Of a stretch of 64,000 nt of DNA, positions 1 to 64,000 are shown one piece after another; the first letter of the stretch is position 1; every line of letters begins with the position of its first letter. The stretch comes from Halomonas sp. M20. GTDB taxonomy: Bacteria > Pseudomonadota > Gammaproteobacteria > Pseudomonadales > Halomonadaceae. Made by a program: the position numbers and the translations under genes. Location of the stretch: contig NZ_JACNMQ010000002.1 in assembly GCF_020622265.1 (NCBI RefSeq), forward strand, positions 248,001 through 312,000, written 5' to 3'. The notes below the pieces were generated by a model. That model was not told the origin of the DNA and made no database searches. It saw nothing but the letters and a program-made list of their open reading frames with translations.

Positions 1-647
1 ACCTCGGCCATCCCGACCCCGAAGGCTTGAGGAAGTCCCGGGCGGCCTTCCTTGATGAATTTCAGCGCTGCGAACGTTTAGGGCTTACCCTGCTCAACTT
101 TCATCCGGGCAGCCACCTGCGCAAGATTTCCGAAAGCGAATGCCTTTCACGCATCGCCGAATCGATCAACGAGGTGCTTACCCATACCCGCGGCGTCACC
201 GCGGTGATCGAGAACACCGCCGGTCAGGGCACGAATCTGGGGCACCGCTTCGAGCATCTGGCGGAGATCATCGAGCAGGTCGACGACAAGACCCGGGTCG
301 GCGTATGCATCGACACCTGCCACGCCTTCGCCGCGGGTTACGAGTTGCGCAGCGCCGAGGCCTGCACCGCCATGCTGGATGCATTCGATACCGTGGTGGG
401 CATGAAGTATCTACGCGGCATGCACTTGAACGATGCCAAGAGCGCCTTTGCCAGCCGGGTCGATCGTCATCACAGCCTGGGGCAAGGCAATATCGGCCTC
501 GACGCCTTCACCGCGCTGATGCGCGATACGCGGACCGATGGCATTCCATTGATACTGGAAACCATTGAGCCGGCTATCTGGTCGCAGGAAATAAGCTGGC
601 TGCGCGGCCAACAACATTCCGACACCCTGGACTCACTGCACGGATGA
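1..647 (+). CDS. nfo: Endonuclease IV, 5'-truncated by window edge
   Basis: This is an AP endonuclease of the TIM-barrel endonuclease IV family, which cuts DNA 5' of abasic sites in cytoplasmic base excision repair. The reading frame is open from base 3, so the start lies outside the window and roughly the last 215 residues are visible. Family signatures are clear: [56 protein letters not shown] and ILETIEP carry the conserved His, Glu and Asp ligands of the trinuclear zinc site. The C-terminus is complete and close to the usual family end. A small membrane protein gene starts 3 bases after the stop, so the two are probably co-transcribed. Confidence 0.96.
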
Positions 648-650
648 TTT

Positions 651-944
651 ATGCAAACTGACGGTTTTTTCAACTGGCTCGGCGAGAGTATTGGTGAAGC
701 AATCCGTGCGATCGTCGACCTGCTTTCAGGCTTCTTCGCCGGCATCGGAGTCGCCATTTACGAGTTCGTCGAGGGGCTATCCGGTTCCTTGGGCGTCAAC
801 ACATCGCTGTTCAACATGGTCGTCTTGGTCATCGGCCTACTGCTGCTCATCAAGGGCATCAGCAGTTTCGTAGGCCGCTCCATCATTGGTGGCGTGATTT
901 GGACAGTGGCGGGCCTGCTGGTGCTGAGCTGGCTAATGGCATGA
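651..944 (+). CDS. Small membrane protein of unknown function
   Basis: A 97-residue hydrophobic protein that I cannot assign to a named family. The N-terminal half (about residues 10-50) is a glycine-rich amphipathic or membrane-seeking stretch. Two clear membrane segments follow, at about residues 56-70 and 78-96, separated by a short basic loop containing GRS. There is no signal peptide or cysteine. It begins 3 bases after the nfo stop, suggesting translational coupling, although nothing ties it to DNA repair. Composition and codon use look like those of its neighbours, so it is probably a real gene and not a chance frame. Confidence 0.7.
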   Translation: MQTDGFFNWLGESIGEAIRAIVDLLSGFFAGIGVAIYEFVEGLSGSLGVNTSLFNMVVLVIGLLLLIKGISSFVGRSIIGGVIWTVAGLLVLSWLMA

Positions 945-1026
945 TGAAAACCTACACCCTCCCATGACGAACTCCATTCGGTCACGTAAAGTAGCGGAGT
1001 GGATCACAACCAGGACGACATATCCT

Positions 1027-1551
1027 ATGCTTTCTCGTTTCAAATTACGGCTTGGACTTTTCGCGCTACTGCTCTGTGGCGGGCTCTTGCCACAGGCCTT
1101 TGCACAACAAGGACAGGCGGCTCCGAACATGAGCGTCGAAAACTTCCAGGATTGGGAAGTGCGCTGCCCCCAGGGTGGCGGCAATGCAGAACTCTGTTCA
1201 ATGATGCAGCTGGTCGACAACCCCAAAGGCGGTCAACCCATCATGCAGGTCATCATGGCCTACCCCAAGGAGCTGGATGCACCGGCGATGGCGTTCATCC
1301 TGCCGCTTGGCACCCGTCTGGCACCGGGTCTGCAGCTTGTCGTCGACAACGGCGAACCGATCAAATTCCCCTATCAGATGTGCCAGGAGCAAGGCTGTCG
1401 TGCTGATATTCCTGTTACCGAAACCCTGCTACAGCAAATGCGCAACGGCACCAGAGCTACCGTCAGCATCATGGGGCCTCGAGGTGAACGCCTTGACCTG
1501 CCGGTATCGCTGCAAGGTTTTACCGCCGCCAATGACCGCATCGCTCCCTGA
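1027..1551 (+). CDS. Invasion-associated locus B (IalB) family secreted protein
   Basis: A predicted periplasmic or secreted protein of 174 residues. I chose the ATG at 1027 over the upstream in-frame ATG at 964 because it opens directly into a signal peptide: basic residues, a leucine-rich core, then the cleavage-site-like end PQAFA. The mature part has the IalB pattern: an N-terminal DWEVRC motif, the LCSMMQ motif, an LPLGTRLAPGLQL segment, then FPYQMCQEQGCRAD with paired cysteines that probably form disulfides. In Bartonella IalB contributes to cell invasion, but homologues are widespread in free-living proteobacteria and their role is unknown. A strong terminator follows at 1571-1610. Confidence 0.85.
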   Translation: MLSRFKLRLGLFALLLCGGLLPQAFAQQGQAAPNMSVENFQDWEVRCPQGGGNAELCSMMQLVDNPKGGQPIMQVIMAYPKELDAPAMAFILPLGTRLAPGLQLVVDNGEPIKFPYQMCQEQGCRADIPVTETLLQQMRNGTRATVSIMGPRGERLDLPVSLQGFTAANDRIAP

Positions 1552-1570
1552 ACATCTCATCAAACAGCGT

Positions 1571-1610
1571 AAACAGAACGGGCCGCTCACTTGAGCGGCC
1601 CGTTCTGTTT
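1571..1610. terminator. Bidirectional rho-independent terminator
   Basis: A perfect stem of about 18 bp (1571-1588 with 1593-1610) with a 4-base loop. The arms are GC-rich at the tip and end in AAACAG/CTGTTT, so each strand carries a short U-tract. It lies between the convergent IalB-like gene and pepN and can serve both. Confidence 0.9.
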
Positions 1611-1640
1611 ACCCAGCCATTAAGCTAGCCAGCTTTCGCA

Positions 1641-4316
1641 TCAGCCGGCTAGGGCTTTTTCCACCACCTCATAGACGTTCGGCGAGAGATCCTCGGCGCG
1701 GATACGCTCGAGCTGCGCCTTCATCAGTTCTTGGCGCTCTTCATCGAAACGTTGCCAGCGAGTCAGCGGCGTAATGATGCGCGCGGCGATCTCCGGGTTG
1801 AGCTTATTGAGCTCGATCACTACGTCCGCCAGCAACTTGTACCCTTCCCCGTCCAGGCGATGGAAGTTGACACGGTTCTGGCCGACGAAGGTGCCGATCA
1901 GCGCCCGTACCCGGTTGGGGTTCTTGAGGGAAAAGGCCGGGTGCGACATCAGGTATTTTACCCGGTCCAGTGCATCGGATTGCGGCCGGGTGACCTGCAG
2001 GCTGAACCACTGATCCATGACCAGCGGATCCTGGGCCCACTTTTCGCCGAAGGCGCGCAGTGCCGGATCGGCGATATCGCCCCGGGAGCTGTGCACCAGT
2101 AGGGTCAAGGCGGCCCGCACGTCGGTCATGTTGTGATCCGCCTCGAACTGCTGCTGGGCCAGGGCAACGCCCTGCTCGTCCTCGATGCTCATCAGATAGG
2201 AGAGCGCCACGTTCTTGAGACTGCGCTGGGCAATCTGTTCAGCATTGGGAACGTACTCCGCCTTGGACTGATTGGCTTGATAGATCGCCAGAAACTCGTC
2301 CCGCAATGCATAAGCGAGTGACTGCTTGACGAAGCTACGGGCAGCATGGATAGCATCCACGTCCACCACCGGCTGCTGCTCGGCGATATAGGCTTCGGAC
2401 GGTAGCGTGAGCATTTCCGCCAGTACCGCCTTGTCTTCTGTCGGGGTGGTCAGCAGGCTGCGAAAAGCGTCGATGACTCGCGAATCCATGACCTTTTCCA
2501 CCCCGTTGCGATGGGCTGCGATCAGGTCGTCGAGTGCCAGCATGGCCAGACGCTGGCCTGCATCCCAGCGATTGAAACCGTCGATATCGTGCATGAGCAG
2601 AAATGCCAGATCATCGCGCCCATAGGGAAAGCGCAGCTTGGCCGGCGCGGAAAACCCTCGCAGCAATGACGGAATCGGCGCCTCTTCGAGCCCGGTAAAG
2701 ACAAACGTCTGCTCTTCTTCCCGCAAATGCAGTACGCCGCCCTTGTCCAGATTCGCCTGATCCTCCAAATCCTCCAGCGTCAGTCTCAGATCCTCACCGG
2801 ATTTGGTACCCACAAGGCCGACCTTCACAGGAATGTGCAGCGGCTGCTTGTTGGGCTGATCCGCCGTTGCCGGGGTGCGCTGGCGCAGGGTCAGACGATA
2901 CTCACCCTTGGCATAGTCGTATTCACCAATGGCATCGATCTCCGGCGTACCGGCCTGGGAATACCAGCGCATGAACTGATCGAGATCAAGCCCGGAGACC
3001 TCTGCCATGCAGCCGACGAAATCCTCGATGGTCACCGCCTGGCCGTCGAAGCGCTCGAAATAGAGATCCGACCCCTCGCGAAAAGTTTCCCATCCCAGCA
3101 GATGGCGCAGCATGCGCACGATCTCCGAGCCTTTCTCGTAGATGGTCAGGGTGTAGAAGTTGGTGATCTCGATGTAGTGATCCGGGCGCACCGGGTGCGC
3201 GGTCGGGCCGGAATCCTCCGCAAACTGCGCGGTACGCAGGAAGGAGACGTCCTGAATGCGCTTGACCGGCGCCGAGTTCATCTCCGCGGTGAAGCTTTGA
3301 TCGCGAAAGACGGTAAAGCCCTCTTTCAGCGACAGCTGGAACCAGTCGCGACAGGTGACCCGGTTGCCGGACCAGTTGTGGAAATACTCGTGGGCCACGA
3401 CCCCTTCCACTCGCTGAAAGGCGGCGTCCGTGGCGGTCTGGGGATGGGTCAGCACCGCGGCGCTGTTGAAGATATTGAGACCCTTGTTCTCCATGGCCCC
3501 CATGTTGAAATCATCCACGGCGACGATCATGAAGCGGTCGAGGTCGTACTCCCGGCCATAGGTCTCTTCATCCCACTTCATCGATGCCTTCAGCGAGCGC
3601 ATGGCGTGCTCGGTCTTGTCCAGGTTCTGCGGCTCGACCCAGATCTGCAGCAATACCTCACGACCACTCATGGTGGTGAAACGATCCTCGATGTTCTCGA
3701 GCTGTCCCGCTACCAGCGCAAACAGGTAGCTGGGTTTGGGATGAGGGTCTTCCCAGGTGACGAAATGCTTGCCGTTCGGCAGGTCGCCCCGCTCCACCGG
3801 GTTGCCGTTGGACAACAGCACCGGCAACTGCTCGCGATTGCCGATCACCGTGGTGGAAAAGGTTGCCATGACGTCCGGGCGATCCGGGTAGAAGGTGATG
3901 CGGCGGAAACCTTCCGCCTCGCACTGGGTACAGAACATGCCGTTGGAGACATAGAGCCCTTGCAGGGCGGTATTGGAAGCGGGATCGATGACCACCTCGG
4001 TCTCCAGCCGCATCCGCTCCGGCGGGTTGTCGATGGTCAGGGATTTTTCATCGAGCCGGTACTCGCCTTCCTGAAGCTCCTGGCCATCGATGGCAATGCG
4101 CTGCAAGGAGAGCCTTTCACCATTGAGGGTCAGCGAACGTTCTGGCTCACTATCCGGATGACGTTCGAGATTCAGCACGGCCGTGACGCGCGTATTCGAT
4201 GGATCGAGTTCAAACTTGAGCTCGGTATGGGTCACTCGAAACGCGGGCGGCCGGTAGTCACTCAGATAGGTGGGTTGTGGTTTCGCATTCGTCGGTGCTG
4301 CTTGCGACATGGTCAT
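1641..4316 (-). CDS. pepN: Aminopeptidase N (M1 family)
   Basis: A cytoplasmic zinc aminopeptidase that removes N-terminal residues from peptides. The protein has 891 residues, close to the usual 870-900 for bacterial PepN. The exopeptidase motif GAMEN lies near residue 271, the zinc motif HEYFH near residue 307, and the third ligand Glu follows in KEGFTVFRDQ. I chose the ATG at 4316 because AGGAG precedes it by 9 bases; the in-frame ATG at 4310 is the alternative, and the longest frame to 4349 has no ribosome site. The gene is monocistronic in appearance and ends at the shared terminator. A long open frame on the opposite strand is a shadow. Confidence 0.97.
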   Translation of the reverse strand: MTMSQAAPTNAKPQPTYLSDYRPPAFRVTHTELKFELDPSNTRVTAVLNLERHPDSEPERSLTLNGERLSLQRIAIDGQELQEGEYRLDEKSLTIDNPPERMRLETEVVIDPASNTALQGLYVSNGMFCTQCEAEGFRRITFYPDRPDVMATFSTTVIGNREQLPVLLSNGNPVERGDLPNGKHFVTWEDPHPKPSYLFALVAGQLENIEDRFTTMSGREVLLQIWVEPQNLDKTEHAMRSLKASMKWDEETYGREYDLDRFMIVAVDDFNMGAMENKGLNIFNSAAVLTHPQTATDAAFQRVEGVVAHEYFHNWSGNRVTCRDWFQLSLKEGFTVFRDQSFTAEMNSAPVKRIQDVSFLRTAQFAEDSGPTAHPVRPDHYIEITNFYTLTIYEKGSEIVRMLRHLLGWETFREGSDLYFERFDGQAVTIEDFVGCMAEVSGLDLDQFMRWYSQAGTPEIDAIGEYDYAKGEYRLTLRQRTPATADQPNKQPLHIPVKVGLVGTKSGEDLRLTLEDLEDQANLDKGGVLHLREEEQTFVFTGLEEAPIPSLLRGFSAPAKLRFPYGRDDLAFLLMHDIDGFNRWDAGQRLAMLALDDLIAAHRNGVEKVMDSRVIDAFRSLLTTPTEDKAVLAEMLTLPSEAYIAEQQPVVDVDAIHAARSFVKQSLAYALRDEFLAIYQANQSKAEYVPNAEQIAQRSLKNVALSYLMSIEDEQGVALAQQQFEADHNMTDVRAALTLLVHSSRGDIADPALRAFGEKWAQDPLVMDQWFSLQVTRPQSDALDRVKYLMSHPAFSLKNPNRVRALIGTFVGQNRVNFHRLDGEGYKLLADVVIELNKLNPEIAARIITPLTRWQRFDEERQELMKAQLERIRAEDLSPNVYEVVEKALAG

Positions 4317-4403
4317 CAACTGAAACTCCTGAATCGAATTGCCGATCATTGTACGCCTCGGGTGTCCTGGGCCTCAAAGAGGCTACAGCCCTGAAAGCAG
4401 TAG

Positions 4404-4904
4404 TCAGCGACTCGAGCGTTGGGTGGACAGACGATCACGACGGGATGTCTGGTCATCGGTAGTAGAGGCTTTTTCAGACAAGAGGGATTCTGACGAGGCA
4501 GATTCTGGCGAAGCGGGTGCCTCGGCATTGGCGACGTCCGTGGGCTCCGGCCGAGTGGCAAGCCATACGCCTATCAAGGCAAGCCCGGGAATCAGAGTCG
4601 CCTGCAACCATCGGGATTCGACGCTCAGGACGATCATCAGCATCGATAGCGCCAGCATGGCGCAGGCAAGATACTTGGCCTGACGCGAGATGGCGCCCTC
4701 ATTTTCCCAGCTGACGATCGGAGGGCCAAAGCGGGGGTGGCAACGAATCCAGCGGGCGAATCGAGGAGACCCCTTGGACGCCAACCAGAGCGCCAACAGC
4801 ATGAATACCGTCGTCGGCATCAGTGGCAGAAAGGCGCCAATGATACCCAGACCAAAGCTGATGCCCGCCAGGCTCGTATAAAGCGCGCGTCTCAGCGTCG
4901 ACAT
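4404..4904 (-). CDS. DUF454 (YbaN-like) inner-membrane protein
   Basis: A small inner-membrane protein of 166 residues in the DUF454 family, of unknown function. The family pattern is visible: an N-terminal membrane segment with GIIGAFLPLMPTTVFMLLA, then the hydrophilic WASKGSPRFARW and HPRFGPPIVSW segment, and two further membrane helices at about residues 74-90 and 97-113. The C-terminal 50 residues are a charged, serine-rich tail not typical of the family. Start chosen at 4904 because GGGAG lies 6 bases upstream; a longer frame to 4952 lacks a ribosome site. It sits just downstream of yajQ, separated by the latter's promoter region on the same strand. Confidence 0.85.
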   Translation of the reverse strand: MSTLRRALYTSLAGISFGLGIIGAFLPLMPTTVFMLLALWLASKGSPRFARWIRCHPRFGPPIVSWENEGAISRQAKYLACAMLALSMLMIVLSVESRWLQATLIPGLALIGVWLATRPEPTDVANAEAPASPESASSESLLSEKASTTDDQTSRRDRLSTQRSSR

Positions 4905-4958
4905 GCAGGTCTCCCGATAAGATGAAGCCCCCGGCCGGTGAGGCTCCGTCACCTCATT

Positions 4959-5444
4959 CTAGTCGCGAAAATTATTGAACTGCAGCGGCATATCGATGGA
5001 TTTATCGTTTTTCAGCAGCATCATGGTCTCTTGCAGATCGTCGCGCTTCTTGCCGGTAACCCGCACTTTTTCGCCCTGAATCTGGGCCTGCACCTTGAGC
5101 TTGGCATCCTTGATCGCCTTGACGATCTTCTTGGCCAATGGCTGATCGATGCCCTGGCGCAGTACTAGCTGCTGACGGGCCCGCACCCCGCTGCTATCCG
5201 CGTCCTTTTCTTCCAGGCAGCTTACATCGATGCCTCGGGCGATCAAACGCCCCTTTAGGATATCGATCATCTGGCGCAGCTGAAAATCCGCATCCGCCTC
5301 CAGGTTCACGTTCTCGCCTTCCTCACTGAAGCTTGCGGTAACACCGCGAAAATCGAACCGGGTCGCAAGCTCCCGATTGGCCTGATCCACCGCATTGGTC
5401 ACTTCGTGCTTGTCGAGTTCAGAGACGATATCGAAAGAAGGCAT
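4959..5444 (-). CDS. yajQ: YajQ family nucleotide-binding protein
   Basis: A 161-residue protein of the UPF0234/YajQ family, two ferredoxin-like folds in tandem; Xanthomonas and Pseudomonas members bind cyclic di-GMP and influence transcription, while the E. coli protein binds nucleic acid. The N-terminus MPSFDIVSE and the segments [17 protein letters not shown] and [12 protein letters not shown] are diagnostic, and length matches the family. Whether this one binds cyclic di-GMP cannot be read from sequence. It precedes the DUF454 gene on the same strand. Confidence 0.95.
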
Positions 5445-5518
5445 GAAAACTCCGCAACATTCATGGAAAGCATCATGCTAGCCCAAGCGATCATGGTTCG
5501 CATCCTCGATCTGACGAG

Positions 5519-6016
5519 CTAGCCCGCTACAACGAGGCCTACCGCATCCTCTGGTTCCAATACCTTATCCATCTGCCAGGCAGCGCAGCCATCGCTGTAG
5601 TAGTCGTCCAGCCAACGCCGGGGCAGAAAACCAAGCCGACGGTAGAGTCCGATTGCCCGACGATTGTCCGCACGCACCTCGAGAATCAGTTTTTGCAGCG
5701 CACGCTCTCTGCTTTCCTGTTCGAGCCGTTCTGCAATCCGCCGGCCGATACCCTTCCCCCGGGCTTCTGGGTGAACGCAAAAGGAGTAAAGCCGAGCGCT
5801 GCGGCTGTTGCGTCGAAAAAGCAGTGTTCCATAGCCAAGCAGGCGGCCGCTTTTATTCTCGACAACCCAGGTAGTGGCATGAGCGCGGGTGAGCAAATGG
5901 GTGAGCTGCCGACGGTTGAAGCGATCTCCCTCGAAGGACTCGAGTTCCAGCCGACAAAGGGCATCGAGATCATCGGGACAGGCCGGGCGAAGCGATGGTG
6001 ACACGGTGGAACTCAT
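5519..6016 (-). CDS. GNAT family N-acetyltransferase (RimI-like)
   Basis: A 165-residue single-domain acetyltransferase. The acetyl-CoA binding motif A is clear (VHPEARGKGIGRRIAERLE, with the R/Q-x-x-G-x-G/A core), followed by the RimI-like segment LILEVRADNRRAIGLYRRLGF. The N-terminal part (RPACPDDLDALCRLELESF) is typical of GNAT folds. RimI acetylates ribosomal protein S18, but similar proteins modify many amino groups, so the substrate is open. I chose the ATG at 6016; the frame extends to 6139 but that N-terminus does not look like protein. Located between yajQ and the betaine-type binding protein gene. Confidence 0.85.
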   Translation of the reverse strand: MSSTVSPSLRPACPDDLDALCRLELESFEGDRFNRRQLTHLLTRAHATTWVVENKSGRLLGYGTLLFRRNSRSARLYSFCVHPEARGKGIGRRIAERLEQESRERALQKLILEVRADNRRAIGLYRRLGFLPRRWLDDYYSDGCAAWQMDKVLEPEDAVGLVVAG

Positions 6017-6139
6017 CTTTCGGCAGACGGAATTGACGCGAGCATTTTGGGGGGTGTTTCGAGGTTTGTCATCGGGTTGGAGCGACTCGACACACACCAG
6101 GCCGAGTCGCATCCCAAGACTATCTGTTGAAGAGTACAC

Positions 6140-7018
6140 TCAATTCGCGCTGTCACCGGCCTGCAGCCAGCCATCCACCAGCTCGCGGTTCTCTTCGATC
6201 CACTGCCGGGCGCCTTCGGCCGGGTCGCCGGTTTTCTCGATGATCGCCATCAAACCACCCAAGGAGTCGTCGTCCATTTCCCAGGCGTTGAGTACCGCGG
6301 TCAACCAGGGATCGTCTTCCGCGAACCCCTTGCGCGAGAACCAGTAAATGGCCTCTTCCTCGGCGCCGTAGACGTTCTCCGGGTCGTCGAGATACTTGAG
6401 ATCGTATTCGGCAAAGGCCCAGTGCGGATTCCACAGAGTCACTACCATGGGTTCCTGGCGTTTGTAGGCGTCCTTGAACGCCGCCATCATGGCGACCTCG
6501 GAACTGCTGAGCTGACGCATCGGCAGATCGTAGGTCTCGATGGCATCCTCGGTGGCGGTGGAAATCGTCGAGCCTGGATCGATGCCGACGATGGTCGGGC
6601 GGCCCTGATAGTCAAAATCCCCGACTTTTTCGGCAAGTTCGGAAATCGAATCGATATCCACATAGGCGGGCACCACCAATCCCAGCCCCGGGCCGTCGTA
6701 CCAGGATTCGTGAACGGTCAGTTGATCCTCGTGGGGCTCGATGTACTCCTTGTCGGTGGTGGGCAGCCAGGTTTCCAGGGAGATGTCCATGTCGCCGTTG
6801 GCGATACCGCTGAAGGCTACGCTCTTGCCGACGTTGGTGATGTCCACTTGGTAATTGTAGGGCGCCTTCTCCAGCACGAGCTTCCACATGTTGGCCGCGG
6901 CGATGTTCTCGGCCCAATTGAGGGTGGCGATATCGACCTGCTTCTGTTCCTGAGCCTGGGCGCCCAGCGCTGTCGCAGCCACTCCTGCGGCAAGTAGTAT
7001 TCTTGCTATTCCTGGCAT
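6140..7018 (-). CDS. Glycine betaine/choline-type ABC transporter substrate-binding protein (OpuAC/ProX family)
   Basis: A periplasmic binding protein of 292 residues for quaternary-amine osmolytes. A signal peptide ends near AQAQ (about residue 22). The OpuAC pattern is visible: VDIATLNWAENIAAANMW, the SVAFSGIANGDMDISLETWLP segment that lines the ligand cleft, and a late VTLWNPHWAFAEYDLKYLDDP block; the aromatic residues are those that cage trimethylammonium groups in the family. The ATG at 7018 follows AGGAGGT by 6 bases; the GTG at 7024 is too close to that site. No permease or ATPase gene is adjacent, so it must work with a transporter encoded elsewhere or have lost its partners. Confidence 0.88.
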   Translation of the reverse strand: MPGIARILLAAGVAATALGAQAQEQKQVDIATLNWAENIAAANMWKLVLEKAPYNYQVDITNVGKSVAFSGIANGDMDISLETWLPTTDKEYIEPHEDQLTVHESWYDGPGLGLVVPAYVDIDSISELAEKVGDFDYQGRPTIVGIDPGSTISTATEDAIETYDLPMRQLSSSEVAMMAAFKDAYKRQEPMVVTLWNPHWAFAEYDLKYLDDPENVYGAEEEAIYWFSRKGFAEDDPWLTAVLNAWEMDDDSLGGLMAIIEKTGDPAEGARQWIEENRELVDGWLQAGDSAN

Positions 7019-7072
7019 TGTCACACCTCCTTGATGATTGCCCGCTCAACATACCACGCTAGAAGGGCAAGA

Positions 7073-7909
7073 CTACTGGACGCTCACTTCATAGCCGGAG
7101 AACTTGCGCAGATTGATGACGCCGGTATCGAGCATCACATATTGTCCTTTCAACCCGAGCAACGTGCCGGAAACATCGGGATTCTTGTCGAAGTTGTGGG
7201 ATACCACCTTGGTCGGCGATTGAAGCACCGGGTACTCGAAGCTCATCGGTTCGGCGTCGAGAAGGCGCAGAAAATCTTCACCGAAGCGTTCGCGCAGGTT
7301 GGCAAGCCCACTGGACAGCGACTCAAGCAAACGGTCGCGCTCCGCGCGCAGGTCCATGGGCGCCACCTCGCCCTTGAGCATGGCGCGCCAGTTGGTGCGA
7401 TCGGCGACCAGTTCCTTGAACAGCACCTCGACGAAACCGGACTGCTGGCGGGTATCGACCTCGAGGATCGGCAGCGCCTGGATCGCCCCTTGATCCAGCC
7501 AGCGGGTCGGCATCTGGGTCTTGCGAGTGATACCCACCTTGAGCCCCGAGGAGTTGGCCAGATAGATGACATGGGGCTGAAAGCAGTGGCGCTCGCCCCA
7601 CTCGGGCTCCCGACAGGTACCGGCGAAATAGTGGCAAAGCTCCGGCTTGACGATGCAAGTATCGCACTGGGCCAGGCGCTTGAAACAAGGGTAGCAATGG
7701 CCCTGGGCAAAGCTCTTGCGGATGGGACGACCGCAGTGGGTACAGGCGATGGCCCCGGTATGTCTCAAATGCAACGTTTCACCGAGGCGCGCATTGAGAC
7801 CAAGACGCTGCTCGCCGGCGCGCAGCGTATACTGGGCCGGCTGATCATTGTCACCCGGCGTGATGTCCATCTTGCTCAAGCAGCCGCTGAGCGCAATCAG
7901 TTCACCCAC
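7073..7909 (-). CDS. DUF2797 zinc-ribbon protein
   Basis: A 278-residue cytoplasmic protein of the DUF2797 family, function unknown. It carries a cysteine cluster near residues 56-92 (CTHCG, CYPCF, CDTCI, then CH and C) that fits a zinc ribbon, followed by the conserved VYLA-type strand with LKVGITRKTQMPTRWLDQGA, a segment resembling a GIY-YIG-like nuclease core. The start is a GTG that overlaps the end of the YeaC-like gene by 13 bases, with GAGG about 10 bases upstream, so the two are probably translationally coupled. No catalytic role should be assumed. Confidence 0.85.
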   Translation of the reverse strand: MGELIALSGCLSKMDITPGDNDQPAQYTLRAGEQRLGLNARLGETLHLRHTGAIACTHCGRPIRKSFAQGHCYPCFKRLAQCDTCIVKPELCHYFAGTCREPEWGERHCFQPHVIYLANSSGLKVGITRKTQMPTRWLDQGAIQALPILEVDTRQQSGFVEVLFKELVADRTNWRAMLKGEVAPMDLRAERDRLLESLSSGLANLRERFGEDFLRLLDAEPMSFEYPVLQSPTKVVSHNFDKNPDVSGTLLGLKGQYVMLDTGVINLRKFSGYEVSVQ

Positions 7910-8157
7910 GTGATGCTATCCTCACTGTCATTCTTGTCGCTGCCACAACCGCTACTGCCGAGATACCCGACCCGTTCGTTCTCCGGTACATTGTGTTCGG
8001 CTTCGTAGCGCATCACGGCTTCCAGACACAGCTCGGTCTGCTCTTCGCTGAGTCGACGCCCGTCGGGCCACTTGCGCAGGGACACCGCCTGTTTGAGGCT
8101 TTCATAAATGGTTGGTGTCATCTGCTGAATCATGCGCTCGAAGGTCATGTCGCTCAT
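7897..8157 (-). CDS. YeaC-like DUF1315 protein
   Basis: An 86-residue protein of the YeaC/DUF1315 family, function unknown. The family core is plain: QMTPTIYESLKQAVSLRKWP, DGRRLSEEQTELCLEAVMRYE and AEHN. A glycine/cysteine stretch and an acidic tail follow. The ATG at 8157 has GGAG 6 bases upstream; the longer frame to 8214 runs into the end of the rhomboid gene. It lies between the rhomboid protease and the DUF2797 gene with a gap of 20 bases on one side and a 13-base overlap on the other, so the three form a likely operon. Confidence 0.88.
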   Translation of the reverse strand: MSDMTFERMIQQMTPTIYESLKQAVSLRKWPDGRRLSEEQTELCLEAVMRYEAEHNVPENERVGYLGSSGCGSDKNDSEDSITWVN

Positions 8158-8177
8158 CGTCTGCTCCACAAGAATTG

Positions 8178-9026
8178 TCACGAAATGCGGCGGGCGCGGC
8201 TGCTGGCCAGCCATCCCATTATCAGGCCGCTAATGAGTCCGCCCAGATGGGCCTCGTTGGCAACGTTGCCAAAGCCGATGGGTTCGGCAAAATCCGTCAT
8301 GGTAAAGACCATCCAGCCCAGCATGAATACCACCAGCATCTGGGGCACGAAAAAACCGCTTTTCGGCGCTCGCCAGGCCATGAGCCAGACATAGCCGAGC
8401 AGCGCATAATCAACCCCGGACATACCGCCAAACAAGACAGTGCCCGTGGCGTACTGGGCCAGGTTCGAGATCAATGCGCTGATAATTACCACGCCCAGCA
8501 GACGCCACGCCCCCTGCAGCGCTTCGATCTGACGGCCGAAATACCACAGCCACAGCATGTTGAAGATCAGATGCGTCCAGCCGAAGTGCAAAAATGCCGG
8601 TGAGACCAGGCGCCAGATCTGTCCCGAGGACAGGGTATCGCCAAGAGTACCGACGCTAAGCTGGTTCCCTACTACACCAAGGGGGGTAATTGTCATGGCC
8701 GCGATGACCAGATCACCAAGGATGGCCATCAATCCAAACACCGCCAGGCACACCAGGATCAGACCCGCTGCCAAAGGCGCTTCGGCCAGTATTCCTTGGC
8801 GCCAACCTCGCGGCCCGGAACGCTGCTCGGCATTCAGGGTCAATGACTCGCCCCGTTTCCAGCGCTCGATGAGTTGCATCAGATCCTCCTGCTGACGAGG
8901 ATCGGCTAGCCATAGTACCTGGGCATCATTCTCTTCGGTAAAACGATGGCCGATACGCTGGGCCCAGAGCGCCTTGCGAAGCGCTCGGGTATCGGTGTCC
9001 CGGGGCAGCATCAGCACCTTATGCAT
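8178..9026 (-). CDS. Rhomboid intramembrane serine protease (GlpG-like)
   Basis: A 282-residue polytopic membrane protease that cleaves membrane segments of client proteins. An N-terminal cytoplasmic domain of about 80 residues (MHKVLMLPRDTDTRALRKAL, like the GlpG cytoplasmic domain) precedes a six-helix rhomboid domain. The catalytic serine is in the GGMSGVDYALLGY block and the catalytic histidine in NEAHLGGLISG. The HFGWTHLIFNMLWLWYFG segment is the typical loop L1 and helix 2 region with the structural His and Asn. It is first in a probable operon with the YeaC-like and DUF2797 genes. Substrates cannot be predicted. Confidence 0.92.
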   Translation of the reverse strand: MHKVLMLPRDTDTRALRKALWAQRIGHRFTEENDAQVLWLADPRQQEDLMQLIERWKRGESLTLNAEQRSGPRGWRQGILAEAPLAAGLILVCLAVFGLMAILGDLVIAAMTITPLGVVGNQLSVGTLGDTLSSGQIWRLVSPAFLHFGWTHLIFNMLWLWYFGRQIEALQGAWRLLGVVIISALISNLAQYATGTVLFGGMSGVDYALLGYVWLMAWRAPKSGFFVPQMLVVFMLGWMVFTMTDFAEPIGFGNVANEAHLGGLISGLIMGWLASSRARRIS

Positions 9027-9090
9027 CGGTTCGCCCTCTTCTTGTCGGTACGCTCAGCATAGGATTCGACGCGGCCAGTATCCCACACAA

Positions 9091-9120
9091 TAAAAAGTCC
9101 GGCGGGGAGAACCGCCGGAC
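9091..9120 (-). terminator. Rho-independent terminator of the phosphoesterase gene
   Basis: A 9-bp GC-rich stem (9097-9105 with 9112-9120, arms GTCCGGCGG/CCGCCGGAC) followed on the minus strand by TTTTTA at 9096-9091. It lies downstream of the minus-strand gene ending at 9221, and upstream of the rhomboid gene, separating the two transcription units. Confidence 0.85.
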
Positions 9121-9220
9121 AACGAGCAAGGAATCATTCAAGGGAACACCTATTGAGACGACAGTCGGCAGTACAAGTTTCCATCATCAAGAAAAATTCG
9201 CGTAATGAATTGTAAGGCTT

Positions 9221-10219
9221 CTAATCGAAGTCGATTTCCCGAGGCTGGACCCTGGCCTGCTCATCTCGTGGCACCCGTACCCAGACGAACTTGTCGGCAC
9301 TCAATGCCTGCTCCCCGTCCCAGCGATAGGCCACGAGGCGCCCGAACTTCACGGCACTGTAATCCACGCAGGCGATATTGGGCGCCGGCAATGCCGGCAC
9401 CCCTTCACACCAGTAGTGGCCGATGAAAAGCGGCGGTTCTTCAGGACCATAGTATGCCAGACGTGCCTGTTCCCGTTCTGACAAAGAGCGCTCTTCGAGA
9501 TCTCCCGGCAGGTTGTCTGGCTGAAAAATGACATCGCCGTAGGTGCGCGGGGCCTGGGCCCAGAAGTGAGCGCGAAAGGTGCGCCGGGTAAAGCCATCCC
9601 CGGAGTGAATCTTGATGCCTTCCGGCAATCGGATATGGGTACCTCGAGTCAAACGCTCCAGTACTTGAAAGGCAAAACTCTCCGGTGTCGCCGAATCATC
9701 GAGAAACGCCTCATCGATGCGGGCGTCTGGATAATGAGCCAGAAACTGATTGATAAGCGGTGTGTCCCAGCAGGCATGCACTACTCTCAAGCCATCCCGT
9801 TCGAGCAGCAAGGGTATTTCCATGAACCAGGCCAGGGTCTCCTCCCATTCTCCGGGATGGTCGCGATACTGCTCGAGGGTTTCCTGAATGACCCGGTTAT
9901 GGCGTGGGGTGTGTTCCCGTAGCCATTCACAACTCAGGTCTGGCGGGCATCGACGGCTGTAGGCCAGGGCATTGATCTCGTGGTTGCCCATGACGATGAA
10001 CGCTTCTCCCGCCTCGACCATGTTACGCACGATGGATACCGCCAGACGGATACGGGGCCCCCGGTCGATGAGATCCCCAAGAAAGATGGCCTTGCGCCGG
10101 GGATGCCGATAGGTACCTTCATCATTGTGATAACCCAGCTTTTCGAGCAATGCCGCCAGGGTCGCGCCACAGCCGTGCACATCACCTATCAGATCGTAGC
10201 CATCGACATTGTCGATCAT
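9221..10219 (-). CDS. PPP-type metallophosphoesterase
   Basis: A 332-residue calcineurin-like phosphoesterase of the PPP/diadenosine tetraphosphatase type. The metal-binding motifs are complete: DLIGDVHGC near residue 9, FLGDLIDRGP near residue 47, VMGNHE near residue 76, and a later GHYWCEG. Such enzymes hydrolyse phosphoproteins or dinucleoside polyphosphates. It is longer than ApaH and has a family-specific C-terminal half. The substrate is not readable. The start lies 7 bases downstream of the nadK stop, so it probably forms an operon with nadK. It ends before the terminator at 9091-9120. Confidence 0.87.
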   Translation of the reverse strand: MIDNVDGYDLIGDVHGCGATLAALLEKLGYHNDEGTYRHPRRKAIFLGDLIDRGPRIRLAVSIVRNMVEAGEAFIVMGNHEINALAYSRRCPPDLSCEWLREHTPRHNRVIQETLEQYRDHPGEWEETLAWFMEIPLLLERDGLRVVHACWDTPLINQFLAHYPDARIDEAFLDDSATPESFAFQVLERLTRGTHIRLPEGIKIHSGDGFTRRTFRAHFWAQAPRTYGDVIFQPDNLPGDLEERSLSEREQARLAYYGPEEPPLFIGHYWCEGVPALPAPNIACVDYSAVKFGRLVAYRWDGEQALSADKFVWVRVPRDEQARVQPREIDFD

Positions 10220-10226
10220 GGACGTA

Positions 10227-11108
10227 TCACTCTCCGAGCCGGCTACTCCAGCCCAGTTTGCTGCGACAGATTTCGAAATAGTTGTGTCCTCGCGGATGAA
10301 TCAGCATGAGTTTATGCGGTTTGCGACGCACGTGGACGATATCGCCCGGGGTCGAGACCACCCGGGTCTGACCATCGCAGCTAACGTGGGGATAGGTTTC
10401 GTTGGTCTCGCCGATGTGCACCACGATCTCGCTGGCCGCATCCACCACGATAGGGCGACTCGATAGCGTATGGGGAAACATCGGCACCAAGGTGATGGCA
10501 TCGAGTTTGGGATGTACGATAGGCCCGCCGCCGGACAAGGCGTAAGCAGTGGAGCCCGTCGGCGTTGCGATGATCAACCCATCCGAGCGCTGGCTGTAGA
10601 CGAATTGACCGTCGACGAACAGCTCGAACTCGATCATGCGTACCGCCTTGCCCGGATGGATTACCACGTCGTTCAGACTCTCCCCGGTACCCACCAGCTC
10701 ATCCCTGCGAAAGACCTCGGTATCCAGCAAGAAACGCTCTTCGATCATGTAGTCGCCCGCCAGCACCTCGCCTACACGCTCTTCCACCTCGTCCGGCGAG
10801 ATATCAGTCAGAAACCCCAGGCGCCCCCGATTGATACCCAACACCGGCGTACCGCTTCGACACAGCGCCCGTCCCGCGCCCAGCATGCTGCCATCGCCGC
10901 CTACCACGATCACCAGATCGCAGATATCGCCCAAGAGGTGCGTGCCAGCTTCCTGCTGTCCATGATCGAGCAGTACCGTGGCGGTGCGCTCTTCAATGAT
11001 GACGTGATAGTGCGCAGCGTTGAGAAACCGCACCAGGCGTTTGAGCGTCTCGACCACTTTGGCACTGCCAAGACGCCCGATCAGACCGATATTCTTGAAG
11101 GATGCCAT
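10227..11108 (-). CDS. nadK: NAD kinase
   Basis: A cytoplasmic kinase that phosphorylates NAD to NADP using ATP or polyphosphate; 293 residues, the usual length. Motifs: GLIGRLG at the N-terminus, the GGDGS loop in VVGGDGSMLGAGR, NRGRLGFLTDI, SLNDVVIH, and TPTGSTAYALSGGGPI in the C-terminal domain. I chose the ATG at 11108 because GGAG lies 5 bases upstream; the frame extending to 11234 is non-coding in character. It is followed closely by the phosphoesterase gene and stands back-to-back with the DUF1853 gene. Confidence 0.97.
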   Translation of the reverse strand: MASFKNIGLIGRLGSAKVVETLKRLVRFLNAAHYHVIIEERTATVLLDHGQQEAGTHLLGDICDLVIVVGGDGSMLGAGRALCRSGTPVLGINRGRLGFLTDISPDEVEERVGEVLAGDYMIEERFLLDTEVFRRDELVGTGESLNDVVIHPGKAVRMIEFELFVDGQFVYSQRSDGLIIATPTGSTAYALSGGGPIVHPKLDAITLVPMFPHTLSSRPIVVDAASEIVVHIGETNETYPHVSCDGQTRVVSTPGDIVHVRRKPHKLMLIHPRGHNYFEICRSKLGWSSRLGE

Positions 11109-11261
11109 GGGCGCTCCGTTACCCCGTCGAGAAGCGCCATTATGCGGGCTCAGGGGAATACGGGGCAAACCCGTCACGACCCTGACTACGTCATGCAATG
11201 TTTGAAATGCATCCGCCGCTTGCGCACACTGCAAACTTGGCCTTCCACCGATGCTCCGCCG

Positions 11262-12263
11262 ATGTCCTCGCTACCGCTCACTTCCCAGGACGCCACCATT
11301 GCCGACCTGGCCGGGCGACGGCATCCATTGGTCAGGGACCTTGCCTGGCTGCTGCACGCACCGGATATACTGACAACACCGGCTGCCGGACGCCCCTCGT
11401 TGCAGGAGCTAGGGCTCGAAGACCCTCAGCGGCGCCGTGCCTGGCTAAATGCCTTCGAACAAAAGCCCCAGACGATCGAGGCTCAGGTGGGGCCGAGCCT
11501 GGTCAACCGCCTGGGCCACTATCATGAAAAACTCTGGCACTTCCTGCTGGACCATGCCCCGGGTACGCAGCTGTTGGCGCACAATCTGACCATCCGCGAT
11601 GGCACTAGGCGTACTCTTGGCGAGCTCGATCTGCTGTATCGCCATGGCAGCGATAGCCAACCGGTGCATCTGGAACTGGCGATCAAATACTATCTCGGCT
11701 TGCCACAAGGCCCCTATGCCGAGAATAGCCAGACACGCTGGATAGGCCCGGGCTGCGCCGACTCCTTGGCCATCAAGCGCCAGCACAGCCTCGATCATCA
11801 GCTGCCCTTGGCCTCTCGGCCCGAGGCCGCGGACATGCTGGCACCCTTCGGCGCTCCGCCTCTCACGTCTCGTTTGGCGTTGCTTGGCGTGCTGTTTCGT
11901 CCCTGGCCCTGCGAAACCCAGCTACCCGCGCCTTGGGAGATCGCACCCGAGGCACTTTTCGGTGACTGGCTTGCCCTTTCCCGCTGGCCCGAGTTTTGCA
12001 ACTCGCTCAACGACAAAAGCGCCATTCGCGGCGCCTTTCTCGATAAACCGCACTGGCTGGCGCCACCCGTCGATACCGACTTGATCGAACTAAACCGGCT
12101 GAACGAAATGCTGGAACAGCATTTCGTTCAGCGTCGATCGCCTCGGCAACTGATACTCAAGCATTCTGACGGTCGCTGGCAGCGTCTGTTCATCGTTCCT
12201 GATGACTGGCCTCATCGGATTCCGCTCCCGCCTTTTTCTACACCGGGAACGAACACCCCCTGA
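11262..12263 (+). CDS. DUF1853 family protein
   Basis: A 333-residue protein of the DUF1853 family, function unknown. Family features seen: VRDLAWLLHAPDIL at the N-terminus, LVNRLGHYHEKLWHFLL, then a PD-(D/E)XK-like core (TLGELDLLYR and VHLELAIKYYLG), which recalls restriction-like nuclease folds but does not prove activity. Start uncertain: ATG at 11262 is preferred, ATG at 11193 is also in frame and neither has a clear ribosome site. The open frame continues far upstream through the antisense of nadK, which is not coding. It is divergent from nadK and convergent with the EamA transporter, 9 bases apart. Confidence 0.82.
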   Translation: MSSLPLTSQDATIADLAGRRHPLVRDLAWLLHAPDILTTPAAGRPSLQELGLEDPQRRRAWLNAFEQKPQTIEAQVGPSLVNRLGHYHEKLWHFLLDHAPGTQLLAHNLTIRDGTRRTLGELDLLYRHGSDSQPVHLELAIKYYLGLPQGPYAENSQTRWIGPGCADSLAIKRQHSLDHQLPLASRPEAADMLAPFGAPPLTSRLALLGVLFRPWPCETQLPAPWEIAPEALFGDWLALSRWPEFCNSLNDKSAIRGAFLDKPHWLAPPVDTDLIELNRLNEMLEQHFVQRRSPRQLILKHSDGRWQRLFIVPDDWPHRIPLPPFSTPGTNTP

Positions 12264-12272
12264 TCACCGGGC

Positions 12273-13154
12273 TCACGCAACGGTGGTCGAGTGGCGCTGC
12301 TTTCGGCGCCTTGCCCACCATTCGTTGACCAGCAAGGCCAGGAGAATGATCGCACCGCCCAAGGCCAGGCGCACAAGGTCCGCATCCCGGTTCCAGATCA
12401 GCAGATTGACCAGCAGCCCGGCAGGAATCAGCGCGTTGTTCATGATGGCAAGCGCTCCTGCATCGACCTGAGTCGCCCCCTTGTTCCACAGGAAATAGCC
12501 GAGCCCCGAAGCGGCCAGTCCCAGCCAGCCCAGCACACCCCATTGCACGCCCGTGGTGGGTAGCTTCTCGGTAGAGCCGAAGATGGTGAAGGCAATGATT
12601 ACCAGCGCCAGCGCCCCCAGGTAGAACCAGCCGAACACGCTGCGCTGAGGAATATCCTGCGGCAGGCTATTGGCAAGATGCCGATAGGCAACCTGACCGC
12701 TGGCGAAACATAGATTGGCACCTTGCACGACTAAAAATCCAAGCCAGAAATCGCTACTGATACCCTCGTAACGAATCACTGCAGCCCCCAGTACGGCAAT
12801 GGCGGCAGTAAGCAGATAGAATGGCGAGAAGCGCTTGTCCATGGCGTCATCGAGTAACGTCACATAGAGCGGCGTGAAGATGGTGAAGAGCAGCACCTCG
12901 GGGACCGACAACAGCAAAAAGGATTGGTAAAAGAAGATGTACATCAAGCCCAGCTGAACCGCCCCGATGCACATCATGGCAATCTTCATGCCGTTGGAAA
13001 GCGCCGAAGGCCGCAGGAACGGCAAGAACAGAAGACTCGCGAGTGCGATACGCACCAATACCGCAAAATAACTATCGACCTGGCCAGCAAGATAAGCGCC
13101 GATCAGGGAGAACGAGAAGGCCCATAGGGCCGTGACACCAATCAGGTAGGACAT
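12273..13154 (-). CDS. EamA (DMT) family transporter
   Basis: A 293-residue inner-membrane protein with ten predicted hydrophobic segments arranged as two EamA repeats, the layout of drug/metabolite transporters. Recognisable elements are the N-terminal ALWAFSFSLIGAYL segment, the PEVLLFTIFTPLYVTLLDD helix closing the first repeat, and GWLGLAASGLGYFLWNKG near the end of the second. Members export or import small metabolites such as amino acids; the substrate is not readable. The C-terminus is basic and cytoplasmic. Its start is only 9 bases from the start assigned to the divergent DUF6314-like gene. Confidence 0.85.
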   Translation of the reverse strand: MSYLIGVTALWAFSFSLIGAYLAGQVDSYFAVLVRIALASLLFLPFLRPSALSNGMKIAMMCIGAVQLGLMYIFFYQSFLLLSVPEVLLFTIFTPLYVTLLDDAMDKRFSPFYLLTAAIAVLGAAVIRYEGISSDFWLGFLVVQGANLCFASGQVAYRHLANSLPQDIPQRSVFGWFYLGALALVIIAFTIFGSTEKLPTTGVQWGVLGWLGLAASGLGYFLWNKGATQVDAGALAIMNNALIPAGLLVNLLIWNRDADLVRLALGGAIILLALLVNEWWARRRKQRHSTTVA

Positions 13155-13163
13155 GAGCGATCC

Positions 13164-13643
13164 GTGAATAAACCAATTGAGCCGGCTATCTTAGCGCTAC
13201 GCAAACGGCTTCTGTCAACTTCAAGAGTATGTTTTAGTTCACAACCCCAAGCGGGTTCGCTAAGTGGCTGGGCCGGCCGAGGCAATGGAACGGTCGTCGC
13301 TAAGATGCACGCCGACAATAGCCTGACGTTCCTCGAAAGCGGCCGCTTTCGGCCGGAGGGAGCGGCCGAGTCGATTGCCTTTCACAATGTCTTTCGCTGG
13401 ACGCCTCAGGCGGACACCATCGTCTTGAGCCACGAGCGGCGCGGCATTGATGCGGCGGTATGGTTATTCGATCTGGTGACTGCCGATCACGAACAGGGTT
13501 GCGATCTCATTTCCCGTGAGGCGCATCTGTGCGGTAACGACCGCTATCAGGCGCGTTTGACCTTCATGGCCCAGGGCTTCGATCTCGAATGGACCATTCA
13601 GGGCCCGCGAAAGGACGAACATCTTCATTATCGGTATCGGTAA
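13164..13643 (+). CDS. DUF6314-like protein
   Basis: A 159-residue soluble protein that resembles the DUF6314 family: a beta-rich fold with the conserved late segment HLCGNDRYQARL and the terminal GPRKDEHLHYRYR, which matches the family's characteristic GPRKD ending. Function is unknown. The GTG start at 13164 has no visible ribosome site and lies 9 bases from the EamA start on the other strand, so either a leaderless message or a later start is possible. The last bases are followed by a short sequence (13646-13663) resembling a repeat end described in the findings. Confidence 0.7.
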   Translation: MNKPIEPAILALRKRLLSTSRVCFSSQPQAGSLSGWAGRGNGTVVAKMHADNSLTFLESGRFRPEGAAESIAFHNVFRWTPQADTIVLSHERRGIDAAVWLFDLVTADHEQGCDLISREAHLCGNDRYQARLTFMAQGFDLEWTIQGPRKDEHLHYRYR

Positions 13644-13674
13644 CAGAAAGCGCTGAATAAACTTCCCTCTGACA

Positions 13675-13702
13675 AAAACCGATGGCGCCCGCAGGCGCCA
13701 TC
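13675..13702 (-). terminator. Rho-independent terminator of the glycerol-type ABC operon
   Basis: A 9-bp stem GATGGCGCC/GGCGCCATC (13681-13689 with 13694-13702, loop CGCA). On the minus strand the stem is followed by GGTTTTTG (13680-13673). It lies 36 bases past the end of the binding-protein gene and may also serve the convergent DUF6314-like gene. Confidence 0.85.
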
Positions 13703-13738
13703 GTCGTTTCTTGCTCAAACTATCTTCAAGCGGTGCTA

Positions 13739-15481
13739 TCAACCTTCCTCCCAGGACTTGACCAACTCGTCATAGGGCACGGTCTTGCCCTGGGGCTTCT
13801 CGTTGTCGAGCTTGGCCTTCGGCGCGCCCGGCTGATCGAGCCAGTACTGGGGGTCGCGCTCCTCGTTGAGCTTGGGTCCGCACTCTTCCTGCACCTTGGC
13901 GCGCTCCAGGCGTTCCATCATGCGGTCCTGAGCCTCAGCCAGACCGTCGAGGGCTTCCTGGGCGCTGGATTCGCCACTTGCTGCGCGGGAAACATACTGC
14001 CACCAAAGCTGAGCCAGCTTCGGGTAGTCCGGCACGTTGGTGCCGGTCGGCGACCACTGCAGACGCGCCGGGCTGCGATAGAACTCGACCAGGCCGCCCA
14101 GCCTGGGCGCGGCTTCGGTCATGGCCTCGGACTGAATGTCCGATTCGCGAATCGGCGTCAATCCCACCAGGGTCTTCTTAAGCGACACGGTCTTGGCGGT
14201 AACGAACTGGGCATAGAGCCAGGCCGCCATGCGATTCTCTTGGGGAGTGGAATCGAAGAAGGTCCAGGAACCCACGTCCTGATAGCCCTTCTTCATGCCA
14301 TCTTCCCAATACGGCCCTACCGGCGACGGTGCCATGCGCCACTTGGGCGTGCCGTCCTCGTTGACCACCGGCAGACCTTCCTTGGTCATGTCTGCGGTAA
14401 AGGCGGTGTACCAGAAGATCTGCTGGGCGATGTTGCCCTGGGCGGGCACCGGGCCGGACTCGGAGAAGGTCATGCCCTGGGCGGCGGGAGGTGCATAGGC
14501 CTTTAGCCAATCGACGTACTTCTGGGTGGCGTACACTGCTGCCGGGCCATTGGCAGCGCCACCGCGGGATACGCTGGAGCCCACAGGGTGACACTCATCG
14601 ACGCGAATCCCCCACTCATCCACTGGCAGTCCGTTGGGAATCCCCTTGTCGCCGGCGCCCGCCATGGAGAACCAGGCGTCGGTGAAGCGCCAGCCAAGCG
14701 ACGGGTCCTTCTTGCCATAGTCCATATGACCATAGATGCGCTTGCCATCGATCTCCTTGACGTCGTTGCTGAAGAAGTCGGCAATATCTTCATAGGCGGA
14801 CCAGTTGACCGGCACCCCCAGCTCATAACCGTACTTCTCCTCGAACTGCTGCTTGAGTTCCGGGTCGTCGAACCAGTCGGCGCGAAACCAGTAGAGGTTG
14901 GCAAACTGCTGATCCGGCAGCTGATAGACCTTGCCATCAGGGCCAGTGGTGAAGGACAAGCCGATGAAATCGTCCAGATCCAGGGTCGGCGAGGTGAATT
15001 CGGCGCCGTCACCCTCCATCATGTCCGAGATCGGCACCACCTTGCCGTAACGGGAGTGCGTGCCGATCAGATCCGAGTCGTTGACGTAGCCATCGTAGAT
15101 GTTGCGCCCGGACTGCATCTGGGTCTGCAGCTTCTCGATGACGTCGCCCTCCTGAATCAGATCGTGATTGACCCTGATACCCGTGATCTCGGTGAAGGCC
15201 TTGGCCAGCACGTCCGATTCATACTGATGGGTGGTCAGGGTTTCCGAAGCGACATTGATTTCCTTGCCCCGTAGGGATTCCGCCGCATCGATGAACCACT
15301 GCATCTCCTTCATCTGCTCTTCCGGCGTAAGCGTAGAGGTATCGAATTCCTGCTCGATCCAGCGCTTGGCGGCATCCTGGTACTGATCGGCAAACGCCAG
15401 GCCAGGTGTTGCTATCAGGCCTGCCAGACTCATGGCCATGGCCATACGGGTCAGTCGCGGAGCATAGGTGATATGAGACAT
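13739..15481 (-). CDS. glpV: Glycerol-type ABC transporter substrate-binding protein
   Basis: A periplasmic solute-binding protein of 580 residues, long for a carbohydrate-binding protein but normal for the GlpV group. A signal peptide ends near residue 30 (LAFADQ). The region with ETLTTHQYESDVLAKAFTEITGI and QMQSGRNIYDGYVNDSDLIG is the family's N-terminal lobe; a WSPTGTNVPDYPKLAQLWW block lies near the C-terminus. It is last in a six-gene minus-strand operon whose order matches glpSTPQUV of rhizobia, which imports glycerol, so glycerol or another small polyol is the expected substrate. Identity as GlpV is by family likeness and context. Confidence 0.85.
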   Translation of the reverse strand: MSHITYAPRLTRMAMAMSLAGLIATPGLAFADQYQDAAKRWIEQEFDTSTLTPEEQMKEMQWFIDAAESLRGKEINVASETLTTHQYESDVLAKAFTEITGIRVNHDLIQEGDVIEKLQTQMQSGRNIYDGYVNDSDLIGTHSRYGKVVPISDMMEGDGAEFTSPTLDLDDFIGLSFTTGPDGKVYQLPDQQFANLYWFRADWFDDPELKQQFEEKYGYELGVPVNWSAYEDIADFFSNDVKEIDGKRIYGHMDYGKKDPSLGWRFTDAWFSMAGAGDKGIPNGLPVDEWGIRVDECHPVGSSVSRGGAANGPAAVYATQKYVDWLKAYAPPAAQGMTFSESGPVPAQGNIAQQIFWYTAFTADMTKEGLPVVNEDGTPKWRMAPSPVGPYWEDGMKKGYQDVGSWTFFDSTPQENRMAAWLYAQFVTAKTVSLKKTLVGLTPIRESDIQSEAMTEAAPRLGGLVEFYRSPARLQWSPTGTNVPDYPKLAQLWWQYVSRAASGESSAQEALDGLAEAQDRMMERLERAKVQEECGPKLNEERDPQYWLDQPGAPKAKLDNEKPQGKTVPYDELVKSWEEG

Positions 15482-15546
15482 AGCAACCTCGTTGTTGTGT
15501 GGTGTTGTGCTCTAGTGAGATCGATGACACTTCAGCCAGTGATGCA

Positions 15547-15819
15547 TTACCCCCATTTCAGGATGATAAAGAGCCCCGCCACGCTGGCTAGCGTGGCGAT
15601 CCATAGCGGCCAGACGGTCAGCGCAAGCAGCAGCAAGTGTAGATATCCGGCGCCCAGCAGGCTGATGAACAGTCGATCCCCCCGGGTCGTCGAGATCGGC
15701 AGAAACCCCTTGCGCTGATGTCCCGGCGATACCGTCTGCCAGATCGTCATCGCGGTCAGAATCAAGGCGATGGCGATGAAGAAACTTGCTGTCGGTAATG
15801 TCCACGCCATCCATTCCAT
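15547..15819 (-). CDS. glpU: DUF2160 small membrane protein (GlpU-like)
   Basis: A 90-residue inner-membrane protein with three hydrophobic segments (about residues 5-25, 52-68 and 70-88) and a positively charged loop between the first two (SPGHQRKGFLPISTTRGDR). This is the DUF2160 pattern; the family is found almost only inside glycerol-type ABC operons, between the permease and binding-protein genes, exactly as here. Its role is unknown; an accessory part of the membrane complex is a reasonable inference. Confidence 0.85.
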   Translation of the reverse strand: MEWMAWTLPTASFFIAIALILTAMTIWQTVSPGHQRKGFLPISTTRGDRLFISLLGAGYLHLLLLALTVWPLWIATLASVAGLFIILKWG

Positions 15820-15834
15820 ATGCTGTCTCTCCGG

Positions 15835-16635
15835 TTAAACACGTCCCAAGGCAAAGCCCTTGGCCACGTGGTTGCGCACGAAATAGATCACCGCGATACC
15901 CGGCAGCAAGGCCACGACCCCGGCGGCGGCGAGTACTCCCCAGTCGATCCCTGAGGCAGAGACGGTGCGGGTCATCTGCGCCACGATCGGCTTGGCATCT
16001 ACCGCCGTGAGCGTTCGCGCCAGCAGTAGCTCGACCCAAGAGAACATGAAGCAGAAGAAGGCGGTGACCCCGATACCCGGGCGAATCATCGGAATGAAGA
16101 TACGCACGAAGAAGCGCGGAAAGCTGTAGCCGTCGATGTAGGCCGTCTCGTCGATCTCCTTGGGCACGCTGGACATGAAGCCCTCGAGAATCCACACCGC
16201 CAGGGGCACGTTGAACAGACAGTGGGCCAGGGCCACGGCGATGGTGGTATCGAACAGGCCCACGGAGGAGTAGAGCTGAAAGAACGGCAGCAGAAACACC
16301 GCCGGCGGTGCCATGCGATTGGTCAACAGCCAGAAGAACATATGCTTGTCGCCGAGGAAGCGATAGCGCGAGAACGCATAGGCCGCGGGCAGTGCCACCG
16401 CCAGTGAAAGGACCATGTTCATCGACACGTAGCTGAGTGAATTGAGATAGCTCATGTACCAGCTCGGGTCGGTAAAGATCACCCGGTAATTGTCCAGTGT
16501 CGCATCCACCGGCCACAGGGACAGCGACCCTAGAATCTCTCGATTCGACTTCAACGACATGTTGACCAGCCAGTAGATCGGTACCAGCACGAACAGCAGG
16601 TAGACGAACAGCACGATCAGCTTTCTTGTTTTCAT
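15835..16635 (-). CDS. glpQ: Glycerol-type ABC transporter permease, second subunit
   Basis: A 266-residue permease of the carbohydrate MalG-like type with six predicted membrane helices. The EAA-type coupling loop is visible (FMSSVPKEIDETAYIDGYS), which docks on the ATPases. The N-terminal segment LIVLFVYLLFVLVPIYWLVNM is typical. It follows the first permease gene by 8 bases and precedes the DUF2160 gene by 15, so co-translation is likely. Together with the other permease it should form the heterodimeric channel. Confidence 0.88.
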   Translation of the reverse strand: MKTRKLIVLFVYLLFVLVPIYWLVNMSLKSNREILGSLSLWPVDATLDNYRVIFTDPSWYMSYLNSLSYVSMNMVLSLAVALPAAYAFSRYRFLGDKHMFFWLLTNRMAPPAVFLLPFFQLYSSVGLFDTTIAVALAHCLFNVPLAVWILEGFMSSVPKEIDETAYIDGYSFPRFFVRIFIPMIRPGIGVTAFFCFMFSWVELLLARTLTAVDAKPIVAQMTRTVSASGIDWGVLAAAGVVALLPGIAVIYFVRNHVAKGFALGRV

Positions 16636-16643
16636 GATGCGCC

Positions 16644-17507
16644 TCAGTTCTTGTCGTCGGCGTGGGTCATGGCGGTATAGAACAACCAGGTTACCAGCAG
16701 GATGATCAGGAAGTAGATCAGCGAGAACGCCGCGGCACGGCCGATATCGAATTGGCCCACCGCCATCTGGGTCAGGGTCTGACTGAGAAAGGTGGTAGTG
16801 GTGCCGGGCCCGCCACCGGTCAATACGAAGGGCTCGGTATAGATCATGAAGCTATCCATGAAGCGCAGCATCACGGCGATCAACAGCACGTTCTTGAGCT
16901 TGGGCAGCTGAATATAGCGGAACACCGCCCAGTGCGATGCGCGATCGATGCGTGCCGCCTGATAGTAGACATCCGGGATCGAACGCAGTCCGGAATAGCA
17001 CAGCAGCGCCACTAGCGAGGTCCAGTGCCAAACGTCCATGATCAACACCGTAACCCAGGCATCCACGGTATTGGAGGCGTAGTTGTAGTCGATGCCGAGA
17101 TTGTGCAGCAATCGACCATAGAGGCCGATGTCGCCACGTCCGATGATCTGCCAGATGGTGCCCACGACATTCCAGGGGATCAGCAGCGGCAACGAGAGCA
17201 GGATCAAGCAGATCGGTACGCCGATGCCGCGGCGTGGCATGGACAAAGCCACGATGATGCCTAACGGGATCTCGATTGCCAGGATGCTGAAGGAGAACGC
17301 AAACTGGCGCAGCAACGCATCCAGCAGACGTTCGTCGCGCAGGATTTCCCGGTACCATTCGGTGCCCACAAAAAAGCGGGTACTCGGGTCGAAGATATCC
17401 TGAACCGAGTAGTTGACCACCGTCATCATCGGGATGATGGCGCTGAAAGCAACAAGCACGAATACCGGCAGCACCAGCCACCAGGCCTTGTTGTTGTGTA
17501 CTTTCAT
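16644..17507 (-). CDS. glpP: Glycerol-type ABC transporter permease, first subunit
   Basis: A 287-residue permease of the MalF/UgpA type with six membrane helices. The N-terminal helix (AWWLVLPVFVLVAFSAIIPMM) and the EAA-type loop region YYQAARIDRASHWAVFRYI are characteristic. The start codon overlaps the stop of the preceding ATPase gene (ATGA arrangement at 17504-17507), a strong sign of translational coupling. It partners the permease encoded immediately downstream. Confidence 0.88.
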   Translation of the reverse strand: MKVHNNKAWWLVLPVFVLVAFSAIIPMMTVVNYSVQDIFDPSTRFFVGTEWYREILRDERLLDALLRQFAFSFSILAIEIPLGIIVALSMPRRGIGVPICLILLSLPLLIPWNVVGTIWQIIGRGDIGLYGRLLHNLGIDYNYASNTVDAWVTVLIMDVWHWTSLVALLCYSGLRSIPDVYYQAARIDRASHWAVFRYIQLPKLKNVLLIAVMLRFMDSFMIYTEPFVLTGGGPGTTTTFLSQTLTQMAVGQFDIGRAAAFSLIYFLIILLVTWLFYTAMTHADDKN

Positions 17508-18658
17508 TGCGGCTCTCCCACCAGGCCATCTCCACTGGCGTCATCCACACCTGCCGTCTCCACCTCGACCAAGATGTCATCGGCGTAGAACCGTGTCCAA
17601 GACTCGGGAAACAACAGACCGACCTCACCGCTCGGCACCGCACGGTCCTCTTCAATGCGTGCCTTGATGAACAAGGGTTTGTCACCCCCTACAAGCCGCA
17701 GATCAAGAATCTTGTAGGTACCCAGATCTTGTACCAGATCGATCCTGGCACGCAGATGCGCTTGCTCGGGCGCTACCAGTTGCACGAACTCGGGGCGGAT
17801 GCCCAGCCTGAGCGATCGGGAGGAGTGCCCCGCCAGGGCGTCACGTACGGCCGGAGCCAGCGGCAAGTCGACGCCGGCTACGCGCACGCCCGTCTCGCTC
17901 GACGTTGCCTCGAGCAGGTTCATGCCGGGGCTACCGATGAAGTAACCGACGAAGGTGTGGGCAGGGTTCTCGAACAGCTCTCGGGGCGTACCGAACTGCA
18001 CGATCTGGCCGTCGTACATGACCGCGATCTTATCGGCGAAGGTGGAGGCCTCGAGTTGATCGTGGGTCACGTAGACCATGGTGATGTTGAAGCGCTCGTG
18101 AATCTGCTTGAGCTTGCGGCGCAGACGCCATTTGAGCTGCGGATCGATTACCGTCAGCGGCTCGTCGAACAGGATCGCCGCCACGTCGTCCCGCACCAGG
18201 CCACGGCCCATAGAGACCTTCTGCTTCTCGTCCGCGGTCAGGTTGCGCGCCTTGCGATGCAGCAGATCTTCGATCTCCAGGGACTCGGCCACCTCCCGAA
18301 CCCGCTCCTTGATCTTGCCCGACGGCTGACGCTGATTGCGTAGTGGAAACGCCAGGTTGTCATACACCGTCATGGTGTCGTAGATCACCGGAAACTGGAA
18401 AACCTGAGCAATGTTGCGCTGTTGCGGCGTCAGGCCATTGACCGACTGCCCGTCGTACAACACCTTACCCTCGGAGGGTTCGAGCAGCCCGGAGATGATA
18501 TTCAGCAGGGTACTCTTGCCACAGCCGGAAGGCCCCAGCAACGCATAGGCGCCGCCCTGCTCCCAAACGTGCTCCATACGGCGCAGTGCGTAATCCTCGG
18601 GCCCGTGAGGGTTGGCCTGATAACTATGGGCCAGCTGCTCAAGACGAATTTCCGCCAT
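17504..18658 (-). CDS. glpT: Glycerol-type ABC transporter ATP-binding protein with degenerate signature
   Basis: A 384-residue ATPase of the MalK/UgpC type: an N-terminal nucleotide-binding domain and a C-terminal TOBE-like domain. Walker A is intact (GPSGCGKSTLLN), Walker B is LFDEPLTVID and the switch His is in YVTHDQLEA. The ABC signature, normally LSGGQ, reads LTADEKQKVSMGRG, a degenerate version. The partner ATPase encoded upstream has a normal signature, so the pair probably forms an asymmetric heterodimer with one competent and one weak ATP site. It lies 13 bases downstream of that gene. Confidence 0.88.
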   Translation of the reverse strand: MAEIRLEQLAHSYQANPHGPEDYALRRMEHVWEQGGAYALLGPSGCGKSTLLNIISGLLEPSEGKVLYDGQSVNGLTPQQRNIAQVFQFPVIYDTMTVYDNLAFPLRNQRQPSGKIKERVREVAESLEIEDLLHRKARNLTADEKQKVSMGRGLVRDDVAAILFDEPLTVIDPQLKWRLRRKLKQIHERFNITMVYVTHDQLEASTFADKIAVMYDGQIVQFGTPRELFENPAHTFVGYFIGSPGMNLLEATSSETGVRVAGVDLPLAPAVRDALAGHSSRSLRLGIRPEFVQLVAPEQAHLRARIDLVQDLGTYKILDLRLVGGDKPLFIKARIEEDRAVPSGEVGLLFPESWTRFYADDILVEVETAGVDDASGDGLVGEPQ

Positions 18659-18671
18659 GGTGTCTTTTCAC

Positions 18672-19760
18672 TCATGCTTGTTTTTGGATTTGGCCGGGCG
18701 CATGAACCAGATCGCCGTGCTTATCGAAAATGAACAGCTTGTGACTGGGCGCATGGACGCGAACCTCATCATCCACTTGGAACTCGTGGATACCGCTCAG
18801 ATGCAGCACCAGATCGAAGGCGTCACTGCTTACGTGCAAAAAAGTCTCGGAACCACTGATCTCGGCAACGCCAACGACCATCCGGAACGACAGGTCATCC
18901 TCTCTCTTCCGATTCAAACCCAGATGACTGGGCCGAACACCCAGGCGATAACGCCCTGGCTTCAGCTGTGCCAAGGGCGGTGGAATCGCGAAGGTCGAGC
19001 GATCGATAATCAACTCGCTATTGCGTAGTTCGACATCCATCAAATTGATAGGCGGCTCGCCGAACAGCGACGCCGCTTCGACGGTTTCGGGGTGATGGTA
19101 GACATGATCGCTGGGGCCGCTCTGCAGGATTCGGCCTTCATGGATCAGCGTCGTGGTATCGCCAAGGGCCAGGGCCTCGCCGGGCTCGGTGGTCGCATAG
19201 ACAGCAATGGTGTTGCGCGCATGAAACAGCTTGCGCATCTCCAGCCGCAGCTCCTCGCGCAGCTTATAGTCAAGATTGACCAGAGGCTCATCGAACAGCA
19301 CCAGATCGGCCTCCTTGACCAGCGCGCGGGCCATGGCGGTGCGCTGCTGCTGTCCACCGGAAAGCTCCTGGGGGTAGCGTCCCAGCAGATGCTCGATACG
19401 CAGCATACCGGCGATCTCCTCAACCCGGCGTCGGATCTCCTGCTTGGGCACCTTGGCCAGCTTGAGCGGCGAGGCAATATTGTCGAAGACAGTCAGTGTC
19501 GGGTAGTTGATGAACTGCTGATAGACCATCGACACATTGCGCTGCCGCACCGATACGCCGGTCATGTCACGACCGTTGAGCAGCACTCTACCGCGACTCG
19601 GGGCATCCAGCCCTGCCACCAGGCGCATCAAGGAGGTCTTGCCCGATAAGGTATGCCCCAGCAACACATTGAAAGTGCCGGACTCTAGGGTCAGATTGGC
19701 ATCGATGATGTGCTTCTCACCGCTTACGGTTCGCTCGATATGCTCAAGTGACAGGGCCAT
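18672..19760 (-). CDS. glpS: Glycerol-type ABC transporter ATP-binding protein, first subunit
   Basis: A 362-residue ATPase and first gene of the six-gene operon. Walker A is the family's unusual GHTLSGKTSLMR, the signature is a full LSGGQQQRTAMARAL and Walker B is LVLFDEPLVNLD. The residue after Walker B is the asparagine-leucine-aspartate D-loop; the switch region has YATTEPGEAL, where the usual switch histidine of YVTHD is replaced. So each of the two ATPases lacks an element that the other supplies. A C-terminal TOBE-like domain follows. The promoter must lie in the AT-rich region 19761-19945. Confidence 0.88.
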   Translation of the reverse strand: MALSLEHIERTVSGEKHIIDANLTLESGTFNVLLGHTLSGKTSLMRLVAGLDAPSRGRVLLNGRDMTGVSVRQRNVSMVYQQFINYPTLTVFDNIASPLKLAKVPKQEIRRRVEEIAGMLRIEHLLGRYPQELSGGQQQRTAMARALVKEADLVLFDEPLVNLDYKLREELRLEMRKLFHARNTIAVYATTEPGEALALGDTTTLIHEGRILQSGPSDHVYHHPETVEAASLFGEPPINLMDVELRNSELIIDRSTFAIPPPLAQLKPGRYRLGVRPSHLGLNRKREDDLSFRMVVGVAEISGSETFLHVSSDAFDLVLHLSGIHEFQVDDEVRVHAPSHKLFIFDKHGDLVHAPGQIQKQA

Positions 19761-19891
19761 GAATTATTATTTTCCCTTCGGATTAGCACATCAAAAGATC
19801 ATGGGCGAACATCCTGCCAAGCGCAAAAAGAGATTTTTCGCCTATTGCTGAATAATCTTAATTTCTTGTATTTATTAAAAATAAAAGCAGG

Positions 19892-19905
19892 TATACCTTG
19901 GTATA
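19892..19905. promoter_or_regulatory. Operator-like inverted repeat upstream of the glycerol-type operon
   Basis: TATACC-TT-GGTATA, a 6-bp inverted repeat with a 2-base centre, 132 bases upstream of the first ATPase gene within an AT-rich stretch (19850-19910). The placement suits a repressor or activator site. No regulator gene is adjacent, so the protein is unknown. Confidence 0.4.
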
Positions 19906-19945
19906 AGTAGTTCGTTCAGTGATTTGAGCGTACTTGAATAACTAA

Positions 19946-20122
19946 CGAACCTTCTCCTACCTGCGCAGCCTGAGTATCGCCACCTCGCCCCAGGCCAAGG
20001 TGTTGGTCACCGGCCATCGCAACGATGGTGGCATAACCGTCTATCGCTATGATTCTGAGCGACGCACCCTGAACAAGGAGGGGTGGGCGAATAGTCTTAA
20101 GTCTATTTTGAATGAGACATAG
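19946..20122 (+). pseudogene. C-terminal remnant of a beta-propeller (lactonase-like) gene
   Basis: A 58-codon open stretch with no start codon of its own in context. It encodes a protein-like sequence with the blade pattern of seven-bladed propeller lactonases: SIATSPQAKVLVTGHRNDGG then ITVYRYDSERRTL, ending in a stop at 20120. An in-frame stop at 19943 closes it upstream. It looks like the last blade of a deleted gene. Nothing else is seen between the operon start at 19760 and the fusion gene at 20215 apart from the inverted repeat noted above. Confidence 0.45.
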
Positions 20123-20214
20123 CTGTGAGACTTTATGGCGCGTCGATGTCCTGCCGCATGGCCAGTGCGTGTTATCATCGGCGCATTAATTCTCGACCAG
20201 GATTCCAGACACTC

Positions 20215-21792
20215 ATGTCCCTAGACGACCTTCTTCTTAACTTACGCAATCTAGAGTCGGAGGATTACCCACAGCTCAAGACCTTGATGGATAGCATCTA
20301 CGATGACATCGGCGGCGCTTGGTCAAAATCCACCATCGACAAGCTGATCGACGAGTTTCCCGACGGCCAGATTCTCATCGAGGACGACGATCGTATCGTC
20401 GGGGTGGCACTGACGGCACGCGTTGACTACGACGAGTTTTCCAATCCACACAAGTACGACGACCTGATCGGACACCGCGAGATCATTCTCAATGCGGCGG
20501 ATGGCGATGCGCTCTACGGCCTGGATGTACTGATCAACCCAGCCTATCGCGGCCATCGACTGGGGCGCCGCCTTTACGAGGCACGCAAGGATCTGTGCCG
20601 CTCGATGAACCTGCGCGCCATTCTCGCCGGCGGGCGCATTCCCAACTATCACCTGCATGCTGACGTGATGTCGCCCAGTGCCTATCTGGATGCCGTGGCG
20701 CGCAAGGAGATACACGACCCTATTCTGTCGTTCCAGCTGGCCAATGACTTCCTGGTCAAGCGCCTGCTGCGCAAGTATTTGCCGGAAGACGAGAAGTCCC
20801 AGGGCTATGCCACGCTTCTCGAGTGGAACAACATTCTTTACGAACCCGCGGAACGCATAATCGAGAACCGCAAGACCCAGGTGCGGGTCGGTGCGGTACA
20901 GTGGCAGATGCGCGAATTCGCCTCGGTGGAGTCGGTACTCCAGCAGGTCGAGTATTTCGTCGACGCGGTCGCCGATTATCAAAGCGATTTCGTGGTATTT
21001 CCCGAGCTGTTCAATACCCCGTTGATGGGCCTGACCGATCAATCCGATCAAATACAGGCGATTCACTTTCTTGCCGGCTTCACGGAACGCTTCAAGACCG
21101 AAATTTCGCGCATGGCAGTTTCCTACAATATCAACATCATCGCCGGTTCGATGATGGAAGTGGGAGAAGACGGTCGCCTGTACAATGTATCCTACTTGTG
21201 TCATCGGGATGGCGGGACGGAGCGGCAGTCCAAGCTGCATATCACGCCTCAGGAGCGCCGTGATTGGGTCGTGGAAGGCGGCGACGAACTGCAGGTCTTC
21301 GATACCGATGCCGGACGGGTGGGCATTCTGATCTGCTATGACGTCGAGTTTCCGGAGCTTCCCCGGTTGCTCGCGGAGCAGGACATGGACGTTCTGTTCG
21401 TGCCGTTCTGGACCGATACCAAGAACAGCTATTTACGCGTGCGCCACTGTGCCCAGGCCCGGGCCATCGAGAACGAGTGCTATGTGGTGCTGTGTGGCAG
21501 CGTCGGCAACGTGCCCTCGATCGAGAATCTGGATATCCAGTACGCTCAGTCCTCGGTGTTCTCGCCTTCGGATTTCGCCTTTCCACACGATGCAGTGATG
21601 TCGGAATCCACGCCGAATACCGAAATGGTGATCTTCTCCGATCTGGATCTGACACGGCTCAAGGTGGTGCGCTCGGAAGGTTCGGTCACCAACCTGAAGG
21701 ATCGGCGCAAGGATCTATTCGATCTACGCCTGCGGGACTGGTCCTGGAAGTCCGGGGGTCGATTGACCGGTAACCGTCAGGACGAAAGCTAA
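20215..21792 (+). CDS. Bifunctional GNAT acetyltransferase / carbon-nitrogen hydrolase
   Basis: A 525-residue two-domain protein. Residues 1 to about 210 are a GNAT acetyltransferase (LDVLINPAYRGHRLGRRLYEARK is the acetyl-CoA motif). From about residue 215 a nitrilase-superfamily amidase follows with all three catalytic residues: Glu264 in FPELFN, Lys340 in KLHITPQERR, Cys374 in ICYDVEFPE. The superfamily hydrolyses amides or nitriles through the cysteine thiol. The start at 20215 (MSLDDLLLNL) is preferred over the in-frame ATG at 20125, whose extra residues do not look like protein. The M90 peptidase gene begins 8 bases after the stop, so the two form an operon. The joint substrate is unknown. 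Confidence 0.88.
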   Translation: MSLDDLLLNLRNLESEDYPQLKTLMDSIYDDIGGAWSKSTIDKLIDEFPDGQILIEDDDRIVGVALTARVDYDEFSNPHKYDDLIGHREIILNAADGDALYGLDVLINPAYRGHRLGRRLYEARKDLCRSMNLRAILAGGRIPNYHLHADVMSPSAYLDAVARKEIHDPILSFQLANDFLVKRLLRKYLPEDEKSQGYATLLEWNNILYEPAERIIENRKTQVRVGAVQWQMREFASVESVLQQVEYFVDAVADYQSDFVVFPELFNTPLMGLTDQSDQIQAIHFLAGFTERFKTEISRMAVSYNINIIAGSMMEVGEDGRLYNVSYLCHRDGGTERQSKLHITPQERRDWVVEGGDELQVFDTDAGRVGILICYDVEFPELPRLLAEQDMDVLFVPFWTDTKNSYLRVRHCAQARAIENECYVVLCGSVGNVPSIENLDIQYAQSSVFSPSDFAFPHDAVMSESTPNTEMVIFSDLDLTRLKVVRSEGSVTNLKDRRKDLFDLRLRDWSWKSGGRLTGNRQDES

Positions 21793-21800
21793 TCCCCGCC

Positions 21801-22661
21801 ATGCTGCACCGGTGGCGTCAATGGCGGGCGAAGCGGTTTATCGCCCGCCATCCGTTTCCGCAGCAGGCTTGGCAGGAAGTGCGCTCGAATCTACCGCTCA
21901 TCGAGGCGCTGGATGACGAGGCGGCCAAGCGCCTGGGCCTGCGGGCCTGGTACCTGCTGCACAGGAAACGTCTCTCGATCCCGGAGGGTCACGATGTCGA
22001 CCTGCCGACCCGGCTTGGGCTATTTGCTCAGGCGAGTCTGCTGACCCTGGGCTGGAGCGATGCGGACGCGGAAGATGCCTTCGCCAACGTGCATGAAGTA
22101 CTGCTGCTACCGGATGTTTTCCGTCGCCGGGCAAGCGCCATGGACGATGCCGGTGTGATACATGAATACCCCGATGAGCGTATCGGCGAGACCTGGTATC
22201 AGGGGCCGGTGGTGCTGTCCCTGGTCGACGTCATGGAAAGCGGCGACTGGAGTGGTTTCAATGTGATCATCCATGAGTTCGCCCACAAACTCGACATGGG
22301 CAATTCCCAGGAGGCGGAGGGTTTTCCACCGTTACCGGCGGACATGTCGGCATCGGTCTGGCATCGGGTATTCAGTGCCGTATGGGACGACCTGCAGGAA
22401 CACCTGGCCCGGGGTAAGAATCCTCCCATTGATGATTACGCAGCAAGTGACCCAGGCGAATGCTTTGCCGTGTGCTGCGAATACTTCTTTACCGCCCCGC
22501 AAGTACTGGTGCGCGCCTATCCAGAACTCTATTCGCTGCTCGAACACTACTTTCAGCAGTCACCGCTAAAACGCCTGACGCCAACTGGCCAACCCGATCA
22601 CTCCGGCGACGTGGACCAGACTCGGGAGCGCTCTGGCGGTTTCGAGTCAGGACACTTCTGA
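21801..22661 (+). CDS. mtfA: Zinc peptidase of the M90/MtfA family
   Basis: A 286-residue protein of the MtfA (YeeI) family. The zinc motif is HEFAHKLD at residues 158-165, with a downstream Glu in the conserved DPGECFAVCCEYFF segment. MtfA in E. coli binds the Mlc repressor and has aminopeptidase activity, linking it to glucose PTS control; whether Mlc exists here is not shown. Length is slightly above the usual 265 because of a charged tail that overlaps, tail to tail, the end of the opposite-strand small gene (22598-22957). Confidence 0.9.
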   Translation: MLHRWRQWRAKRFIARHPFPQQAWQEVRSNLPLIEALDDEAAKRLGLRAWYLLHRKRLSIPEGHDVDLPTRLGLFAQASLLTLGWSDADAEDAFANVHEVLLLPDVFRRRASAMDDAGVIHEYPDERIGETWYQGPVVLSLVDVMESGDWSGFNVIIHEFAHKLDMGNSQEAEGFPPLPADMSASVWHRVFSAVWDDLQEHLARGKNPPIDDYAASDPGECFAVCCEYFFTAPQVLVRAYPELYSLLEHYFQQSPLKRLTPTGQPDHSGDVDQTRERSGGFESGHF

Positions 22662-22957
22662 TCCCGGGTCGACCAGGTCGTTCCGTTGGCCTGATGACAG
22701 ATACTGGGGCCGCCTTTGTCCTTGGCGCGTTCTCCGTTCCGATCGCCTTTGCGACGCCCATCAGGCATCGTCACAAGACGCGAGCCGTCGATGAAGATCT
22801 CCACGTCCTGTTGCCAGGTATGGCCGGTTCCGTGCCCAATCTCGCCGGCCATTGACTGACCCGACGTCAGCGCCAGCCCGCCCATCAGCGCGACGCCCAC
22901 TACAGCGACGATGGCGCTGTCGCGTACCCATTGAATTCCTTGTCGTTGCACTATCAT
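22598..22957 (-). CDS. Small secreted or anchored protein, unknown
   Basis: A 119-residue frame with a plausible N-terminal membrane segment or signal peptide (residues about 12-32, alanine/valine/glycine-rich, ending near SMAGE) and a charged, glycine-rich remainder with two cysteines (SICHQANG and DQKCPDSK). I do not recognise a family. AGGTG lies 5 bases before the ATG at 22957, which supports the start. It overlaps the 3' end of mtfA by 64 bases on the opposite strand, which is unusual and lowers confidence in its C-terminus. Confidence 0.5.
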   Translation of the reverse strand: MIVQRQGIQWVRDSAIVAVVGVALMGGLALTSGQSMAGEIGHGTGHTWQQDVEIFIDGSRLVTMPDGRRKGDRNGERAKDKGGPSICHQANGTTWSTRDQKCPDSKPPERSRVWSTSPE

Positions 22958-22961
22958 GTCT

Positions 22962-23864
22962 TCACCTTTGGCTTGTTCCCATGCGATGGTTATCTTTTCG
23001 GCTTGCCCCATCACTCAGCCACTCCCATAACAGCACCGCTTGCGAATGCGGTTCACGCTTTACCGGCCTGACCAGCCAGAAGCTCTCCTCCGTGGGCGCA
23101 GCATGATCAAAAGGCGCCACCAGATCGTTTCGCTCTCCCAACAAGCCCTGATGAATCAAGGCAACCCCGCCCCCTTGAGCGGCAAGGGTCAACGTCATGA
23201 TCTGGCTGTCGCAGGATAACGCCAGGCACCGAGTTTCGAACCCATCGATGCCTGCCTTTTCAAACCAGGCGGACCAGCCCACTGCAAAACCCGGCGCATG
23301 CAGTAGCGTTTCACCGGCAATATCGGCAGGAGTATGCAAGCGTTTCGCGGTCGCTGGAGAACAGACGGGCAGCATCGTTTCGCGCCCCAGAGACAAGCGC
23401 TCCACCCCTTCCCAATGGCCAAGGCCGTAGCGGATCTCGATATCCGCCCCTTCGGCACTGAAATCCTCCTGCCAGATGGCGCTGACCACATGCACCACAA
23501 TATCAGGATGACGCGCATGGAACGCCACCAAGCGCGGCGCCAGCCATATCTGCTGCATGACCGGCGTGGCACGCAGGATCACCGAGGCTTCAGGACGAGC
23601 CCCGAACACTTCCGCCGTACCTTCCCACAATCGCGAGAACGCCTCCTGAACGCTGGGAAGCCATGCCTGGCCGGCGGGCGTCAACGCCAGGCTTCGCGGA
23701 TAGCGTACAAAAAGCGCCTGCCCCAGGCGATCCTCGAGCAAGCGAATGCGCTGACTGATGGCCGACTGCGTAACCCCAAGCTCATGTCCTGCTCGGGTGA
23801 AGCTGAGCGTGCGAGCAGCGGCTTCGAAGGCCTGCATCCAGAGAATCGGTGGCAATGAATTCAT
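22962..23864 (-). CDS. LysR family transcriptional regulator (GcvA-like)
   Basis: A 300-residue DNA-binding regulator. The N-terminal winged helix is typical (FEAAARTLSFTRAGHELGVTQSAISQRIRLLEDRLG), with the GcvA-type start LPPILWMQAFEAAAR. The rest is a periplasmic-binding-like effector domain. It is divergent from a dioxygenase gene, with 123 bases between starts, the usual layout for a LysR protein controlling its neighbour. The ATG at 23864 or the one at 23879 could be the start. Confidence 0.9.
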   Translation of the reverse strand: MNSLPPILWMQAFEAAARTLSFTRAGHELGVTQSAISQRIRLLEDRLGQALFVRYPRSLALTPAGQAWLPSVQEAFSRLWEGTAEVFGARPEASVILRATPVMQQIWLAPRLVAFHARHPDIVVHVVSAIWQEDFSAEGADIEIRYGLGHWEGVERLSLGRETMLPVCSPATAKRLHTPADIAGETLLHAPGFAVGWSAWFEKAGIDGFETRCLALSCDSQIMTLTLAAQGGGVALIHQGLLGERNDLVAPFDHAAPTEESFWLVRPVKREPHSQAVLLWEWLSDGASRKDNHRMGTSQR

Positions 23865-23987
23865 GAACAAGTGTGCCATAAGCTGAGCTGGGCCATAGCC
23901 CCCAGATTAATCGTTTGTCCGCCTCCTGCAAAGAGAACAGGATGAGCCGGCAGCCAAGAGATGTTCCAACCTGCCCAGGAGCCAACG

Positions 23988-25172
23988 ATGTCCACGCCCT
24001 TGATCGAAATACCCGCCACCCAGCACCGTATCGACATGGGGGAACTATCCTCCTATGTCGGCGGACAGCAACTCACGGATATAAAGGCTGATGATGAATG
24101 CGTATCGCTGCGCTGGAATGATGCCAGCCAAGGGCATTTCCCACTGCTATGGCTGCGGGACCACTGCCCGTGCATCCAATGTCGCCATCCATTGACCCGG
24201 GAACGCTTGTTTGTCCCCCTGGCGGATATCGAGGTAGCGCCTCAGGCGACGCTGGTCAAGGGTAACCTTCGGCTGCAATGGGCCGATAGCCATGTCAGCC
24301 TGTTCGATGCTGTCTGGTTACATCAGCGACGCCCGGATAACGACATCGACCCTGTCGGCGAGCTACTCCGGATTCGGCGCCCCTGGTCCACGAACTTCGT
24401 CCCGACCCATGTGTTGCACGCGGATTCCATGTCCGAGGAAGGAGAACGTCACTGGCTAGAAACGCTACTGCGCGACGGCCTGGTGCTGCTCGACGAGGGC
24501 CCTCTTGCGGATGAGGAAGTCAGTCGGATTGCAAGGCGCATCGGTCCCATGCGGGCAAGCAATTTCGGGGCACGTTTCGATGTCTATTCAAAACCCAATC
24601 CCAACAACGCCGCCTACACGTCGATCGGCCTGGCCCTGCACTCCGATCTGCCCAACTGGCGCCAGCCGCCGGATATTCAGCTGCTTTACTGTCTGCAAAA
24701 CGACGCCGCAGGCGGGGAATCGCTCTTTGCCGATGGGTTTGCGGTGGCAGAAGCTTTGCGGCAAGCAGCCCCGCAAGCCTTTCGAACACTTTGCGAGACC
24801 CCCATCGATTTTCGGTTCCAGGATGAAGAACAGGACATCGGCATACGGGCACCGGTCATCGAACTGAATGCCACAGGCCAGCTTCGCGAGATTCGGTTCA
24901 GCAACTGGATTCGCGACACTCTACGGTTGCCATTTGATGAGATCAGCCCCTGGTACGCGGCCTTTCGTCAGTTCTGGCAACTGCTGCACGATCCAAAACA
25001 TCAGATCGAACTTGCCCTTGTGCCTGGCCAGATGGCCGCTTTCGACAATCGCCGGGTATTACACGGCCGACGCGCTTTTGATCCCACTACAGGCAAGCGC
25101 CATTTGCAGGGCACTTATCTGGATATCGACATGATCGAATCACGGCTGCGAGTGCTGCAACGGAACCCGTGA
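23988..25172 (+). CDS. Gamma-butyrobetaine dioxygenase-like Fe(II)/2-oxoglutarate oxygenase
   Basis: A 394-residue oxygenase with an N-terminal DUF971 domain (about residues 30-95, containing CPCIQCRHPLTRERL with zinc-ligand-type cysteines) and a C-terminal TauD/TfdA domain. The iron facial triad is visible: His-x-Asp in ALHSDLPNW and the distal His in NRRVLHGRRAF, followed by Arg for 2-oxoglutarate. This two-domain layout is that of gamma-butyrobetaine hydroxylase, which makes carnitine; other trimethylamine substrates are possible. Start chosen at 23988 because AGGAG lies 6 bases upstream. The divergent LysR gene is the probable regulator. Confidence 0.85.
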   Translation: MSTPLIEIPATQHRIDMGELSSYVGGQQLTDIKADDECVSLRWNDASQGHFPLLWLRDHCPCIQCRHPLTRERLFVPLADIEVAPQATLVKGNLRLQWADSHVSLFDAVWLHQRRPDNDIDPVGELLRIRRPWSTNFVPTHVLHADSMSEEGERHWLETLLRDGLVLLDEGPLADEEVSRIARRIGPMRASNFGARFDVYSKPNPNNAAYTSIGLALHSDLPNWRQPPDIQLLYCLQNDAAGGESLFADGFAVAEALRQAAPQAFRTLCETPIDFRFQDEEQDIGIRAPVIELNATGQLREIRFSNWIRDTLRLPFDEISPWYAAFRQFWQLLHDPKHQIELALVPGQMAAFDNRRVLHGRRAFDPTTGKRHLQGTYLDIDMIESRLRVLQRNP

Positions 25173-25247
25173 CAAAACAGGCATTGGCCAGCACGGATGG
25201 CACGGGTATCCTAAGCGCGACTTCCATGAGCGGATTTGATTATTGCC

Positions 25248-25934
25248 ATGTCGCGCCAGCTGATCACCGTTGTTGCAGTATTAGCCGTGCTGGCCAGCCT
25301 GGGTCTGCTGTGGCAGTGGCTCGCCATGCACGACGTGCTAAGCGCCGAACGCTTGTACGGCTTTATCGATTACGCCTCGGCTTGGCGGGATTCCCCGTTG
25401 GCAGTACTGATCGTGACGGGTGTCTACGTCCTTGCCTCGCTGGTAATGTTTCCATTGAGCATCCTGGTCGCCGTCACAGGACTGCTATTCGGCCCCTGGT
25501 GGGGGTTCGGCTACTCTCTGATTGGTAGTCTGGCGACGTCCGTAGTCACTTTTTGGCTGGGACACCGATTGGGTCGCGATGCGCTGTTGCGTTACGGTGG
25601 TCAACGGCTGAACAAGGTTGCCCGGCTGCTCGCAGGGCGTGGTGTGCGTACTATGACCCTTATCAATCTGCTGCCCTTGGCGCCCTTTACACTGACCAAC
25701 ATGCTTGCCGGAGCCTTTCATCTGAAGTTCCGCGATTACATGCTGGGGTCCTTGATCGGCATCATTCCTGGGCTACTCGGCATTTCCCTACTGGGTAGCC
25801 AGTTAGGATCGCTCTTCACCGCAGAGAACCGCAGCGAACTACTGTATGCCTTGGGGGGTATCATTCTGGCAGTTATCGTACTGATAGGCCTGAAGCGTTA
25901 CAGCACAAGGAAACAGCGCACCAAACGGTTGTAG
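25248..25934 (+). CDS. TVP38/TMEM64 family membrane protein
   Basis: A 228-residue inner-membrane protein of the SNARE-associated/DedA-like TVP38 family. Visible features are the first helix (VVAVLAVLASLGLLWQW), the FPLSILVAVTGLLFGPWWG segment and the family motif around GSLATSVVTFWLGHRLGR, then NLLPLAPFTLTNMLAGA. Relatives are implicated in lipid scrambling or membrane homeostasis; no specific role can be read. ATG at 25248 chosen; a TTG four codons upstream is an alternative. Convergent with the glycosyltransferase gene. Confidence 0.85.
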   Translation: MSRQLITVVAVLAVLASLGLLWQWLAMHDVLSAERLYGFIDYASAWRDSPLAVLIVTGVYVLASLVMFPLSILVAVTGLLFGPWWGFGYSLIGSLATSVVTFWLGHRLGRDALLRYGGQRLNKVARLLAGRGVRTMTLINLLPLAPFTLTNMLAGAFHLKFRDYMLGSLIGIIPGLLGISLLGSQLGSLFTAENRSELLYALGGIILAVIVLIGLKRYSTRKQRTKRL

Positions 25935-25964
25935 TAACCGGCAACTTGTTCCATGGGCATCGTT

Positions 25965-27293
25965 TTAAAGTGCCTCGGATTCTTCATCGGCGGGGTTGAT
26001 CAAGCCTAGCATGGGCTGATCCTGAAAGACCGAGCGCAGTACACGCCCACGATGGCGCAGCATCTGCCATTCGGCTCCCAGGCGCTTGCGCACTCGCTCC
26101 CAGGCATCCTGATCGGCATGGCTCACTGGCCCCCCGGCAGCGATGGCACGACGATAGACATCGAGACAACGTGCCGCACAACAGCTTTCATCGAACGCCT
26201 TTGCGGTCTTGAGCGCCCCCTTGCGTAACTGATCGCGATGGGATTTATCCTGCATATTGCCTAGTGTTGCAGCGAGTGCCTGGGCGTCATTGCCCGCAAG
26301 CAGGTATCCGTTCTCGGCGTTTTTCAGCACCTCCCGCACGCCTGGCGCATCGAGAGCGACGACCGGCAGACCCGCAGCCATTGCCTCGACCAGCACCATG
26401 CCCTGTGTCTCACTGTGGGAAGCAAAGGCAAATACGTCCATGGCATGGTAGGCATCGATCAGTTCCTGGTCATGCAACTTCCCCGTAAAATGAAAACGAT
26501 CCGCAACGCCGGCGCTGACCGCTACGTCATGCATCATCATACGGGCATCACCATCCCCTACGATCAGAAAGTGCGCCTTGGGTTCCTCGACCAGCAAACG
26601 CGTCACGGCATCCGTTAGAAACGGCAGATTCTTTTCCTGAGCCAACCGGCCGACATGTCCTATCACATAAGCATCATCACTGATCCCCATGCGTTGGCGC
26701 AGCCAGACACCATCACCGCGGAAAAAACGCCGGGTATCGACGCCGCTCGGCGCAACATAGATGGCGTCATTAGCGCCGCGCAAGAGCATGAGATCCCTGA
26801 CGCTGCTGCTGGGCGCAATCACCGCCGCGCACAGCTTGGTGTATTGTGTGGGCAGCGCCACCGCAAAACGCTGCATGCGAGGCGAGCTGCCTGGTACATA
26901 GTGGGTGTAGTGTTCATACAGCGTGTGGTGGGTAAAGATCAGCGGCAGGCCGTAGGTTTCTGCCGCTCGAGCAGCGGTATCGCCAAGTAGAAAAGGATGG
27001 TGTGAATGTACGATATCAGGTTCAAACGCTTCGATTGCTTCGTAAAGCTGACCTGGAATCGGCACGGGTAGCGAGAAATCGCTGCCATTGAAATGTTGCA
27101 CCGCTGCAACACGGATCACATCCGCCTCATGTCGTGGCTGTCCTTCCAGCTTGGGCGCCACTACCAATACTTGATGCCCTTCCGCCTGCAGGCGAGTCTT
27201 GAGCCGTTGCACCGACTCACTCACACCGCCCACGATCGGTCGATAGGTATTGGTAAACATGAGAATATTCAAGCCATTATCTCCCCTGGCCAT
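25965..27293 (-). CDS. Family 4 glycosyltransferase
   Basis: A 442-residue GT-B fold glycosyltransferase. N-terminal donor and acceptor elements are MFTNTYRPIVGGVSESVQRL and HSHHPFLLGDTA; the C-terminal GT4 signature contains FAFASHSETQGMVLVEAMAAGLPVVA, with the E-x7-E type motif. The strong similarity in layout to lipid mannosyl/glucosyl transferases (HHTLYEHYTHYVP) suggests a diacylglycerol or phosphatidylinositol-like acceptor, but this is inference. No polysaccharide gene cluster adjoins it. Confidence 0.87.
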   Translation of the reverse strand: MARGDNGLNILMFTNTYRPIVGGVSESVQRLKTRLQAEGHQVLVVAPKLEGQPRHEADVIRVAAVQHFNGSDFSLPVPIPGQLYEAIEAFEPDIVHSHHPFLLGDTAARAAETYGLPLIFTHHTLYEHYTHYVPGSSPRMQRFAVALPTQYTKLCAAVIAPSSSVRDLMLLRGANDAIYVAPSGVDTRRFFRGDGVWLRQRMGISDDAYVIGHVGRLAQEKNLPFLTDAVTRLLVEEPKAHFLIVGDGDARMMMHDVAVSAGVADRFHFTGKLHDQELIDAYHAMDVFAFASHSETQGMVLVEAMAAGLPVVALDAPGVREVLKNAENGYLLAGNDAQALAATLGNMQDKSHRDQLRKGALKTAKAFDESCCAARCLDVYRRAIAAGGPVSHADQDAWERVRKRLGAEWQMLRHRGRVLRSVFQDQPMLGLINPADEESEAL

Positions 27294-27560
27294 TGACGCC
27301 GTTCGCTTGCTCGTTGTCCATGATACGTTGCTATCATCCTGTTGCCAGCGTCTTTATCTCTTTCGCCTCCACCTGCATACCCTCTCAGCAAGATAAGCGA
27401 AAGTGGCCGAGGGTCGCGTCCTTCGGCAAAGTTTGCCCGCAGGCTGCTAGACTGAGAGGCCAATCGTGCCCAGGAAATTGCCACGCCGATGTTAAATTGA
27501 CATCAAGCATACCGCAGCATTCATAGCACGCTATCTTACCAAGCTAACGAGGAGTTTTTC

Positions 27561-28640
27561 ATGGCTTATCGTATCGCAGTCATTCCCGGCGATGGCATCG
27601 GCACCGAAGTAATGCCCGAGGGCGTGCGCGTGCTGGAAGCCGCAGCCAAAGGTTTTGACATCGACCTGACCTTCGAATACTTCGATTTCGCCAGCTGCGA
27701 CTACTACCTGGAACACGGCCAGATGCTGCCGGATGACTGGTTCGACATTCTATCCAAGTTCGATGCAATCTACTTCGGCGCCGTCGGCTGGCCGGAAAAG
27801 GTGCCGGATCATATTTCGTTGTGGGGCTCGCTGCTGCAGTTCCGGCGTGCCTTCGATCAGTACATCAACCTGCGGCCCTGCCGCTTGATGCCGGGCATAA
27901 AGAGTCCTCTGGCGGACCGTGAACCGGGGGACATCGATTTCTATGTGGTGCGCGAGAATACCGAAGGGGAATATTCAAGCGTCGGCGGCAAGATGTTCGA
28001 GGGCACGGAGCGCGAAGTGGTCATACAAGATACCGTCATGACCCGGGTGGGCATCGACCGAGTGCTTGCATACGCCTTCGAGCTGGCCTCCACGCGCCCC
28101 CGCCGCTCGCTGACCTCCGCGACCAAATCCAACGGCATCTCCATCACCATGCCCTACTGGGACGAGCGCGTGAAAGCCATGGCCAAGCGCTATCCCGACA
28201 TCAGTGTCGATCAATTTCATATCGATATTCTCGCCGCCAATTTCGTGCTGCATCCGGACTGGTTCGATGTGGTGGTGGCCAGCAACTTGTTCGGCGACAT
28301 CCTTTCCGATCTCGGCCCGGCCTGTACCGGCACCATCGGTATTGCGCCTTCGGCCAACATCAATCCCGAAGGACGTTTTCCCAGCTTGTTCGAGCCGGTG
28401 CACGGCAGTGCTCCGGATATTGCCGGCAAGAACCTCGCCAATCCCATCGGCCAGATCTGGTGTGGTGCCATGATGCTCGAACACCTGGGTTATGAGGATG
28501 CCGGCAAAGCCATCGTTCAGGCCATCGAAGGCGTGCTGGGCGACAGCGCTCAGAAAAGCGTACTGACCCCCGACATTCGTGGCGAAGGCACCACTCAGTC
28601 CCTTGGAAAAGCCATCGCTGATGCAGTGTCATCCGTATGA
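27561..28640 (+). CDS. Tartrate/D-malate dehydrogenase
   Basis: A 359-residue NAD-dependent beta-decarboxylating dehydrogenase of the isopropylmalate/isocitrate family. N-terminal IAVIPGDGIG, the GAVGWP and LWGSLLQFRRAFDQY segments, VRENTEGEYS, and the C-terminal NLFGDILSDLGP and GSAPDIAGK motifs are present. The LWGSLLQFRR segment marks the tartrate/D-malate group (TtuC/DmlA) as opposed to LeuB. The reaction would be oxidation of D-malate to pyruvate or of tartrate to oxaloglycolate. A strong GAGGAG ribosome site precedes the ATG. No tartrate transporter is adjacent. Confidence 0.88.
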   Translation: MAYRIAVIPGDGIGTEVMPEGVRVLEAAAKGFDIDLTFEYFDFASCDYYLEHGQMLPDDWFDILSKFDAIYFGAVGWPEKVPDHISLWGSLLQFRRAFDQYINLRPCRLMPGIKSPLADREPGDIDFYVVRENTEGEYSSVGGKMFEGTEREVVIQDTVMTRVGIDRVLAYAFELASTRPRRSLTSATKSNGISITMPYWDERVKAMAKRYPDISVDQFHIDILAANFVLHPDWFDVVVASNLFGDILSDLGPACTGTIGIAPSANINPEGRFPSLFEPVHGSAPDIAGKNLANPIGQIWCGAMMLEHLGYEDAGKAIVQAIEGVLGDSAQKSVLTPDIRGEGTTQSLGKAIADAVSSV

Positions 28641-28687
28641 CCGTCATGGAAAGATGGCGACTGGATGAGTCCGTTCCATTAGCATAA

Positions 28688-28716
28688 TTGGACAAAAAAA
28701 ATATCTTGTATAGAAT
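28688..28716 (+). promoter_or_regulatory. Sigma-70-like promoter of the hemerythrin gene
   Basis: TTGGAC (28688-28693) and TAGAAT (28711-28716) separated by exactly 17 bases, in an A-rich stretch, 62 bases upstream of the GTG start at 28779. Read by eye only. Confidence 0.55.
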
Positions 28717-28778
28717 TTGCGTAGGTTTTGGAAGACCTGATCAGCTTATCAAGGCTTGAACCATAAAAGGAGATACTC

Positions 28779-29219
28779 GTGACATTGTTCGAAGAGCTGC
28801 GTGACGATCATGATACGCAACGCACCCTGCTCGACCTGCTGGTCAAGACGCAGGGCAATAGCGAAGGACGCGACGAGCTGTTCCAGAAGGTAAAAACGGA
28901 ACTGCAGCATCACGCGGCGGCAGAAGAACGCGCCCTTTATGTCCCGATGATGGAACACGACTCGACTCAGGAAAAAGCGCGCCACAGTATCGCCGAGCAT
29001 CATGAGATCGATGAACTGATCGAGACCCTCGAAAGCACCGACTACAGCTCTTCCAGCTGGGTCGCTTCTGCCCAGAAGCTTCAACACCTGGTGACTCACC
29101 ATCTTGATGAAGAAGAGCAGGAGATGTTCCAGGCGGCGGGCAGAGTGCTCAGCGACAGCCAGAAGAAGGAACTGGCCGGCGTCTATCGCAAGGAAATGGA
29201 CGCTAAGCGCAAAAACTAG
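28779..29219 (+). CDS. Hemerythrin-domain protein
   Basis: A 146-residue four-helix-bundle protein of the HHE/hemerythrin type that can bind a di-iron centre and oxygen or nitric oxide. The iron-ligand pattern is seen as DDHDTQR near residue 9, LQHHAAAEERALY near residue 45, HHEID near residue 75 and HHLDEEEQEMF near residue 107. The start is GTG with AAAGGAG 6 bases upstream. A role in oxidative or nitrosative stress is likely from the family, but is not shown here. It has its own promoter. Confidence 0.88.
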   Translation: MTLFEELRDDHDTQRTLLDLLVKTQGNSEGRDELFQKVKTELQHHAAAEERALYVPMMEHDSTQEKARHSIAEHHEIDELIETLESTDYSSSSWVASAQKLQHLVTHHLDEEEQEMFQAAGRVLSDSQKKELAGVYRKEMDAKRKN

Positions 29220-29307
29220 GCACTGCTTGAATGACGAATACACCGACCTTGGCTTCGTCATTATGACACCAAGGTCGCGTCATCCCGCCTCGTAGAAAGG
29301 AGTTCTT

Positions 29308-29865
29308 GTGCGTTCGTCAACCACTTACAGCGCCCTTGCAGTAACTCTTTTCGCCGCCACACTGAGCGCCGGCTGTACCGGTATTCCCGAGGGTACTCAG
29401 GCGGTGAAGAACTTCGATCTCGACGCCTACCTGGGACGCTGGTACGAGATTGCGCGACTCGATCACTCCTTCGAACGCGGCCTGGACTGCGTAACGGCAC
29501 AGTACAGCCTGCGAGACGATGGCGGCGTCAAGGTGATCAATCGCGGTGTGAATCTCGAAGAAGGCGAACTGGACGTTGCCGAGGGCAAGGCCTACTTTGT
29601 CGAAGACGAAAATGTGGGTCGTCTAAAGGTCAGCTTCTTCGGCCCCTTCTACGGCGGCTACAACATTCTCGAACTGGATGACAATTATCAGCATGTCCTG
29701 ATCGCGGGTCCCAACCGAGATTACCTATGGATCATGGCGCGTACGCCGACCCTTGAAGAAGAGGTTTACCAACGCCTGGTCGAACGCGCCAATGCGCTTG
29801 ATTTTGCAACGAACGACCTGATTGAGGTAGAGCAAGGCCAAGCCTGCAACCCTTATCGCCAATGA
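29308..29865 (+). CDS. blc: Outer-membrane lipocalin (Blc-like)
   Basis: A 185-residue lipoprotein of the bacterial lipocalin family. The signal peptide ends in the lipobox LSAGC (cysteine at about residue 23), so it should be lipidated and sent to the outer membrane. The lipocalin motif is DAYLGRWYEIARLDHSFERG, with the late segment LIAGPNRDYLWIMARTPTL. It probably carries fatty acids or lysophospholipids during envelope stress. The start is GTG at 29308, with AAAGGAG 5 bases upstream. Confidence 0.92.
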   Translation: MRSSTTYSALAVTLFAATLSAGCTGIPEGTQAVKNFDLDAYLGRWYEIARLDHSFERGLDCVTAQYSLRDDGGVKVINRGVNLEEGELDVAEGKAYFVEDENVGRLKVSFFGPFYGGYNILELDDNYQHVLIAGPNRDYLWIMARTPTLEEEVYQRLVERANALDFATNDLIEVEQGQACNPYRQ

Positions 29866-29981
29866 ATTTCATTTTCCTACCGGCTTTTTTCACCTGCTCG
29901 ACCTATCGGGTTGTGACAACCCCGCCTGTCTTGTATTAAAGATCTGTCTGGCATCCAACTTCATCCCGACAGAGTATCGTC

Positions 29982-30971
29982 ATGCTCGTTGATTGGCTCG
30001 ATCTAACCTTGGAAGAGCGCGTCCCGGAAAGCCTTGAAGGCCGCTTGCCGGACGCATGCTATACAATCCGAGCCCCGGGTGTGCTCGAGCTACACCCGGA
30101 TGCAGAGATGCCCCAAGCCCGAGCCTGTGTGTTCTCGGCGGGCATTCACGGCAACGAGACGGCCCCCATCGAACTCGTTGGCGAAGTGCTCGCCCGTCTG
30201 GAAGCCGGCTTGGTGAGCGTTGGGGCGCCGATATTGATCATTTTTGGTAATCTGCCCGCCATTCGCCACGCTCAACGCTTTTGCACCACCAATCTCAACC
30301 GGTTATTCCAGCGCGAACTCGCGGAAGAAGGTGACGAGCCGCAGCGTGCCCGGGAATTGATGGCCACAGTGGACGACTTTTACAAGCGTCATCCCCAGCC
30401 GCGCTTGCACTACGATTTGCATACGGCGATTCGTGACAGCCAGTATCCTCGTTTTGCCGTCGAGCCCTTCAGCGATGACACCATCACGAGCGATGAGCAA
30501 TGGCACTGGCTGGCCGGTGCCGAAATGCAGGCCGTACTGCATCAACATCAACACAGCTGGACCTTCTCCCATTATTCGAAGCACTATCACCACGCCCAGG
30601 CCTTTACTCTGGAGCTGGGGAAGGTGCATGCCTTCGGCAATAATGACCTTGCCGACTTGCAGCCAATGCGTGCACTGATCGAGGCGTTGATTACAGGCAA
30701 TGACCCCCAACGAGAAAATCCGGATACCATGGCCTTTTTCCAGGTCACTCAGGAACTGATGCGAGCATCCGAGGATTTCGCTTTATGCTTCCCGGATGAC
30801 ACTCCCAACTTCAGTCAGTTTCCTGTCGGCGCTCGGTTGGCTCAGGACGCCAATGCCGGAGACTGTGTCGTGACTGACGCTCCCCTGACGGTGATTTTCC
30901 CCAATGCCAAGGTGGAAGTCGGTGCCCGGGCTGCCTTGTTGGCCCGACAGGTTCCGCTGCCGAACAAGTGA
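29982..30971 (+). CDS. astE: Succinylglutamate desuccinylase
   Basis: A 329-residue zinc hydrolase that performs the last step of the arginine succinyltransferase pathway, splitting N-succinylglutamate to glutamate and succinate. Zinc ligands lie in the IHGNETAP motif (His, Glu) and HYDLHTAIRDS (His), with the Glu nucleophile-activating region in FTLELGKVH. Length fits the family. The other ast genes are not in the window; the gene lies 245 bases upstream of an arginine-type ABC importer, which agrees with a role in arginine use. Confidence 0.94.
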   Translation: MLVDWLDLTLEERVPESLEGRLPDACYTIRAPGVLELHPDAEMPQARACVFSAGIHGNETAPIELVGEVLARLEAGLVSVGAPILIIFGNLPAIRHAQRFCTTNLNRLFQRELAEEGDEPQRARELMATVDDFYKRHPQPRLHYDLHTAIRDSQYPRFAVEPFSDDTITSDEQWHWLAGAEMQAVLHQHQHSWTFSHYSKHYHHAQAFTLELGKVHAFGNNDLADLQPMRALIEALITGNDPQRENPDTMAFFQVTQELMRASEDFALCFPDDTPNFSQFPVGARLAQDANAGDCVVTDAPLTVIFPNAKVEVGARAALLARQVPLPNK

Positions 30972-31216
30972 TTCAGCACCCATTCCAAATGGCTTGTCTT
31001 GAAAGGCAAGCCGACAAAAACAAAAAACCAGAGGCTATTCCCATGTTCCATTCAGCCATACTCAGACATTCACCGTTGCTCCGGCTAGACTGCTTTTCCA
31101 CAAGGCACACGCCGTGGAGAACGATCTGAACAGCCGTCAAACGTCTGTTAGAATCGCTGCCTTTTAGTATCGAGTGCATTACAAATCCGGCATGCCCCTG
31201 CCACCTCGGAGCACCT

Positions 31217-31987
31217 ATGGTCGATACCCCTTTGCCCCTCGAAGTGCGTAATCTCAAGAAGCGCTTCGGCGACAACGAAGTCCTCAAGGGCCTGTCACTT
31301 CAGGCTCACCAAGGCGATGTCATCACTCTGATCGGCGCCTCCGGCTCCGGCAAGAGCACATTCCTGCGCTGCATGAATCTTCTCGAGCAGCCCAACGAAG
31401 GCGAGCTGATCGTTCACGGCGAAACGATTCGCTTCAAGGAGACCCGCCAGGGTCGCGAGCCCGCGGATTGGCAGCAGGTCGTCAATATGCGCGCCAAACT
31501 GTCCATGGTGTTTCAGAACTTCAACCTCTGGGCCCACATGACGCTGCTGGAAAACGTCATCGAGGCGCCGGTGCATGTGCTCAAGAAGCCGCGCAAGGAA
31601 GCCGTCGAACATGGCCGCGCCCTGCTCGAACGCGTCGGACTCCTGGATCGCGCCGATTACTATCCGGCCCAGATGTCCGGCGGCCAGCAACAGCGCGGGG
31701 CCATCGCACGCGCCTTGGCCATGGACCCGGAGGTGATGCTGTTCGACGAGCCTACCTCGGCCCTGGATCCGGAGCTGGTCGGCGATGTGCTCAAGGTCAT
31801 GCGGGATCTGGCCAAGGAAGGGCGCACCATGATCGTGGTCACCCACGAAATGGCCTTTGCCAAGGATGTCTCCAGCCAGGTGATGTACCTGCATCAGGGC
31901 ATGGTCGAGGAGGCCGGGCCGCCGGCGGAGGTGCTCGGCAACCCGCGTTCCGAGCGTCTGAAGCAGTTCCTGGCCCCCAAGCACTGA
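31217..31987 (+). CDS. aotP: Basic amino acid ABC transporter ATP-binding protein
   Basis: A 256-residue ATPase of the polar amino acid (HisP/AotP/GlnQ) group. Walker A is GASGSGKSTFLR, the signature is MSGGQQQRGAIARAL, Walker B is VMLFDEPTSALDPEL and the switch His lies in VVTHEMAFA. The NFNLWAHMTLLENV segment is typical of histidine/arginine importers. First of four same-strand genes encoding a complete importer; the gene order here is ATPase, two permeases, binding protein. Confidence 0.9.
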   Translation: MVDTPLPLEVRNLKKRFGDNEVLKGLSLQAHQGDVITLIGASGSGKSTFLRCMNLLEQPNEGELIVHGETIRFKETRQGREPADWQQVVNMRAKLSMVFQNFNLWAHMTLLENVIEAPVHVLKKPRKEAVEHGRALLERVGLLDRADYYPAQMSGGQQQRGAIARALAMDPEVMLFDEPTSALDPELVGDVLKVMRDLAKEGRTMIVVTHEMAFAKDVSSQVMYLHQGMVEEAGPPAEVLGNPRSERLKQFLAPKH

Positions 31988-32000
31988 GCGGGAGAGAGAT

Positions 32001-32717
32001 ATGATCGACCTGCAGGGTTACGGCCCGAGACTGCTCGAGGGTGCTCTGGTTACCATCGAACTGGCAGTACTCTCATTGTTCGTGGCCATCGTTCTGGGCC
32101 TTTTGACCGCCAGCGCCAAGATGTCGCGCAGCTGGCTGCTGCACAAGATCGGCACCCTCTATACCACCATCATTCGTGGTGTGCCGGATCTGGTGCTGAT
32201 GCTGCTCCTGTTCTTCGGTGGCCAGATCGGCATCAACATGATCACTGACTCGCTTTACGATCGCTTCGGCATCGACATCTTCATCAACGTCAACGAATTT
32301 ATTGCCGGCGTCATTACCATCGGACTGATCTTCGGTGCCTACATGGGCGAGACCTTCCGCGGCGCGTTCATGGCTGTAGACAGCGGCCAAATCGAGGCCG
32401 GACGCGCCTATGGCATGTCGGAAAGACTCATGTTTCGCCGTATACGTTTCCCGCAGATGATGCGCCACGCCCTGCCCGGCCTTTCCAACAACTGGATGGT
32501 GCTGCTCAAGACCACTGCGCTGGTGTCGATCATCGGGCTGACGGACATGGTGCGAGTGGCCGCCGAGGCCTCCAAGGCCACTCACGAACCCTTCACCTTC
32601 CTGATACCCGTGGCGCTCATCTATCTGCTGATCGCCAGCGTCTCGGAATGGATCTTCGCACGCTTGCAGAAGCATTATAACGTTGGATTCGGGGAGGCGG
32701 ACGAATGGAACAACTAA
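32001..32717 (+). CDS. aotQ: Basic amino acid ABC transporter permease (HisQ/AotQ type)
   Basis: A 238-residue inner-membrane permease with five predicted helices. The EAA coupling loop reads EAGRAYGMSERLMFRRIRFPQ-like (residues about 133-153), and TTIIRGVPDLVLMLLLFF is the usual first-loop signature of the HisQ group. It starts 13 bases after the ATPase gene and overlaps the next permease gene by 13 bases, implying coupled translation and a heterodimeric channel. Confidence 0.9.
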   Translation: MIDLQGYGPRLLEGALVTIELAVLSLFVAIVLGLLTASAKMSRSWLLHKIGTLYTTIIRGVPDLVLMLLLFFGGQIGINMITDSLYDRFGIDIFINVNEFIAGVITIGLIFGAYMGETFRGAFMAVDSGQIEAGRAYGMSERLMFRRIRFPQMMRHALPGLSNNWMVLLKTTALVSIIGLTDMVRVAAEASKATHEPFTFLIPVALIYLLIASVSEWIFARLQKHYNVGFGEADEWNN

Positions 32718-33433
32718 GCGCCTGGTTCACGCAGCAGCTGGCGGATAACAGCATATTTACCGCTCGCACTCTGGGCTATTACGGCGAAGGCCTAGTCACC
32801 ACGGTACAGCTGGTGTTCCTGTCTCTGGTCATTGGTCTGATGATCGCCGTGCCGCTATCCATTGCCCGAGGCTCGAAACGCAAATGGATCAAGATGCCGA
32901 TCTTCTTCTTCACCTACGTGTTTCGCGGCACGCCACTGTTGATTCAGCTCTACATCATTTACTACGGCGTGGTCTTCATCGACGGCATCCAGGATACCTG
33001 GCTGTGGGTTATCCTCGAGGAGCCCTTTTACCCGGCTCTGATCGCCTTCACGTTGAACACCGTCGCTTATACCACCGAAATCTTCCATGGCGCGATCAAG
33101 GCGACCTCCAAGGGCGAGATCGAAGCGGCCCGGGCCTATGGCATGTCGAAAAGCCTGATGATGCGCCGTATCATTTTGCCTAGTGCCTTTCGCCGTGCGC
33201 TCCCCGCCTATGGCAATGAAGTGATCTTCATGCTGCATGCCAGTGCCATCGCAAGCGTGGTGACGATCATGGACCTGACCGGGGCGGCGCGCCTGGTGTA
33301 CGCGCGCTTCTATGCGCCGTTCGATGCCTTCCTGTTCGTGGCGGCACTCTATCTGTGCCTGACCTTCGCCATTCTTTACCTGTTCCGTTATCTGGAGAAG
33401 CGCATGCTGGTCCATCTCAGGCCCCTGAATTGA
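32705..33433 (+). CDS. aotM: Basic amino acid ABC transporter permease (HisM/AotM type)
   Basis: A 242-residue permease, partner of the preceding subunit. FRGTPLLIQLYIIYYG is the HisM signature and the EAA loop is EAARAYGMSKSLMMRRIILP. Predicted to have five helices. Its start lies inside the end of the previous gene. A 147-base gap then precedes the binding-protein gene, leaving room for differential expression. Confidence 0.9.
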   Translation: MEQLSAWFTQQLADNSIFTARTLGYYGEGLVTTVQLVFLSLVIGLMIAVPLSIARGSKRKWIKMPIFFFTYVFRGTPLLIQLYIIYYGVVFIDGIQDTWLWVILEEPFYPALIAFTLNTVAYTTEIFHGAIKATSKGEIEAARAYGMSKSLMMRRIILPSAFRRALPAYGNEVIFMLHASAIASVVTIMDLTGAARLVYARFYAPFDAFLFVAALYLCLTFAILYLFRYLEKRMLVHLRPLN

Positions 33434-33580
33434 TCTCGGTTAAAGCGTCAAACGAGCGTTGGAAAACAGGCTCAATCAAAGGGTTGCCCCTCTATCGCCA
33501 AGCGTCGTGCTGCGCTAATGTGGTTTGGTAATCACCTTCAGCGTTACAAGCGTAGAACAATCAAAAGGGATACTGACGTC

Positions 33581-34354
33581 ATGAAAAAACTGTTGACCGT
33601 TACACTATTGAGCGCCGCCGTACTGGCTGGCACCGCGCAGGCTCGCGACTACGACACCGTACGCTTCGGCGTCGACGTGCCCTACGAGCCAATGGAGTAC
33701 CGCACCCCGGACGGCGAATTGACCGGCTTCGATATCGACCTGGGCAATGCACTGTGTGCCGAGATCGGTGTCGAGTGCGAATGGGTCGTGCAAGGCTGGG
33801 ACGGCATCATCCCCGGCCTCATGTCGCGCAAGTACGATGCCATCATGTCTTCCATGACCATCAACGACGATCGTCGCAAACAAGTGCTGTTCTCCGATCC
33901 CTACTTCACACCTCCCTCCGCCTGGTTCGTTCCCGGTGAAAGCGACATCAGCGACCCCAGCGAAGACGCCTTGACGGACAAGAACATCGGCGTGCAGCGC
34001 GGTACCCTGCAGGACAATTACGCCAGTGACATGTATGGCAACGTCGCCGACATCAACCGTTATGCCACTGCCGACGACATGGTGCTGGATATGGAAGCCG
34101 GTCGTCTCGACATCGTCTTCCTTGACTTCCCGGTGGGCAAGTCCACGCTGCTGGACAGCGAAGACAACGACTACAAGGTAATCGGCGACATGATCACCGA
34201 ACCCAAGGAGTACTTCGGTGACGGCTTCGGCATCGCTTTTCGCAAGCGCGACGAGGACCTGGCCAAGAAATTCAACGAGGCCCTGGCCACGCTGAAAGAC
34301 AACGGCACCTATGAAGAGATTCGTCAGGAGTATTTCGAAGACAACGACAAGTGA
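33581..34354 (+). CDS. aotJ: Lysine/arginine/ornithine-type periplasmic binding protein
   Basis: A 257-residue periplasmic protein of the LAO/HisJ/AotJ family. The signal peptide ends near AQARD (about residue 21). Ligand-pocket elements are VRFGVDVPYEPMEYRTPDGELTG, IPGLMSRKYDAIMSSMTI and the NIGVQRGTLQDNYA block with the binding arginine-type motif QRGT. Start taken at 33581 (MKKLLTVTLL), which opens directly into the signal peptide; the longer frame to 33518 is not credible. Strong terminator at 34383-34415. Confidence 0.91.
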   Translation: MKKLLTVTLLSAAVLAGTAQARDYDTVRFGVDVPYEPMEYRTPDGELTGFDIDLGNALCAEIGVECEWVVQGWDGIIPGLMSRKYDAIMSSMTINDDRRKQVLFSDPYFTPPSAWFVPGESDISDPSEDALTDKNIGVQRGTLQDNYASDMYGNVADINRYATADDMVLDMEAGRLDIVFLDFPVGKSTLLDSEDNDYKVIGDMITEPKEYFGDGFGIAFRKRDEDLAKKFNEALATLKDNGTYEEIRQEYFEDNDK

Positions 34355-34382
34355 TACGTAAGTAATTTTTTGATAGCGAAAA

Positions 34383-34415
34383 AAAACACCGCGAGCCATG
34401 CGCTTGCGGTGTTTT
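34383..34415 (+). terminator. Rho-independent terminator after the arginine-type ABC operon
   Basis: Stem of 14 pairs with one G-U (34383-34396 with 34402-34415, core CACCGC/GCGGTG), loop of 5, ending in TTTT. It is 28 bases past the binding-protein stop. Confidence 0.88.
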
Positions 34416-34549
34416 ACTTTCAGGGCTACCACCCGGCAACTACCCGACAGGAATTCTCATGCAAACTCCTCGGTTACTGTAGAGCTGGGAGCACTTGCCG
34501 CCGACGAGTGGCCGATCGATGAGGTCTGGGCCGGTGGACAGCGCCTTTA

Positions 34550-35281
34550 TCAACGCTGAGCGGAATGCTCTTGGCGCAACGCCCGGCGCATGAAATTGAG
34601 TATCCAGCGCACCATCAAATGATCGTCGACCGGCGCATTGAGTGAGGCCATACCTTCGCGCAGGCGATTCCCCGCAATGACGCCCTCACGCATCGCCATC
34701 ACGTCCGCCGAGTAGGTCTTGGCAAACTCCGGATGCCCCTGAACCCCAAGGAACGTTTCGCCCACCTGGATAAGGTAGAACGGGCAAAAGTCACTTTCCG
34801 CCAGCACCACGGCGCCTTCCGGCAAACGGGCTACCTGATCCTGATGGCTAACCACCAGATCGAGCCCTTCCTGCCAGGGCTCCATCCACTCGGTGCGCTG
34901 GGTAAGACGATTGAAGGACATGCCGACGCCCCAGCCGCGCTCGCTCTTGACCACCTCACCGCCAAGGGCCTTGGCGATCAGCTGATGGCCGAAGCAGATA
35001 CCCACCAGCGGTTTGCCCGCCGCCCACAGTTCCCGCACGAAGCCGCAGAGGTTCTCGATCCATTCGTCGCCATCGTTGACCCCATGCTTTGAGCCGGTAG
35101 TCAGCCAGGCATCCACCGCATCGACATCCGTTGGCATTTCACCGTCCTGGCATCGCCACACGCGAAACTCGAGGGTGGGATCCACCGCCGTGAACAGACG
35201 CTCGAACATCTCCGGATAATTGCCGTGCTGAGGCTGCAACGCCTCCATCACATCATCGCACTGCAGCAGACCAATACGCAT
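34550..35281 (-). CDS. Class I glutamine amidotransferase-like protein
   Basis: A 243-residue cytoplasmic GATase1 domain protein (COG0518-like). The nucleophile Cys is in VGICFGHQLIAKALGG, and the catalytic His-Glu pair in GVQGHPEF. Stand-alone members resemble the GMP synthase glutaminase domain, and some cleave gamma-glutamyl compounds in polyamine breakdown. No synthase partner is adjacent. Start chosen at 35281, where AGGAGG lies 6 bases upstream. Confidence 0.88.
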   Translation of the reverse strand: MRIGLLQCDDVMEALQPQHGNYPEMFERLFTAVDPTLEFRVWRCQDGEMPTDVDAVDAWLTTGSKHGVNDGDEWIENLCGFVRELWAAGKPLVGICFGHQLIAKALGGEVVKSERGWGVGMSFNRLTQRTEWMEPWQEGLDLVVSHQDQVARLPEGAVVLAESDFCPFYLIQVGETFLGVQGHPEFAKTYSADVMAMREGVIAGNRLREGMASLNAPVDDHLMVRWILNFMRRALRQEHSAQR

Positions 35282-35543
35282 AGGAGTCCTCCTTGAGACC
35301 GGCAAAGGCGCAATTGTCGCTTTTCCTATCCAGCGATGCCAACCCGTTCGTTATCTGCAAGAAAGCTAAAGCTGCCTTTCCACCGCCCTGACGAAAATAT
35401 CGCGGCAATAGAGGAGGCAGGCTATTGATACGCGAGACCTTCATCGAACTTGCACTGGTGATTTGGGGTGATGGTCGCTATCGTAGCGCCTTCGTCAATT
35501 TTCAGTGGATTCTCCATCCGCTCGCAATATGCCGGAGAAAAAG

Positions 35544-36335
35544 ATGCGTGCGTCATCATCCGCCTCGACAACCCAGGCGACACTACGCCCCTCCTCGGCC
35601 TGGACTGCCTGGGGTCAGTGGCTTGCCTTGATCACCATGACCGTGGACCATGTCACGCGCTATCTATTACCGGATAGCTGGGACGTTGGCTGGGCCAGCT
35701 CTTCCATAGGACGCATTGCCTTTCCGCTATTCGCCGGTATGGTGGCCTGGCATGGCCTATTCAACACCCGTAGTCCGTTTGGTTATGCCAAGCGCATCCT
35801 GATCATCGGCCTGATCGCGCAGCTGCCCTACATGACCATGCCTCGGGACGGTTTCCAGTTGAATATTACCTTCACCCTGGCGCTGGGGCTGATCTGGGGG
35901 ACGTGGTTGCGCGACCTGGCACGTCGTGAGGATCAGGAAGCCCCCCTGCAGCGCCCTTTGCTACTAGGTGCCTCGTTACTCGCCTGGTGGCTATTTGGCT
36001 CTTGGTTTGAATATGGTCATTATGGCCTGCTGCTGATTCCCTGCTACATGTTCGCGCTGCAGGCGTTGACCCAATCGACGGACTCATTTCAAGAGCACCT
36101 ATTGATGGTCGCGGCTAGTGTGCCGGTGCTGCTCGTTGCCGGTTTGATGAACAGTTCCGACATGGCCAAATCCTTTACCGTGGCGACGACCCTGTTGATC
36201 TTGCTGTTAGCGGCAGGCGCGGCCAGCCGCGTGCCGCAAATCAGCCCTGGCGCCAGCATGCCGCGCAAGGTGTGGTTGGCCTGGTATCCGGCGCATTTCG
36301 CGGTCATCGCGCTGTTATTGCATGGCCCTTGGTAA
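35544..36335 (+). CDS. TraX family membrane protein
   Basis: A 263-residue polytopic membrane protein of the TraX family. Family marks are WLALITMTVDHVTRYLLP, IGRIAFPLFAGMVAWHGL and AKRILIIGLIAQLPY. TraX of the F plasmid acetylates pilin N-terminally, and chromosomal TraX proteins probably acylate other targets; the function here is unknown and no conjugation genes are present. The ATG at 35544 is preferred because GGAG lies 6 bases before it; in-frame ATGs at 35505 and 35529 lack sites. Confidence 0.82.
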   Translation: MRASSSASTTQATLRPSSAWTAWGQWLALITMTVDHVTRYLLPDSWDVGWASSSIGRIAFPLFAGMVAWHGLFNTRSPFGYAKRILIIGLIAQLPYMTMPRDGFQLNITFTLALGLIWGTWLRDLARREDQEAPLQRPLLLGASLLAWWLFGSWFEYGHYGLLLIPCYMFALQALTQSTDSFQEHLLMVAASVPVLLVAGLMNSSDMAKSFTVATTLLILLLAAGAASRVPQISPGASMPRKVWLAWYPAHFAVIALLLHGPW

Positions 36336-36400
36336 ACGCGATTGATAAACCTCCGCCAAACTTGGCAATAAGGGAATAGCCCTGCCCTGCCCCCTCAAAG

Positions 36401-36435
36401 AAAGACCGCTGTCGAATAAATCCACAGCGGTCTTT
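36401..36435. terminator. Bidirectional terminator between traX-like and tauZ-like genes
   Basis: A perfect 12-bp stem AAAGACCGCTGT/ACAGCGGTCTTT (36401-36412 with 36424-36435), loop of 11, followed by T-runs on both strands. It lies between convergent genes. Confidence 0.9.
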
Positions 36436-36464
36436 TTGTGTTCACAGCATCCTTACCGCGGTCT

Positions 36465-37538
36465 TTAGCTTCCCACCCCGCCGATCAGGATGAAGCCCAG
36501 CACCAGCAACAGCAGGAACGCTGTCTCGACTACCATCAAAATGATGGGTTTCCAGCCGACCACGGCAAGCTTCTGAAAAGACGTCTTTATCCCGAGACCC
36601 GCGATGGCCGTGACCAGACACCAGCGCGAGAGATCCGTGAGCCCTTCGACGGCAACCGGCGGAATGAGACCGAAACTGTTGATGATCACGATGACGATGA
36701 AGCCGACCAGAAACGTCGGCAGCATGGGCACCTTGCCGCCGGTTCCTTTTTCGGCCTGGCGTTGCTGACGGTAAATGAAAATAAAACACATCACCGCCGG
36801 CACCAGCATGGCTACCCGCAACAGTTTGACGAAAGTAGACACATCCCCGGTATGCTGAGAAATGATGTAGCCCGCCCCCACTACCTGAGCGACATCGTGG
36901 ATGGTTCCCCCCAGGAAGATCCCGGCCTGGTCGTCGCTCAAGCCCAGCACACTGACAAGCAGCGGATAGGTCACCATGGCGATTGTAGAGAGTGCGGTCA
37001 CTGCCACCACGGTGAGAATCGTATTGCGTTCGTGATTTTCATGGCGTGGCATGGCAGCAGAAAGCGCCAGGGCCGCGGAAGCGCCACAGATGGCGACCGA
37101 GCCGCCGGTGAGAAGCCCTAAATCTTTGGGTAACCCGAGCATTCTGGCCACGGCGTAACCCACCAGAATCGTCGTGGTAACGCCGACGATGACTGTCAAG
37201 ATAGGACCGAATCCAAGCTCGCTAATCTGTTCGACGGTGATACGCACCCCGAGCAGGGCAACCCCGATGCGCAGGATGGTGCGCGAGGCGAACTCCACTC
37301 CCGCCAGGCAGCGGCCTTCCTCGGAGAGAAAGTGCAACGACATGCCGAACAGCAACGCATAAAGCATCACCGGCCCACCATAATGATCGGCGATGAAGGT
37401 AGTGGCCAAGGCAATTGTGACGCATACCAGTACACCGGGCATGAGTTCGGTAAAACGTTCTGCTCGGCGCCCTCCCATGCGATGAAAATGTTTCTTCAGC
37501 GCGCTCTCGGGCTGGGAATTGGGATCTTGCTCGGCCAT
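36465..37538 (-). CDS. UPF0324/YeiH family exporter, SuyZ/TauZ-like
   Basis: A 357-residue inner-membrane protein of the YeiH (COG2855) family with about ten helices. Diagnostic segments are GVALLGVRITVEQI, GGSVAICGASAALALS and FLGGTIHDVAQVVGAGYIIS. In sulfonate-degrading bacteria members called SuyZ or TauZ lie beside sulfonate genes and are proposed sulfite exporters; that role is inferred, not proven biochemically to my knowledge. It is the last gene after the TRAP transporter and UspA genes on the same strand, which strongly suggests that the imported substrate is a sulfonate. ATG at 37538 with AGGTG 5 bases upstream. Confidence 0.85.
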   Translation of the reverse strand: MAEQDPNSQPESALKKHFHRMGGRRAERFTELMPGVLVCVTIALATTFIADHYGGPVMLYALLFGMSLHFLSEEGRCLAGVEFASRTILRIGVALLGVRITVEQISELGFGPILTVIVGVTTTILVGYAVARMLGLPKDLGLLTGGSVAICGASAALALSAAMPRHENHERNTILTVVAVTALSTIAMVTYPLLVSVLGLSDDQAGIFLGGTIHDVAQVVGAGYIISQHTGDVSTFVKLLRVAMLVPAVMCFIFIYRQQRQAEKGTGGKVPMLPTFLVGFIVIVIINSFGLIPPVAVEGLTDLSRWCLVTAIAGLGIKTSFQKLAVVGWKPIILMVVETAFLLLLVLGFILIGGVGS

Positions 37539-37644
37539 GAAATCACCTTTAGGAATAAAATCACCGATCGGTATCCAAGCCGACCGGTCAGTACTACATG
37601 AATACATTGAAACATTGTCTAGCGCAGCGCTGCAGCGCTCAGTG

Positions 37645-38133
37645 TCATGCTGGCCCCGGCACCACAATCACGGGGATATGCGAACGCTTCAGCACACCCT
37701 TGGCAACTTTGCCCGCATAGGAAGCGTTCAGGCCGTGCTTGTTGGCTGCGACCACAATGAAGTCATGGGAATGCTTTGCCGCAACGTCATTGATTACAGA
37801 GGCCGGATAGCCTTCGAGCACCTCGAGGGCGACCACTCGAGAAGCCAGCGCCTGCTTTTCTTCGGGGTGATGCTCGAAAAACTCACCGATCTTGTCCTGC
37901 AACTGTTCCCTGGCCAGGTCGATACGCTGATGCAGGAATCCTTCAAGCGATTCGCGATTACGAATATTGGCCCTGAGAGTACTCATCACGTCCTCGGCCA
38001 AAGGCTTGACCACATGCAGCACGTGCAACTCGGCCCCGGTGCTCAGTGCCAGCCTCGTTGCCTGCTCCAGCACACCATGAGAGTCGCCACGCAACCCCAC
38101 ACAGCAGAGAATACTCGCGATTCGTTGTTCCAT
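37645..38133 (-). CDS. Universal stress protein A family, TRAP-associated
   Basis: A 162-residue UspA-fold protein. The ATP-binding type motif near the C-terminus is present in the form VVAANKHGLNASYAGKVAKGVLKRSHIPVIVVP (G-2x-G-9x-G variant). It lies between the TRAP large-subunit gene and the exporter gene. TRAP operons often include such a protein; TeaD of Halomonas elongata is an ATP-binding UspA protein that restrains the ectoine TRAP transporter TeaABC, so a similar brake is a sensible hypothesis here. GGAG lies 6 bases before the ATG. Confidence 0.87.
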   Translation of the reverse strand: MEQRIASILCCVGLRGDSHGVLEQATRLALSTGAELHVLHVVKPLAEDVMSTLRANIRNRESLEGFLHQRIDLAREQLQDKIGEFFEHHPEEKQALASRVVALEVLEGYPASVINDVAAKHSHDFIVVAANKHGLNASYAGKVAKGVLKRSHIPVIVVPGPA

Positions 38134-38189
38134 GTCCCACTCCTCACAGCATTAGATTGGCCGGGCGTCGCGCCGAACAACGCCCCTAA

Positions 38190-38332
38190 GGAAACACTGA
38201 ATAAATGGCTGCACGTACGAATCGCTACGTTGCGCGGCACTCGAAGTCTCGCCTAATCCCATGTTATGCCTCGCCTTCTGTGTGCCGTGCGCCTTGCGCT
38301 TCATTCCGTTCGCCAATTTATTCAGCGCTTCC
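38190..38332. mobile_element. MITE-like element, 143 bp, with 17-bp terminal inverted repeats
   Basis: The ends are GGAAACACTGAATAAAT (38190-38206) and ATTTATTCAGCGCTTCC (38316-38332), inverted repeats matching at 15 of 17 positions. They are flanked by CTAA on both sides (38186-38189 and 38333-38336), a 4-base target duplication. The interior codes for nothing. The right copy of CTAA contains the tauM stop codon, so insertion occurred at the very end of that gene and now separates it from the UspA gene. The transposase would have to act from elsewhere. Confidence 0.7.
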
Positions 38333-39676
38333 CTAATACCCCATCATTCTCGGCAACCACAAGGAAATCTCGGGGAAGTAGGCAATGATGAACACGGCAA
38401 ATATCGAACCGGCGGCAAAGGGCAAGGCCTTAAGCGAGATTTCCTCGATCGAGGCGCCCCCTATCCCCGAGGCCACGAACAGATTCTCCCCCAAGGGCGG
38501 TGTCTGGAAGCCGATGGCCAGAGCGCAGACCACAACGATGCCGACCTGTACCGGGTCCACCCCCAGCATGTACATGATGGGCAACAGCACCGGCGTCAGG
38601 ATCATGATGGCCGCCAGAGTTTCCATGAACATGCCGACGAATAACAGGAAGACGATGATCATCGCCCAGATCAGATAAAGGTTGTCAGTGAAGGACAGCA
38701 TGGCCTCGGCGATGTGCGCCGGCACCCGCTGTTCTACCAGCAGCCGGCCGAAGACGGTTGCGGTGAACAGAATCAACAGCACCCGACCGGTGATCCAGGT
38801 CGTGGTCTCCAGGGTGCGCATGGCGGGTTTCCACTTGAGTTCCTTATGCAGGAAGATACCCACCACCAAAGTATAGGCGATCGCGACGATAGCGGACTCC
38901 GTTGGTGTAAAAAGTCCGGTGTAGATACCGCCAAGGATGATGATCGGCGCCAGTATCGACCATATGCCCTTGCGCAGCGTCGCGCGGATATGCGGAAACG
39001 ACCAGCTATCCGTCAGACCGCGATAGCCCTTCTTGCGCGAAATGAAATAATTGATGGTCAGCAGACAGGTGGCGATGACCACACCAGGAAAGATACCGGC
39101 GATGAACAGCTTAGGGATCGATAGAGTCTGGAACGAGCCATGCAGTGCCACCGCCTCGGGGGGCGGTTGCAGCCCCATACCCGAAATACCGAAGATGACC
39201 ATGGGAATAGAGGGCGGAATGACCACGCCAAGCCCTCCGGAGGAAGCGGTAACCGCCGAACCGTAAGCGCGGTCGTAGCCTCGATTGGCCATTGCGGGAA
39301 TCATCAGCATGCCGACCGCAGCGGTCGTTGCCGGGCCCGAACCGGAAATGGCGCCGAAGAACATGCAGGCGAATACGGTAGCGGCGGCCAAACCACCGGT
39401 AACCGGCCCCGCAAAGGCCTCGGCAATATCCACCAGACGTTTCGAGATCCCCGCTGCCTCCATCAGCGCCCCTGCAAGAATGAAGGCAGGTAATGCCATC
39501 AGCGGGAAGGAGCCCACGGAGGTGAACGCCATCTGCACGAAAGCCATGGGGTTTTCGCCGATGGAAAGATAGGTAATAAGTGCTGCAACACCCAGGGACA
39601 CCGTGATAGGAGCCCCCAACAGCAACAGCAGCAGGAAGGCGCCGAAAAGGATGTAGATGATCGTGGTGTCGGTCAT
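38333..39676 (-). CDS. tauM: TRAP transporter large membrane subunit (DctM type)
   Basis: A 447-residue DctM-family subunit with about 12-13 hydrophobic segments, the sodium-driven translocation part. Typical elements are FAGPVTGGLAAATVFACMFFGAISGSGPATTAAVG, ASSGGLGVVIPPSIPMVIFG and VGIVVVCALAIGFQTPPLGENLFV. It starts 3 bases after the small subunit gene. The tau name is inferred from context: upstream binding protein, divergent MocR regulator, TauXY beyond it, and sulfite exporter downstream. A MITE-like element abuts its stop codon. Confidence 0.82.
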   Translation of the reverse strand: MTDTTIIYILFGAFLLLLLLGAPITVSLGVAALITYLSIGENPMAFVQMAFTSVGSFPLMALPAFILAGALMEAAGISKRLVDIAEAFAGPVTGGLAAATVFACMFFGAISGSGPATTAAVGMLMIPAMANRGYDRAYGSAVTASSGGLGVVIPPSIPMVIFGISGMGLQPPPEAVALHGSFQTLSIPKLFIAGIFPGVVIATCLLTINYFISRKKGYRGLTDSWSFPHIRATLRKGIWSILAPIIILGGIYTGLFTPTESAIVAIAYTLVVGIFLHKELKWKPAMRTLETTTWITGRVLLILFTATVFGRLLVEQRVPAHIAEAMLSFTDNLYLIWAMIIVFLLFVGMFMETLAAIMILTPVLLPIMYMLGVDPVQVGIVVVCALAIGFQTPPLGENLFVASGIGGASIEEISLKALPFAAGSIFAVFIIAYFPEISLWLPRMMGY

Positions 39677-39679
39677 GGC

Positions 39680-40243
39680 TCAGCGCTCCTGATTGCTGCT
39701 GTTGGATTTATCCTGCTGATTGGAGCGCTTCATCTTTTCCACTTCCTCGGTCTCGGGATCGACCAGATCCACCTTCTTCACGTATTTCAGATAGTCGTTT
39801 TGAATGATACGAAACGTCATCGCCAGGAAAGCGATAGGCAGGATCAGATAGAAGTACTTCATCGGCACCCCAAGCGTCTGGGATTTCCAGAACAGATTCA
39901 TCTTGTTGAAGACGAAGTCGTAGCTCAGGTAGATGAATACGGCATTGAATGCGATCCAGATGACGTCGGTCAAAAGGGTGCAGAACGTCTCGACCCACTT
40001 GGGAAAGAACTTGAATTGGAAGGTGACCCGGTTATGGGCTGCCATTTTCGCTGCGTAGACCGCGCCCAGATAGGCGAACCAGACGAAGGCATAGGTTGCC
40101 AGTTCGTCGCCCCAGGCCAGTGAATAGCTGAACAGGTTTCTCAGCACGATTTGCGCAAAGAGAATGACAACGAAAGAGACCAGGAGAAACTGGCATATAT
40201 AGTTCTCCAGGTTGTTGAGAATATGAAGTGTTATACGCTTCAT
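39680..40243 (-). CDS. tauL: TRAP transporter small membrane subunit (DctQ type)
   Basis: A 187-residue DctQ-family protein with four predicted helices; FAQIVLRNLFSYSLAWGDELATYAFVWFAYLGAVYAA is the family signature region. It forms the membrane complex with the large subunit. The C-terminal 30 residues are a highly charged tail with many Ser, Asn and Gln, longer than usual. It follows the binding-protein gene with a hairpin in between (40304-40333), an arrangement that usually lowers membrane-subunit expression relative to the binding protein. Confidence 0.82.
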   Translation of the reverse strand: MKRITLHILNNLENYICQFLLVSFVVILFAQIVLRNLFSYSLAWGDELATYAFVWFAYLGAVYAAKMAAHNRVTFQFKFFPKWVETFCTLLTDVIWIAFNAVFIYLSYDFVFNKMNLFWKSQTLGVPMKYFYLILPIAFLAMTFRIIQNDYLKYVKKVDLVDPETEEVEKMKRSNQQDKSNSSNQER

Positions 40244-40303
40244 GGCGATTGGCCCCTGCCCGTGATGGGATCCGACAATCCCGGTCTTTCTGGCTCACTG
40301 ACG

Positions 40304-40333
40304 CCTGCACCGACTTCCAGGAGTCGGTGCAGG
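40304..40333 (-). promoter_or_regulatory. Intercistronic hairpin between tauK copy 1 and tauL
   Basis: CCTGCACCGACT/AGTCGGTGCAGG, a perfect 12-bp stem with a 6-base loop, 31 bases past the binding-protein stop. There is no U-tract, so it more likely protects or partly terminates the tauK message than ends it. A related hairpin follows the second tauK copy (41867-41898). Confidence 0.75.
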
Positions 40334-40363
40334 ATTTGGTTTACAGCATATACTTGGCGAGTA

Positions 40364-41377
40364 TCATCCGGCGGGAGCTGGCTCGCGACCCAGTGCCTGC
40401 AATGCCTCGTCGAGTTTTTCCTTGCCACCGATGCTGTCGTAGAACTGCGGCCAGACCTGGGTGGCCTGTTCGATCCACGCTTTTTCATCATTGGCAGGCT
40501 GGGTAATGGTCATGCCATGCTCATCGACCAGTTTCTTCTTGATGGAATCCTCGGTTTCGATGAGATAGTCATAGCTGTGCTCGGTGGCTTCCTGGCCGGC
40601 GGCGAGCACGGCTTCCTGCATCTCCGGATCCAGGCTCTGGAACTGCCCTTCACCCATGATCAGAGGTTCGAGTAGGAACACGTAGCAACTGTCAGTGACA
40701 TGACTCTGCACTTCGTAGAACTTCATGGCATCGATGGTGATGTAAGGGGTGTCCTGCCCATCCACCACGCCTTGCTGGAGAGCGGTGAAAGTTTCAGTCC
40801 AGGCCAAGGGATTCGGGTTGACCCCCCAGGCCTGATAGGCGGCGATCATGATTTCGTTCTTGGGTACGCGAATGACCAGACCCTCGATATCTTCGGGCTT
40901 TTCGATAGGCCTCTCGGAGTTGGTCAGGCGGCGACAGCCGGCGTAGGACCAGCTGAGGATGCGCACCCCGGCGTCGCGAATCGTGTTTTCGGTCATCTGA
41001 TCGCCGATTTCGCCCTGAGTGAGCTTCTTGGCGTCCTCGGCGTTCTGAATCACATAAGGCAGGGTCATCACACCCACGGTGGGAGAAAACGGCGTAATGT
41101 TGTTGATGGCCAGAATCGACAGATCCAGCAGCCCCATGCTGGCGTTGTTGACGGTATCCTGCTCGCTGCCCAACTGGCCGTTGGGGAAGATATCGACCGT
41201 GATATCGCCACCGCTCTTTTCTTCGATCAACTCGGCGAACTTGGTCGCGAGCTCATATTGGGTCCCGCCGGCGGCGTCACCGACAGCCATTTTCCAGGTT
41301 TGTGCCAAGACATTGCCACTCAGCGCAAGGCTGGCGATGGAAATGGCGGCCGGTAGCATCAGTTTTGTTAGTTTCAT
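40364..41377 (-). CDS. tauK: TRAP transporter substrate-binding protein, copy 1 (taurine-type, TauK-like)
   Basis: A 337-residue periplasmic DctP-family binding protein. The signal peptide ends at about residue 25 (NVLAQ). The conserved ligand arginine is in VIRVPKN (residue 170), and the hinge segment WGVNPNPLAWTETFTALQQG is typical. Compared with copy 2 it has about 30 substitutions, clustered at residues 142-166; position 210 is Thr in GQDTP where the family usually has Asn. The start at 41377 (MKLTKLMLPA) has GGAG upstream. It is in operon with tauL and tauM. Taurine as substrate is inferred from neighbours. Confidence 0.82.
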   Translation of the reverse strand: MKLTKLMLPAAISIASLALSGNVLAQTWKMAVGDAAGGTQYELATKFAELIEEKSGGDITVDIFPNGQLGSEQDTVNNASMGLLDLSILAINNITPFSPTVGVMTLPYVIQNAEDAKKLTQGEIGDQMTENTIRDAGVRILSWSYAGCRRLTNSERPIEKPEDIEGLVIRVPKNEIMIAAYQAWGVNPNPLAWTETFTALQQGVVDGQDTPYITIDAMKFYEVQSHVTDSCYVFLLEPLIMGEGQFQSLDPEMQEAVLAAGQEATEHSYDYLIETEDSIKKKLVDEHGMTITQPANDEKAWIEQATQVWPQFYDSIGGKEKLDEALQALGREPAPAG

Positions 41378-41660
41378 GACATACTCCCAACGTTGTTTTT
41401 GTCTAGGCGGCGCCAGAAAGAAAGCACCGTTACTTTCTGCAAACACAATTCTGAGAAAACGGCTTCAAGCTGCGTATTTTCATGGGTGCGGATTGAACGA
41501 CCCTGGTGACTTCGCGAGTTATTAGCTACCGTTTTACCGCCTTGCTTTTCGGCTTTTCACTCAACGATAGATCATCCTCGACGAACCTGCTTGTAGAAAC
41601 AGTCATAATCCGTTGACGCCCTTCCTCGCCTACTCTCTTGAAACGCATGGATTGCCAACA

Positions 41661-41692
41661 GGGCCAGTTCATCGATTCGTTTTGGGCCAGTT
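41661..41692. promoter_or_regulatory. Direct-repeat operator upstream of tauK copy 1
   Basis: Two GGGCCAGTT units (41661-41669 and 41684-41692), 23 bases apart start to start, i.e. AACTGGCCC twice on the minus strand. MocR/TauR-type regulators bind such tandem direct repeats about two helical turns apart (TauR sites contain CTGGAC-type cores, from memory). The same pair recurs upstream of copy 2. CATAAT at 41695-41700 corresponds to the TATAAT in the other copy. Confidence 0.6.
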
Positions 41693-41866
41693 GGCATAAT
41701 TCACCATAATTCAACGTGTTCATTGTCTAGCGGATAGCGGCGCTTTGACTTAAGTCGTATAAGCAAACGTACAGGAAAAGAGTTGATGGGATACATTTCT
41801 TGCCAATTCGGCCTGCAAGCAGGATCAGCGATGGCGCAATAATGACCAGTATTTTGACTAACTGAG

Positions 41867-41898
41867 GCCTACACCGACTCGAGAGGGTCGGTGTAGGC
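41867..41898 (-). promoter_or_regulatory. Hairpin downstream of tauK copy 2
   Basis: GCCTACACCGAC/GTCGGTGTAGGC, 12-bp perfect stem with an 8-base loop, 30 bases past the copy 2 stop. Its sequence is related to the hairpin after copy 1 and is offset by 1563 bases, so it belongs to the duplicated unit. No strong U-tract follows. Confidence 0.75.
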
Positions 41899-41927
41899 TG
41901 TGCCAAACACTATCTACTTAGAGGCTA

Positions 41928-42941
41928 TTACTCTGCGGGAGCCGGCTCACGACCCAGTGCTTGCAATGCCTCGTCAAGTTTTTCCTTGCCTCCGATGCTG
42001 TCGTAGAACTGCGGCCAGATCTGGGTGGCCTGTTCGATCCACTCTTTTTCATCGTTGGCGGGCTGGGTAATGGTCATGCCATGCTCATCGACCAGTTTCT
42101 TCTTGATGGAATCCTCGGTTTCGATGAGATAGTCATAGCTGTGCTCGGTGGCTTCTTGGCCGGCGGCGAGCACGGCTTCCTGCATCTCCGGGTCCAGGCT
42201 CTGGAACTGCCCTTCGCCCATGATCAGTGGCTCGAGGGAGAATACATAGCAGCTGTCGGTAACATGATCCTGCACTTCGTAGAACTTCATGGCATCGATG
42301 GTGATGTAAGGGTTGTCCTGACCATCGACCACACCCTGCTGCAGAGCGGTAAAGGTTTCAGACCAGGCCAGCGGGTTGGGATTGACGCCCCAGGCTTGGT
42401 AAGAAGCGATCATGATTTCGTTCTTGGGTACGCGGATGACCAAGCCGTCGAGATCAGAGGGTTTTTCAACCGCCTTGGAGGAGTTGGTGAGACGACGACA
42501 GCCCGAATAGGCCCAGCCCAGGATACGCACACCCGCATCACGAATGGTATTTTCGGTCAGTTGCTTGCCGATATCGCCCTGAGTCAACTTCTTGGCATCC
42601 TCGGCGTTCTGAATGACGTAAGGTAGTGTCAGTACACCGACTGTGGGCGAAAAAGGGGTGATGTTGTTGATTGCCAGAATAGACAGGTCAAGCAATCCCA
42701 TGCTGGCATTGTTGACGGTATCCTGCTCGCTGCCCAACTGGCCGTTGGGGAAGATATCGGCCGTGGTATCGCCACCGGTCTTTTCTTCGATCAACTCGGC
42801 GAACTTGGTAGCGAGCTCATATTGGGTTCCACCGGCGGCGTCCCCCGTCGCCAATTTCCAGTTCTGCGCCAATGCATTACCGCTGAGCGCTAGACCGGCG
42901 ATGGAAATGGCGGCGGGCAACATCAGTTTTGTTAGTTTCAT
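41928..42941 (-). CDS. tauK: TRAP transporter substrate-binding protein, copy 2 (taurine-type, TauK-like)
   Basis: A 337-residue DctP-family binding protein, by eye about 91% identical to copy 1 and of equal length. The signal peptide ends near NALAQ. Arg170 is conserved, and the cleft segment reads GQDNP with the family-typical Asn at 210. Other differences from copy 1 include D225 and S235, facing positions S225 and L235. It has no membrane-subunit gene of its own, so it must either share TauLM or reach them by read-through past the hairpin and the copy 1 control region. It faces the divergent MocR gene, sharing a 519-base region with it. Confidence 0.82.
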   Translation of the reverse strand: MKLTKLMLPAAISIAGLALSGNALAQNWKLATGDAAGGTQYELATKFAELIEEKTGGDTTADIFPNGQLGSEQDTVNNASMGLLDLSILAINNITPFSPTVGVLTLPYVIQNAEDAKKLTQGDIGKQLTENTIRDAGVRILGWAYSGCRRLTNSSKAVEKPSDLDGLVIRVPKNEIMIASYQAWGVNPNPLAWSETFTALQQGVVDGQDNPYITIDAMKFYEVQDHVTDSCYVFSLEPLIMGEGQFQSLDPEMQEAVLAAGQEATEHSYDYLIETEDSIKKKLVDEHGMTITQPANDEKEWIEQATQIWPQFYDSIGGKEKLDEALQALGREPAPAE

Positions 42942-43221
42942 GACTTACTCCAACATTGTTTTTGTCCAAACGGTGTCAGATAACACCATTATGTCTTGGC
43001 TACTACGATCCTGAAGAAAATAGCTTTAAGCGAGGTATTTTTCCTTTGCAGTGGTTCGAATAGTCATAGTGGCTTTAGTAGTTATCGGTTGCCGTTTAAT
43101 CGCCTTTAATATCGGCTTTCTGGTAAACGGAAGATCGTCTGTGCACACATTTCTGTCTAGGCACTCACTATCCACTTACAGCACACCAATGACTCTCCTC
43201 TATGCGCAAGGATCATCAACA

Positions 43222-43261
43222 GGGCCAGTTCATCGATTCGTTTTGGGCCAGTTTATATAAT
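43222..43261. promoter_or_regulatory. Direct-repeat operator and mocR-type promoter upstream of tauK copy 2
   Basis: GGGCCAGTT at 43222-43230 and again at 43245-43253, followed on the plus strand by TATAAT (43256-43261). A regulator bound at the repeats would cover the -35 region of a promoter that reads toward the MocR gene (start 43461), which fits MocR autorepression, and could activate tauK on the other strand. The tauK start is 281 bases away. Confidence 0.6.
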
Positions 43262-43460
43262 TCGCCGTAATTCAGCATGTTCGCTGGCTGATGAAGAACG
43301 AAATTTTGACTTAAGTCGTATGGGTAGGCACACAGGAAACGGTTGAAGCGACATATTTCTTGCCAATCCGGCCTACAGACAGGAACGGTAATGGCACAAT
43401 AGTGAACAGTATTTTGACTAACAATGAGGTGCCGTCGCGATCGGCCCTCGGGTGACGAAC

Positions 43461-44939
43461 ATGAATCAACTACTTTTTCATCTTGACCCCACGTTACCGA
43501 TCAGTCTGCAACAACAGCTGCGCGAGCAGGTGGCCCGCGCCATTCTCGACGGCCATATCCCGGTGAGCAAAGCCCTGCCCTCGAGTCGCAGGCTGGCCCA
43601 GGAACTGGGTATTGCACGCAATACCGTCATGCTGGTCTACGAACAGTTGCTCGATAGCGGTTATCTAATGGCGAAAAGCCGCAGCGGTTATTTCGTCAAT
43701 CCAGAGATCCTCGAGGGGCATGCCGCGCGACCGGCGCGTCTCAACGACATCGATGCGGAACATCTGGCCTGGGAGGAGCTCTTGACCATGCACCCTTCCC
43801 GCCAGGAGACCATCAACAAACCCAACGACTGGCCGTGTTACGAGTACCCTTTCATCTACGGCCAGATCGACCCGGAGTTGTTTCCTACTCAACACTGGCG
43901 AGAATGCAGCCGCGACTCCATGAGTGTGCCGGCCATTCGCAGCTGGGCGGTGGATCATCTCAACGATGACGATCCCTTGCTCATCAAGCAGATCCGCACG
44001 CGCCTGTTGCCAAGACGCGGTGTCTGGGCAGCGCCAGAAGAGATTCTGGTGACGGTGGGCGCCCAGCAGGCACTTTGGCTGGTCAGCATGCTGCTGCTCA
44101 AGCAGGGTCGCCGTTTTGGCATGGAGAATCCGGGCTATGTCGACATGTACAACATCGCCTCGATCTTCACCAAGGACATCCTGCTACTGCCGGTGGATGA
44201 ACAAGGCATGCGCCTGGAAGCGCGGATCAGCACCTGCGATCTGATTTATGTCACTCCCAGCCACCAGTCACCCACCACGGTCACCATGCCACTCGATCGG
44301 CGGCGAGCGCTGCTCGACCTGGCGGAACAGGATAACTTTCTGATCGTGGAGGACGACTACGAGAGCGAGACCAACTATCTCGACAACCCCACCCCGGCGC
44401 TCAAGAGCCTGGACAAACACCAGCGGGTCATCTACGTCGGCAGCCTCTCCAAGACCCTCGCACCCGGCTTGCGGGTAGGCTACATGGTCGGGCCGCCGGC
44501 ATTGATCCGCGAGGCCCGCGCGCTGCGGCGGCTGATGCTGCGCCACCCACCGACCAACAATCAGCGCGCGGTGGCGCTATTTCTCGATCGCGGTTATCAC
44601 GATGCCCTGCTGCGTCAGATCCATCGTGTCTATCATCGTCGCTGGCAGTGTATGGGCGAGGCACTGGCCACCCACATGCCCCACGCCTCGACCCCCTCTG
44701 CCTATGGCGGTGCCAGCTTCTGGGTAAAGGGGCCGGCCGGCCTGGATTGCAACCTGCTGCGGGAATTGGCACGCAAGCAGGGCATTCTCATCGAGCGGGG
44801 CAATCTACACTTTTTCGACGAACCCCAGGGTGAATATTTTCGCCTGGGCTTCGGGGCAATTGCGGAAAAACGCATCGAACCGGGTATCGAGCAGTTGGCA
44901 CGACTAATTCCCCAGGCGATCCTCGCCGATACACCATGA
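43461..44939 (+). CDS. tauR: MocR/GabR-type transcriptional regulator, TauR-like
   Basis: A 492-residue fusion of a GntR-type winged helix (residues about 10-75, with SLQQQLREQVARAILDGH and LAQELGIARNTVMLVYEQL) and a type I aminotransferase-like domain. The PLP lysine is Lys331 in YVGSLSKTLAPGLRVGY and the VEDDYESE segment is typical of the family. Such proteins sense PLP adducts of amino compounds; TauR controls taurine genes in Rhodobacter. It is divergent from the tauK copy 2 gene with direct repeats between them. The ATG at 43461 is preferred over the GTG at 43452. Ligand specificity is inferred. Confidence 0.8.
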   Translation: MNQLLFHLDPTLPISLQQQLREQVARAILDGHIPVSKALPSSRRLAQELGIARNTVMLVYEQLLDSGYLMAKSRSGYFVNPEILEGHAARPARLNDIDAEHLAWEELLTMHPSRQETINKPNDWPCYEYPFIYGQIDPELFPTQHWRECSRDSMSVPAIRSWAVDHLNDDDPLLIKQIRTRLLPRRGVWAAPEEILVTVGAQQALWLVSMLLLKQGRRFGMENPGYVDMYNIASIFTKDILLLPVDEQGMRLEARISTCDLIYVTPSHQSPTTVTMPLDRRRALLDLAEQDNFLIVEDDYESETNYLDNPTPALKSLDKHQRVIYVGSLSKTLAPGLRVGYMVGPPALIREARALRRLMLRHPPTNNQRAVALFLDRGYHDALLRQIHRVYHRRWQCMGEALATHMPHASTPSAYGGASFWVKGPAGLDCNLLRELARKQGILIERGNLHFFDEPQGEYFRLGFGAIAEKRIEPGIEQLARLIPQAILADTP

Positions 44940-44968
44940 GATGTTGTAGACAAAATCATGGGCGAAAA

Positions 44969-44997
44969 AAACCGGCTTCCTTCTGGAAAGCCGGTTT
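44969..44997. terminator. Bidirectional terminator between tauR and tauY
   Basis: Arms AAACCGGCTT (44969-44978) and AAGCCGGTTT (44988-44997), extended by CC/GG inside, with A- and T-runs on the outer sides. It lies between the convergent regulator and oxidoreductase genes. Confidence 0.85.
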
Positions 44998-45023
44998 GAG
45001 CATAGACTGCATGGCCAAGCTTA

Positions 45024-46460
45024 TTAGAACACTTCATCCTGCAGGTGGTACCAGCGGTACAGAAAGCGCTGGCCAATGCGGCGGAACGGCGCAAATACCT
45101 CGGCTTCAACCTTTTCGCGCAAGTTGGGAAACGGCAGGCGCGAATTGAAGATTGGCAGATCGAGCTCCTGCCCTTTACCGGCAATGAATTGTGCCATTCG
45201 CTTTCCAGCCTGGGCCGAATACATCACGCCATTACCGCCATACCCCAAGGCATAATAAATCGTCTGACTCGCATCCGGCTGATAGATGCGCGGCATCATG
45301 TCGTGGCTGACATCGACCCAACCCCACCAGGAATAGTCGATCTGGATGTCCTCCAACGCCGGGAACTTGCGGTGTAGATCGCGAATCAGCATCTCCTCGA
45401 ACTTCTTGGCCGGCGCGTCCTTGCCCGAGATTGCGCTACGACTACCGATCTGTACCCGATTATCCGGCAGACGACGATAGTAGTGGCGTAGTATCCGAGT
45501 ATCCGTGATCACCTGTTTGGTCTTGAAATTACAGGCATCCAGTTCCTGCTCCGTCAGCGGCCGTGTGACCAGCGAGTTGGACAAAATCGGCAACAGACGA
45601 TTCTTGAGTTCCGGATGCAGACTCTGGGACGTATAACCGCCGGTGGCGATACCTACCGCCCGGGCCTTGACGGTGCCGCCCGGGGTCTTTAGATAATGCA
45701 CGCCATTTCGTGTTTCCCAACCCTGAACCGGACTGGCTGGATGGATCTTGACACCAAGGGCCCTGGCCTTCTTGTGATAACCGAAAGCCAGCTTGCCCGC
45801 ATGAATACCGATTCCCTCGGGTTCATGCATGGCACCGGCGGCTTCAGTATCACCCACCCAGTCACGCTTGACCGTGTCCGCATCGATGATCTGAGCGTCA
45901 TAATCGAAGGTTTCGCGCAATAGCTTGGCTTCCTTCTCCAGCTTCGCCATGACCTTATCGCGGTGTGCTATATACAAGTGGCCACCGGGCTGAGGCTCGC
46001 AGTCGATATCCCTGATCAACTCCTTGAAGGTGTTCATGCCATCCACACACTCGGCATGCATTTTCAGTGCAGTATCCAAGCCCCAACGCTCGATCCACTG
46101 GGAGCGCTTTAGACGGCCCGAGGCGCACTGCGCCTGTCCCCCGTTGCGAGTACTACAGCCCCAACTGGCGCGATTGGCTTCCAGCACGGTTGCCTTGATG
46201 CCATGCTCCTGAGCCAGGAAGATAGCCGCCGTCAGCCCAGTGAATCCCGAACCGATGATGACCACATCGACATCCATATCCTGAGTAACCGGACCATCGT
46301 CCTCCGGCGGCTCACCCGCCGTACCGATCCAGTAGGTCGGCGCATAGTCCCGGCCCTGGCCCGGCGTTGCGCTCTTCAAAGGATCGTAGGCCGGATCATA
46401 TGGCTGAGAGGGGGCAGTACTGCGACCACTAGCCGCGCCTGCCTGTGTTGTTGTATCCAT
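45024..46460 (-). CDS. tauY: Taurine dehydrogenase large subunit-like FAD oxidoreductase
   Basis: A 478-residue flavoprotein of the glycine/D-amino acid oxidase (DAO) fold. After an unusual 60-residue hydrophilic N-terminus comes the FAD-binding motif VVIIGSGFTGLTAAIFLA, then the CSTRNGGQ flavin-contact loop and a late GYGGNGVMYSAQAGKRMAQ. It follows a small SnoaL-fold gene by 50 bases, matching tauXY order, and sits next to the TauR-like gene, so oxidative deamination of taurine to sulfoacetaldehyde is proposed. A related amine oxidoreductase remains possible. The ATG at 46460 has GAGGAG 7 bases upstream. Confidence 0.75.
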   Translation of the reverse strand: MDTTTQAGAASGRSTAPSQPYDPAYDPLKSATPGQGRDYAPTYWIGTAGEPPEDDGPVTQDMDVDVVIIGSGFTGLTAAIFLAQEHGIKATVLEANRASWGCSTRNGGQAQCASGRLKRSQWIERWGLDTALKMHAECVDGMNTFKELIRDIDCEPQPGGHLYIAHRDKVMAKLEKEAKLLRETFDYDAQIIDADTVKRDWVGDTEAAGAMHEPEGIGIHAGKLAFGYHKKARALGVKIHPASPVQGWETRNGVHYLKTPGGTVKARAVGIATGGYTSQSLHPELKNRLLPILSNSLVTRPLTEQELDACNFKTKQVITDTRILRHYYRRLPDNRVQIGSRSAISGKDAPAKKFEEMLIRDLHRKFPALEDIQIDYSWWGWVDVSHDMMPRIYQPDASQTIYYALGYGGNGVMYSAQAGKRMAQFIAGKGQELDLPIFNSRLPFPNLREKVEAEVFAPFRRIGQRFLYRWYHLQDEVF

Positions 46461-46510
46461 GATCGGACTCCTCAAAATAGGGATGTCTCAGCTGCCAGGC
46501 AGCTTGTATA

Positions 46511-46900
46511 TCAGGCGCCTTGATTGAGGGGCGGACGGTTCTTGCGGAACGCATTCTTTACCGCAATCTTGCCGTCGCGGAAGGTAAAGGCGTCGATCAT
46601 ACGTGCTTCGGAGCGCACACCATCGGTCGTGGTGCCCTTGTAGGTCGATTCGGAGAAGCCGTGATCGCCGATCACGTAATGCTCACCGTCAACCCACTCG
46701 GCATCCGGTGCATTCTTCCAGGCACCCTCGAGCCCTTGGCGCACTTCGTCCTGACCCTTGAATGTCTTGCCCAGCAGATCCGGCCCGGCGATGGCATGAA
46801 ATTCACAGTCATCCGTCATCATCGACATGACCGCATCGATATCGTGATCGTTGAGGGCTTGGCTGAAGGCTTTGAGGAAATCGGCGTCGGGCTGGCTCAT
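46511..46900 (-). CDS. tauX: Taurine dehydrogenase small subunit-like SnoaL/NTF2-fold protein
   Basis: A 129-residue protein with the SnoaL/NTF2 cone fold: LKAFSQALNDHDIDAVMSMMTDDCEFHAIAGPD at the start and DAFTFRDGKIAVKNAFRKNRP at the end. It resembles the small subunit TauX of taurine dehydrogenase and is the first gene of a two-gene unit with the flavoprotein. Whether it is catalytic or structural is unclear. The ATG at 46900 has AGGAG 6 bases upstream; the frame to 46960 is not credible. Confidence 0.75.
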   Translation of the reverse strand: MSQPDADFLKAFSQALNDHDIDAVMSMMTDDCEFHAIAGPDLLGKTFKGQDEVRQGLEGAWKNAPDAEWVDGEHYVIGDHGFSESTYKGTTTDGVRSEARMIDAFTFRDGKIAVKNAFRKNRPPLNQGA

Positions 46901-47056
46901 GCTGTACTCCTGGCGTAGGGATAATTGTTCAAGATAAAACATGCGGCAAAACTTGATCATGCCGCCTGCATCACCTCAGCGTAGTACCACCGCCGACAAA
47001 ACACCTAGCACCAGATGAGACACAACTGTTGGGCCAGCACCAGTCACCATTGCCAG

Positions 47057-48148
47057 TCACCAGTGATAGGGCGCCGGGTCGAGTATTGGAGCCTGTCTAA
47101 GCAGCTGATCCACCAGCAAGCGCGTCGCTGCCGGGGCTAGTACCAGCCCATTGCGATAGTGCCCGGCGTTGACGAACAAGCCCCTGATACTTGGTACCGG
47201 CCCGATGAAAGGTATCCCTTGAGGCGACCCTGGGCGCAGCCCGGCCCAGTGATGCTCCACCTCGCATTGCGCAAGCGCCGGCAGCATGGCGACGGCGCTT
47301 TCATATAGCGATGCGTACGCCTGATCCGTTGGGGTCTTATCGAAATCGGCCTGCTCCAGAGTCGAGCCGATCAGTACGCGGCCATCGGCTCGCGGAATCA
47401 GATAGCGCCCATCCGCGAGCACCACCCGCTCGAGCAACAAGCGTCCATCCGATGACAACGGTGTCTTGAACACCATCATCTGCCCCTTGACCGGATGGAC
47501 GGGTAGATCCAGCCCGAGGGTTTTCAAGAGCTCGCCGGTCCAGGCGCCGCCACACAGAATGATCCGCGCCGCGGTCAGCGGCCCTTCGGCGGTATCTACT
47601 TGAATATCGCCCCCCTGACGCCGCAGCCGCTCGACCGATACATGTTCGCGAAGCGTTACTTGAGGAAGTGACTGCAGCTTGGCCCGCAGCGCCTGGCCTA
47701 GGCGCGGGTTACGGATACTGCCCAACGTCGGCATCCATAGCGCATCTTCGAAGCCTGGCGCCAGGTGAGGTTCCTTGTCATACAGAAAGTTGGCTCCGAC
47801 GCGCTCCAGCGGCTTGCCCATCCGTCTCGCCCATTCGGTGGCCTCGGCTTCGTCTTCCACACGCAGGTAAAGCAACCCCTTCTGGCGGTACTCCGGATCG
47901 ATACCCGTCTCGGCCAATAGACGCTTGGCCAGCCCGGGATAATAGCCTTCGGACCAGCGCGACAGCCGCGAGATCGACTCCGGATGACGCCAGGGATAAA
48001 GCGGCGAAACGATACCACCCCCGGCCCAGGAGGCTTCACGCCCGCACTGACCGCGTTCGACCAATGTCACTTTATGGCCCGCGTCCGCCAACTGCCAGGC
48101 CGTCATCATGCCAATGACACCGCCACCAACAATCAGAAAATCGTTCAT
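47057..48148 (-). CDS. thiO: Glycine oxidase ThiO
   Basis: A 363-residue FAD oxidase that converts glycine to iminoglycine for the thiazole ring of thiamine. The FAD motif FLIVGGGVIGMMTAWQLADAG is at the N-terminus, GREASWAGGGIVSPL is the ThiO signature, and HHWAGLRPGSPQGIPFIGP lies near the C-terminus with the catalytic Arg region. No thiG or thiS is nearby, which is common for this gene. It ends 156 bases upstream of tauX and stands divergent from the CobS-like gene. Confidence 0.92.
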   Translation of the reverse strand: MNDFLIVGGGVIGMMTAWQLADAGHKVTLVERGQCGREASWAGGGIVSPLYPWRHPESISRLSRWSEGYYPGLAKRLLAETGIDPEYRQKGLLYLRVEDEAEATEWARRMGKPLERVGANFLYDKEPHLAPGFEDALWMPTLGSIRNPRLGQALRAKLQSLPQVTLREHVSVERLRRQGGDIQVDTAEGPLTAARIILCGGAWTGELLKTLGLDLPVHPVKGQMMVFKTPLSSDGRLLLERVVLADGRYLIPRADGRVLIGSTLEQADFDKTPTDQAYASLYESAVAMLPALAQCEVEHHWAGLRPGSPQGIPFIGPVPSIRGLFVNAGHYRNGLVLAPAATRLLVDQLLRQAPILDPAPYHW

Positions 48149-48337
48149 TCGTCAGGTTCTCATCGGCTAAAATCGCTACTCATAGAAAATAATTTCAGAA
48201 AACGATACGATTTGCATGTTTTTTAGAAACACAACTATGATGGAGTGATTGTTCCACTCTTTGATCTAGACTCAAGATAGCGCTTAGTAAAACAGCGCCC
48301 CACGATTGTGCCAAAGACTGCTCCGAGGAGATCCGAC

Positions 48338-49318
48338 GTGACCGAGCTTCAACATGCCAAGCCCGACAAGATGCAGTCCGTACGCACCCTCTTCGATATC
48401 GACAGCGATCTGGAAGTGCCCACTTTCAGCGAGCGCGGCGATCATGTGCCGGAAATCGACACCGCCTATAGGTTCAATCCGGATGTGACCTTGGCGATAC
48501 TGGCCGGCTTTACCCGCAATCGCCGGGTCATGGTCCAGGGGCTGCACGGTACCGGCAAATCGACCCATATCGAGCAGGTGGCGGCACGCCTCAACTGGCC
48601 CTGTCTGCGGGTCAACCTGGACGGCCATATCAGCCGCCTCGACCTAGTGGGCAAGGACACCATCGTGGTGCGCGACGGCCTGCAGGTCACGGAGTTCCAG
48701 GAAGGCATCGTGCCCTGGTCGCTGCAACGCCCGGTGGCGCTGATTTTTGATGAGTACGACGCGGGGCGGCCGGACGTGATGTTCGTCATCCAGCGCATCC
48801 TCGAGCGGGATGGTAACTTCACCCTGCTGGATCAGAACCGGGTGATTCATCCCCATCCTTATTTCCGCCTATTCTCGACGGCCAACACCGTGGGCCTGGG
48901 CAATCTCGACGGCATGTACCACGGCACCCAGGTGCTCAACCACGCCCAGATTGACCGCTGGAACATCGTTGCCAAGCTCGACTACCTGCCCCACGACGAG
49001 GAGGTCAAGATCACCCTGGCCCGAGTGCCTGCCAAGGACAACGAGAAAGGACGCAAGCTGATCGATTCGATGGTCGAGGTGGCGGATTTGACCCGCAAAG
49101 GCTTTGCCGCCGGGGATTTGTCTACCCTGATGTCGCCCCGCACGGTGATCACCTGGGCGGAGAACTGCGAGATTTTCCGCAATCCGGCCCGGGCGTTTCG
49201 CCTGTCTTTTCTCAACAAGTGCGACGAGGCCGAGCGTCCCATCGTGGCGGAGTACTATCAGCGCTGCTTCGGCGAGGAGCTCGACGAGTCCTACCAGAAC
49301 AACCAGGACACGTTCTAG
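48338..49318 (+). CDS. CobS-like AAA+ ATPase (MoxR/CobS type)
   Basis: A 326-residue AAA+ protein close to the CobS subunit of aerobic cobaltochelatase. Walker A is GLHGTGKST, Walker B is [13 protein letters not shown], and the sensor region is [11 protein letters not shown]. The start is GTG at 48338, with GAGGAG 7 bases upstream; the earlier GTG at 48308 is less likely. No cobN or other cobalamin gene is in the window, so this and its partner may work on a target other than cobyrinate. Its stop overlaps the next gene's start by one base. Confidence 0.82.
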
Positions 49319-51039
49319 TGGCCACTCCGCAGCAGCTTGCCCGCCGTCAACAGCACATCGAGGAGCTGTGTGCCGCCTCGCTGCGGGCGCTGACCGGGGA
49401 ACGCGACCTGCACTATCGTGGTAAACGCCTGCATCATGGCGCCCAGCCGGTACCAGTGCATGCACCCCACCTGCGCCTGGACGACGACAACCAGGATTTC
49501 ACCGCCTATCGGGGCGTTGCGGATGCCACGGCCCTGCGTCTCATGCATTCCGACATCGATTTGCACCGGCGATTGTGCCCGGAAGACCCGGTGGCACGCT
49601 TGATCTTCGAACTTCTCGAACAGCTGCGGGTCGAGGCACTGGTACCAAAAGGCTTGCCCGGCATGGCCCGCAATCTGGATCAGCGTTTCGAGGAGTGGTC
49701 CCAGGATTTTCACAACTCCCGATTGACCGAAGGCGTCGTGGGCCGGCTGATCTTCTCCATCGCCATGATCTGTTGGACGCGCATCACCGGTCGCCCGCTT
49801 GATGAGGAGACCGGGGATTTCATCGAAACCACCCGGGGGCGTCTAGTACCGATCATCGGCGCGGATCTGGCCGGGCTGCGACGTCATCGCCAGGATCAAG
49901 CTGCCTTCGCCGAACACGCGCTCAATATTGCCCGAGTCACTTCCCAAGGGGTCACCGATGCCCGCGAGGCGCTGGGCGATGACGACGATCAGGATGATGA
50001 CGAGGAACTAGAAGGCTTCGCGCTCTTTCTCGATTTCGATGAAGACAACGACGAAGGCTTTGCCCCCGCCCTTTCCGGCCATAGCAAGGTCTTCGATGAC
50101 GCGGAGCAGCGCTATCGCATCTTCACCACGATCCATGATCGGGAAGACGCAGCCCCCGATCTGGTGCGCCCTGCCAAACTTGATGAATATCGCCAGCGTC
50201 TGGACAAGGAAATTGCGGAGTTGGGCATCAATATTCGCCGCCTGGCGCAGCTGTTTACCGCGCATTTGAGCAACCTCGAGCGGGACGGCTGGAGCTTTGG
50301 TGAAGAGGAAGGCTATATCGACGGCCGACGCCTGGCCCAGCTGATTACCTCCCCGGCGGAGCGCCGCCTGTTTCGTCTTGAGCAGTACAAGCCCCAGGCC
50401 AACAGCATGGTCAGTTTCCTGATCGACTGTTCCGGCTCGATGAAGACCTACAGCGAATCCACCGCCATACTTCTGGACCTGCTGACCCGGGCTCTGGAGA
50501 TGGCCGGCGTCACCACGGAAATCCTTGGCTTCACGACAAATGCCTGGAACGGCGGCCGCGTCCAGAAAGAGTGGATGGGCCAGGGGCGCTCGAAGAATCC
50601 CGGGCGCCTCAATGAAGTGCGCTATCTGGTATTCAAGGAGGCCGCTCAGTGCTGGCGACGGGTGCGCCGCAACATCGGCGCCCTGCTCAAGCACGACCTC
50701 TATCGCGAAGGTATCGACGGCGAAGCCGTGGATTGGGCCTGCAACCGTATGCTCGGGCGCGACGAACAGCGCCGCATTCTCATCGTGATCTCTGATGGCT
50801 GCCCCATGGACACCGCCACCAACCTGGCCAACGACAAGTTCTACCTGGATAACCATCTCAAGGATGTCGTTGCCCGCCGGGAACGCCAAGGCGAAGTGGA
50901 AATCCGTGGGCTCGGGGTCGGTCTTGATCTGAGCCCCTTCTACCGTCACAGTCTGGCGCTGGACCTGGCCAACCCCATCGACAACGAGATGCTGATGGAG
51001 GTGGCGCAGTTAGTCGTCGGCAAGCTTCGCCAGCGCTAG
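49318..51039 (+). CDS. CobT-like VWA-domain protein
   Basis: A 573-residue protein resembling CobT. The N-terminal half is helical with a strongly acidic patch (DDDDQDDDEELEGF, near residue 221), and the C-terminal von Willebrand factor A domain has the MIDAS motif DCSGSMKTYS. It starts with GTG at 49318, formed by the overlap TAGTG with the AAA+ gene, which means tight translational coupling. AAA-VWA pairs usually act together as metal-insertion or remodelling machines. Without cobN here, the substrate is unknown. The longest open frame starts at 49219, but that part is not credible. Confidence 0.8.
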   Translation: MATPQQLARRQQHIEELCAASLRALTGERDLHYRGKRLHHGAQPVPVHAPHLRLDDDNQDFTAYRGVADATALRLMHSDIDLHRRLCPEDPVARLIFELLEQLRVEALVPKGLPGMARNLDQRFEEWSQDFHNSRLTEGVVGRLIFSIAMICWTRITGRPLDEETGDFIETTRGRLVPIIGADLAGLRRHRQDQAAFAEHALNIARVTSQGVTDAREALGDDDDQDDDEELEGFALFLDFDEDNDEGFAPALSGHSKVFDDAEQRYRIFTTIHDREDAAPDLVRPAKLDEYRQRLDKEIAELGINIRRLAQLFTAHLSNLERDGWSFGEEEGYIDGRRLAQLITSPAERRLFRLEQYKPQANSMVSFLIDCSGSMKTYSESTAILLDLLTRALEMAGVTTEILGFTTNAWNGGRVQKEWMGQGRSKNPGRLNEVRYLVFKEAAQCWRRVRRNIGALLKHDLYREGIDGEAVDWACNRMLGRDEQRRILIVISDGCPMDTATNLANDKFYLDNHLKDVVARRERQGEVEIRGLGVGLDLSPFYRHSLALDLANPIDNEMLMEVAQLVVGKLRQR

Positions 51040-51188
51040 TCTTTTTGCGGTCTATTCTCCTTAAAATCATCACCGCGTTTCCAAGCAAAGCTCGATGAAC
51101 CAAAACGTTCAAGCCACTCTTTGGAATGGCGACTATCACGATATGAAACGAGCCAGCACTGCTATGCGAATGCGCTTCAGGGAAACAC

Positions 51189-52433
51189 TCAAGAAGTGAA
51201 GCGTCTCGGTGAGAGCGCCTCGCCATGCACGGCCTCGACATTACTCTCAAGCAGCGTTCCCACCAAGTCGCCCGTAAAGCCAGCCAATGTCAGTCCCAAA
51301 TGTCCGTGGCCATAGGCAACGAGAATATTATTGAAGTCGGGAAGCCTGCCGATCACAGGTAATCCATCCGGGGTCGAGTGGCGTGCACCCACCCACTCGG
51401 ACGTCACCCAAACCTCGGCGTCGAATAGTTCACGACTCCAGGCTTCCAGTTGTTTGAAGCGTTTCGGATTGGCAGCCTTGTGGGGACTTGCGAATTCCGT
51501 GGTGCCCGCCAACCGAATGCCCTCTTGCATGGGGCTTGCGTAGAAGAAATGCTCGAGCCAGCCCACTGGGCGATTCAATTTAATTGCCTGGTCATCCAGC
51601 ATAATGTGATAACCACGCTCGCTGACCACCGGAAGCGTGATGCCCAGTTGCGTGAGGAAGTGGTTATTACCGATGCCGGCACAGAGTACCAGGTGGTCAT
51701 ATTCCAGAGCGCCTGCTTCTGTGTCGACGCGACAGTGCCCCTGCCGATCTTGTGTGATACCCGTGACTTTCTCTTTTATATGATGAAGGTGGTTTTCCTG
51801 AAGATGGCGGTAGATACAGCGACTGAAAGTCTCTGGACTCTTGAGATGCTTGGTATCAGGGTAATAGACACCCCCTTCGAGATGGCTCGGGTTCAGCACC
51901 GGCTCCAGTGCCAGCACCTCCTCGCGAGTCAATATCTGGCAGACCACGCCGTCGGCCTGTTTGTCCTTGGCAGCGGCCTGGAGCTTCTTTGATGCCTCCC
52001 TGTCGCTGCGAATGACCTGTAAGCAACCGTTCTGGGTGCAATAATCATCTGCATCAACATCATCGATGAGTGCATCGTTGGCGATGATGGCCCGTCCAAT
52101 GATATCGATGAGCACTGCTTTGTTGGCAGAAAAACTGCTTTTTCTCGCCGCGTTTAGGAATCGATACCCGAAGCCAGCCAGAGCATGAGTGTAGGTAATG
52201 TCGATCGATATCGAACGGTCCCGTCGAACGAGATTGCCCGGCATCTGGCGCAGCGTATCGATATTGGCCAAAGGGGTCGTAGCATAGTTGGCGATCAAGC
52301 CGGCATTGCCGAAAGAAGTGCCAGAGCCCGGCTCTTGATCATCGTAGAGCGTGACCTGGTAGCCTCGCTTCTGCAGATGATGACATGTCGATAGGCCGAT
52401 GATGCCGGCGCCGATAATGGCGACCTTTTTCAT
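51189..52433 (-). CDS. DadA-type D-amino acid dehydrogenase family protein
   Basis: A 414-residue FAD-dependent dehydrogenase. The FAD motif VAIIGAGIIGLSTCHHLQKRG opens the protein, and GSGTSFGNAGLIANYATTPLA matches the DadA group. Near the end, GARHSTPDGLPVIGRLP and YGHGHLGLTLAGFTG are typical. Most members oxidise D-amino acids and pass electrons to the quinone pool; the group also includes hydroxyproline- and sarcosine-type enzymes. It is the last gene of a unit with a sodium symporter and a 33-residue protein, suggesting that it oxidises the imported solute. Confidence 0.85.
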   Translation of the reverse strand: MKKVAIIGAGIIGLSTCHHLQKRGYQVTLYDDQEPGSGTSFGNAGLIANYATTPLANIDTLRQMPGNLVRRDRSISIDITYTHALAGFGYRFLNAARKSSFSANKAVLIDIIGRAIIANDALIDDVDADDYCTQNGCLQVIRSDREASKKLQAAAKDKQADGVVCQILTREEVLALEPVLNPSHLEGGVYYPDTKHLKSPETFSRCIYRHLQENHLHHIKEKVTGITQDRQGHCRVDTEAGALEYDHLVLCAGIGNNHFLTQLGITLPVVSERGYHIMLDDQAIKLNRPVGWLEHFFYASPMQEGIRLAGTTEFASPHKAANPKRFKQLEAWSRELFDAEVWVTSEWVGARHSTPDGLPVIGRLPDFNNILVAYGHGHLGLTLAGFTGDLVGTLLESNVEAVHGEALSPRRFTS

Positions 52434-52548
52434 ATATAAGCTCTACTGTCGATGCAGGTAATAGGTATTCGTACCGGAATTGAAAAGATGAAGCGATGTT
52501 GTGCTTGGCGCTTCTACATTAAGCCCCAAGCACAGCGGCGGGATGGTC

Positions 52549-52650
52549 CTAGTTTTCCTTGTAGAACTTGTAGGACTTGATACCGATGACGATAGCGGTC
52601 AGGAAGCAGGCCAAGCTTACCGAATAGATGATGATTCCATACCAGTGCAT
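52549..52650 (-). CDS. Symporter small accessory protein (33 residues)
   Basis: A 33-residue single-pass membrane peptide: a short N-terminus (MHWYG), one hydrophobic helix (about residues 6-23) and a basic tail ending in YKFYKEN. GGAG lies 7 bases before the ATG, and the gene begins 12 bases after the sodium:solute symporter stop. Such tiny proteins accompany symporter genes widely and have been given the name symporter small accessory protein; how they act is not known to me. A hairpin (52501-52533, arms GTGCTTGG/CCAAGCAC) follows. Confidence 0.75.
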   Translation of the reverse strand: MHWYGIIIYSVSLACFLTAIVIGIKSYKFYKEN

Positions 52651-52662
52651 GAGACTATCTCC

Positions 52663-54069
52663 TTAGGCGTTGGATTTGGCGAGTGTCTTGTGGCTTTTGA
52701 ATAGCCGGTACACGACGATGAAGACGAGGATATTGACCAACACTCCAGCGATCAGGGCGGTGAAGCCGGTCGCCTCCTGCAAGTCGAAGGGCCCCCATTT
52801 CCAGAAGATGGTGACCAGCGCACCGGCGAGCATGGCGCTGATAGCGGCCTTATTGCACTTGAGATCCAGGAGCACCCCTAGAACGAAGGGAATCAGGATG
52901 GTAGGAGCCCAGAGTGAGTAGCTGAGAAGCAATGCATCGACGATGGAAGTAGCATAAAGGGCGAAGACCACCGCGCCGGCACCAATCAGCAGATTGACCA
53001 ATCGCTCGATCCACAGCCGCTTGTTCTCGCTAACGTTCGGATCGATAAAAGGCTTGTAGATATCGCTGACGAAGATCACCGCCGCCGAGTTGAGATAGGA
53101 ATCCGCTGTGGACATCACCACTGCCAGCAGCGACGCCAGCACCAGGCCGGTGATACCGATCGGCAACGCATCACGAATGAGTGCCGGCATCGCTTGGTCG
53201 GGGCTGATGGATGGATACATTACCAGGGCTATCAGGCCGATAGTGGAACTGACGAAATAAAACAGGAAACCGAAGCCACCAGCCACCGAATAACCAATAC
53301 GAGCATGGCGTGAGTCCGGCGCTGACAGGGCACGCTGTGTGTAGGGCGGCACCAGAGTTTCGCCGAGCAGGAAAGCGATGAATATGCTCACGAACATGCC
53401 AACAGAGTAGTCGCCCATCAAACTGAAATGGCCGCTGGGCAATTGCTCGATCAGGGCAGCGGGGCCGCCGATCTCATTGACGCCAATGATCATGGTGATG
53501 GGCAGGAAGATCGCCAGCATCAGGAACTGCACCACATCCGTCTGAATGACGGCCCACATACCACCTACGGTGGAGTAGAGAAGTACCACGGCCATGCCAA
53601 TCAGAATGCCGGTGGAAACCTCGATACCCAGGATGGCATGGAAAACGGTACCCACGGCTAGCGCTTGCGCACCGAGGATGCCGACGCAAAAAACCAGCGA
53701 AAAGATACCGGTGAACAGACGAGCACTAGCGCCAAAATGAAGCCCCATGATGTCGCCCACAGTATGGGCGTTGGTGTACCGCTTCAGGCGCGGAGCGATA
53801 AAGAGTCCTGCCAGCACGGTAGCGATGGGGAAAGCAGAAGCCGCGAACATGAAAGCATAGCCTTCATCGAAGGACTTGCCGGCTCGCCCCATCGAAGCGC
53901 CGCCGCCAAGGAAGGACGCAGCTAGGGTAGCGAACAACACCGGCCAAATGATCTTGTTACCTGCTACGGCGAAATCCGCGCTATTGGATACCTTTTTTGC
54001 GCTGCGATAGCCAATCAGGATCAGTATCGCGAAGTACAGCAAAAGACCGAGAAGATCGATCAGGTTCAT
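52663..54069 (-). CDS. Sodium:solute symporter (SSS family)
   Basis: A 468-residue membrane protein with about 13 helices, SSS family. The GRAGKSFDEGYAFMFAASAFP and GIGYRSAKK-like N-terminal parts and the VGGMWAVIQTDVVQFLMLA segment (helix 5, sodium-site region) are characteristic, together with STADSYLNSAAV in the late helices. Substrate unknown; the DadA-like gene downstream suggests an amino acid. It is divergent from a LysR gene, which probably regulates it. Confidence 0.88.
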   Translation of the reverse strand: MNLIDLLGLLLYFAILILIGYRSAKKVSNSADFAVAGNKIIWPVLFATLAASFLGGGASMGRAGKSFDEGYAFMFAASAFPIATVLAGLFIAPRLKRYTNAHTVGDIMGLHFGASARLFTGIFSLVFCVGILGAQALAVGTVFHAILGIEVSTGILIGMAVVLLYSTVGGMWAVIQTDVVQFLMLAIFLPITMIIGVNEIGGPAALIEQLPSGHFSLMGDYSVGMFVSIFIAFLLGETLVPPYTQRALSAPDSRHARIGYSVAGGFGFLFYFVSSTIGLIALVMYPSISPDQAMPALIRDALPIGITGLVLASLLAVVMSTADSYLNSAAVIFVSDIYKPFIDPNVSENKRLWIERLVNLLIGAGAVVFALYATSIVDALLLSYSLWAPTILIPFVLGVLLDLKCNKAAISAMLAGALVTIFWKWGPFDLQEATGFTALIAGVLVNILVFIVVYRLFKSHKTLAKSNA

Positions 54070-54180
54070 GTTGACACCCTCGTTATTGATGTTGTGAGTT
54101 CGGTCAGCATCGGCGCACCATGCTATAAAAACAACTTAAGCAAAACTATTAATTCATAAATACAATTTAGAGCCAGATCC

Positions 54181-55134
54181 ATGAAGATTCGTAACAACCT
54201 ACGCCAGCTGCAAATTTTTCAAGAAGTCGTCCGTACCGGTAGCCTATCCAAGGCGGCACGGCGCCTGGAATTGAGTCAGCCTGCAGTCAGCACTGCTATC
54301 GCCAATCTGGAACAGGAGGTCGGGTTTTTGTTGTTCCGGCGCAACCACTTCGGTACCGAGCTAACCCCGGAAGCCCAGTATCTTGCAGAGGGGGTAGAAA
54401 AGGTACTGGCGTCGGTGAAACATCTCGGTGAACTCTCCGAAGGGCTGCGCCAAGGGCATGCGGGCAAATTGACCATAGGTTGCATGCCCGGCCTATCCCC
54501 CTCGGCGATGCCAAGGATCATGGCGGACTATCTGTACGACCATCCCGATAGCCACTTGTCACTGCAGACCTTCAGCTCGACCAAGATCCGAGACTGGGTA
54601 GCGGAAGGACAGTTCGACCTGGGTGTCATCGAGATCCAGGACGATCTGCAAGAGCTGAACGTCTTTACTTATCGTTTGCGTATGCATCTGGCGGTGCCAC
54701 CCGACAGCCCACTGGCTAAGCATAGGCTGGTGACCCCCAAGGATCTGGATGGCGAGCCGCTGATTACCCTTGACGAGCATCACCAGAGCACTCTCAAGCT
54801 CAAAAACGCCTTTCGCACTTCAGGCATCCGTTTCAAGAGTTCCATCGAAACGCACCTGTTTCCTTCGGCCATAAGTCTGGTCAATGCAGGGCTTGGCCAT
54901 GCGCTGGTAGACCCTGTCTCCGCTGCCAGCTTTCTTGAGCGCCGCGACAGTCGCCTCGTGGTACTGCCCTTTGAGCCGGCCATTGACCTGGAAATAGCCC
55001 TCATCACCTCGCGCTTTCATCCACCTTCGCGCCACTGTCAGCGTTTCCTGCCCTATCTCAAGCAAGGCCTGGAGGTCTGGCAGCAACGCGCCCGACATCC
55101 TCTGGGCGAAGCACCAAAGGCACTGCCCGACTAG
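54181..55134 (+). CDS. LysR family transcriptional regulator
   Basis: A 317-residue regulator with a standard N-terminal helix-turn-helix (LRQLQIFQEVVRTGSLSKAARRLELSQPAVSTAIANLEQEVG). The effector domain resembles those of D-amino acid or cyn/oxidative regulators. It is divergent from the symporter-DadA unit, with 111 AT-rich bases between starts, and convergent with the tauE-like gene. It probably controls the symporter unit. Confidence 0.9.
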   Translation: MKIRNNLRQLQIFQEVVRTGSLSKAARRLELSQPAVSTAIANLEQEVGFLLFRRNHFGTELTPEAQYLAEGVEKVLASVKHLGELSEGLRQGHAGKLTIGCMPGLSPSAMPRIMADYLYDHPDSHLSLQTFSSTKIRDWVAEGQFDLGVIEIQDDLQELNVFTYRLRMHLAVPPDSPLAKHRLVTPKDLDGEPLITLDEHHQSTLKLKNAFRTSGIRFKSSIETHLFPSAISLVNAGLGHALVDPVSAASFLERRDSRLVVLPFEPAIDLEIALITSRFHPPSRHCQRFLPYLKQGLEVWQQRARHPLGEAPKALPD

Positions 55135-55276
55135 CCGCCGATCGTCGATACAAGTCGTCTCCCGGTGCATGCAGAAGCCATGAAATGTCCATTTCTGGCA
55201 CTGGTCATACACAACTGGAAAACAGAAGGTGTGAGAATTTCGTAAATGCCCCAGGGCTTTACGAATCGACAATGAA

Positions 55277-56032
55277 CTATAGAATGCCCAGCGAGCCGCC
55301 GATGAGCCCGCTCCCGATCACCACCAGCACCAGAAACGCTAGGCGACTCATGGTCACCCCCGATAGTGGTGGCGGAAAACGACGTCCAAGGTAGGTTGTA
55401 ACGGCAATCACCGGTATCGACCAGGCGGCCAGCAAGAAGATCTCCATATCGAGCTGCCCTTGAAAGGCAATGAACAGGGTCCGTACGAACGATGTGAGAG
55501 AGAAGAACAGGATCAGCATGCTGCTGATACCGATCAAGGGTAGCGGTTGGCGATAGCATTGATAGATCAATGGCGGCCCGGGTGTGGCGAAGAGCCCACC
55601 GCATAGCCCGGACAATACGCCGCTGATGAAGAAACTCTTCGAGGAGGATAGTGTTGTCTGGCGACTGGGCTGCAGTAACATGCTGATCCCACCATAGAGA
55701 ATGAGGCCGCCCAGAGCGAGCTGCAAAAGGCGAGAGGCACTGGCACTCAAGTAATCGAGTAGCAGGACGCCGCCCAGAATCGCCGGTAGCAACCCAACAA
55801 TCACAGCCCTGATCGCTGGCCAATGTACGTGCTGGAGCTTACCGGGCAGCGCCACGACACTGTTGACCACCATCTGCAGACTGACCACCGCTGCAACCGT
55901 CGCGACCGAGGCGATGCCCAGTCCGCTGGTCATGCCGATCACGATCATGCCCAGACCAAAGCCGGTCACCGTCTGGAAGTAACCGGCCAGCGCCGTCACC
56001 GCCAGGAACGGTAACAAGGTTTCAAGGGTCAT
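55277..56032 (-). CDS. tauE: TSUP family exporter, TauE-like
   Basis: A 251-residue inner-membrane protein of the TauE/SafE (DUF81, TSUP) family, with about eight helices. Features are AGYFQTVTGFGLGMIVIG and the second repeat GVLSGLCGGLFATPGPPLIYQ. TauE of Cupriavidus exports sulfite formed by Xsc. It is 22 bases downstream of pta on the same strand, so export of the sulfite made by Xsc is the natural role. The start at 56032 lacks a strong ribosome site, and translational coupling to pta is likely. Confidence 0.82.
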   Translation of the reverse strand: MTLETLLPFLAVTALAGYFQTVTGFGLGMIVIGMTSGLGIASVATVAAVVSLQMVVNSVVALPGKLQHVHWPAIRAVIVGLLPAILGGVLLLDYLSASASRLLQLALGGLILYGGISMLLQPSRQTTLSSSKSFFISGVLSGLCGGLFATPGPPLIYQCYRQPLPLIGISSMLILFFSLTSFVRTLFIAFQGQLDMEIFLLAAWSIPVIAVTTYLGRRFPPPLSGVTMSRLAFLVLVVIGSGLIGGSLGIL

Positions 56033-56054
56033 GATCGTGCATGGCCTTCCATGT

Positions 56055-57065
56055 TCATCCGTCTCGCTCGACCGCCTGGGCCTGTACCGCAGTGACGGCA
56101 ATTACATGATAGACGTCATCGGCGCTACAGCCTCGGGAGAGATCGTTGGCCGGTTTGGCCAGCCCCTGCAGCATGGGTCCGATGGCTTTGGCGCCACCGA
56201 TACGCTCCGCCAGCTTGTAGCCGATGTTACCGGCTTCGAGGTCGGGAAAGACCAGCACATTGGCTTCGCCCTTGACGCGGGAATTCGGCAACTTGCGCTG
56301 CGCGATCTCGGGTACGATGGCGGCATCGAGCTGTATATCCTCATCGATGGCGAGTTCGGGGCGTTCGGCCTTCACTTGGCGCGCCGCTTCGACCACCTTG
56401 TCCACCGCTGCGTGCTTGGCGCTACCGTTGGTGGAAAATGACAGCATGGCCACTTTCGGCTCCTCGCCGAGCAGAGCACTAGCGCTATCCGCCGCTGCCT
56501 TGGCAATTTCGGCAAGCTCCTCGGCCTTGGGATCGATGACCAGGCCGCAGTCGGAGAAGATCATGCCTCCCTTGTGTTGATGATGCGCTTCTTCCATCAC
56601 CATCAGGAAGAAGCTCGACACCAGCTTGGCGCCAGGCTTGACCCCGACGATCTGAATGGCGCTACGCACTACGTCCGCGGTGGTATGCACCGCACCGGCA
56701 ACGGAGCCATCAGCATGTTCCAGGCGCACCAGCAGATCGGCGAAGACCAGCGGCTTTCGCACTTCGTGCTCGGCCCGCTCATGGGTCATGCCCTTCTTGT
56801 GGCGCAATTGATACAACGCCTCGACCAGGGAGGGGGTCAATGACGACTCAGCCGGGTCGAGCAGAGTGATGGCATCTAGAGACAGGTTATTGTCGGCTGC
56901 CGTGGTTTCAATCTTCGCGCGTTCACCGACCAGGCTGATGTCGGCGATGCCATCCTGGGCCGCACGAACGGCTGCTTTCAATACTCGTGGGTCGTCGCCT
57001 TCGCAAAGAACGATACGCTTACGCGCCTTTTTGGCACGCTCCATGATGTTGTCGAGCACCTGCAT
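56055..57065 (-). CDS. pta: Phosphate acetyltransferase, short type
   Basis: A 336-residue single-domain enzyme of the PTA/PTB family that converts acetyl phosphate and CoA to acetyl-CoA and phosphate. VLCEGDDPRVLKAA, GAVHTTADVVRSAIQIVG, MLSFSTNGSAKH and NVLVFPDLEAGNIGYKLAERIGGA-like blocks are all present. This short form, without the N-terminal DRTGG/BioD-like domains, is the type found beside xsc in sulfonate degraders. GGAG lies 9 bases before the ATG. A terminator-like hairpin separates it from xsc. Confidence 0.93.
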   Translation of the reverse strand: MQVLDNIMERAKKARKRIVLCEGDDPRVLKAAVRAAQDGIADISLVGERAKIETTAADNNLSLDAITLLDPAESSLTPSLVEALYQLRHKKGMTHERAEHEVRKPLVFADLLVRLEHADGSVAGAVHTTADVVRSAIQIVGVKPGAKLVSSFFLMVMEEAHHQHKGGMIFSDCGLVIDPKAEELAEIAKAAADSASALLGEEPKVAMLSFSTNGSAKHAAVDKVVEAARQVKAERPELAIDEDIQLDAAIVPEIAQRKLPNSRVKGEANVLVFPDLEAGNIGYKLAERIGGAKAIGPMLQGLAKPANDLSRGCSADDVYHVIAVTAVQAQAVERDG

Positions 57066-57102
57066 GGTTGACGTCTCCTAGTAAACACTGACGTAAAAAG
57101 CA

Positions 57103-57147
57103 AAAAACCCTGATCCAATGAGAGCATCTCATCGGCATCAGGGGTTT
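57103..57147 (-). terminator. Rho-independent terminator or attenuator between xsc and pta
   Basis: On the minus strand a long stem (CCCTGAT/ATCAGGG outer, with interrupted inner pairing of GATGAGA/TCTCAT) is followed by TTTTTT at 57107-57102. It lies 38 bases before the pta start and 125 bases after xsc, so it should reduce read-through into pta. Confidence 0.75.
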
Positions 57148-57271
57148 TGTAGACTTGAACGCGAAGAAAGCATGTATTTACGTTGCGAGTAATGCGCGAT
57201 TGGCCATCGTCGGGCTGGCGTACCAGCACCGACGACAGTCATCTTACTTTGCCGCAGTAAAGACGGCTTTC

Positions 57272-59092
57272 TTACACGTAGTCCTGATACTTCTCCAGCA
57301 TCCGTACCGGCTTCTTCAGGGCGTCACGACGGAACGGGTCGCCCAGCTCGCGGGTACACATGATCTCGACGATGCAGGTCTTGCCTTCGTTCATCTGCAT
57401 GTCGATGGCCTTCTTCAGCGCCGGGCCCACGTCTTCGAGCTTATCCACTACCATGCCTTCGGCGCCCATTGCGCGACCGATCTCGGCGAAGCTCTCGTTA
57501 TCCAGCTCACCGGCAACGAAGCGACGGCCGTAGAAGTCCACCTGGTTCTTCTTCTCGGCGCCCCACTGACGGTTATGGAACACGATGGCGGTAACCGGAA
57601 TGTTGTGACGCACGCAGGTCATGGTTTCCATCAGGCTCATGCCCCAGGCGCCATCGCCGCAGTAAGACACGGCAGGACGTTCAGGCGCAGCAACCTTGGC
57701 CCCGATCATTGTCGGGAAGGCATAGCCGCAGTTGCCGAAGCTCATCGGCGCGAAGAAGCTGCGGGGCTTCTCGAAGCGCAGATAGCTGTTGGCCACGGAG
57801 TTGATGTTGCCGATGTCGGTCGAGACCATGACGTTTTCCGGCATGGCTTTTTCGAGCTCACGCAGCACCTGACGCGGGTGCAGGTATTCACCGCCGGAGA
57901 AGGTCTTCTCCTGCTTGTTTTCCTCAATTACGTCGAGGCTGTAGTCGTCCCGCTCATGGGTCCACTCATCCAGCTCTTTCTCCCAGGCGTCCTGCTCGCT
58001 CTTGATGGTCTTGGCGCGCTCATCCTTGTTGCTGTCACAGGCCAGATCCCGGCCCTGCAGGCGTTCAGTCAGGGCGACAGCGGCTTCCTTGGCATCGCCG
58101 CAGATGCCTACGGAGATTTTCTTGACCAGTCCGAGCATCTTGTGATCCGCGTCGATCTGGATGATCTTGGCATTGGTCGGCCAGTAGTCCATGCCGTGCT
58201 GGGGCAAGGTGCCGAAGGGCCCAAGACGCGTCCCCAGGGCGACAACCACGTCCGCCTGTGCCATCAGCTTCATCGATGCCTTGGAACCCTGATAGCCCAG
58301 CGGGCCACACCACAGCGGATGGCTAGCGGGGAAAGAGTCGTTGTGCAGATAGCTATTGACCACCGGTGCGTTGAGGCGCTCTGCCAGCGCCTTGCACTCT
58401 TCCACGCCGTCCGCCATGACCACGCCGCCACCGGAAATGATCACCGGGAACTGGGCCTTGGCCAGCAGATCCGCCGCTTCGTCCAGGGTCCTGGCGCCAC
58501 CTGGGCCACGATCCAGACGCATCGGCTTGGGAATCTCGGCCTCGATCTCGCCGTAGAAGTAGTCCCGGGGAATATTGAGCTGGGTCGGGCCGATCTCGGA
58601 CATGGCACGATCAAAACAGCGACCGGTAAATTCCGCCATACGCGCCGGATGGGTGACGTGCCCCTGGTACTTGGTGAACTCCTGGAACATGGGTAGCTGG
58701 TTACATTCCTGGAAGCCGCCCAGGCCGATACCCATGGTGCCGGTTTCCGGCGTAATGATGACGACCGGGGTATGCGCCCAGAAAGCCGCAGCGATGGCGG
58801 TCACGCTGTTGGAGACGCCTGGGCCGTTCTGGCCGATCAGTACGCCGTGGCGGCCGGAGGCGCGGGCATAACCGTCCGCCATGTGACCGGAGCCCTGTTC
58901 GTGTACCACCGGGATCAGACGAATGCCCGCCGGAGCAAAGATATCCATGGCATCCATGAAGGCTGAGCCCATGATGCCGAACATATCGGTAACGCCGTTA
59001 GCCACCAACGTTTCGACGAAGGCTTCGGACGGTGTCATCTTCTGCTTGCCTTGAACAACCTGGCGGTTGTCGGTGTTGTCTTGGGTGCTCAT
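57272..59092 (-). CDS. xsc: Sulfoacetaldehyde acetyltransferase
   Basis: A 606-residue thiamine diphosphate enzyme that phosphorolyses sulfoacetaldehyde to acetyl phosphate and sulfite, the key step of taurine breakdown. The N-terminus (MTPSEAFVETLVANGVTDMFGIMGSAFMDAMD) and the Xsc signature GQNGPGVSN distinguish it from acetolactate synthases; the TPP motif YCGDGAWGMSLMETMTCVRHN is intact. Length is near the usual 590-600. GGAGGG lies 6 bases before the ATG. It is divergent from an IclR gene and leads the xsc-pta-tauE unit. Confidence 0.95.
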   Translation of the reverse strand: MSTQDNTDNRQVVQGKQKMTPSEAFVETLVANGVTDMFGIMGSAFMDAMDIFAPAGIRLIPVVHEQGSGHMADGYARASGRHGVLIGQNGPGVSNSVTAIAAAFWAHTPVVIITPETGTMGIGLGGFQECNQLPMFQEFTKYQGHVTHPARMAEFTGRCFDRAMSEIGPTQLNIPRDYFYGEIEAEIPKPMRLDRGPGGARTLDEAADLLAKAQFPVIISGGGVVMADGVEECKALAERLNAPVVNSYLHNDSFPASHPLWCGPLGYQGSKASMKLMAQADVVVALGTRLGPFGTLPQHGMDYWPTNAKIIQIDADHKMLGLVKKISVGICGDAKEAAVALTERLQGRDLACDSNKDERAKTIKSEQDAWEKELDEWTHERDDYSLDVIEENKQEKTFSGGEYLHPRQVLRELEKAMPENVMVSTDIGNINSVANSYLRFEKPRSFFAPMSFGNCGYAFPTMIGAKVAAPERPAVSYCGDGAWGMSLMETMTCVRHNIPVTAIVFHNRQWGAEKKNQVDFYGRRFVAGELDNESFAEIGRAMGAEGMVVDKLEDVGPALKKAIDMQMNEGKTCIVEIMCTRELGDPFRRDALKKPVRMLEKYQDYV

Positions 59093-59137
59093 GGAAAACC
59101 CTCCGGAGTGAGCGTTTGCTTTATTCGGTACGTTTTA

Positions 59138-59152
59138 TTCCATTTTTTGGAA
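59138..59152. promoter_or_regulatory. IclR-type operator candidate between xsc and iclR
   Basis: TTCCA-N5-TGGAA with an all-T centre, an inverted repeat of the kind recognised by IclR-family regulators, 46 bases upstream of the xsc start. A related half-site (AAAAAATGGTA) occurs at about 59199-59209, nearer the regulator's own start. Confidence 0.5.
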
Positions 59153-59279
59153 CTGATGCTGAATCTAGTCATTCCAGGGATCAGCGTCAATACAAATCTC
59201 AAAAAATGGTATGCTTTAGATCAAATTCAGGAATTACCATGTTAGTGGTCAGATCACCATCTGCATCGAGACCGTCGTT

Positions 59280-60092
59280 ATGAAGCCCGAAACGAAGCCC
59301 GAAATAGCCAAGATCGATGGCGATACGCCTGCTTTGCGCCTCCTGTCCTTATTGGAAATCATTGCCGAGAAGGATCAGTTCTTTACCCTTCACGGACTGG
59401 TGGAAGAAACCGGCTTGCCCAAGCCGACCCTGCATCGCATGCTGCAGCAACTCGAAACCGCCGGAATGCTGCAACGTGACGGTGATAACCGCCATTACGG
59501 CACTGGCGTACGCTTGCGCCGCCTGGCCGAAAACCTATTGCTCAACAACACCGTGCAAGGGGCACGACACGCAGTCCTTGGCCAACTCGTCAAGGAGGTT
59601 GGTGAAAGCTGCAATATCACGGCGCTGTCGGGTAACGAAGTGCTTTATCTCGATCGCGTCGAGACCCAGGCGCCCTTGCGTTTTTACCTGCATCCCGGCT
59701 CCCAGGTTCCGGTGCATTGCTCCGCCAGCGGAAAACTGTTCCTGGCCCAGATGAAACCCGCTCAGCGCAGGCGCCTGCTGGCCCATGTGCCTCTTGAACG
59801 CTTCACTCATAACACCCTCACCGACTTGGGCCTCCTCGAAGAGGAGATAGAACGTGTCGGCAGTACCGGTTATGCCTTCGACGATGAAGAATTCCTGCCC
59901 GGTCTTGTATGCATCGCCGTTCTGGTTCCTGCCGCCAAGGGCCGCTCCAATCTTGGCTTGGCGGTTCAAGGCCCCACCATGCGTCTGTCACGAGAAAAAG
60001 CCTTGAGCTTCTTGCCGGCACTACGTGAAGCCGCTCAATCGATCGCTGCCATCGATGCCGAAGCTACTCCAGATGGCAGCGCATACGCGTAG
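59280..60092 (+). CDS. IclR family transcriptional regulator
   Basis: A 270-residue regulator with an N-terminal winged helix (about residues 18-80, FTLHGLVEETGLPKPTLHRML) and a C-terminal IclR effector domain (VLYLDRVETQAPLRFYLHPGSQVPVHCSASGKLFLA). It is divergent from xsc with 187 bases between starts and a suitable inverted repeat, so it probably controls the xsc-pta-tauE unit and senses a pathway intermediate. Other bacteria often use TauR alone for these genes. Confidence 0.9.
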   Translation: MKPETKPEIAKIDGDTPALRLLSLLEIIAEKDQFFTLHGLVEETGLPKPTLHRMLQQLETAGMLQRDGDNRHYGTGVRLRRLAENLLLNNTVQGARHAVLGQLVKEVGESCNITALSGNEVLYLDRVETQAPLRFYLHPGSQVPVHCSASGKLFLAQMKPAQRRRLLAHVPLERFTHNTLTDLGLLEEEIERVGSTGYAFDDEEFLPGLVCIAVLVPAAKGRSNLGLAVQGPTMRLSREKALSFLPALREAAQSIAAIDAEATPDGSAYA

Positions 60093-60128
60093 CGCTTTTT
60101 CACACGCAGACACTCAGCCGATACATGG

Positions 60129-61571
60129 CTATACCTCATCGGATGCCAGAATCAAATGATCGAGATCTTTTTTCGATTTTCGCTGGAAAATATGCCGACG
60201 AGTGGCATACAAAATAAGTCCCAATGCAGTCCAGATTAGTAGCGCGATCCATGACGGTCCACTCAAGAACCCCGGCGAGCCGGGAATCAGCAAGAGCCCT
60301 AAAAACGACAGACTGCTGATCGCACCAAGCAACGACAGGAATTTCTTGAACGGTGACACGCAGCCCTCATAGTGCTTGCCGGATCCCTGTTCGGACCACT
60401 TGAAGCATTTGTAGGCCACCGCACAGCAATAAAAGTAAGCGATAGCGACACCGGTAGCGGCCATATCGACGACCCAAAGCAACGCTTCACGGCCAAGCCA
60501 GGGTGCCAACAAGCAAATACCGCAAGTAAACAGGATGCCTGCAGTAGGCGTGCGATACTTCGAATGCAGCTGGCCGAATGCAGAAGGAAGCACTCCCGCC
60601 CGGCCCAAGGCGAACATCAAACGACTGGTGGCGATATAAAAGCCATTGAGACCTGTCGCGATCCCCATCAATAGCGCCAACGCCAGAGCAGCCAGACCTA
60701 GATTCCCTAGCGTCGCCTGTACCACTTCCCCCGTACCCCATACCGGTGACTGACCCACCAGATCCACCCAGGGCATTGCCAATGCCGTCGCCAATACCAG
60801 GGCTGAATAGTGCACTGCCGCCATGGCGAGGGCCAATACGATCAGCGTGAATGCCTTGGCCGGCGAGAAGTCGAACTCTTCTGCTGCCTGGGGAACGCTA
60901 TCGAAGCCGACATAAGCCCAAGGGGCGATGGCTACGATTGAGAGCACCGCTGCCCAGGAGGACACCTCGGGCTTGAACAGTGGCTGCAGATTGCTGAAAG
61001 CAGTACTTGGTGCCAGTAACATGCCAGCAACCACTGCAACCGCCCCAATGATCAACAGTACGCAAAATACGAACTGACTCTTGCCGGAAAGGCTTCCCCC
61101 GCGAATATTGATCAGTGCAAACAGGATCAAGGCCAAGCTGGCAACCACGATTTCGCCCAGGTATACGTCCCAGCCGGCAACGCTATAGAGTCGCCCGATA
61201 TCGACTATTTCGGGAATCAGAAACTTGCCCAATAACGCCAGAGCCGAGGCATTCAAGGCCACGATGGACATGTAACCCAAGGTCAGGAACCAGCCGCAAA
61301 AAAAAGCGTGATTTCGTCCAAACCCTAGATAGGCATAGGAAAATCCACCCCCGGTGACAGGATATATCTTGATCAGAAAACCATAGCTGACGCCGATGAT
61401 AATCATCAGCACCGCGCCAATACTCAAGCCCAGCATCACGCCCAGGGGGCCGGCCATGGCAAGCCAGTCTGCAGGCAAAACGAAGCTGCCCCAACCGATA
61501 GCGGAGCCAAACGCAATGGCCCACACCCAATGCGGCTTCAATGTCTTCTCAAGTTGTTCGCGCTGTTCCAT
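60129..61571 (-). CDS. APC family amino acid/amine permease
   Basis: A 480-residue inner-membrane transporter of the amino acid-polyamine-organocation type with 12 predicted helices. Helix 1 carries the unwound SAIGWGSFVLP motif, followed by IGAVLMIIIG and PVTGGGFSYAYLGFG (helix 3). The late ATGLNGFYIATSRLMFALGRAGVLP loop is family-typical. The substrate may be an amino compound, possibly a sulfonate-related amine given the neighbouring genes, but this is only positional. It is convergent with the iclR gene, with 36 bases between the ends. GGGAG lies 7 bases before the ATG. Confidence 0.85.
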   Translation of the reverse strand: MEQREQLEKTLKPHWVWAIAFGSAIGWGSFVLPADWLAMAGPLGVMLGLSIGAVLMIIIGVSYGFLIKIYPVTGGGFSYAYLGFGRNHAFFCGWFLTLGYMSIVALNASALALLGKFLIPEIVDIGRLYSVAGWDVYLGEIVVASLALILFALINIRGGSLSGKSQFVFCVLLIIGAVAVVAGMLLAPSTAFSNLQPLFKPEVSSWAAVLSIVAIAPWAYVGFDSVPQAAEEFDFSPAKAFTLIVLALAMAAVHYSALVLATALAMPWVDLVGQSPVWGTGEVVQATLGNLGLAALALALLMGIATGLNGFYIATSRLMFALGRAGVLPSAFGQLHSKYRTPTAGILFTCGICLLAPWLGREALLWVVDMAATGVAIAYFYCCAVAYKCFKWSEQGSGKHYEGCVSPFKKFLSLLGAISSLSFLGLLLIPGSPGFLSGPSWIALLIWTALGLILYATRRHIFQRKSKKDLDHLILASDEV

Positions 61572-62528
61572 GCCGCTACTCCCGAATGGTCTTATCTTGT
61601 GCGCAATCGGTCATCCAACTCCTGTTAATGAGCGTAGACGCTAATACGACGTAGAGCCGACGTTAGAAGATGCCCACAACAAGGCAGTAGAACCAGAAGA
61701 CGAACGGGAATAGGACCAATCAAGGGCCTCTCTATACATTATTCGGAATATTGGGTATCAAAAAAACACTAGGCAACTGTGTATACTAGATTCTTGCATA
61801 CACCATGCATACATAACCCTCGACAGATTCCATTACATAATTACTCTTTGATAGCTACTAAAGTCGTATTATCAATAGCGAGACAATACAGGGAAAGGCG
61901 AGGAGGAATCTAAACTAAAAACAATTCGTAAAACTTTTTTCTGATTTTAAGCAGACATATTTCATATAATTTACTAAAAATTTAATTTATAGAATACTAT
62001 TTATACAAACTGTCTGAACGCTTGAAGCACTCGACCTGAGGTATTCGATAGATTGCCAAAACTTAAACCTGATGCTAGCGCCTCCATTCCAGGCATATCT
62101 TCGAGGCTATGCTGACAATCGCTTTAGTTTCTTGTGCTTCGCGAGTTGTTCATGCTTTCAATTTAGCATCGCCCCCAGAATCGAGATTTATAGAAGATTA
62201 TTGGCGATTCAGCACGCTTTACATCACGCAAAAAAGCACCATTTCCTCGCATATAAATTCCATCCATTTAGCCTTAGAAAAATAACAAGACCGTTATTCA
62301 GGATCAAAAAAGAACGAATAAATCGTGTCTACATCGATTCTTACGAAAAATATCGAACCAATCAATCGTTGAATTTATTTTCCCTTATTTATATTAATGA
62401 GAAAGTTAATATCCAATCACCTGTTTCTGCATCGTTTTTTTTAATCATTCTGATCACTATTTTCGTATTGCGTACGAAATGCGTCATTCATCACACTTAC
62501 GCCTTATTCGGTTCGGAAACTTCACCCA
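61572..62528. other. AT-rich intergenic stretch without a convincing gene
   Basis: About 950 bases, markedly richer in A and T than the rest, especially 61830-62020 and 62230-62470. Near 61779-61803 is an inverted repeat GTGTAT/ATACAC, 208 bases upstream of the permease gene, possibly its operator. An open frame at 62072-62557 (161 codons) has a Phe/Ile/Lys/Cys-rich, poorly protein-like translation with no ribosome site, and I do not call it a gene. The stretch may be a degraded insertion or a long control region. Confidence 0.5.
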
Positions 62529-63008
62529 ATGCCTGGATCGCATTACCCCGAGAATGAGGATTCTCTTCGAATCATCAACAATCATTGGTTTGCTTGGCAA
62601 ACAATCTCCGCTGACCATGATGGAACCCAACATTTTTATTCTCCTATTCATGTCAATTACTCGACACTGAAAGGAAAAAATAAATCATATTTTTTGCTCG
62701 CCTTTACCAATGTGCTTTACCTGGATGGCGCTCAGGATTTCCATGTCGGCCTGAAAATCCTGCGTCACCATAAAGACGTCTTGGTCGCCGACCTTTTCAT
62801 CGCCAACCGTGATGTCCGCAGTATTGCCATTGTCAGCCGCATCGATTTTGTCTGGATGCAACGACATTGCCAGCACGTTATCGATGCGTATCCACCCAGC
62901 CTGTTCGGCCCCGAGGCGGAGCTGGATGTCGCGGCCTACCTAGACAGCGCTTTTCCCTACGTACATTCAGGGATCACCTCGCCCAAACAGTCCCCTCGCA
63001 AGGGATAG
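62529..63008 (+). CDS. Hypothetical protein, unknown family
   Basis: A 159-residue soluble protein that I do not recognise. The translation is balanced and protein-like: aromatic-rich start (NHWFAWQTI), a hydrophobic strand pair (SYFLLAFTNVLYLDG, VLVADLFIA), then SIAIVSRIDFVWMQRHCQHVIDAYPPSLFGP, with a possible amphipathic helix. The first third is AT-rich like the upstream stretch; the remainder has normal composition. No ribosome site is seen at 62529, so the true start may be elsewhere. It stands alone between the AT-rich region and mdh. Confidence 0.5.
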   Translation: MPGSHYPENEDSLRIINNHWFAWQTISADHDGTQHFYSPIHVNYSTLKGKNKSYFLLAFTNVLYLDGAQDFHVGLKILRHHKDVLVADLFIANRDVRSIAIVSRIDFVWMQRHCQHVIDAYPPSLFGPEAELDVAAYLDSAFPYVHSGITSPKQSPRKG

Positions 63009-63211
63009 TCATAAAGTCGTTATCCCATGCGCTGTTCCAAGCCATGCAATGAGAGGTAAACGGGCCGGTTTTTGTTATGCTCTGACATGGTGATGGACCT
63101 ATTTGAAATATGCTCGTCCGTGCCGGATATTGTACGACGCTTGTTTCCTTGTTCCCGTGAGGATGCGAGCATGGTGTCGTAGCTACCATCGAACTTCAGG
63201 AGGGATCCCAC

Positions 63212-64000
63212 TTGAAACGTCCTTTTCGTATCGCTGTCACCGGCGCTGCTGGCAGCATCAGTAACTCATTGTTGTTCCGTATTGCCTCTGGCGACATGTT
63301 TGGCAAGGATCAGCCAGTAATCCTGCAGCTCATCGAGCGCCCCGAGGCCATGCAGGCCTTGCGTGGCGTTGCCATGGAGCTCGAGGACTGCGCCTTCCCG
63401 CTGTTGCTTGGCGTGCGTCTGCACGACAATGCGGAAGATGGCTTCCGCAACGTCAGCCATGCGCTGCTGGTCGGCGCCAAGCCGCGTGGCAAGGGCATGG
63501 AGCGCAAGGATCTGCTGGCGGAAAATGCCGAGATCTTCAGTCGTCAGGGCCGCGCCCTCAACGACAACGCCAACCCGGACGTGAAGATTCTGGTGGTGGG
63601 TAACCCCGCCAATACCAATGCCATGATCGCCAGCCGTAACGCACCGGATCTTTCCCCGGCGCAGTTCACCGCCATGAGCCGACTGGATCACAACCGTGCC
63701 AAGGGCATTCTGGGTAACCACATTGGTGCCAACACCCAGGACATCACCCATGTGGCCGTGTGGGGCAATCACAGCCCGACTCAATATCCCGACGTACGCA
63801 ATGCCAAAGCCTTCGGCGAGCCGATCATGCCGACACTGGACAAGAAGTGGGTCGAGGAAACTTTCATCCCGCGGGTGCAAAAGCGCGGTGGCGAGATCAT
63901 CGAGGCACGCGGTCTATCCAGTGCAGCATCCGCTGCCCAGGGCGCCATCGATCACATGCGCGATTGGGAACTAGGCACTCGAGACGGCGATTTCGTCAGC
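63212..64000 (+). CDS. mdh: Malate dehydrogenase, 3'-truncated by window edge
   Basis: The first 263 residues of a type 2 (LDH-like) NAD-dependent malate dehydrogenase, which oxidises malate to oxaloacetate in the citric acid cycle. The nucleotide-binding [20 protein letters not shown], the [16 protein letters not shown] substrate loop with its arginines, the VGNPANTNA motif and the [11 protein letters not shown] segment with the catalytic His are all present. The usual GQIGYSL of the family reads GSISNSL. The start is TTG at 63212, set by AGGAGGG 7 bases upstream; the only ATG-led alternative upstream meets a stop codon. About 60 residues lie beyond the window. Confidence 0.93.

Follow-up and report, generated by a model that had tools for sequence, protein, structure and literature searches.

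The 64 kb window, i.e., the whole stretch of DNA analyzed here, carries a tandem duplication of a TRAP receptor gene together with its 3′ stem-loop and operator, which is real and is kept in several genomes. The two copies, SBP1 and SBP2, differ at ligand-site residues and lie next to a single pair of permease genes (Table 1). With moderate confidence, and from the sequence comparisons below, we interpret this arrangement as a pair of receptors that would differ in specificity or affinity and feed one TauLM, in a probable taurine TRAP importer of the TauKLM type.

Tandem receptor units beside one TRAP permease

The two units form a head-to-tail repeat, joined by a single blastn block of 1589 columns (20 gap positions) with 80.5% identity. 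As proposed in the initial annotation, the repeated unit extends beyond the gene: each comprises the gene for a 337-aa TRAP receptor along with a stem-loop, a palindrome, and an operator made of direct repeats. The offset proposed there (1561–1564 bases) agrees with the measured spacings of the repeat families, which range from 1560 to 1564 (D1, 1564; D2, 1561; D3, 1560; D9, 1563), and its estimate of about 30 differences at equal length was matched by our count of 30 of 337 amino acids. At the nucleotide level, 134 of 1014 positions differ, distributed as 24, 15, and 95 over codon positions 1, 2, and 3, and the resulting dN/dS of 0.082 suggests that both receptor genes are under purifying selection. 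Assembly duplication, a concern raised at the outset, is excluded by the 13% nucleotide divergence between the copies and by the recurrence of the tandem arrangement in four genomes that were assembled separately (G083, G073, G114, and G013), which leaves an artefact or a very recent duplication with a vanishingly small probability.

Both receptors matched PF03480 (245.7 and 253.4 bits) and exceeded the TIGR00787 cut-off (199.9 and 203 vs 175.05). Profile matches indicate a complete DctP-type TRAP system, with family-7 solute-binding protein, DctQ, and DctM, and a single DctQ/DctM pair adjoins the two receptors, consistent with the earlier proposal of one membrane complex for two binding proteins. 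The supporting arginine R149 and the anion-binding arginine R170 were both present in 31 of 31 aligned rows. The same genome encodes 15 other DctP-type receptors, and in the six of these that were aligned (L003–L008), R170 was found in 6/6 and R149 in 4/6.

Table 1 Features of the duplicated receptor locus and its surroundings, in window coordinates
Feature	Position	Strand	Basis or remark
YeiH-family putative sulfate exporter (TauZ-like)	36465..37667	-	PF03601 over cut-off; same annotated family in L057
Universal stress protein (UspA)	37645..38133	-	PF00582
TRAP large permease (DctM / TauM)	38333..39676	-	TIGR00786, PF06808
TRAP small permease (DctQ / TauL)	39680..40243	-	PF04290
Tandem unit 2 (stem-loop, SBP2, control region)	40288..41867	.	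blastn block; repeats D1–D3
Stem-loop between SBP2 and DctQ	40303..40333	-	without T run on gene strand
SBP2 (TauK2, type B), DctP-family TRAP substrate-binding protein, adjoins permease genes	40364..41377	-	ORF, profile matches, alignment; S144/T194/T210/L235
TauR-like direct-repeat operator upstream of SBP2	41661..41690	-	perfect CTGGMCY-N16-CTGGMCY match; similar repeats in relatives
Palindrome GACTTAAGTC beyond SBP2 operator	41747..41756	.	sequence; conserved in relatives
Tandem unit 1 (stem-loop, SBP1, control region)	41852..43429	.	blastn block; repeats D1–D3
Stem-loop downstream of SBP1	41868..41898	-	without T run on gene strand
SBP1 (TauK1, type A), DctP-family TRAP substrate-binding protein, adjoins regulator	41928..42941	-	ORF, profile matches, alignment; A144/S194/N210/S235
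TauR-like direct-repeat operator upstream of SBP1	43222..43251	-	perfect CTGGMCY-N16-CTGGMCY match; similar repeats in relatives
Palindrome GACTTAAGTC beyond SBP1 operator	43308..43317	.	sequence; conserved in relatives
MocR-type regulator (GntR + aminotransferase domain), TauR candidate, divergent from receptor genes	43452..44939	+	profile matches; same kind of gene in taurine clusters L058, L059
FAD-dependent oxidoreductase, TauY-like (taurine dehydrogenase large subunit candidate)	45024..46475	-	64.3% to S. meliloti protein
SnoaL/NTF2-like protein, TauX-like	46511..46960	-	PF12680; NTF2-family gene at same place in L057–L059
Weaker operator-like site upstream of TauX-like gene	47008..47037	-	2 mismatches; class expected by chance, mean 6.7 per window
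Phosphate acetyltransferase (Pta)	56055..57065	-	TIGR00651 363.2 vs cut-off 311.2
Sulfoacetaldehyde acetyltransferase (Xsc)	57272..59092	-	TIGR03457 1058.4 vs cut-off 676.4

Probable taurine gene neighborhood and control regions

The locus is probably a taurine cluster with a TauR-like regulator, since the receptors are surrounded by a MocR/TauR-type regulator, TRAP permeases, UspA, YeiH/TauZ-like, TauX/TauY-like, Pta, and Xsc genes. Among the linked taurine dissimilation genes, Xsc and Pta exceeded their model cut-offs, while the TauXY- and TauZ-like genes were assigned by family and synteny: the TauZ-like gene scored 157.9 against TIGR00698, below the cut-off of 232.6, and the S. meliloti counterpart of the TauY-like protein is flanked by an NTF2-family gene and xsc in a tauA cluster. 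The regulator exceeded the NCBIfam PdxR cut-off (362.1 vs 320), PdxR being the best name that NCBIfam offers for it, which weighs against the TauR reading. The TRAP genes are accompanied by the same set in Paracoccus and, within the part retrieved, Limimaricola plasmids. In gene content, MocR regulator, direct-repeat operators, and one DctQ/DctM pair, the locus resembles the TauKLM/TauR/TauXY/Xsc/Pta/TauZ clusters described in the available part of PMC5320631. Unlike these known clusters, however, it has two tandem receptors that differ at ligand-site residues, and its Xsc and Pta genes are located 13–14 kb from the receptors.

The motif CTGGMCY-N16-CTGGMCY has only two perfect matches in the 64 kb, each preceding a receptor gene, and similar direct repeats were found upstream of receptors in relatives (the row of the second G114 copy is only roughly placed in this comparison, its start having been fixed by a fallback distance). 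These operators match the published TauR consensus only partly: compared to the CTGGACYTAA direct repeats given in the available part of PMC5320631, their half-sites agree at 8 and 7 of 10 positions. The initial annotation had assigned each copy its own promoter region. The duplicated operators are consistent with this, but a promoter scan of 40244–43500 yielded a single promoter-like site, located on the opposite strand, vs 2.2 expected by chance, so that a separate promoter region per copy may be proposed from the operators only. With no T run after either stem-loop on the gene strand, these do not look like intrinsic terminators, and such a role for the 3′ hairpins was unsupported in the window, where all six terminator-like matches of the scan were on the other strand.

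In the proposed importer, taurine or a related amine would prompt the regulator to act on the two operators. Judging from context, copy 1 would bind taurine, and copy 2 would bind either taurine with a different affinity or a small anion related to it; once closed, both receptors would dock on one common TauL/TauM pair. The stem-loops may stabilize the receptor mRNA, such that receptors would outnumber the permease.

Predicted ligand-site residues of the two copies

At residues 144, 194, 210, and 235, copy 1 displays A/S/N/S, the usual TauK set, and copy 2 S/T/T/L. Among the genomes compared, A/S/N/S recurs in the four orthologues of copy 1 and in eight close single-copy genomes, and S/T/T/L in the three orthologues of copy 2 and in the lone G051 gene; the two G013 copies have one set each. 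N210 and S235 stood out among 125 conserved positions (≥97% across 72 reference rows) as the only ones changed in 5/5 type-B and 0/5 type-A proteins, and both are near-invariant (71/72 reference rows each). These 72 rows include G044 and exclude L061–L064, which lie on the same contigs as G083, G073, G051, and G114; about 11 other genomes are doubled, under a G handle and a named locus, so that the rows do not represent 72 genomes.

The structural reference used here is IseP, an isethionate TRAP receptor (PDB 8t9t/8te9) at 28–29% identity. The predicted SBP1 model resembles it in fold (rmsd 1.9 to 8te9_B, target TM-score 0.92), and both sulfonate-site arginines described in the available text of PMC11668362 align, as do the asparagine and the serine in copy 1; copy 2 differs in having threonine and leucine at the latter positions. 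N210 and S235 align with IseP Asn217 and Ser242; the numbering differs by 7 throughout, as it also does for Arg156 and Arg177, and was verified through 4P47. The pocket positions were chosen after viewing the alignments and mapped by sequence rather than model distances. In IseP, according to the same available text, Asn217 coordinates the sulfonate and Ser242 holds the arginine (PMC11668362). SBP1 has the asparagine beside the anion site, at position 210, where SBP2 has threonine. Among the six aligned receptors from the same genome, Asn210 was found in 6/6 and Leu235 in one (L007), indicating that in the wider family a change at 235 can occur without one at 210.

The distant TRAP receptor of G044 displays T194/T210/L235, while its two nearest relatives found have S/N/S. 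Xsc was not found in G044 at E 1e-150, and the same model matched 9/9 other genomes. The G044 TRAP genes are neighbored by UspA, MocR, LysE, and Pqi-type genes, which name no ligand, and the copy-2 ligand could not be derived from this context. We also considered 2-aminoethylphosphonate, because two phosphate-binding TRAP receptors without the asparagine are noted in the available part of the IseP paper (PMC11668362); this candidate was set aside, with PhnW detected in 1/9 genomes (G030) and in 0/6 of this clade at E 1e-60.

The initial annotation had proposed that the pair might broaden the range of substrates or affinities, a suggestion strengthened by the predicted pocket replacements in copy 2. 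More tentatively, and with somewhat less than even confidence, we propose that SBP2 may be a receptor for a non-taurine ligand, and that N210T/S235L, with S194T and A144S, may represent a specificity switch that recurs in this TRAP family. Such a switch would have been reached at least two times (in the type-B lineage and G044) and would have survived homogenisation, with one TauLM serving two ligands. A two-to-four-residue switch seen again in a distant receptor offers a concrete prediction.

None of the titles listed in a literature search, which covered few subscription papers, describes this receptor pair. In an ABC importer of Salmonella, HisJ and ArgT are tandem receptor paralogues of different specificity that use one common membrane complex, although this is an ABC rather than a TRAP system and has other ligands. 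Taurine is an abundant marine osmolyte, and receptor specificity thus also bears on sulfonate cycling. Receptors also outnumber membrane parts in the TTT family, for which a review suggests, in its available part, that a single TctA may partner with multiple TctC proteins (PMC5812351); however, these are TTT and not TRAP systems, with scattered orphan receptors instead of a tandem pair beside the permease. The pair bears on the question of whether several receptors can share a single TRAP membrane complex, and the available part of the IseP paper names the hand-over of ligand from receptor to membrane complex as the next gap (PMC11668362). As a natural pair, 91% identical, with few ligand-site differences and one adjoining permease pair, the two receptors would form a near-ideal test system.

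Distribution and history of the pair

The receptor pair was found in five genomes (that of the window, G083, G073, G114, and G013) from two genera, with one disrupted second copy: in G114, copy 2 is split over two frames and may thus be dispensable. A sixth genome, represented by a Modicisalibacter ilicicola contig (G051), has a type-B receptor only and keeps the taurine cluster and Xsc, suggesting that type B may still carry taurine. The neighborhood survey covered 19 of 26 matching genomes beyond the window's own (G006, G044, G045, G079, G123, G160, and G176 were left out), and the locus comparison at 1e-40 gave a match in 56 of the 74 loci given. Parts of the two receptor genes look homogenised in some genomes, with stretches in G013 and G000 (delimited by a cut at nt 705 and an end at 960, both chosen after seeing trees and identity windows); the G013 copies share 253 identical nt, with the pocket difference retained.

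Such homogenised stretches, along with the low dN/dS on both copies, the operator common to both, and the type-B receptor standing alone in the G051 taurine cluster with Xsc, would also fit a difference in dosage or affinity only, in which both receptors bind taurine and copy 2 adds amount or covers another concentration range. We consider this unlikely, as it predicts neither the replacement of two positions near-invariant in the reference rows in 5/5 type-B proteins nor the same residues in G044. Another explanation, that the type-B copy is a decaying duplicate with a drifting pocket, would account for the split G114 gene and for a change at N210, which aligns with a ligand-coordinating residue, but it appears quite improbable given a dN/dS of 0.036 between orthologous type-B genes (G000b–G083b), the retention of type B only in G051, and the identity of the four residues in all 5 intact type-B copies.

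The pair may also have arisen through two independent duplications, in G013 and in the window's genus, with convergent pocket change, as opposed to one older duplication followed by homogenisation. This alternative concerns history and is compatible with the functional readings above. In DNA trees of 15 of the 31 rows, the G013 copies pair together for both gene parts (94/92 and 100/100), whereas the whole-receptor protein tree does not pair them. The gene order in G013, reversed relative to the window, and third positions at which its type-B and type-A copies are no nearer to other type-B and type-A genes, point to separate events, and G044 indicates that the residues can arise separately. 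We nevertheless regard two duplications as somewhat unlikely: the same four replacements recur, and type B also occurs in G051, which is not one of the four genomes of the genus with the tandem pair. In addition, third-position identity within the G013 pair is lowest around codons 141–220 (0.57–0.60), as expected from an old split kept at the pocket.

The probable taurine cluster and its tandem receptor genes

Both receptor genes, encoding SBP1 (copy 1, type A, beside the regulator) and SBP2 (copy 2, type B, beside the permease genes), match DctP models and lie head-to-tail on the minus strand. DctQ and DctM follow downstream, together with a universal stress protein and a YeiH-family exporter, and on the opposite side lie a MocR-type regulator in divergent orientation, an FAD oxidoreductase, and a SnoaL/NTF2-like protein. 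Based on these neighbors, Xsc, and Pta, the most probable reading of the locus is a cluster for taurine dissimilation that includes an importer of the TauKLM type. This reading also draws on the FAD oxidoreductase, which shares 64.3% identity with a Sinorhizobium meliloti protein whose gene sits in a tauA cluster, between an NTF2-family gene and xsc, and on Paracoccus and Limimaricola plasmids in which the MocR gene, TRAP genes, NTF2 gene, FAD oxidoreductase, and xsc form a single run. S. meliloti lacking tauY, tauR or tauC is reported not to grow on taurine (PMC4254191). Counting against the taurine reading, however, the regulator's best NCBIfam name, over cut-off, is PdxR. CobS-like and CobT-like genes, scoring under cobaltochelatase cut-offs, flank the cluster and are again found beside it in several relatives, as well as beside the TRAP genes of another fetched locus (L137).

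Features of the receptor locus and of related loci
Feature	Position	Strand	Note
SBP2 TRAP receptor gene	40364-41377	-	337 aa
SBP1 TRAP receptor gene	41928-42941	-	337 aa
Repeated unit, SBP2	40288-41867		blastn
Repeated unit, SBP1	41852-43429		blastn
Palindrome GACTTAAGTC	41747-41756 and 43308-43317		
Operator-like site	47008-47037		upstream of TauX-like gene
CobS-like and CobT-like genes	48308-51039		
Pta	56055-57065		above curated cut-off
Xsc	57272-59092		above curated cut-off
Paired Xsc genes, genome G013	C1:8865-10619 and 15768-17522		
Paired Xsc genes, genome G166	C1:2798693-2800444 and 2806150-2807901		
Receptor pair, G013	L041:1210-3440		type order reversed
Second receptor copy, genome G114	L039:4740-5748		two pieces
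Distant receptor, genome G044	C3:185755-186732		also L034, L133

The initial annotation had proposed that the duplication took in the hairpin, direct repeats, and palindrome along with the gene, and blastn bears this out: the repeated unit exceeds the gene (80.5% identity over 1589 columns), and a 3′ stem-loop, direct-repeat operator, and palindrome are inside each copy. Its estimate of about 30 differences between equal-length proteins was likewise accurate (30/337 residues); at the nucleotide level 134/1014 positions differ, dominated by third codon positions (24/15/95 for positions 1/2/3).

Divergence at the predicted ligand site

Copy 1 (four genomes) and copy 2 (three genomes) are separated by 19 fixed differences. 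Residues 144/194/210/235 are S/T/T/L in copy 2, in the single receptor of genome G051, and in one G013 copy, and A/S/N/S in copy 1, the other G013 copy, and 8/8 close single-copy genomes compared; positions 55 and 165 also track the types, yet vary among single-copy genomes. Among 125 positions conserved at ≥97% in 72 reference rows, only 210 and 235 are changed in all five type-B proteins and in no type-A protein. At position 146, Ser in 72/72 reference rows, SBP2 and the type-B copy of G013 have Ala. R149, R170, N210, and S235 align with Arg156, Arg177, Asn217, and Ser242 of the isethionate receptor IseP, in which the first three bind the sulfonate and Ser242 supports Arg156 in closure (PMC11668362). 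Position 144 is two residues away from the equivalent of Tyr153, and position 194 is one away from that of Trp200. AlphaFold models of SBP1 and SBP2 had mean pLDDT of 86.8 and 86.1, and the SBP1 model matched isethionate-bound IseP (8te9_B) with an rmsd of 1.9 and a target TM-score of 0.92. Judged from sequence, two receptors stand beside one probable TauLM and one regulator; one receptor keeps the residues typical of TauK, and in the other the anion site appears retuned.

A 57% identical receptor in G044, adjoining UspA and a MocR gene, carries T194, T210, and L235, while its two nearest relatives found in 369 genomes of the class carry S, N, and S; this residue set therefore appears to have originated at least twice. 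Conservation is looser in the wider family: receptor L007 of the window's own genome combines L235 with N210. In G051, type B occurs alone, adjoining a taurine cluster with Xsc, which favors a taurine-like ligand for copy 2, whereas G044, in whose genome Xsc was not found, has the same residues and favors another ligand. Copy 2 may have either a new ligand or a new affinity, with these two genomes pointing opposite ways. Among ABC importers, HisJ/ArgT is a known case of tandem receptors that use a common permease; no TRAP example of this kind appeared by title in the literature searched.

Distribution and history of the pair

The receptor was detected in 27/201 genomes of the family, the window's own included (E 1e-120), and in 5/14 of the window's genus. 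Synteny was compared in 20 stretches drawn from 19 of these 26 further receptor-bearing genomes: G083, G073, G114, and G013 have two copies each, whereas the remaining 15, G051 included, have a single one. Five genomes hold a pair when the window's own is counted. Of 74 loci given, 56 matched, with a second copy in L061, L062, and L064, the same genomes as G083, G073, and G114. The second G114 copy is broken by a change of frame into two pieces that overlap; a sequencing error or decay may account for this.

In a 20-row tree of the neighboring regulator, G013 branched outside G051, which in turn branched outside the group of four tandem genomes from the window's genus (99/98, 100/99, 92/95). 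Receptor DNA trees differed along the gene: nt 1-705 gave a copy-1 clade (98/100), a clade of copy 2 with G051 (94/99), and a pair of the two G013 genes (94/92), and nt 706-1014 paired the G013 genes (100/100) and left seven genes from the tandem genomes of the genus without resolved branching. In the whole-protein tree, copy 1 (90/94) and copy 2 with G051 (92/97) again formed clades, and the G013 copies were separate, without resolved placement. By uniform permutation, which ignores uneven constraint, the longest identical runs between copies were 253 nt from position 749 in G013 (0/2000), 95 nt in the window's genome (0/2000), 71 nt in G083 (6/2000), and 29 nt in G073 (1063/2000). With nucleotide cuts picked after data inspection, G013 copies differed less over nt 706-960 than orthologues did (Fisher 8e-7, 1e-8); corresponding values were 0.0055 and 0.055 for the window's genome, 0.071 and 0.39 for G083, and 0.19 and 0.17 for G073. 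We lean towards one duplication before the G013 split, then patchy homogenization and copy-1 loss in G051. Two duplications with convergence are a serious rival; at third positions, the G013 type-B copy is not nearer other type-B copies, nor its type-A copy nearer other type-A copies, and the order of the types relative to the regulator is reversed in G013 compared to the window. Separately, G013 and G166 each carry two equal-scoring Xsc genes ~7 kb apart, which suggests further duplication or homogenization near the same cluster.

Control regions and stem-loops

Each receptor gene is preceded by CTGGCCCAAAACGAATCGATGAACTGGCCC, and the 64 kb contain no perfect CTGGMCY-N16-CTGGMCY match besides these two. 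With ≤2 mismatches, 18 matches occur in the window (mean 6.7, maximum 16 in 100 shuffles); the one upstream of a TauX-like gene has two mismatches, a class expected by chance. The half-sites agree at 8/10 and 7/10 positions with the TauR consensus CTGGACYTAA (PMC5320631), and those of the G073 copy-1 operator are CTGGACCAAA and CTGGACCTAT. The palindrome GACTTAAGTC holds GACTTAA on both strands, resembling the GACYTAA portion of this consensus, and is possibly a third operator box.

A stem-loop under -22 kcal/mol (local energy, no shuffle control) lies ≤200 nt downstream of 26/31 receptor genes, with weaker folds for G013a (one of the G013 copies), G030, G045, G079, and G044. For the window's 3′ stem-loops, we infer mRNA stabilization rather than termination. 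The G044 fold is followed by a T run.
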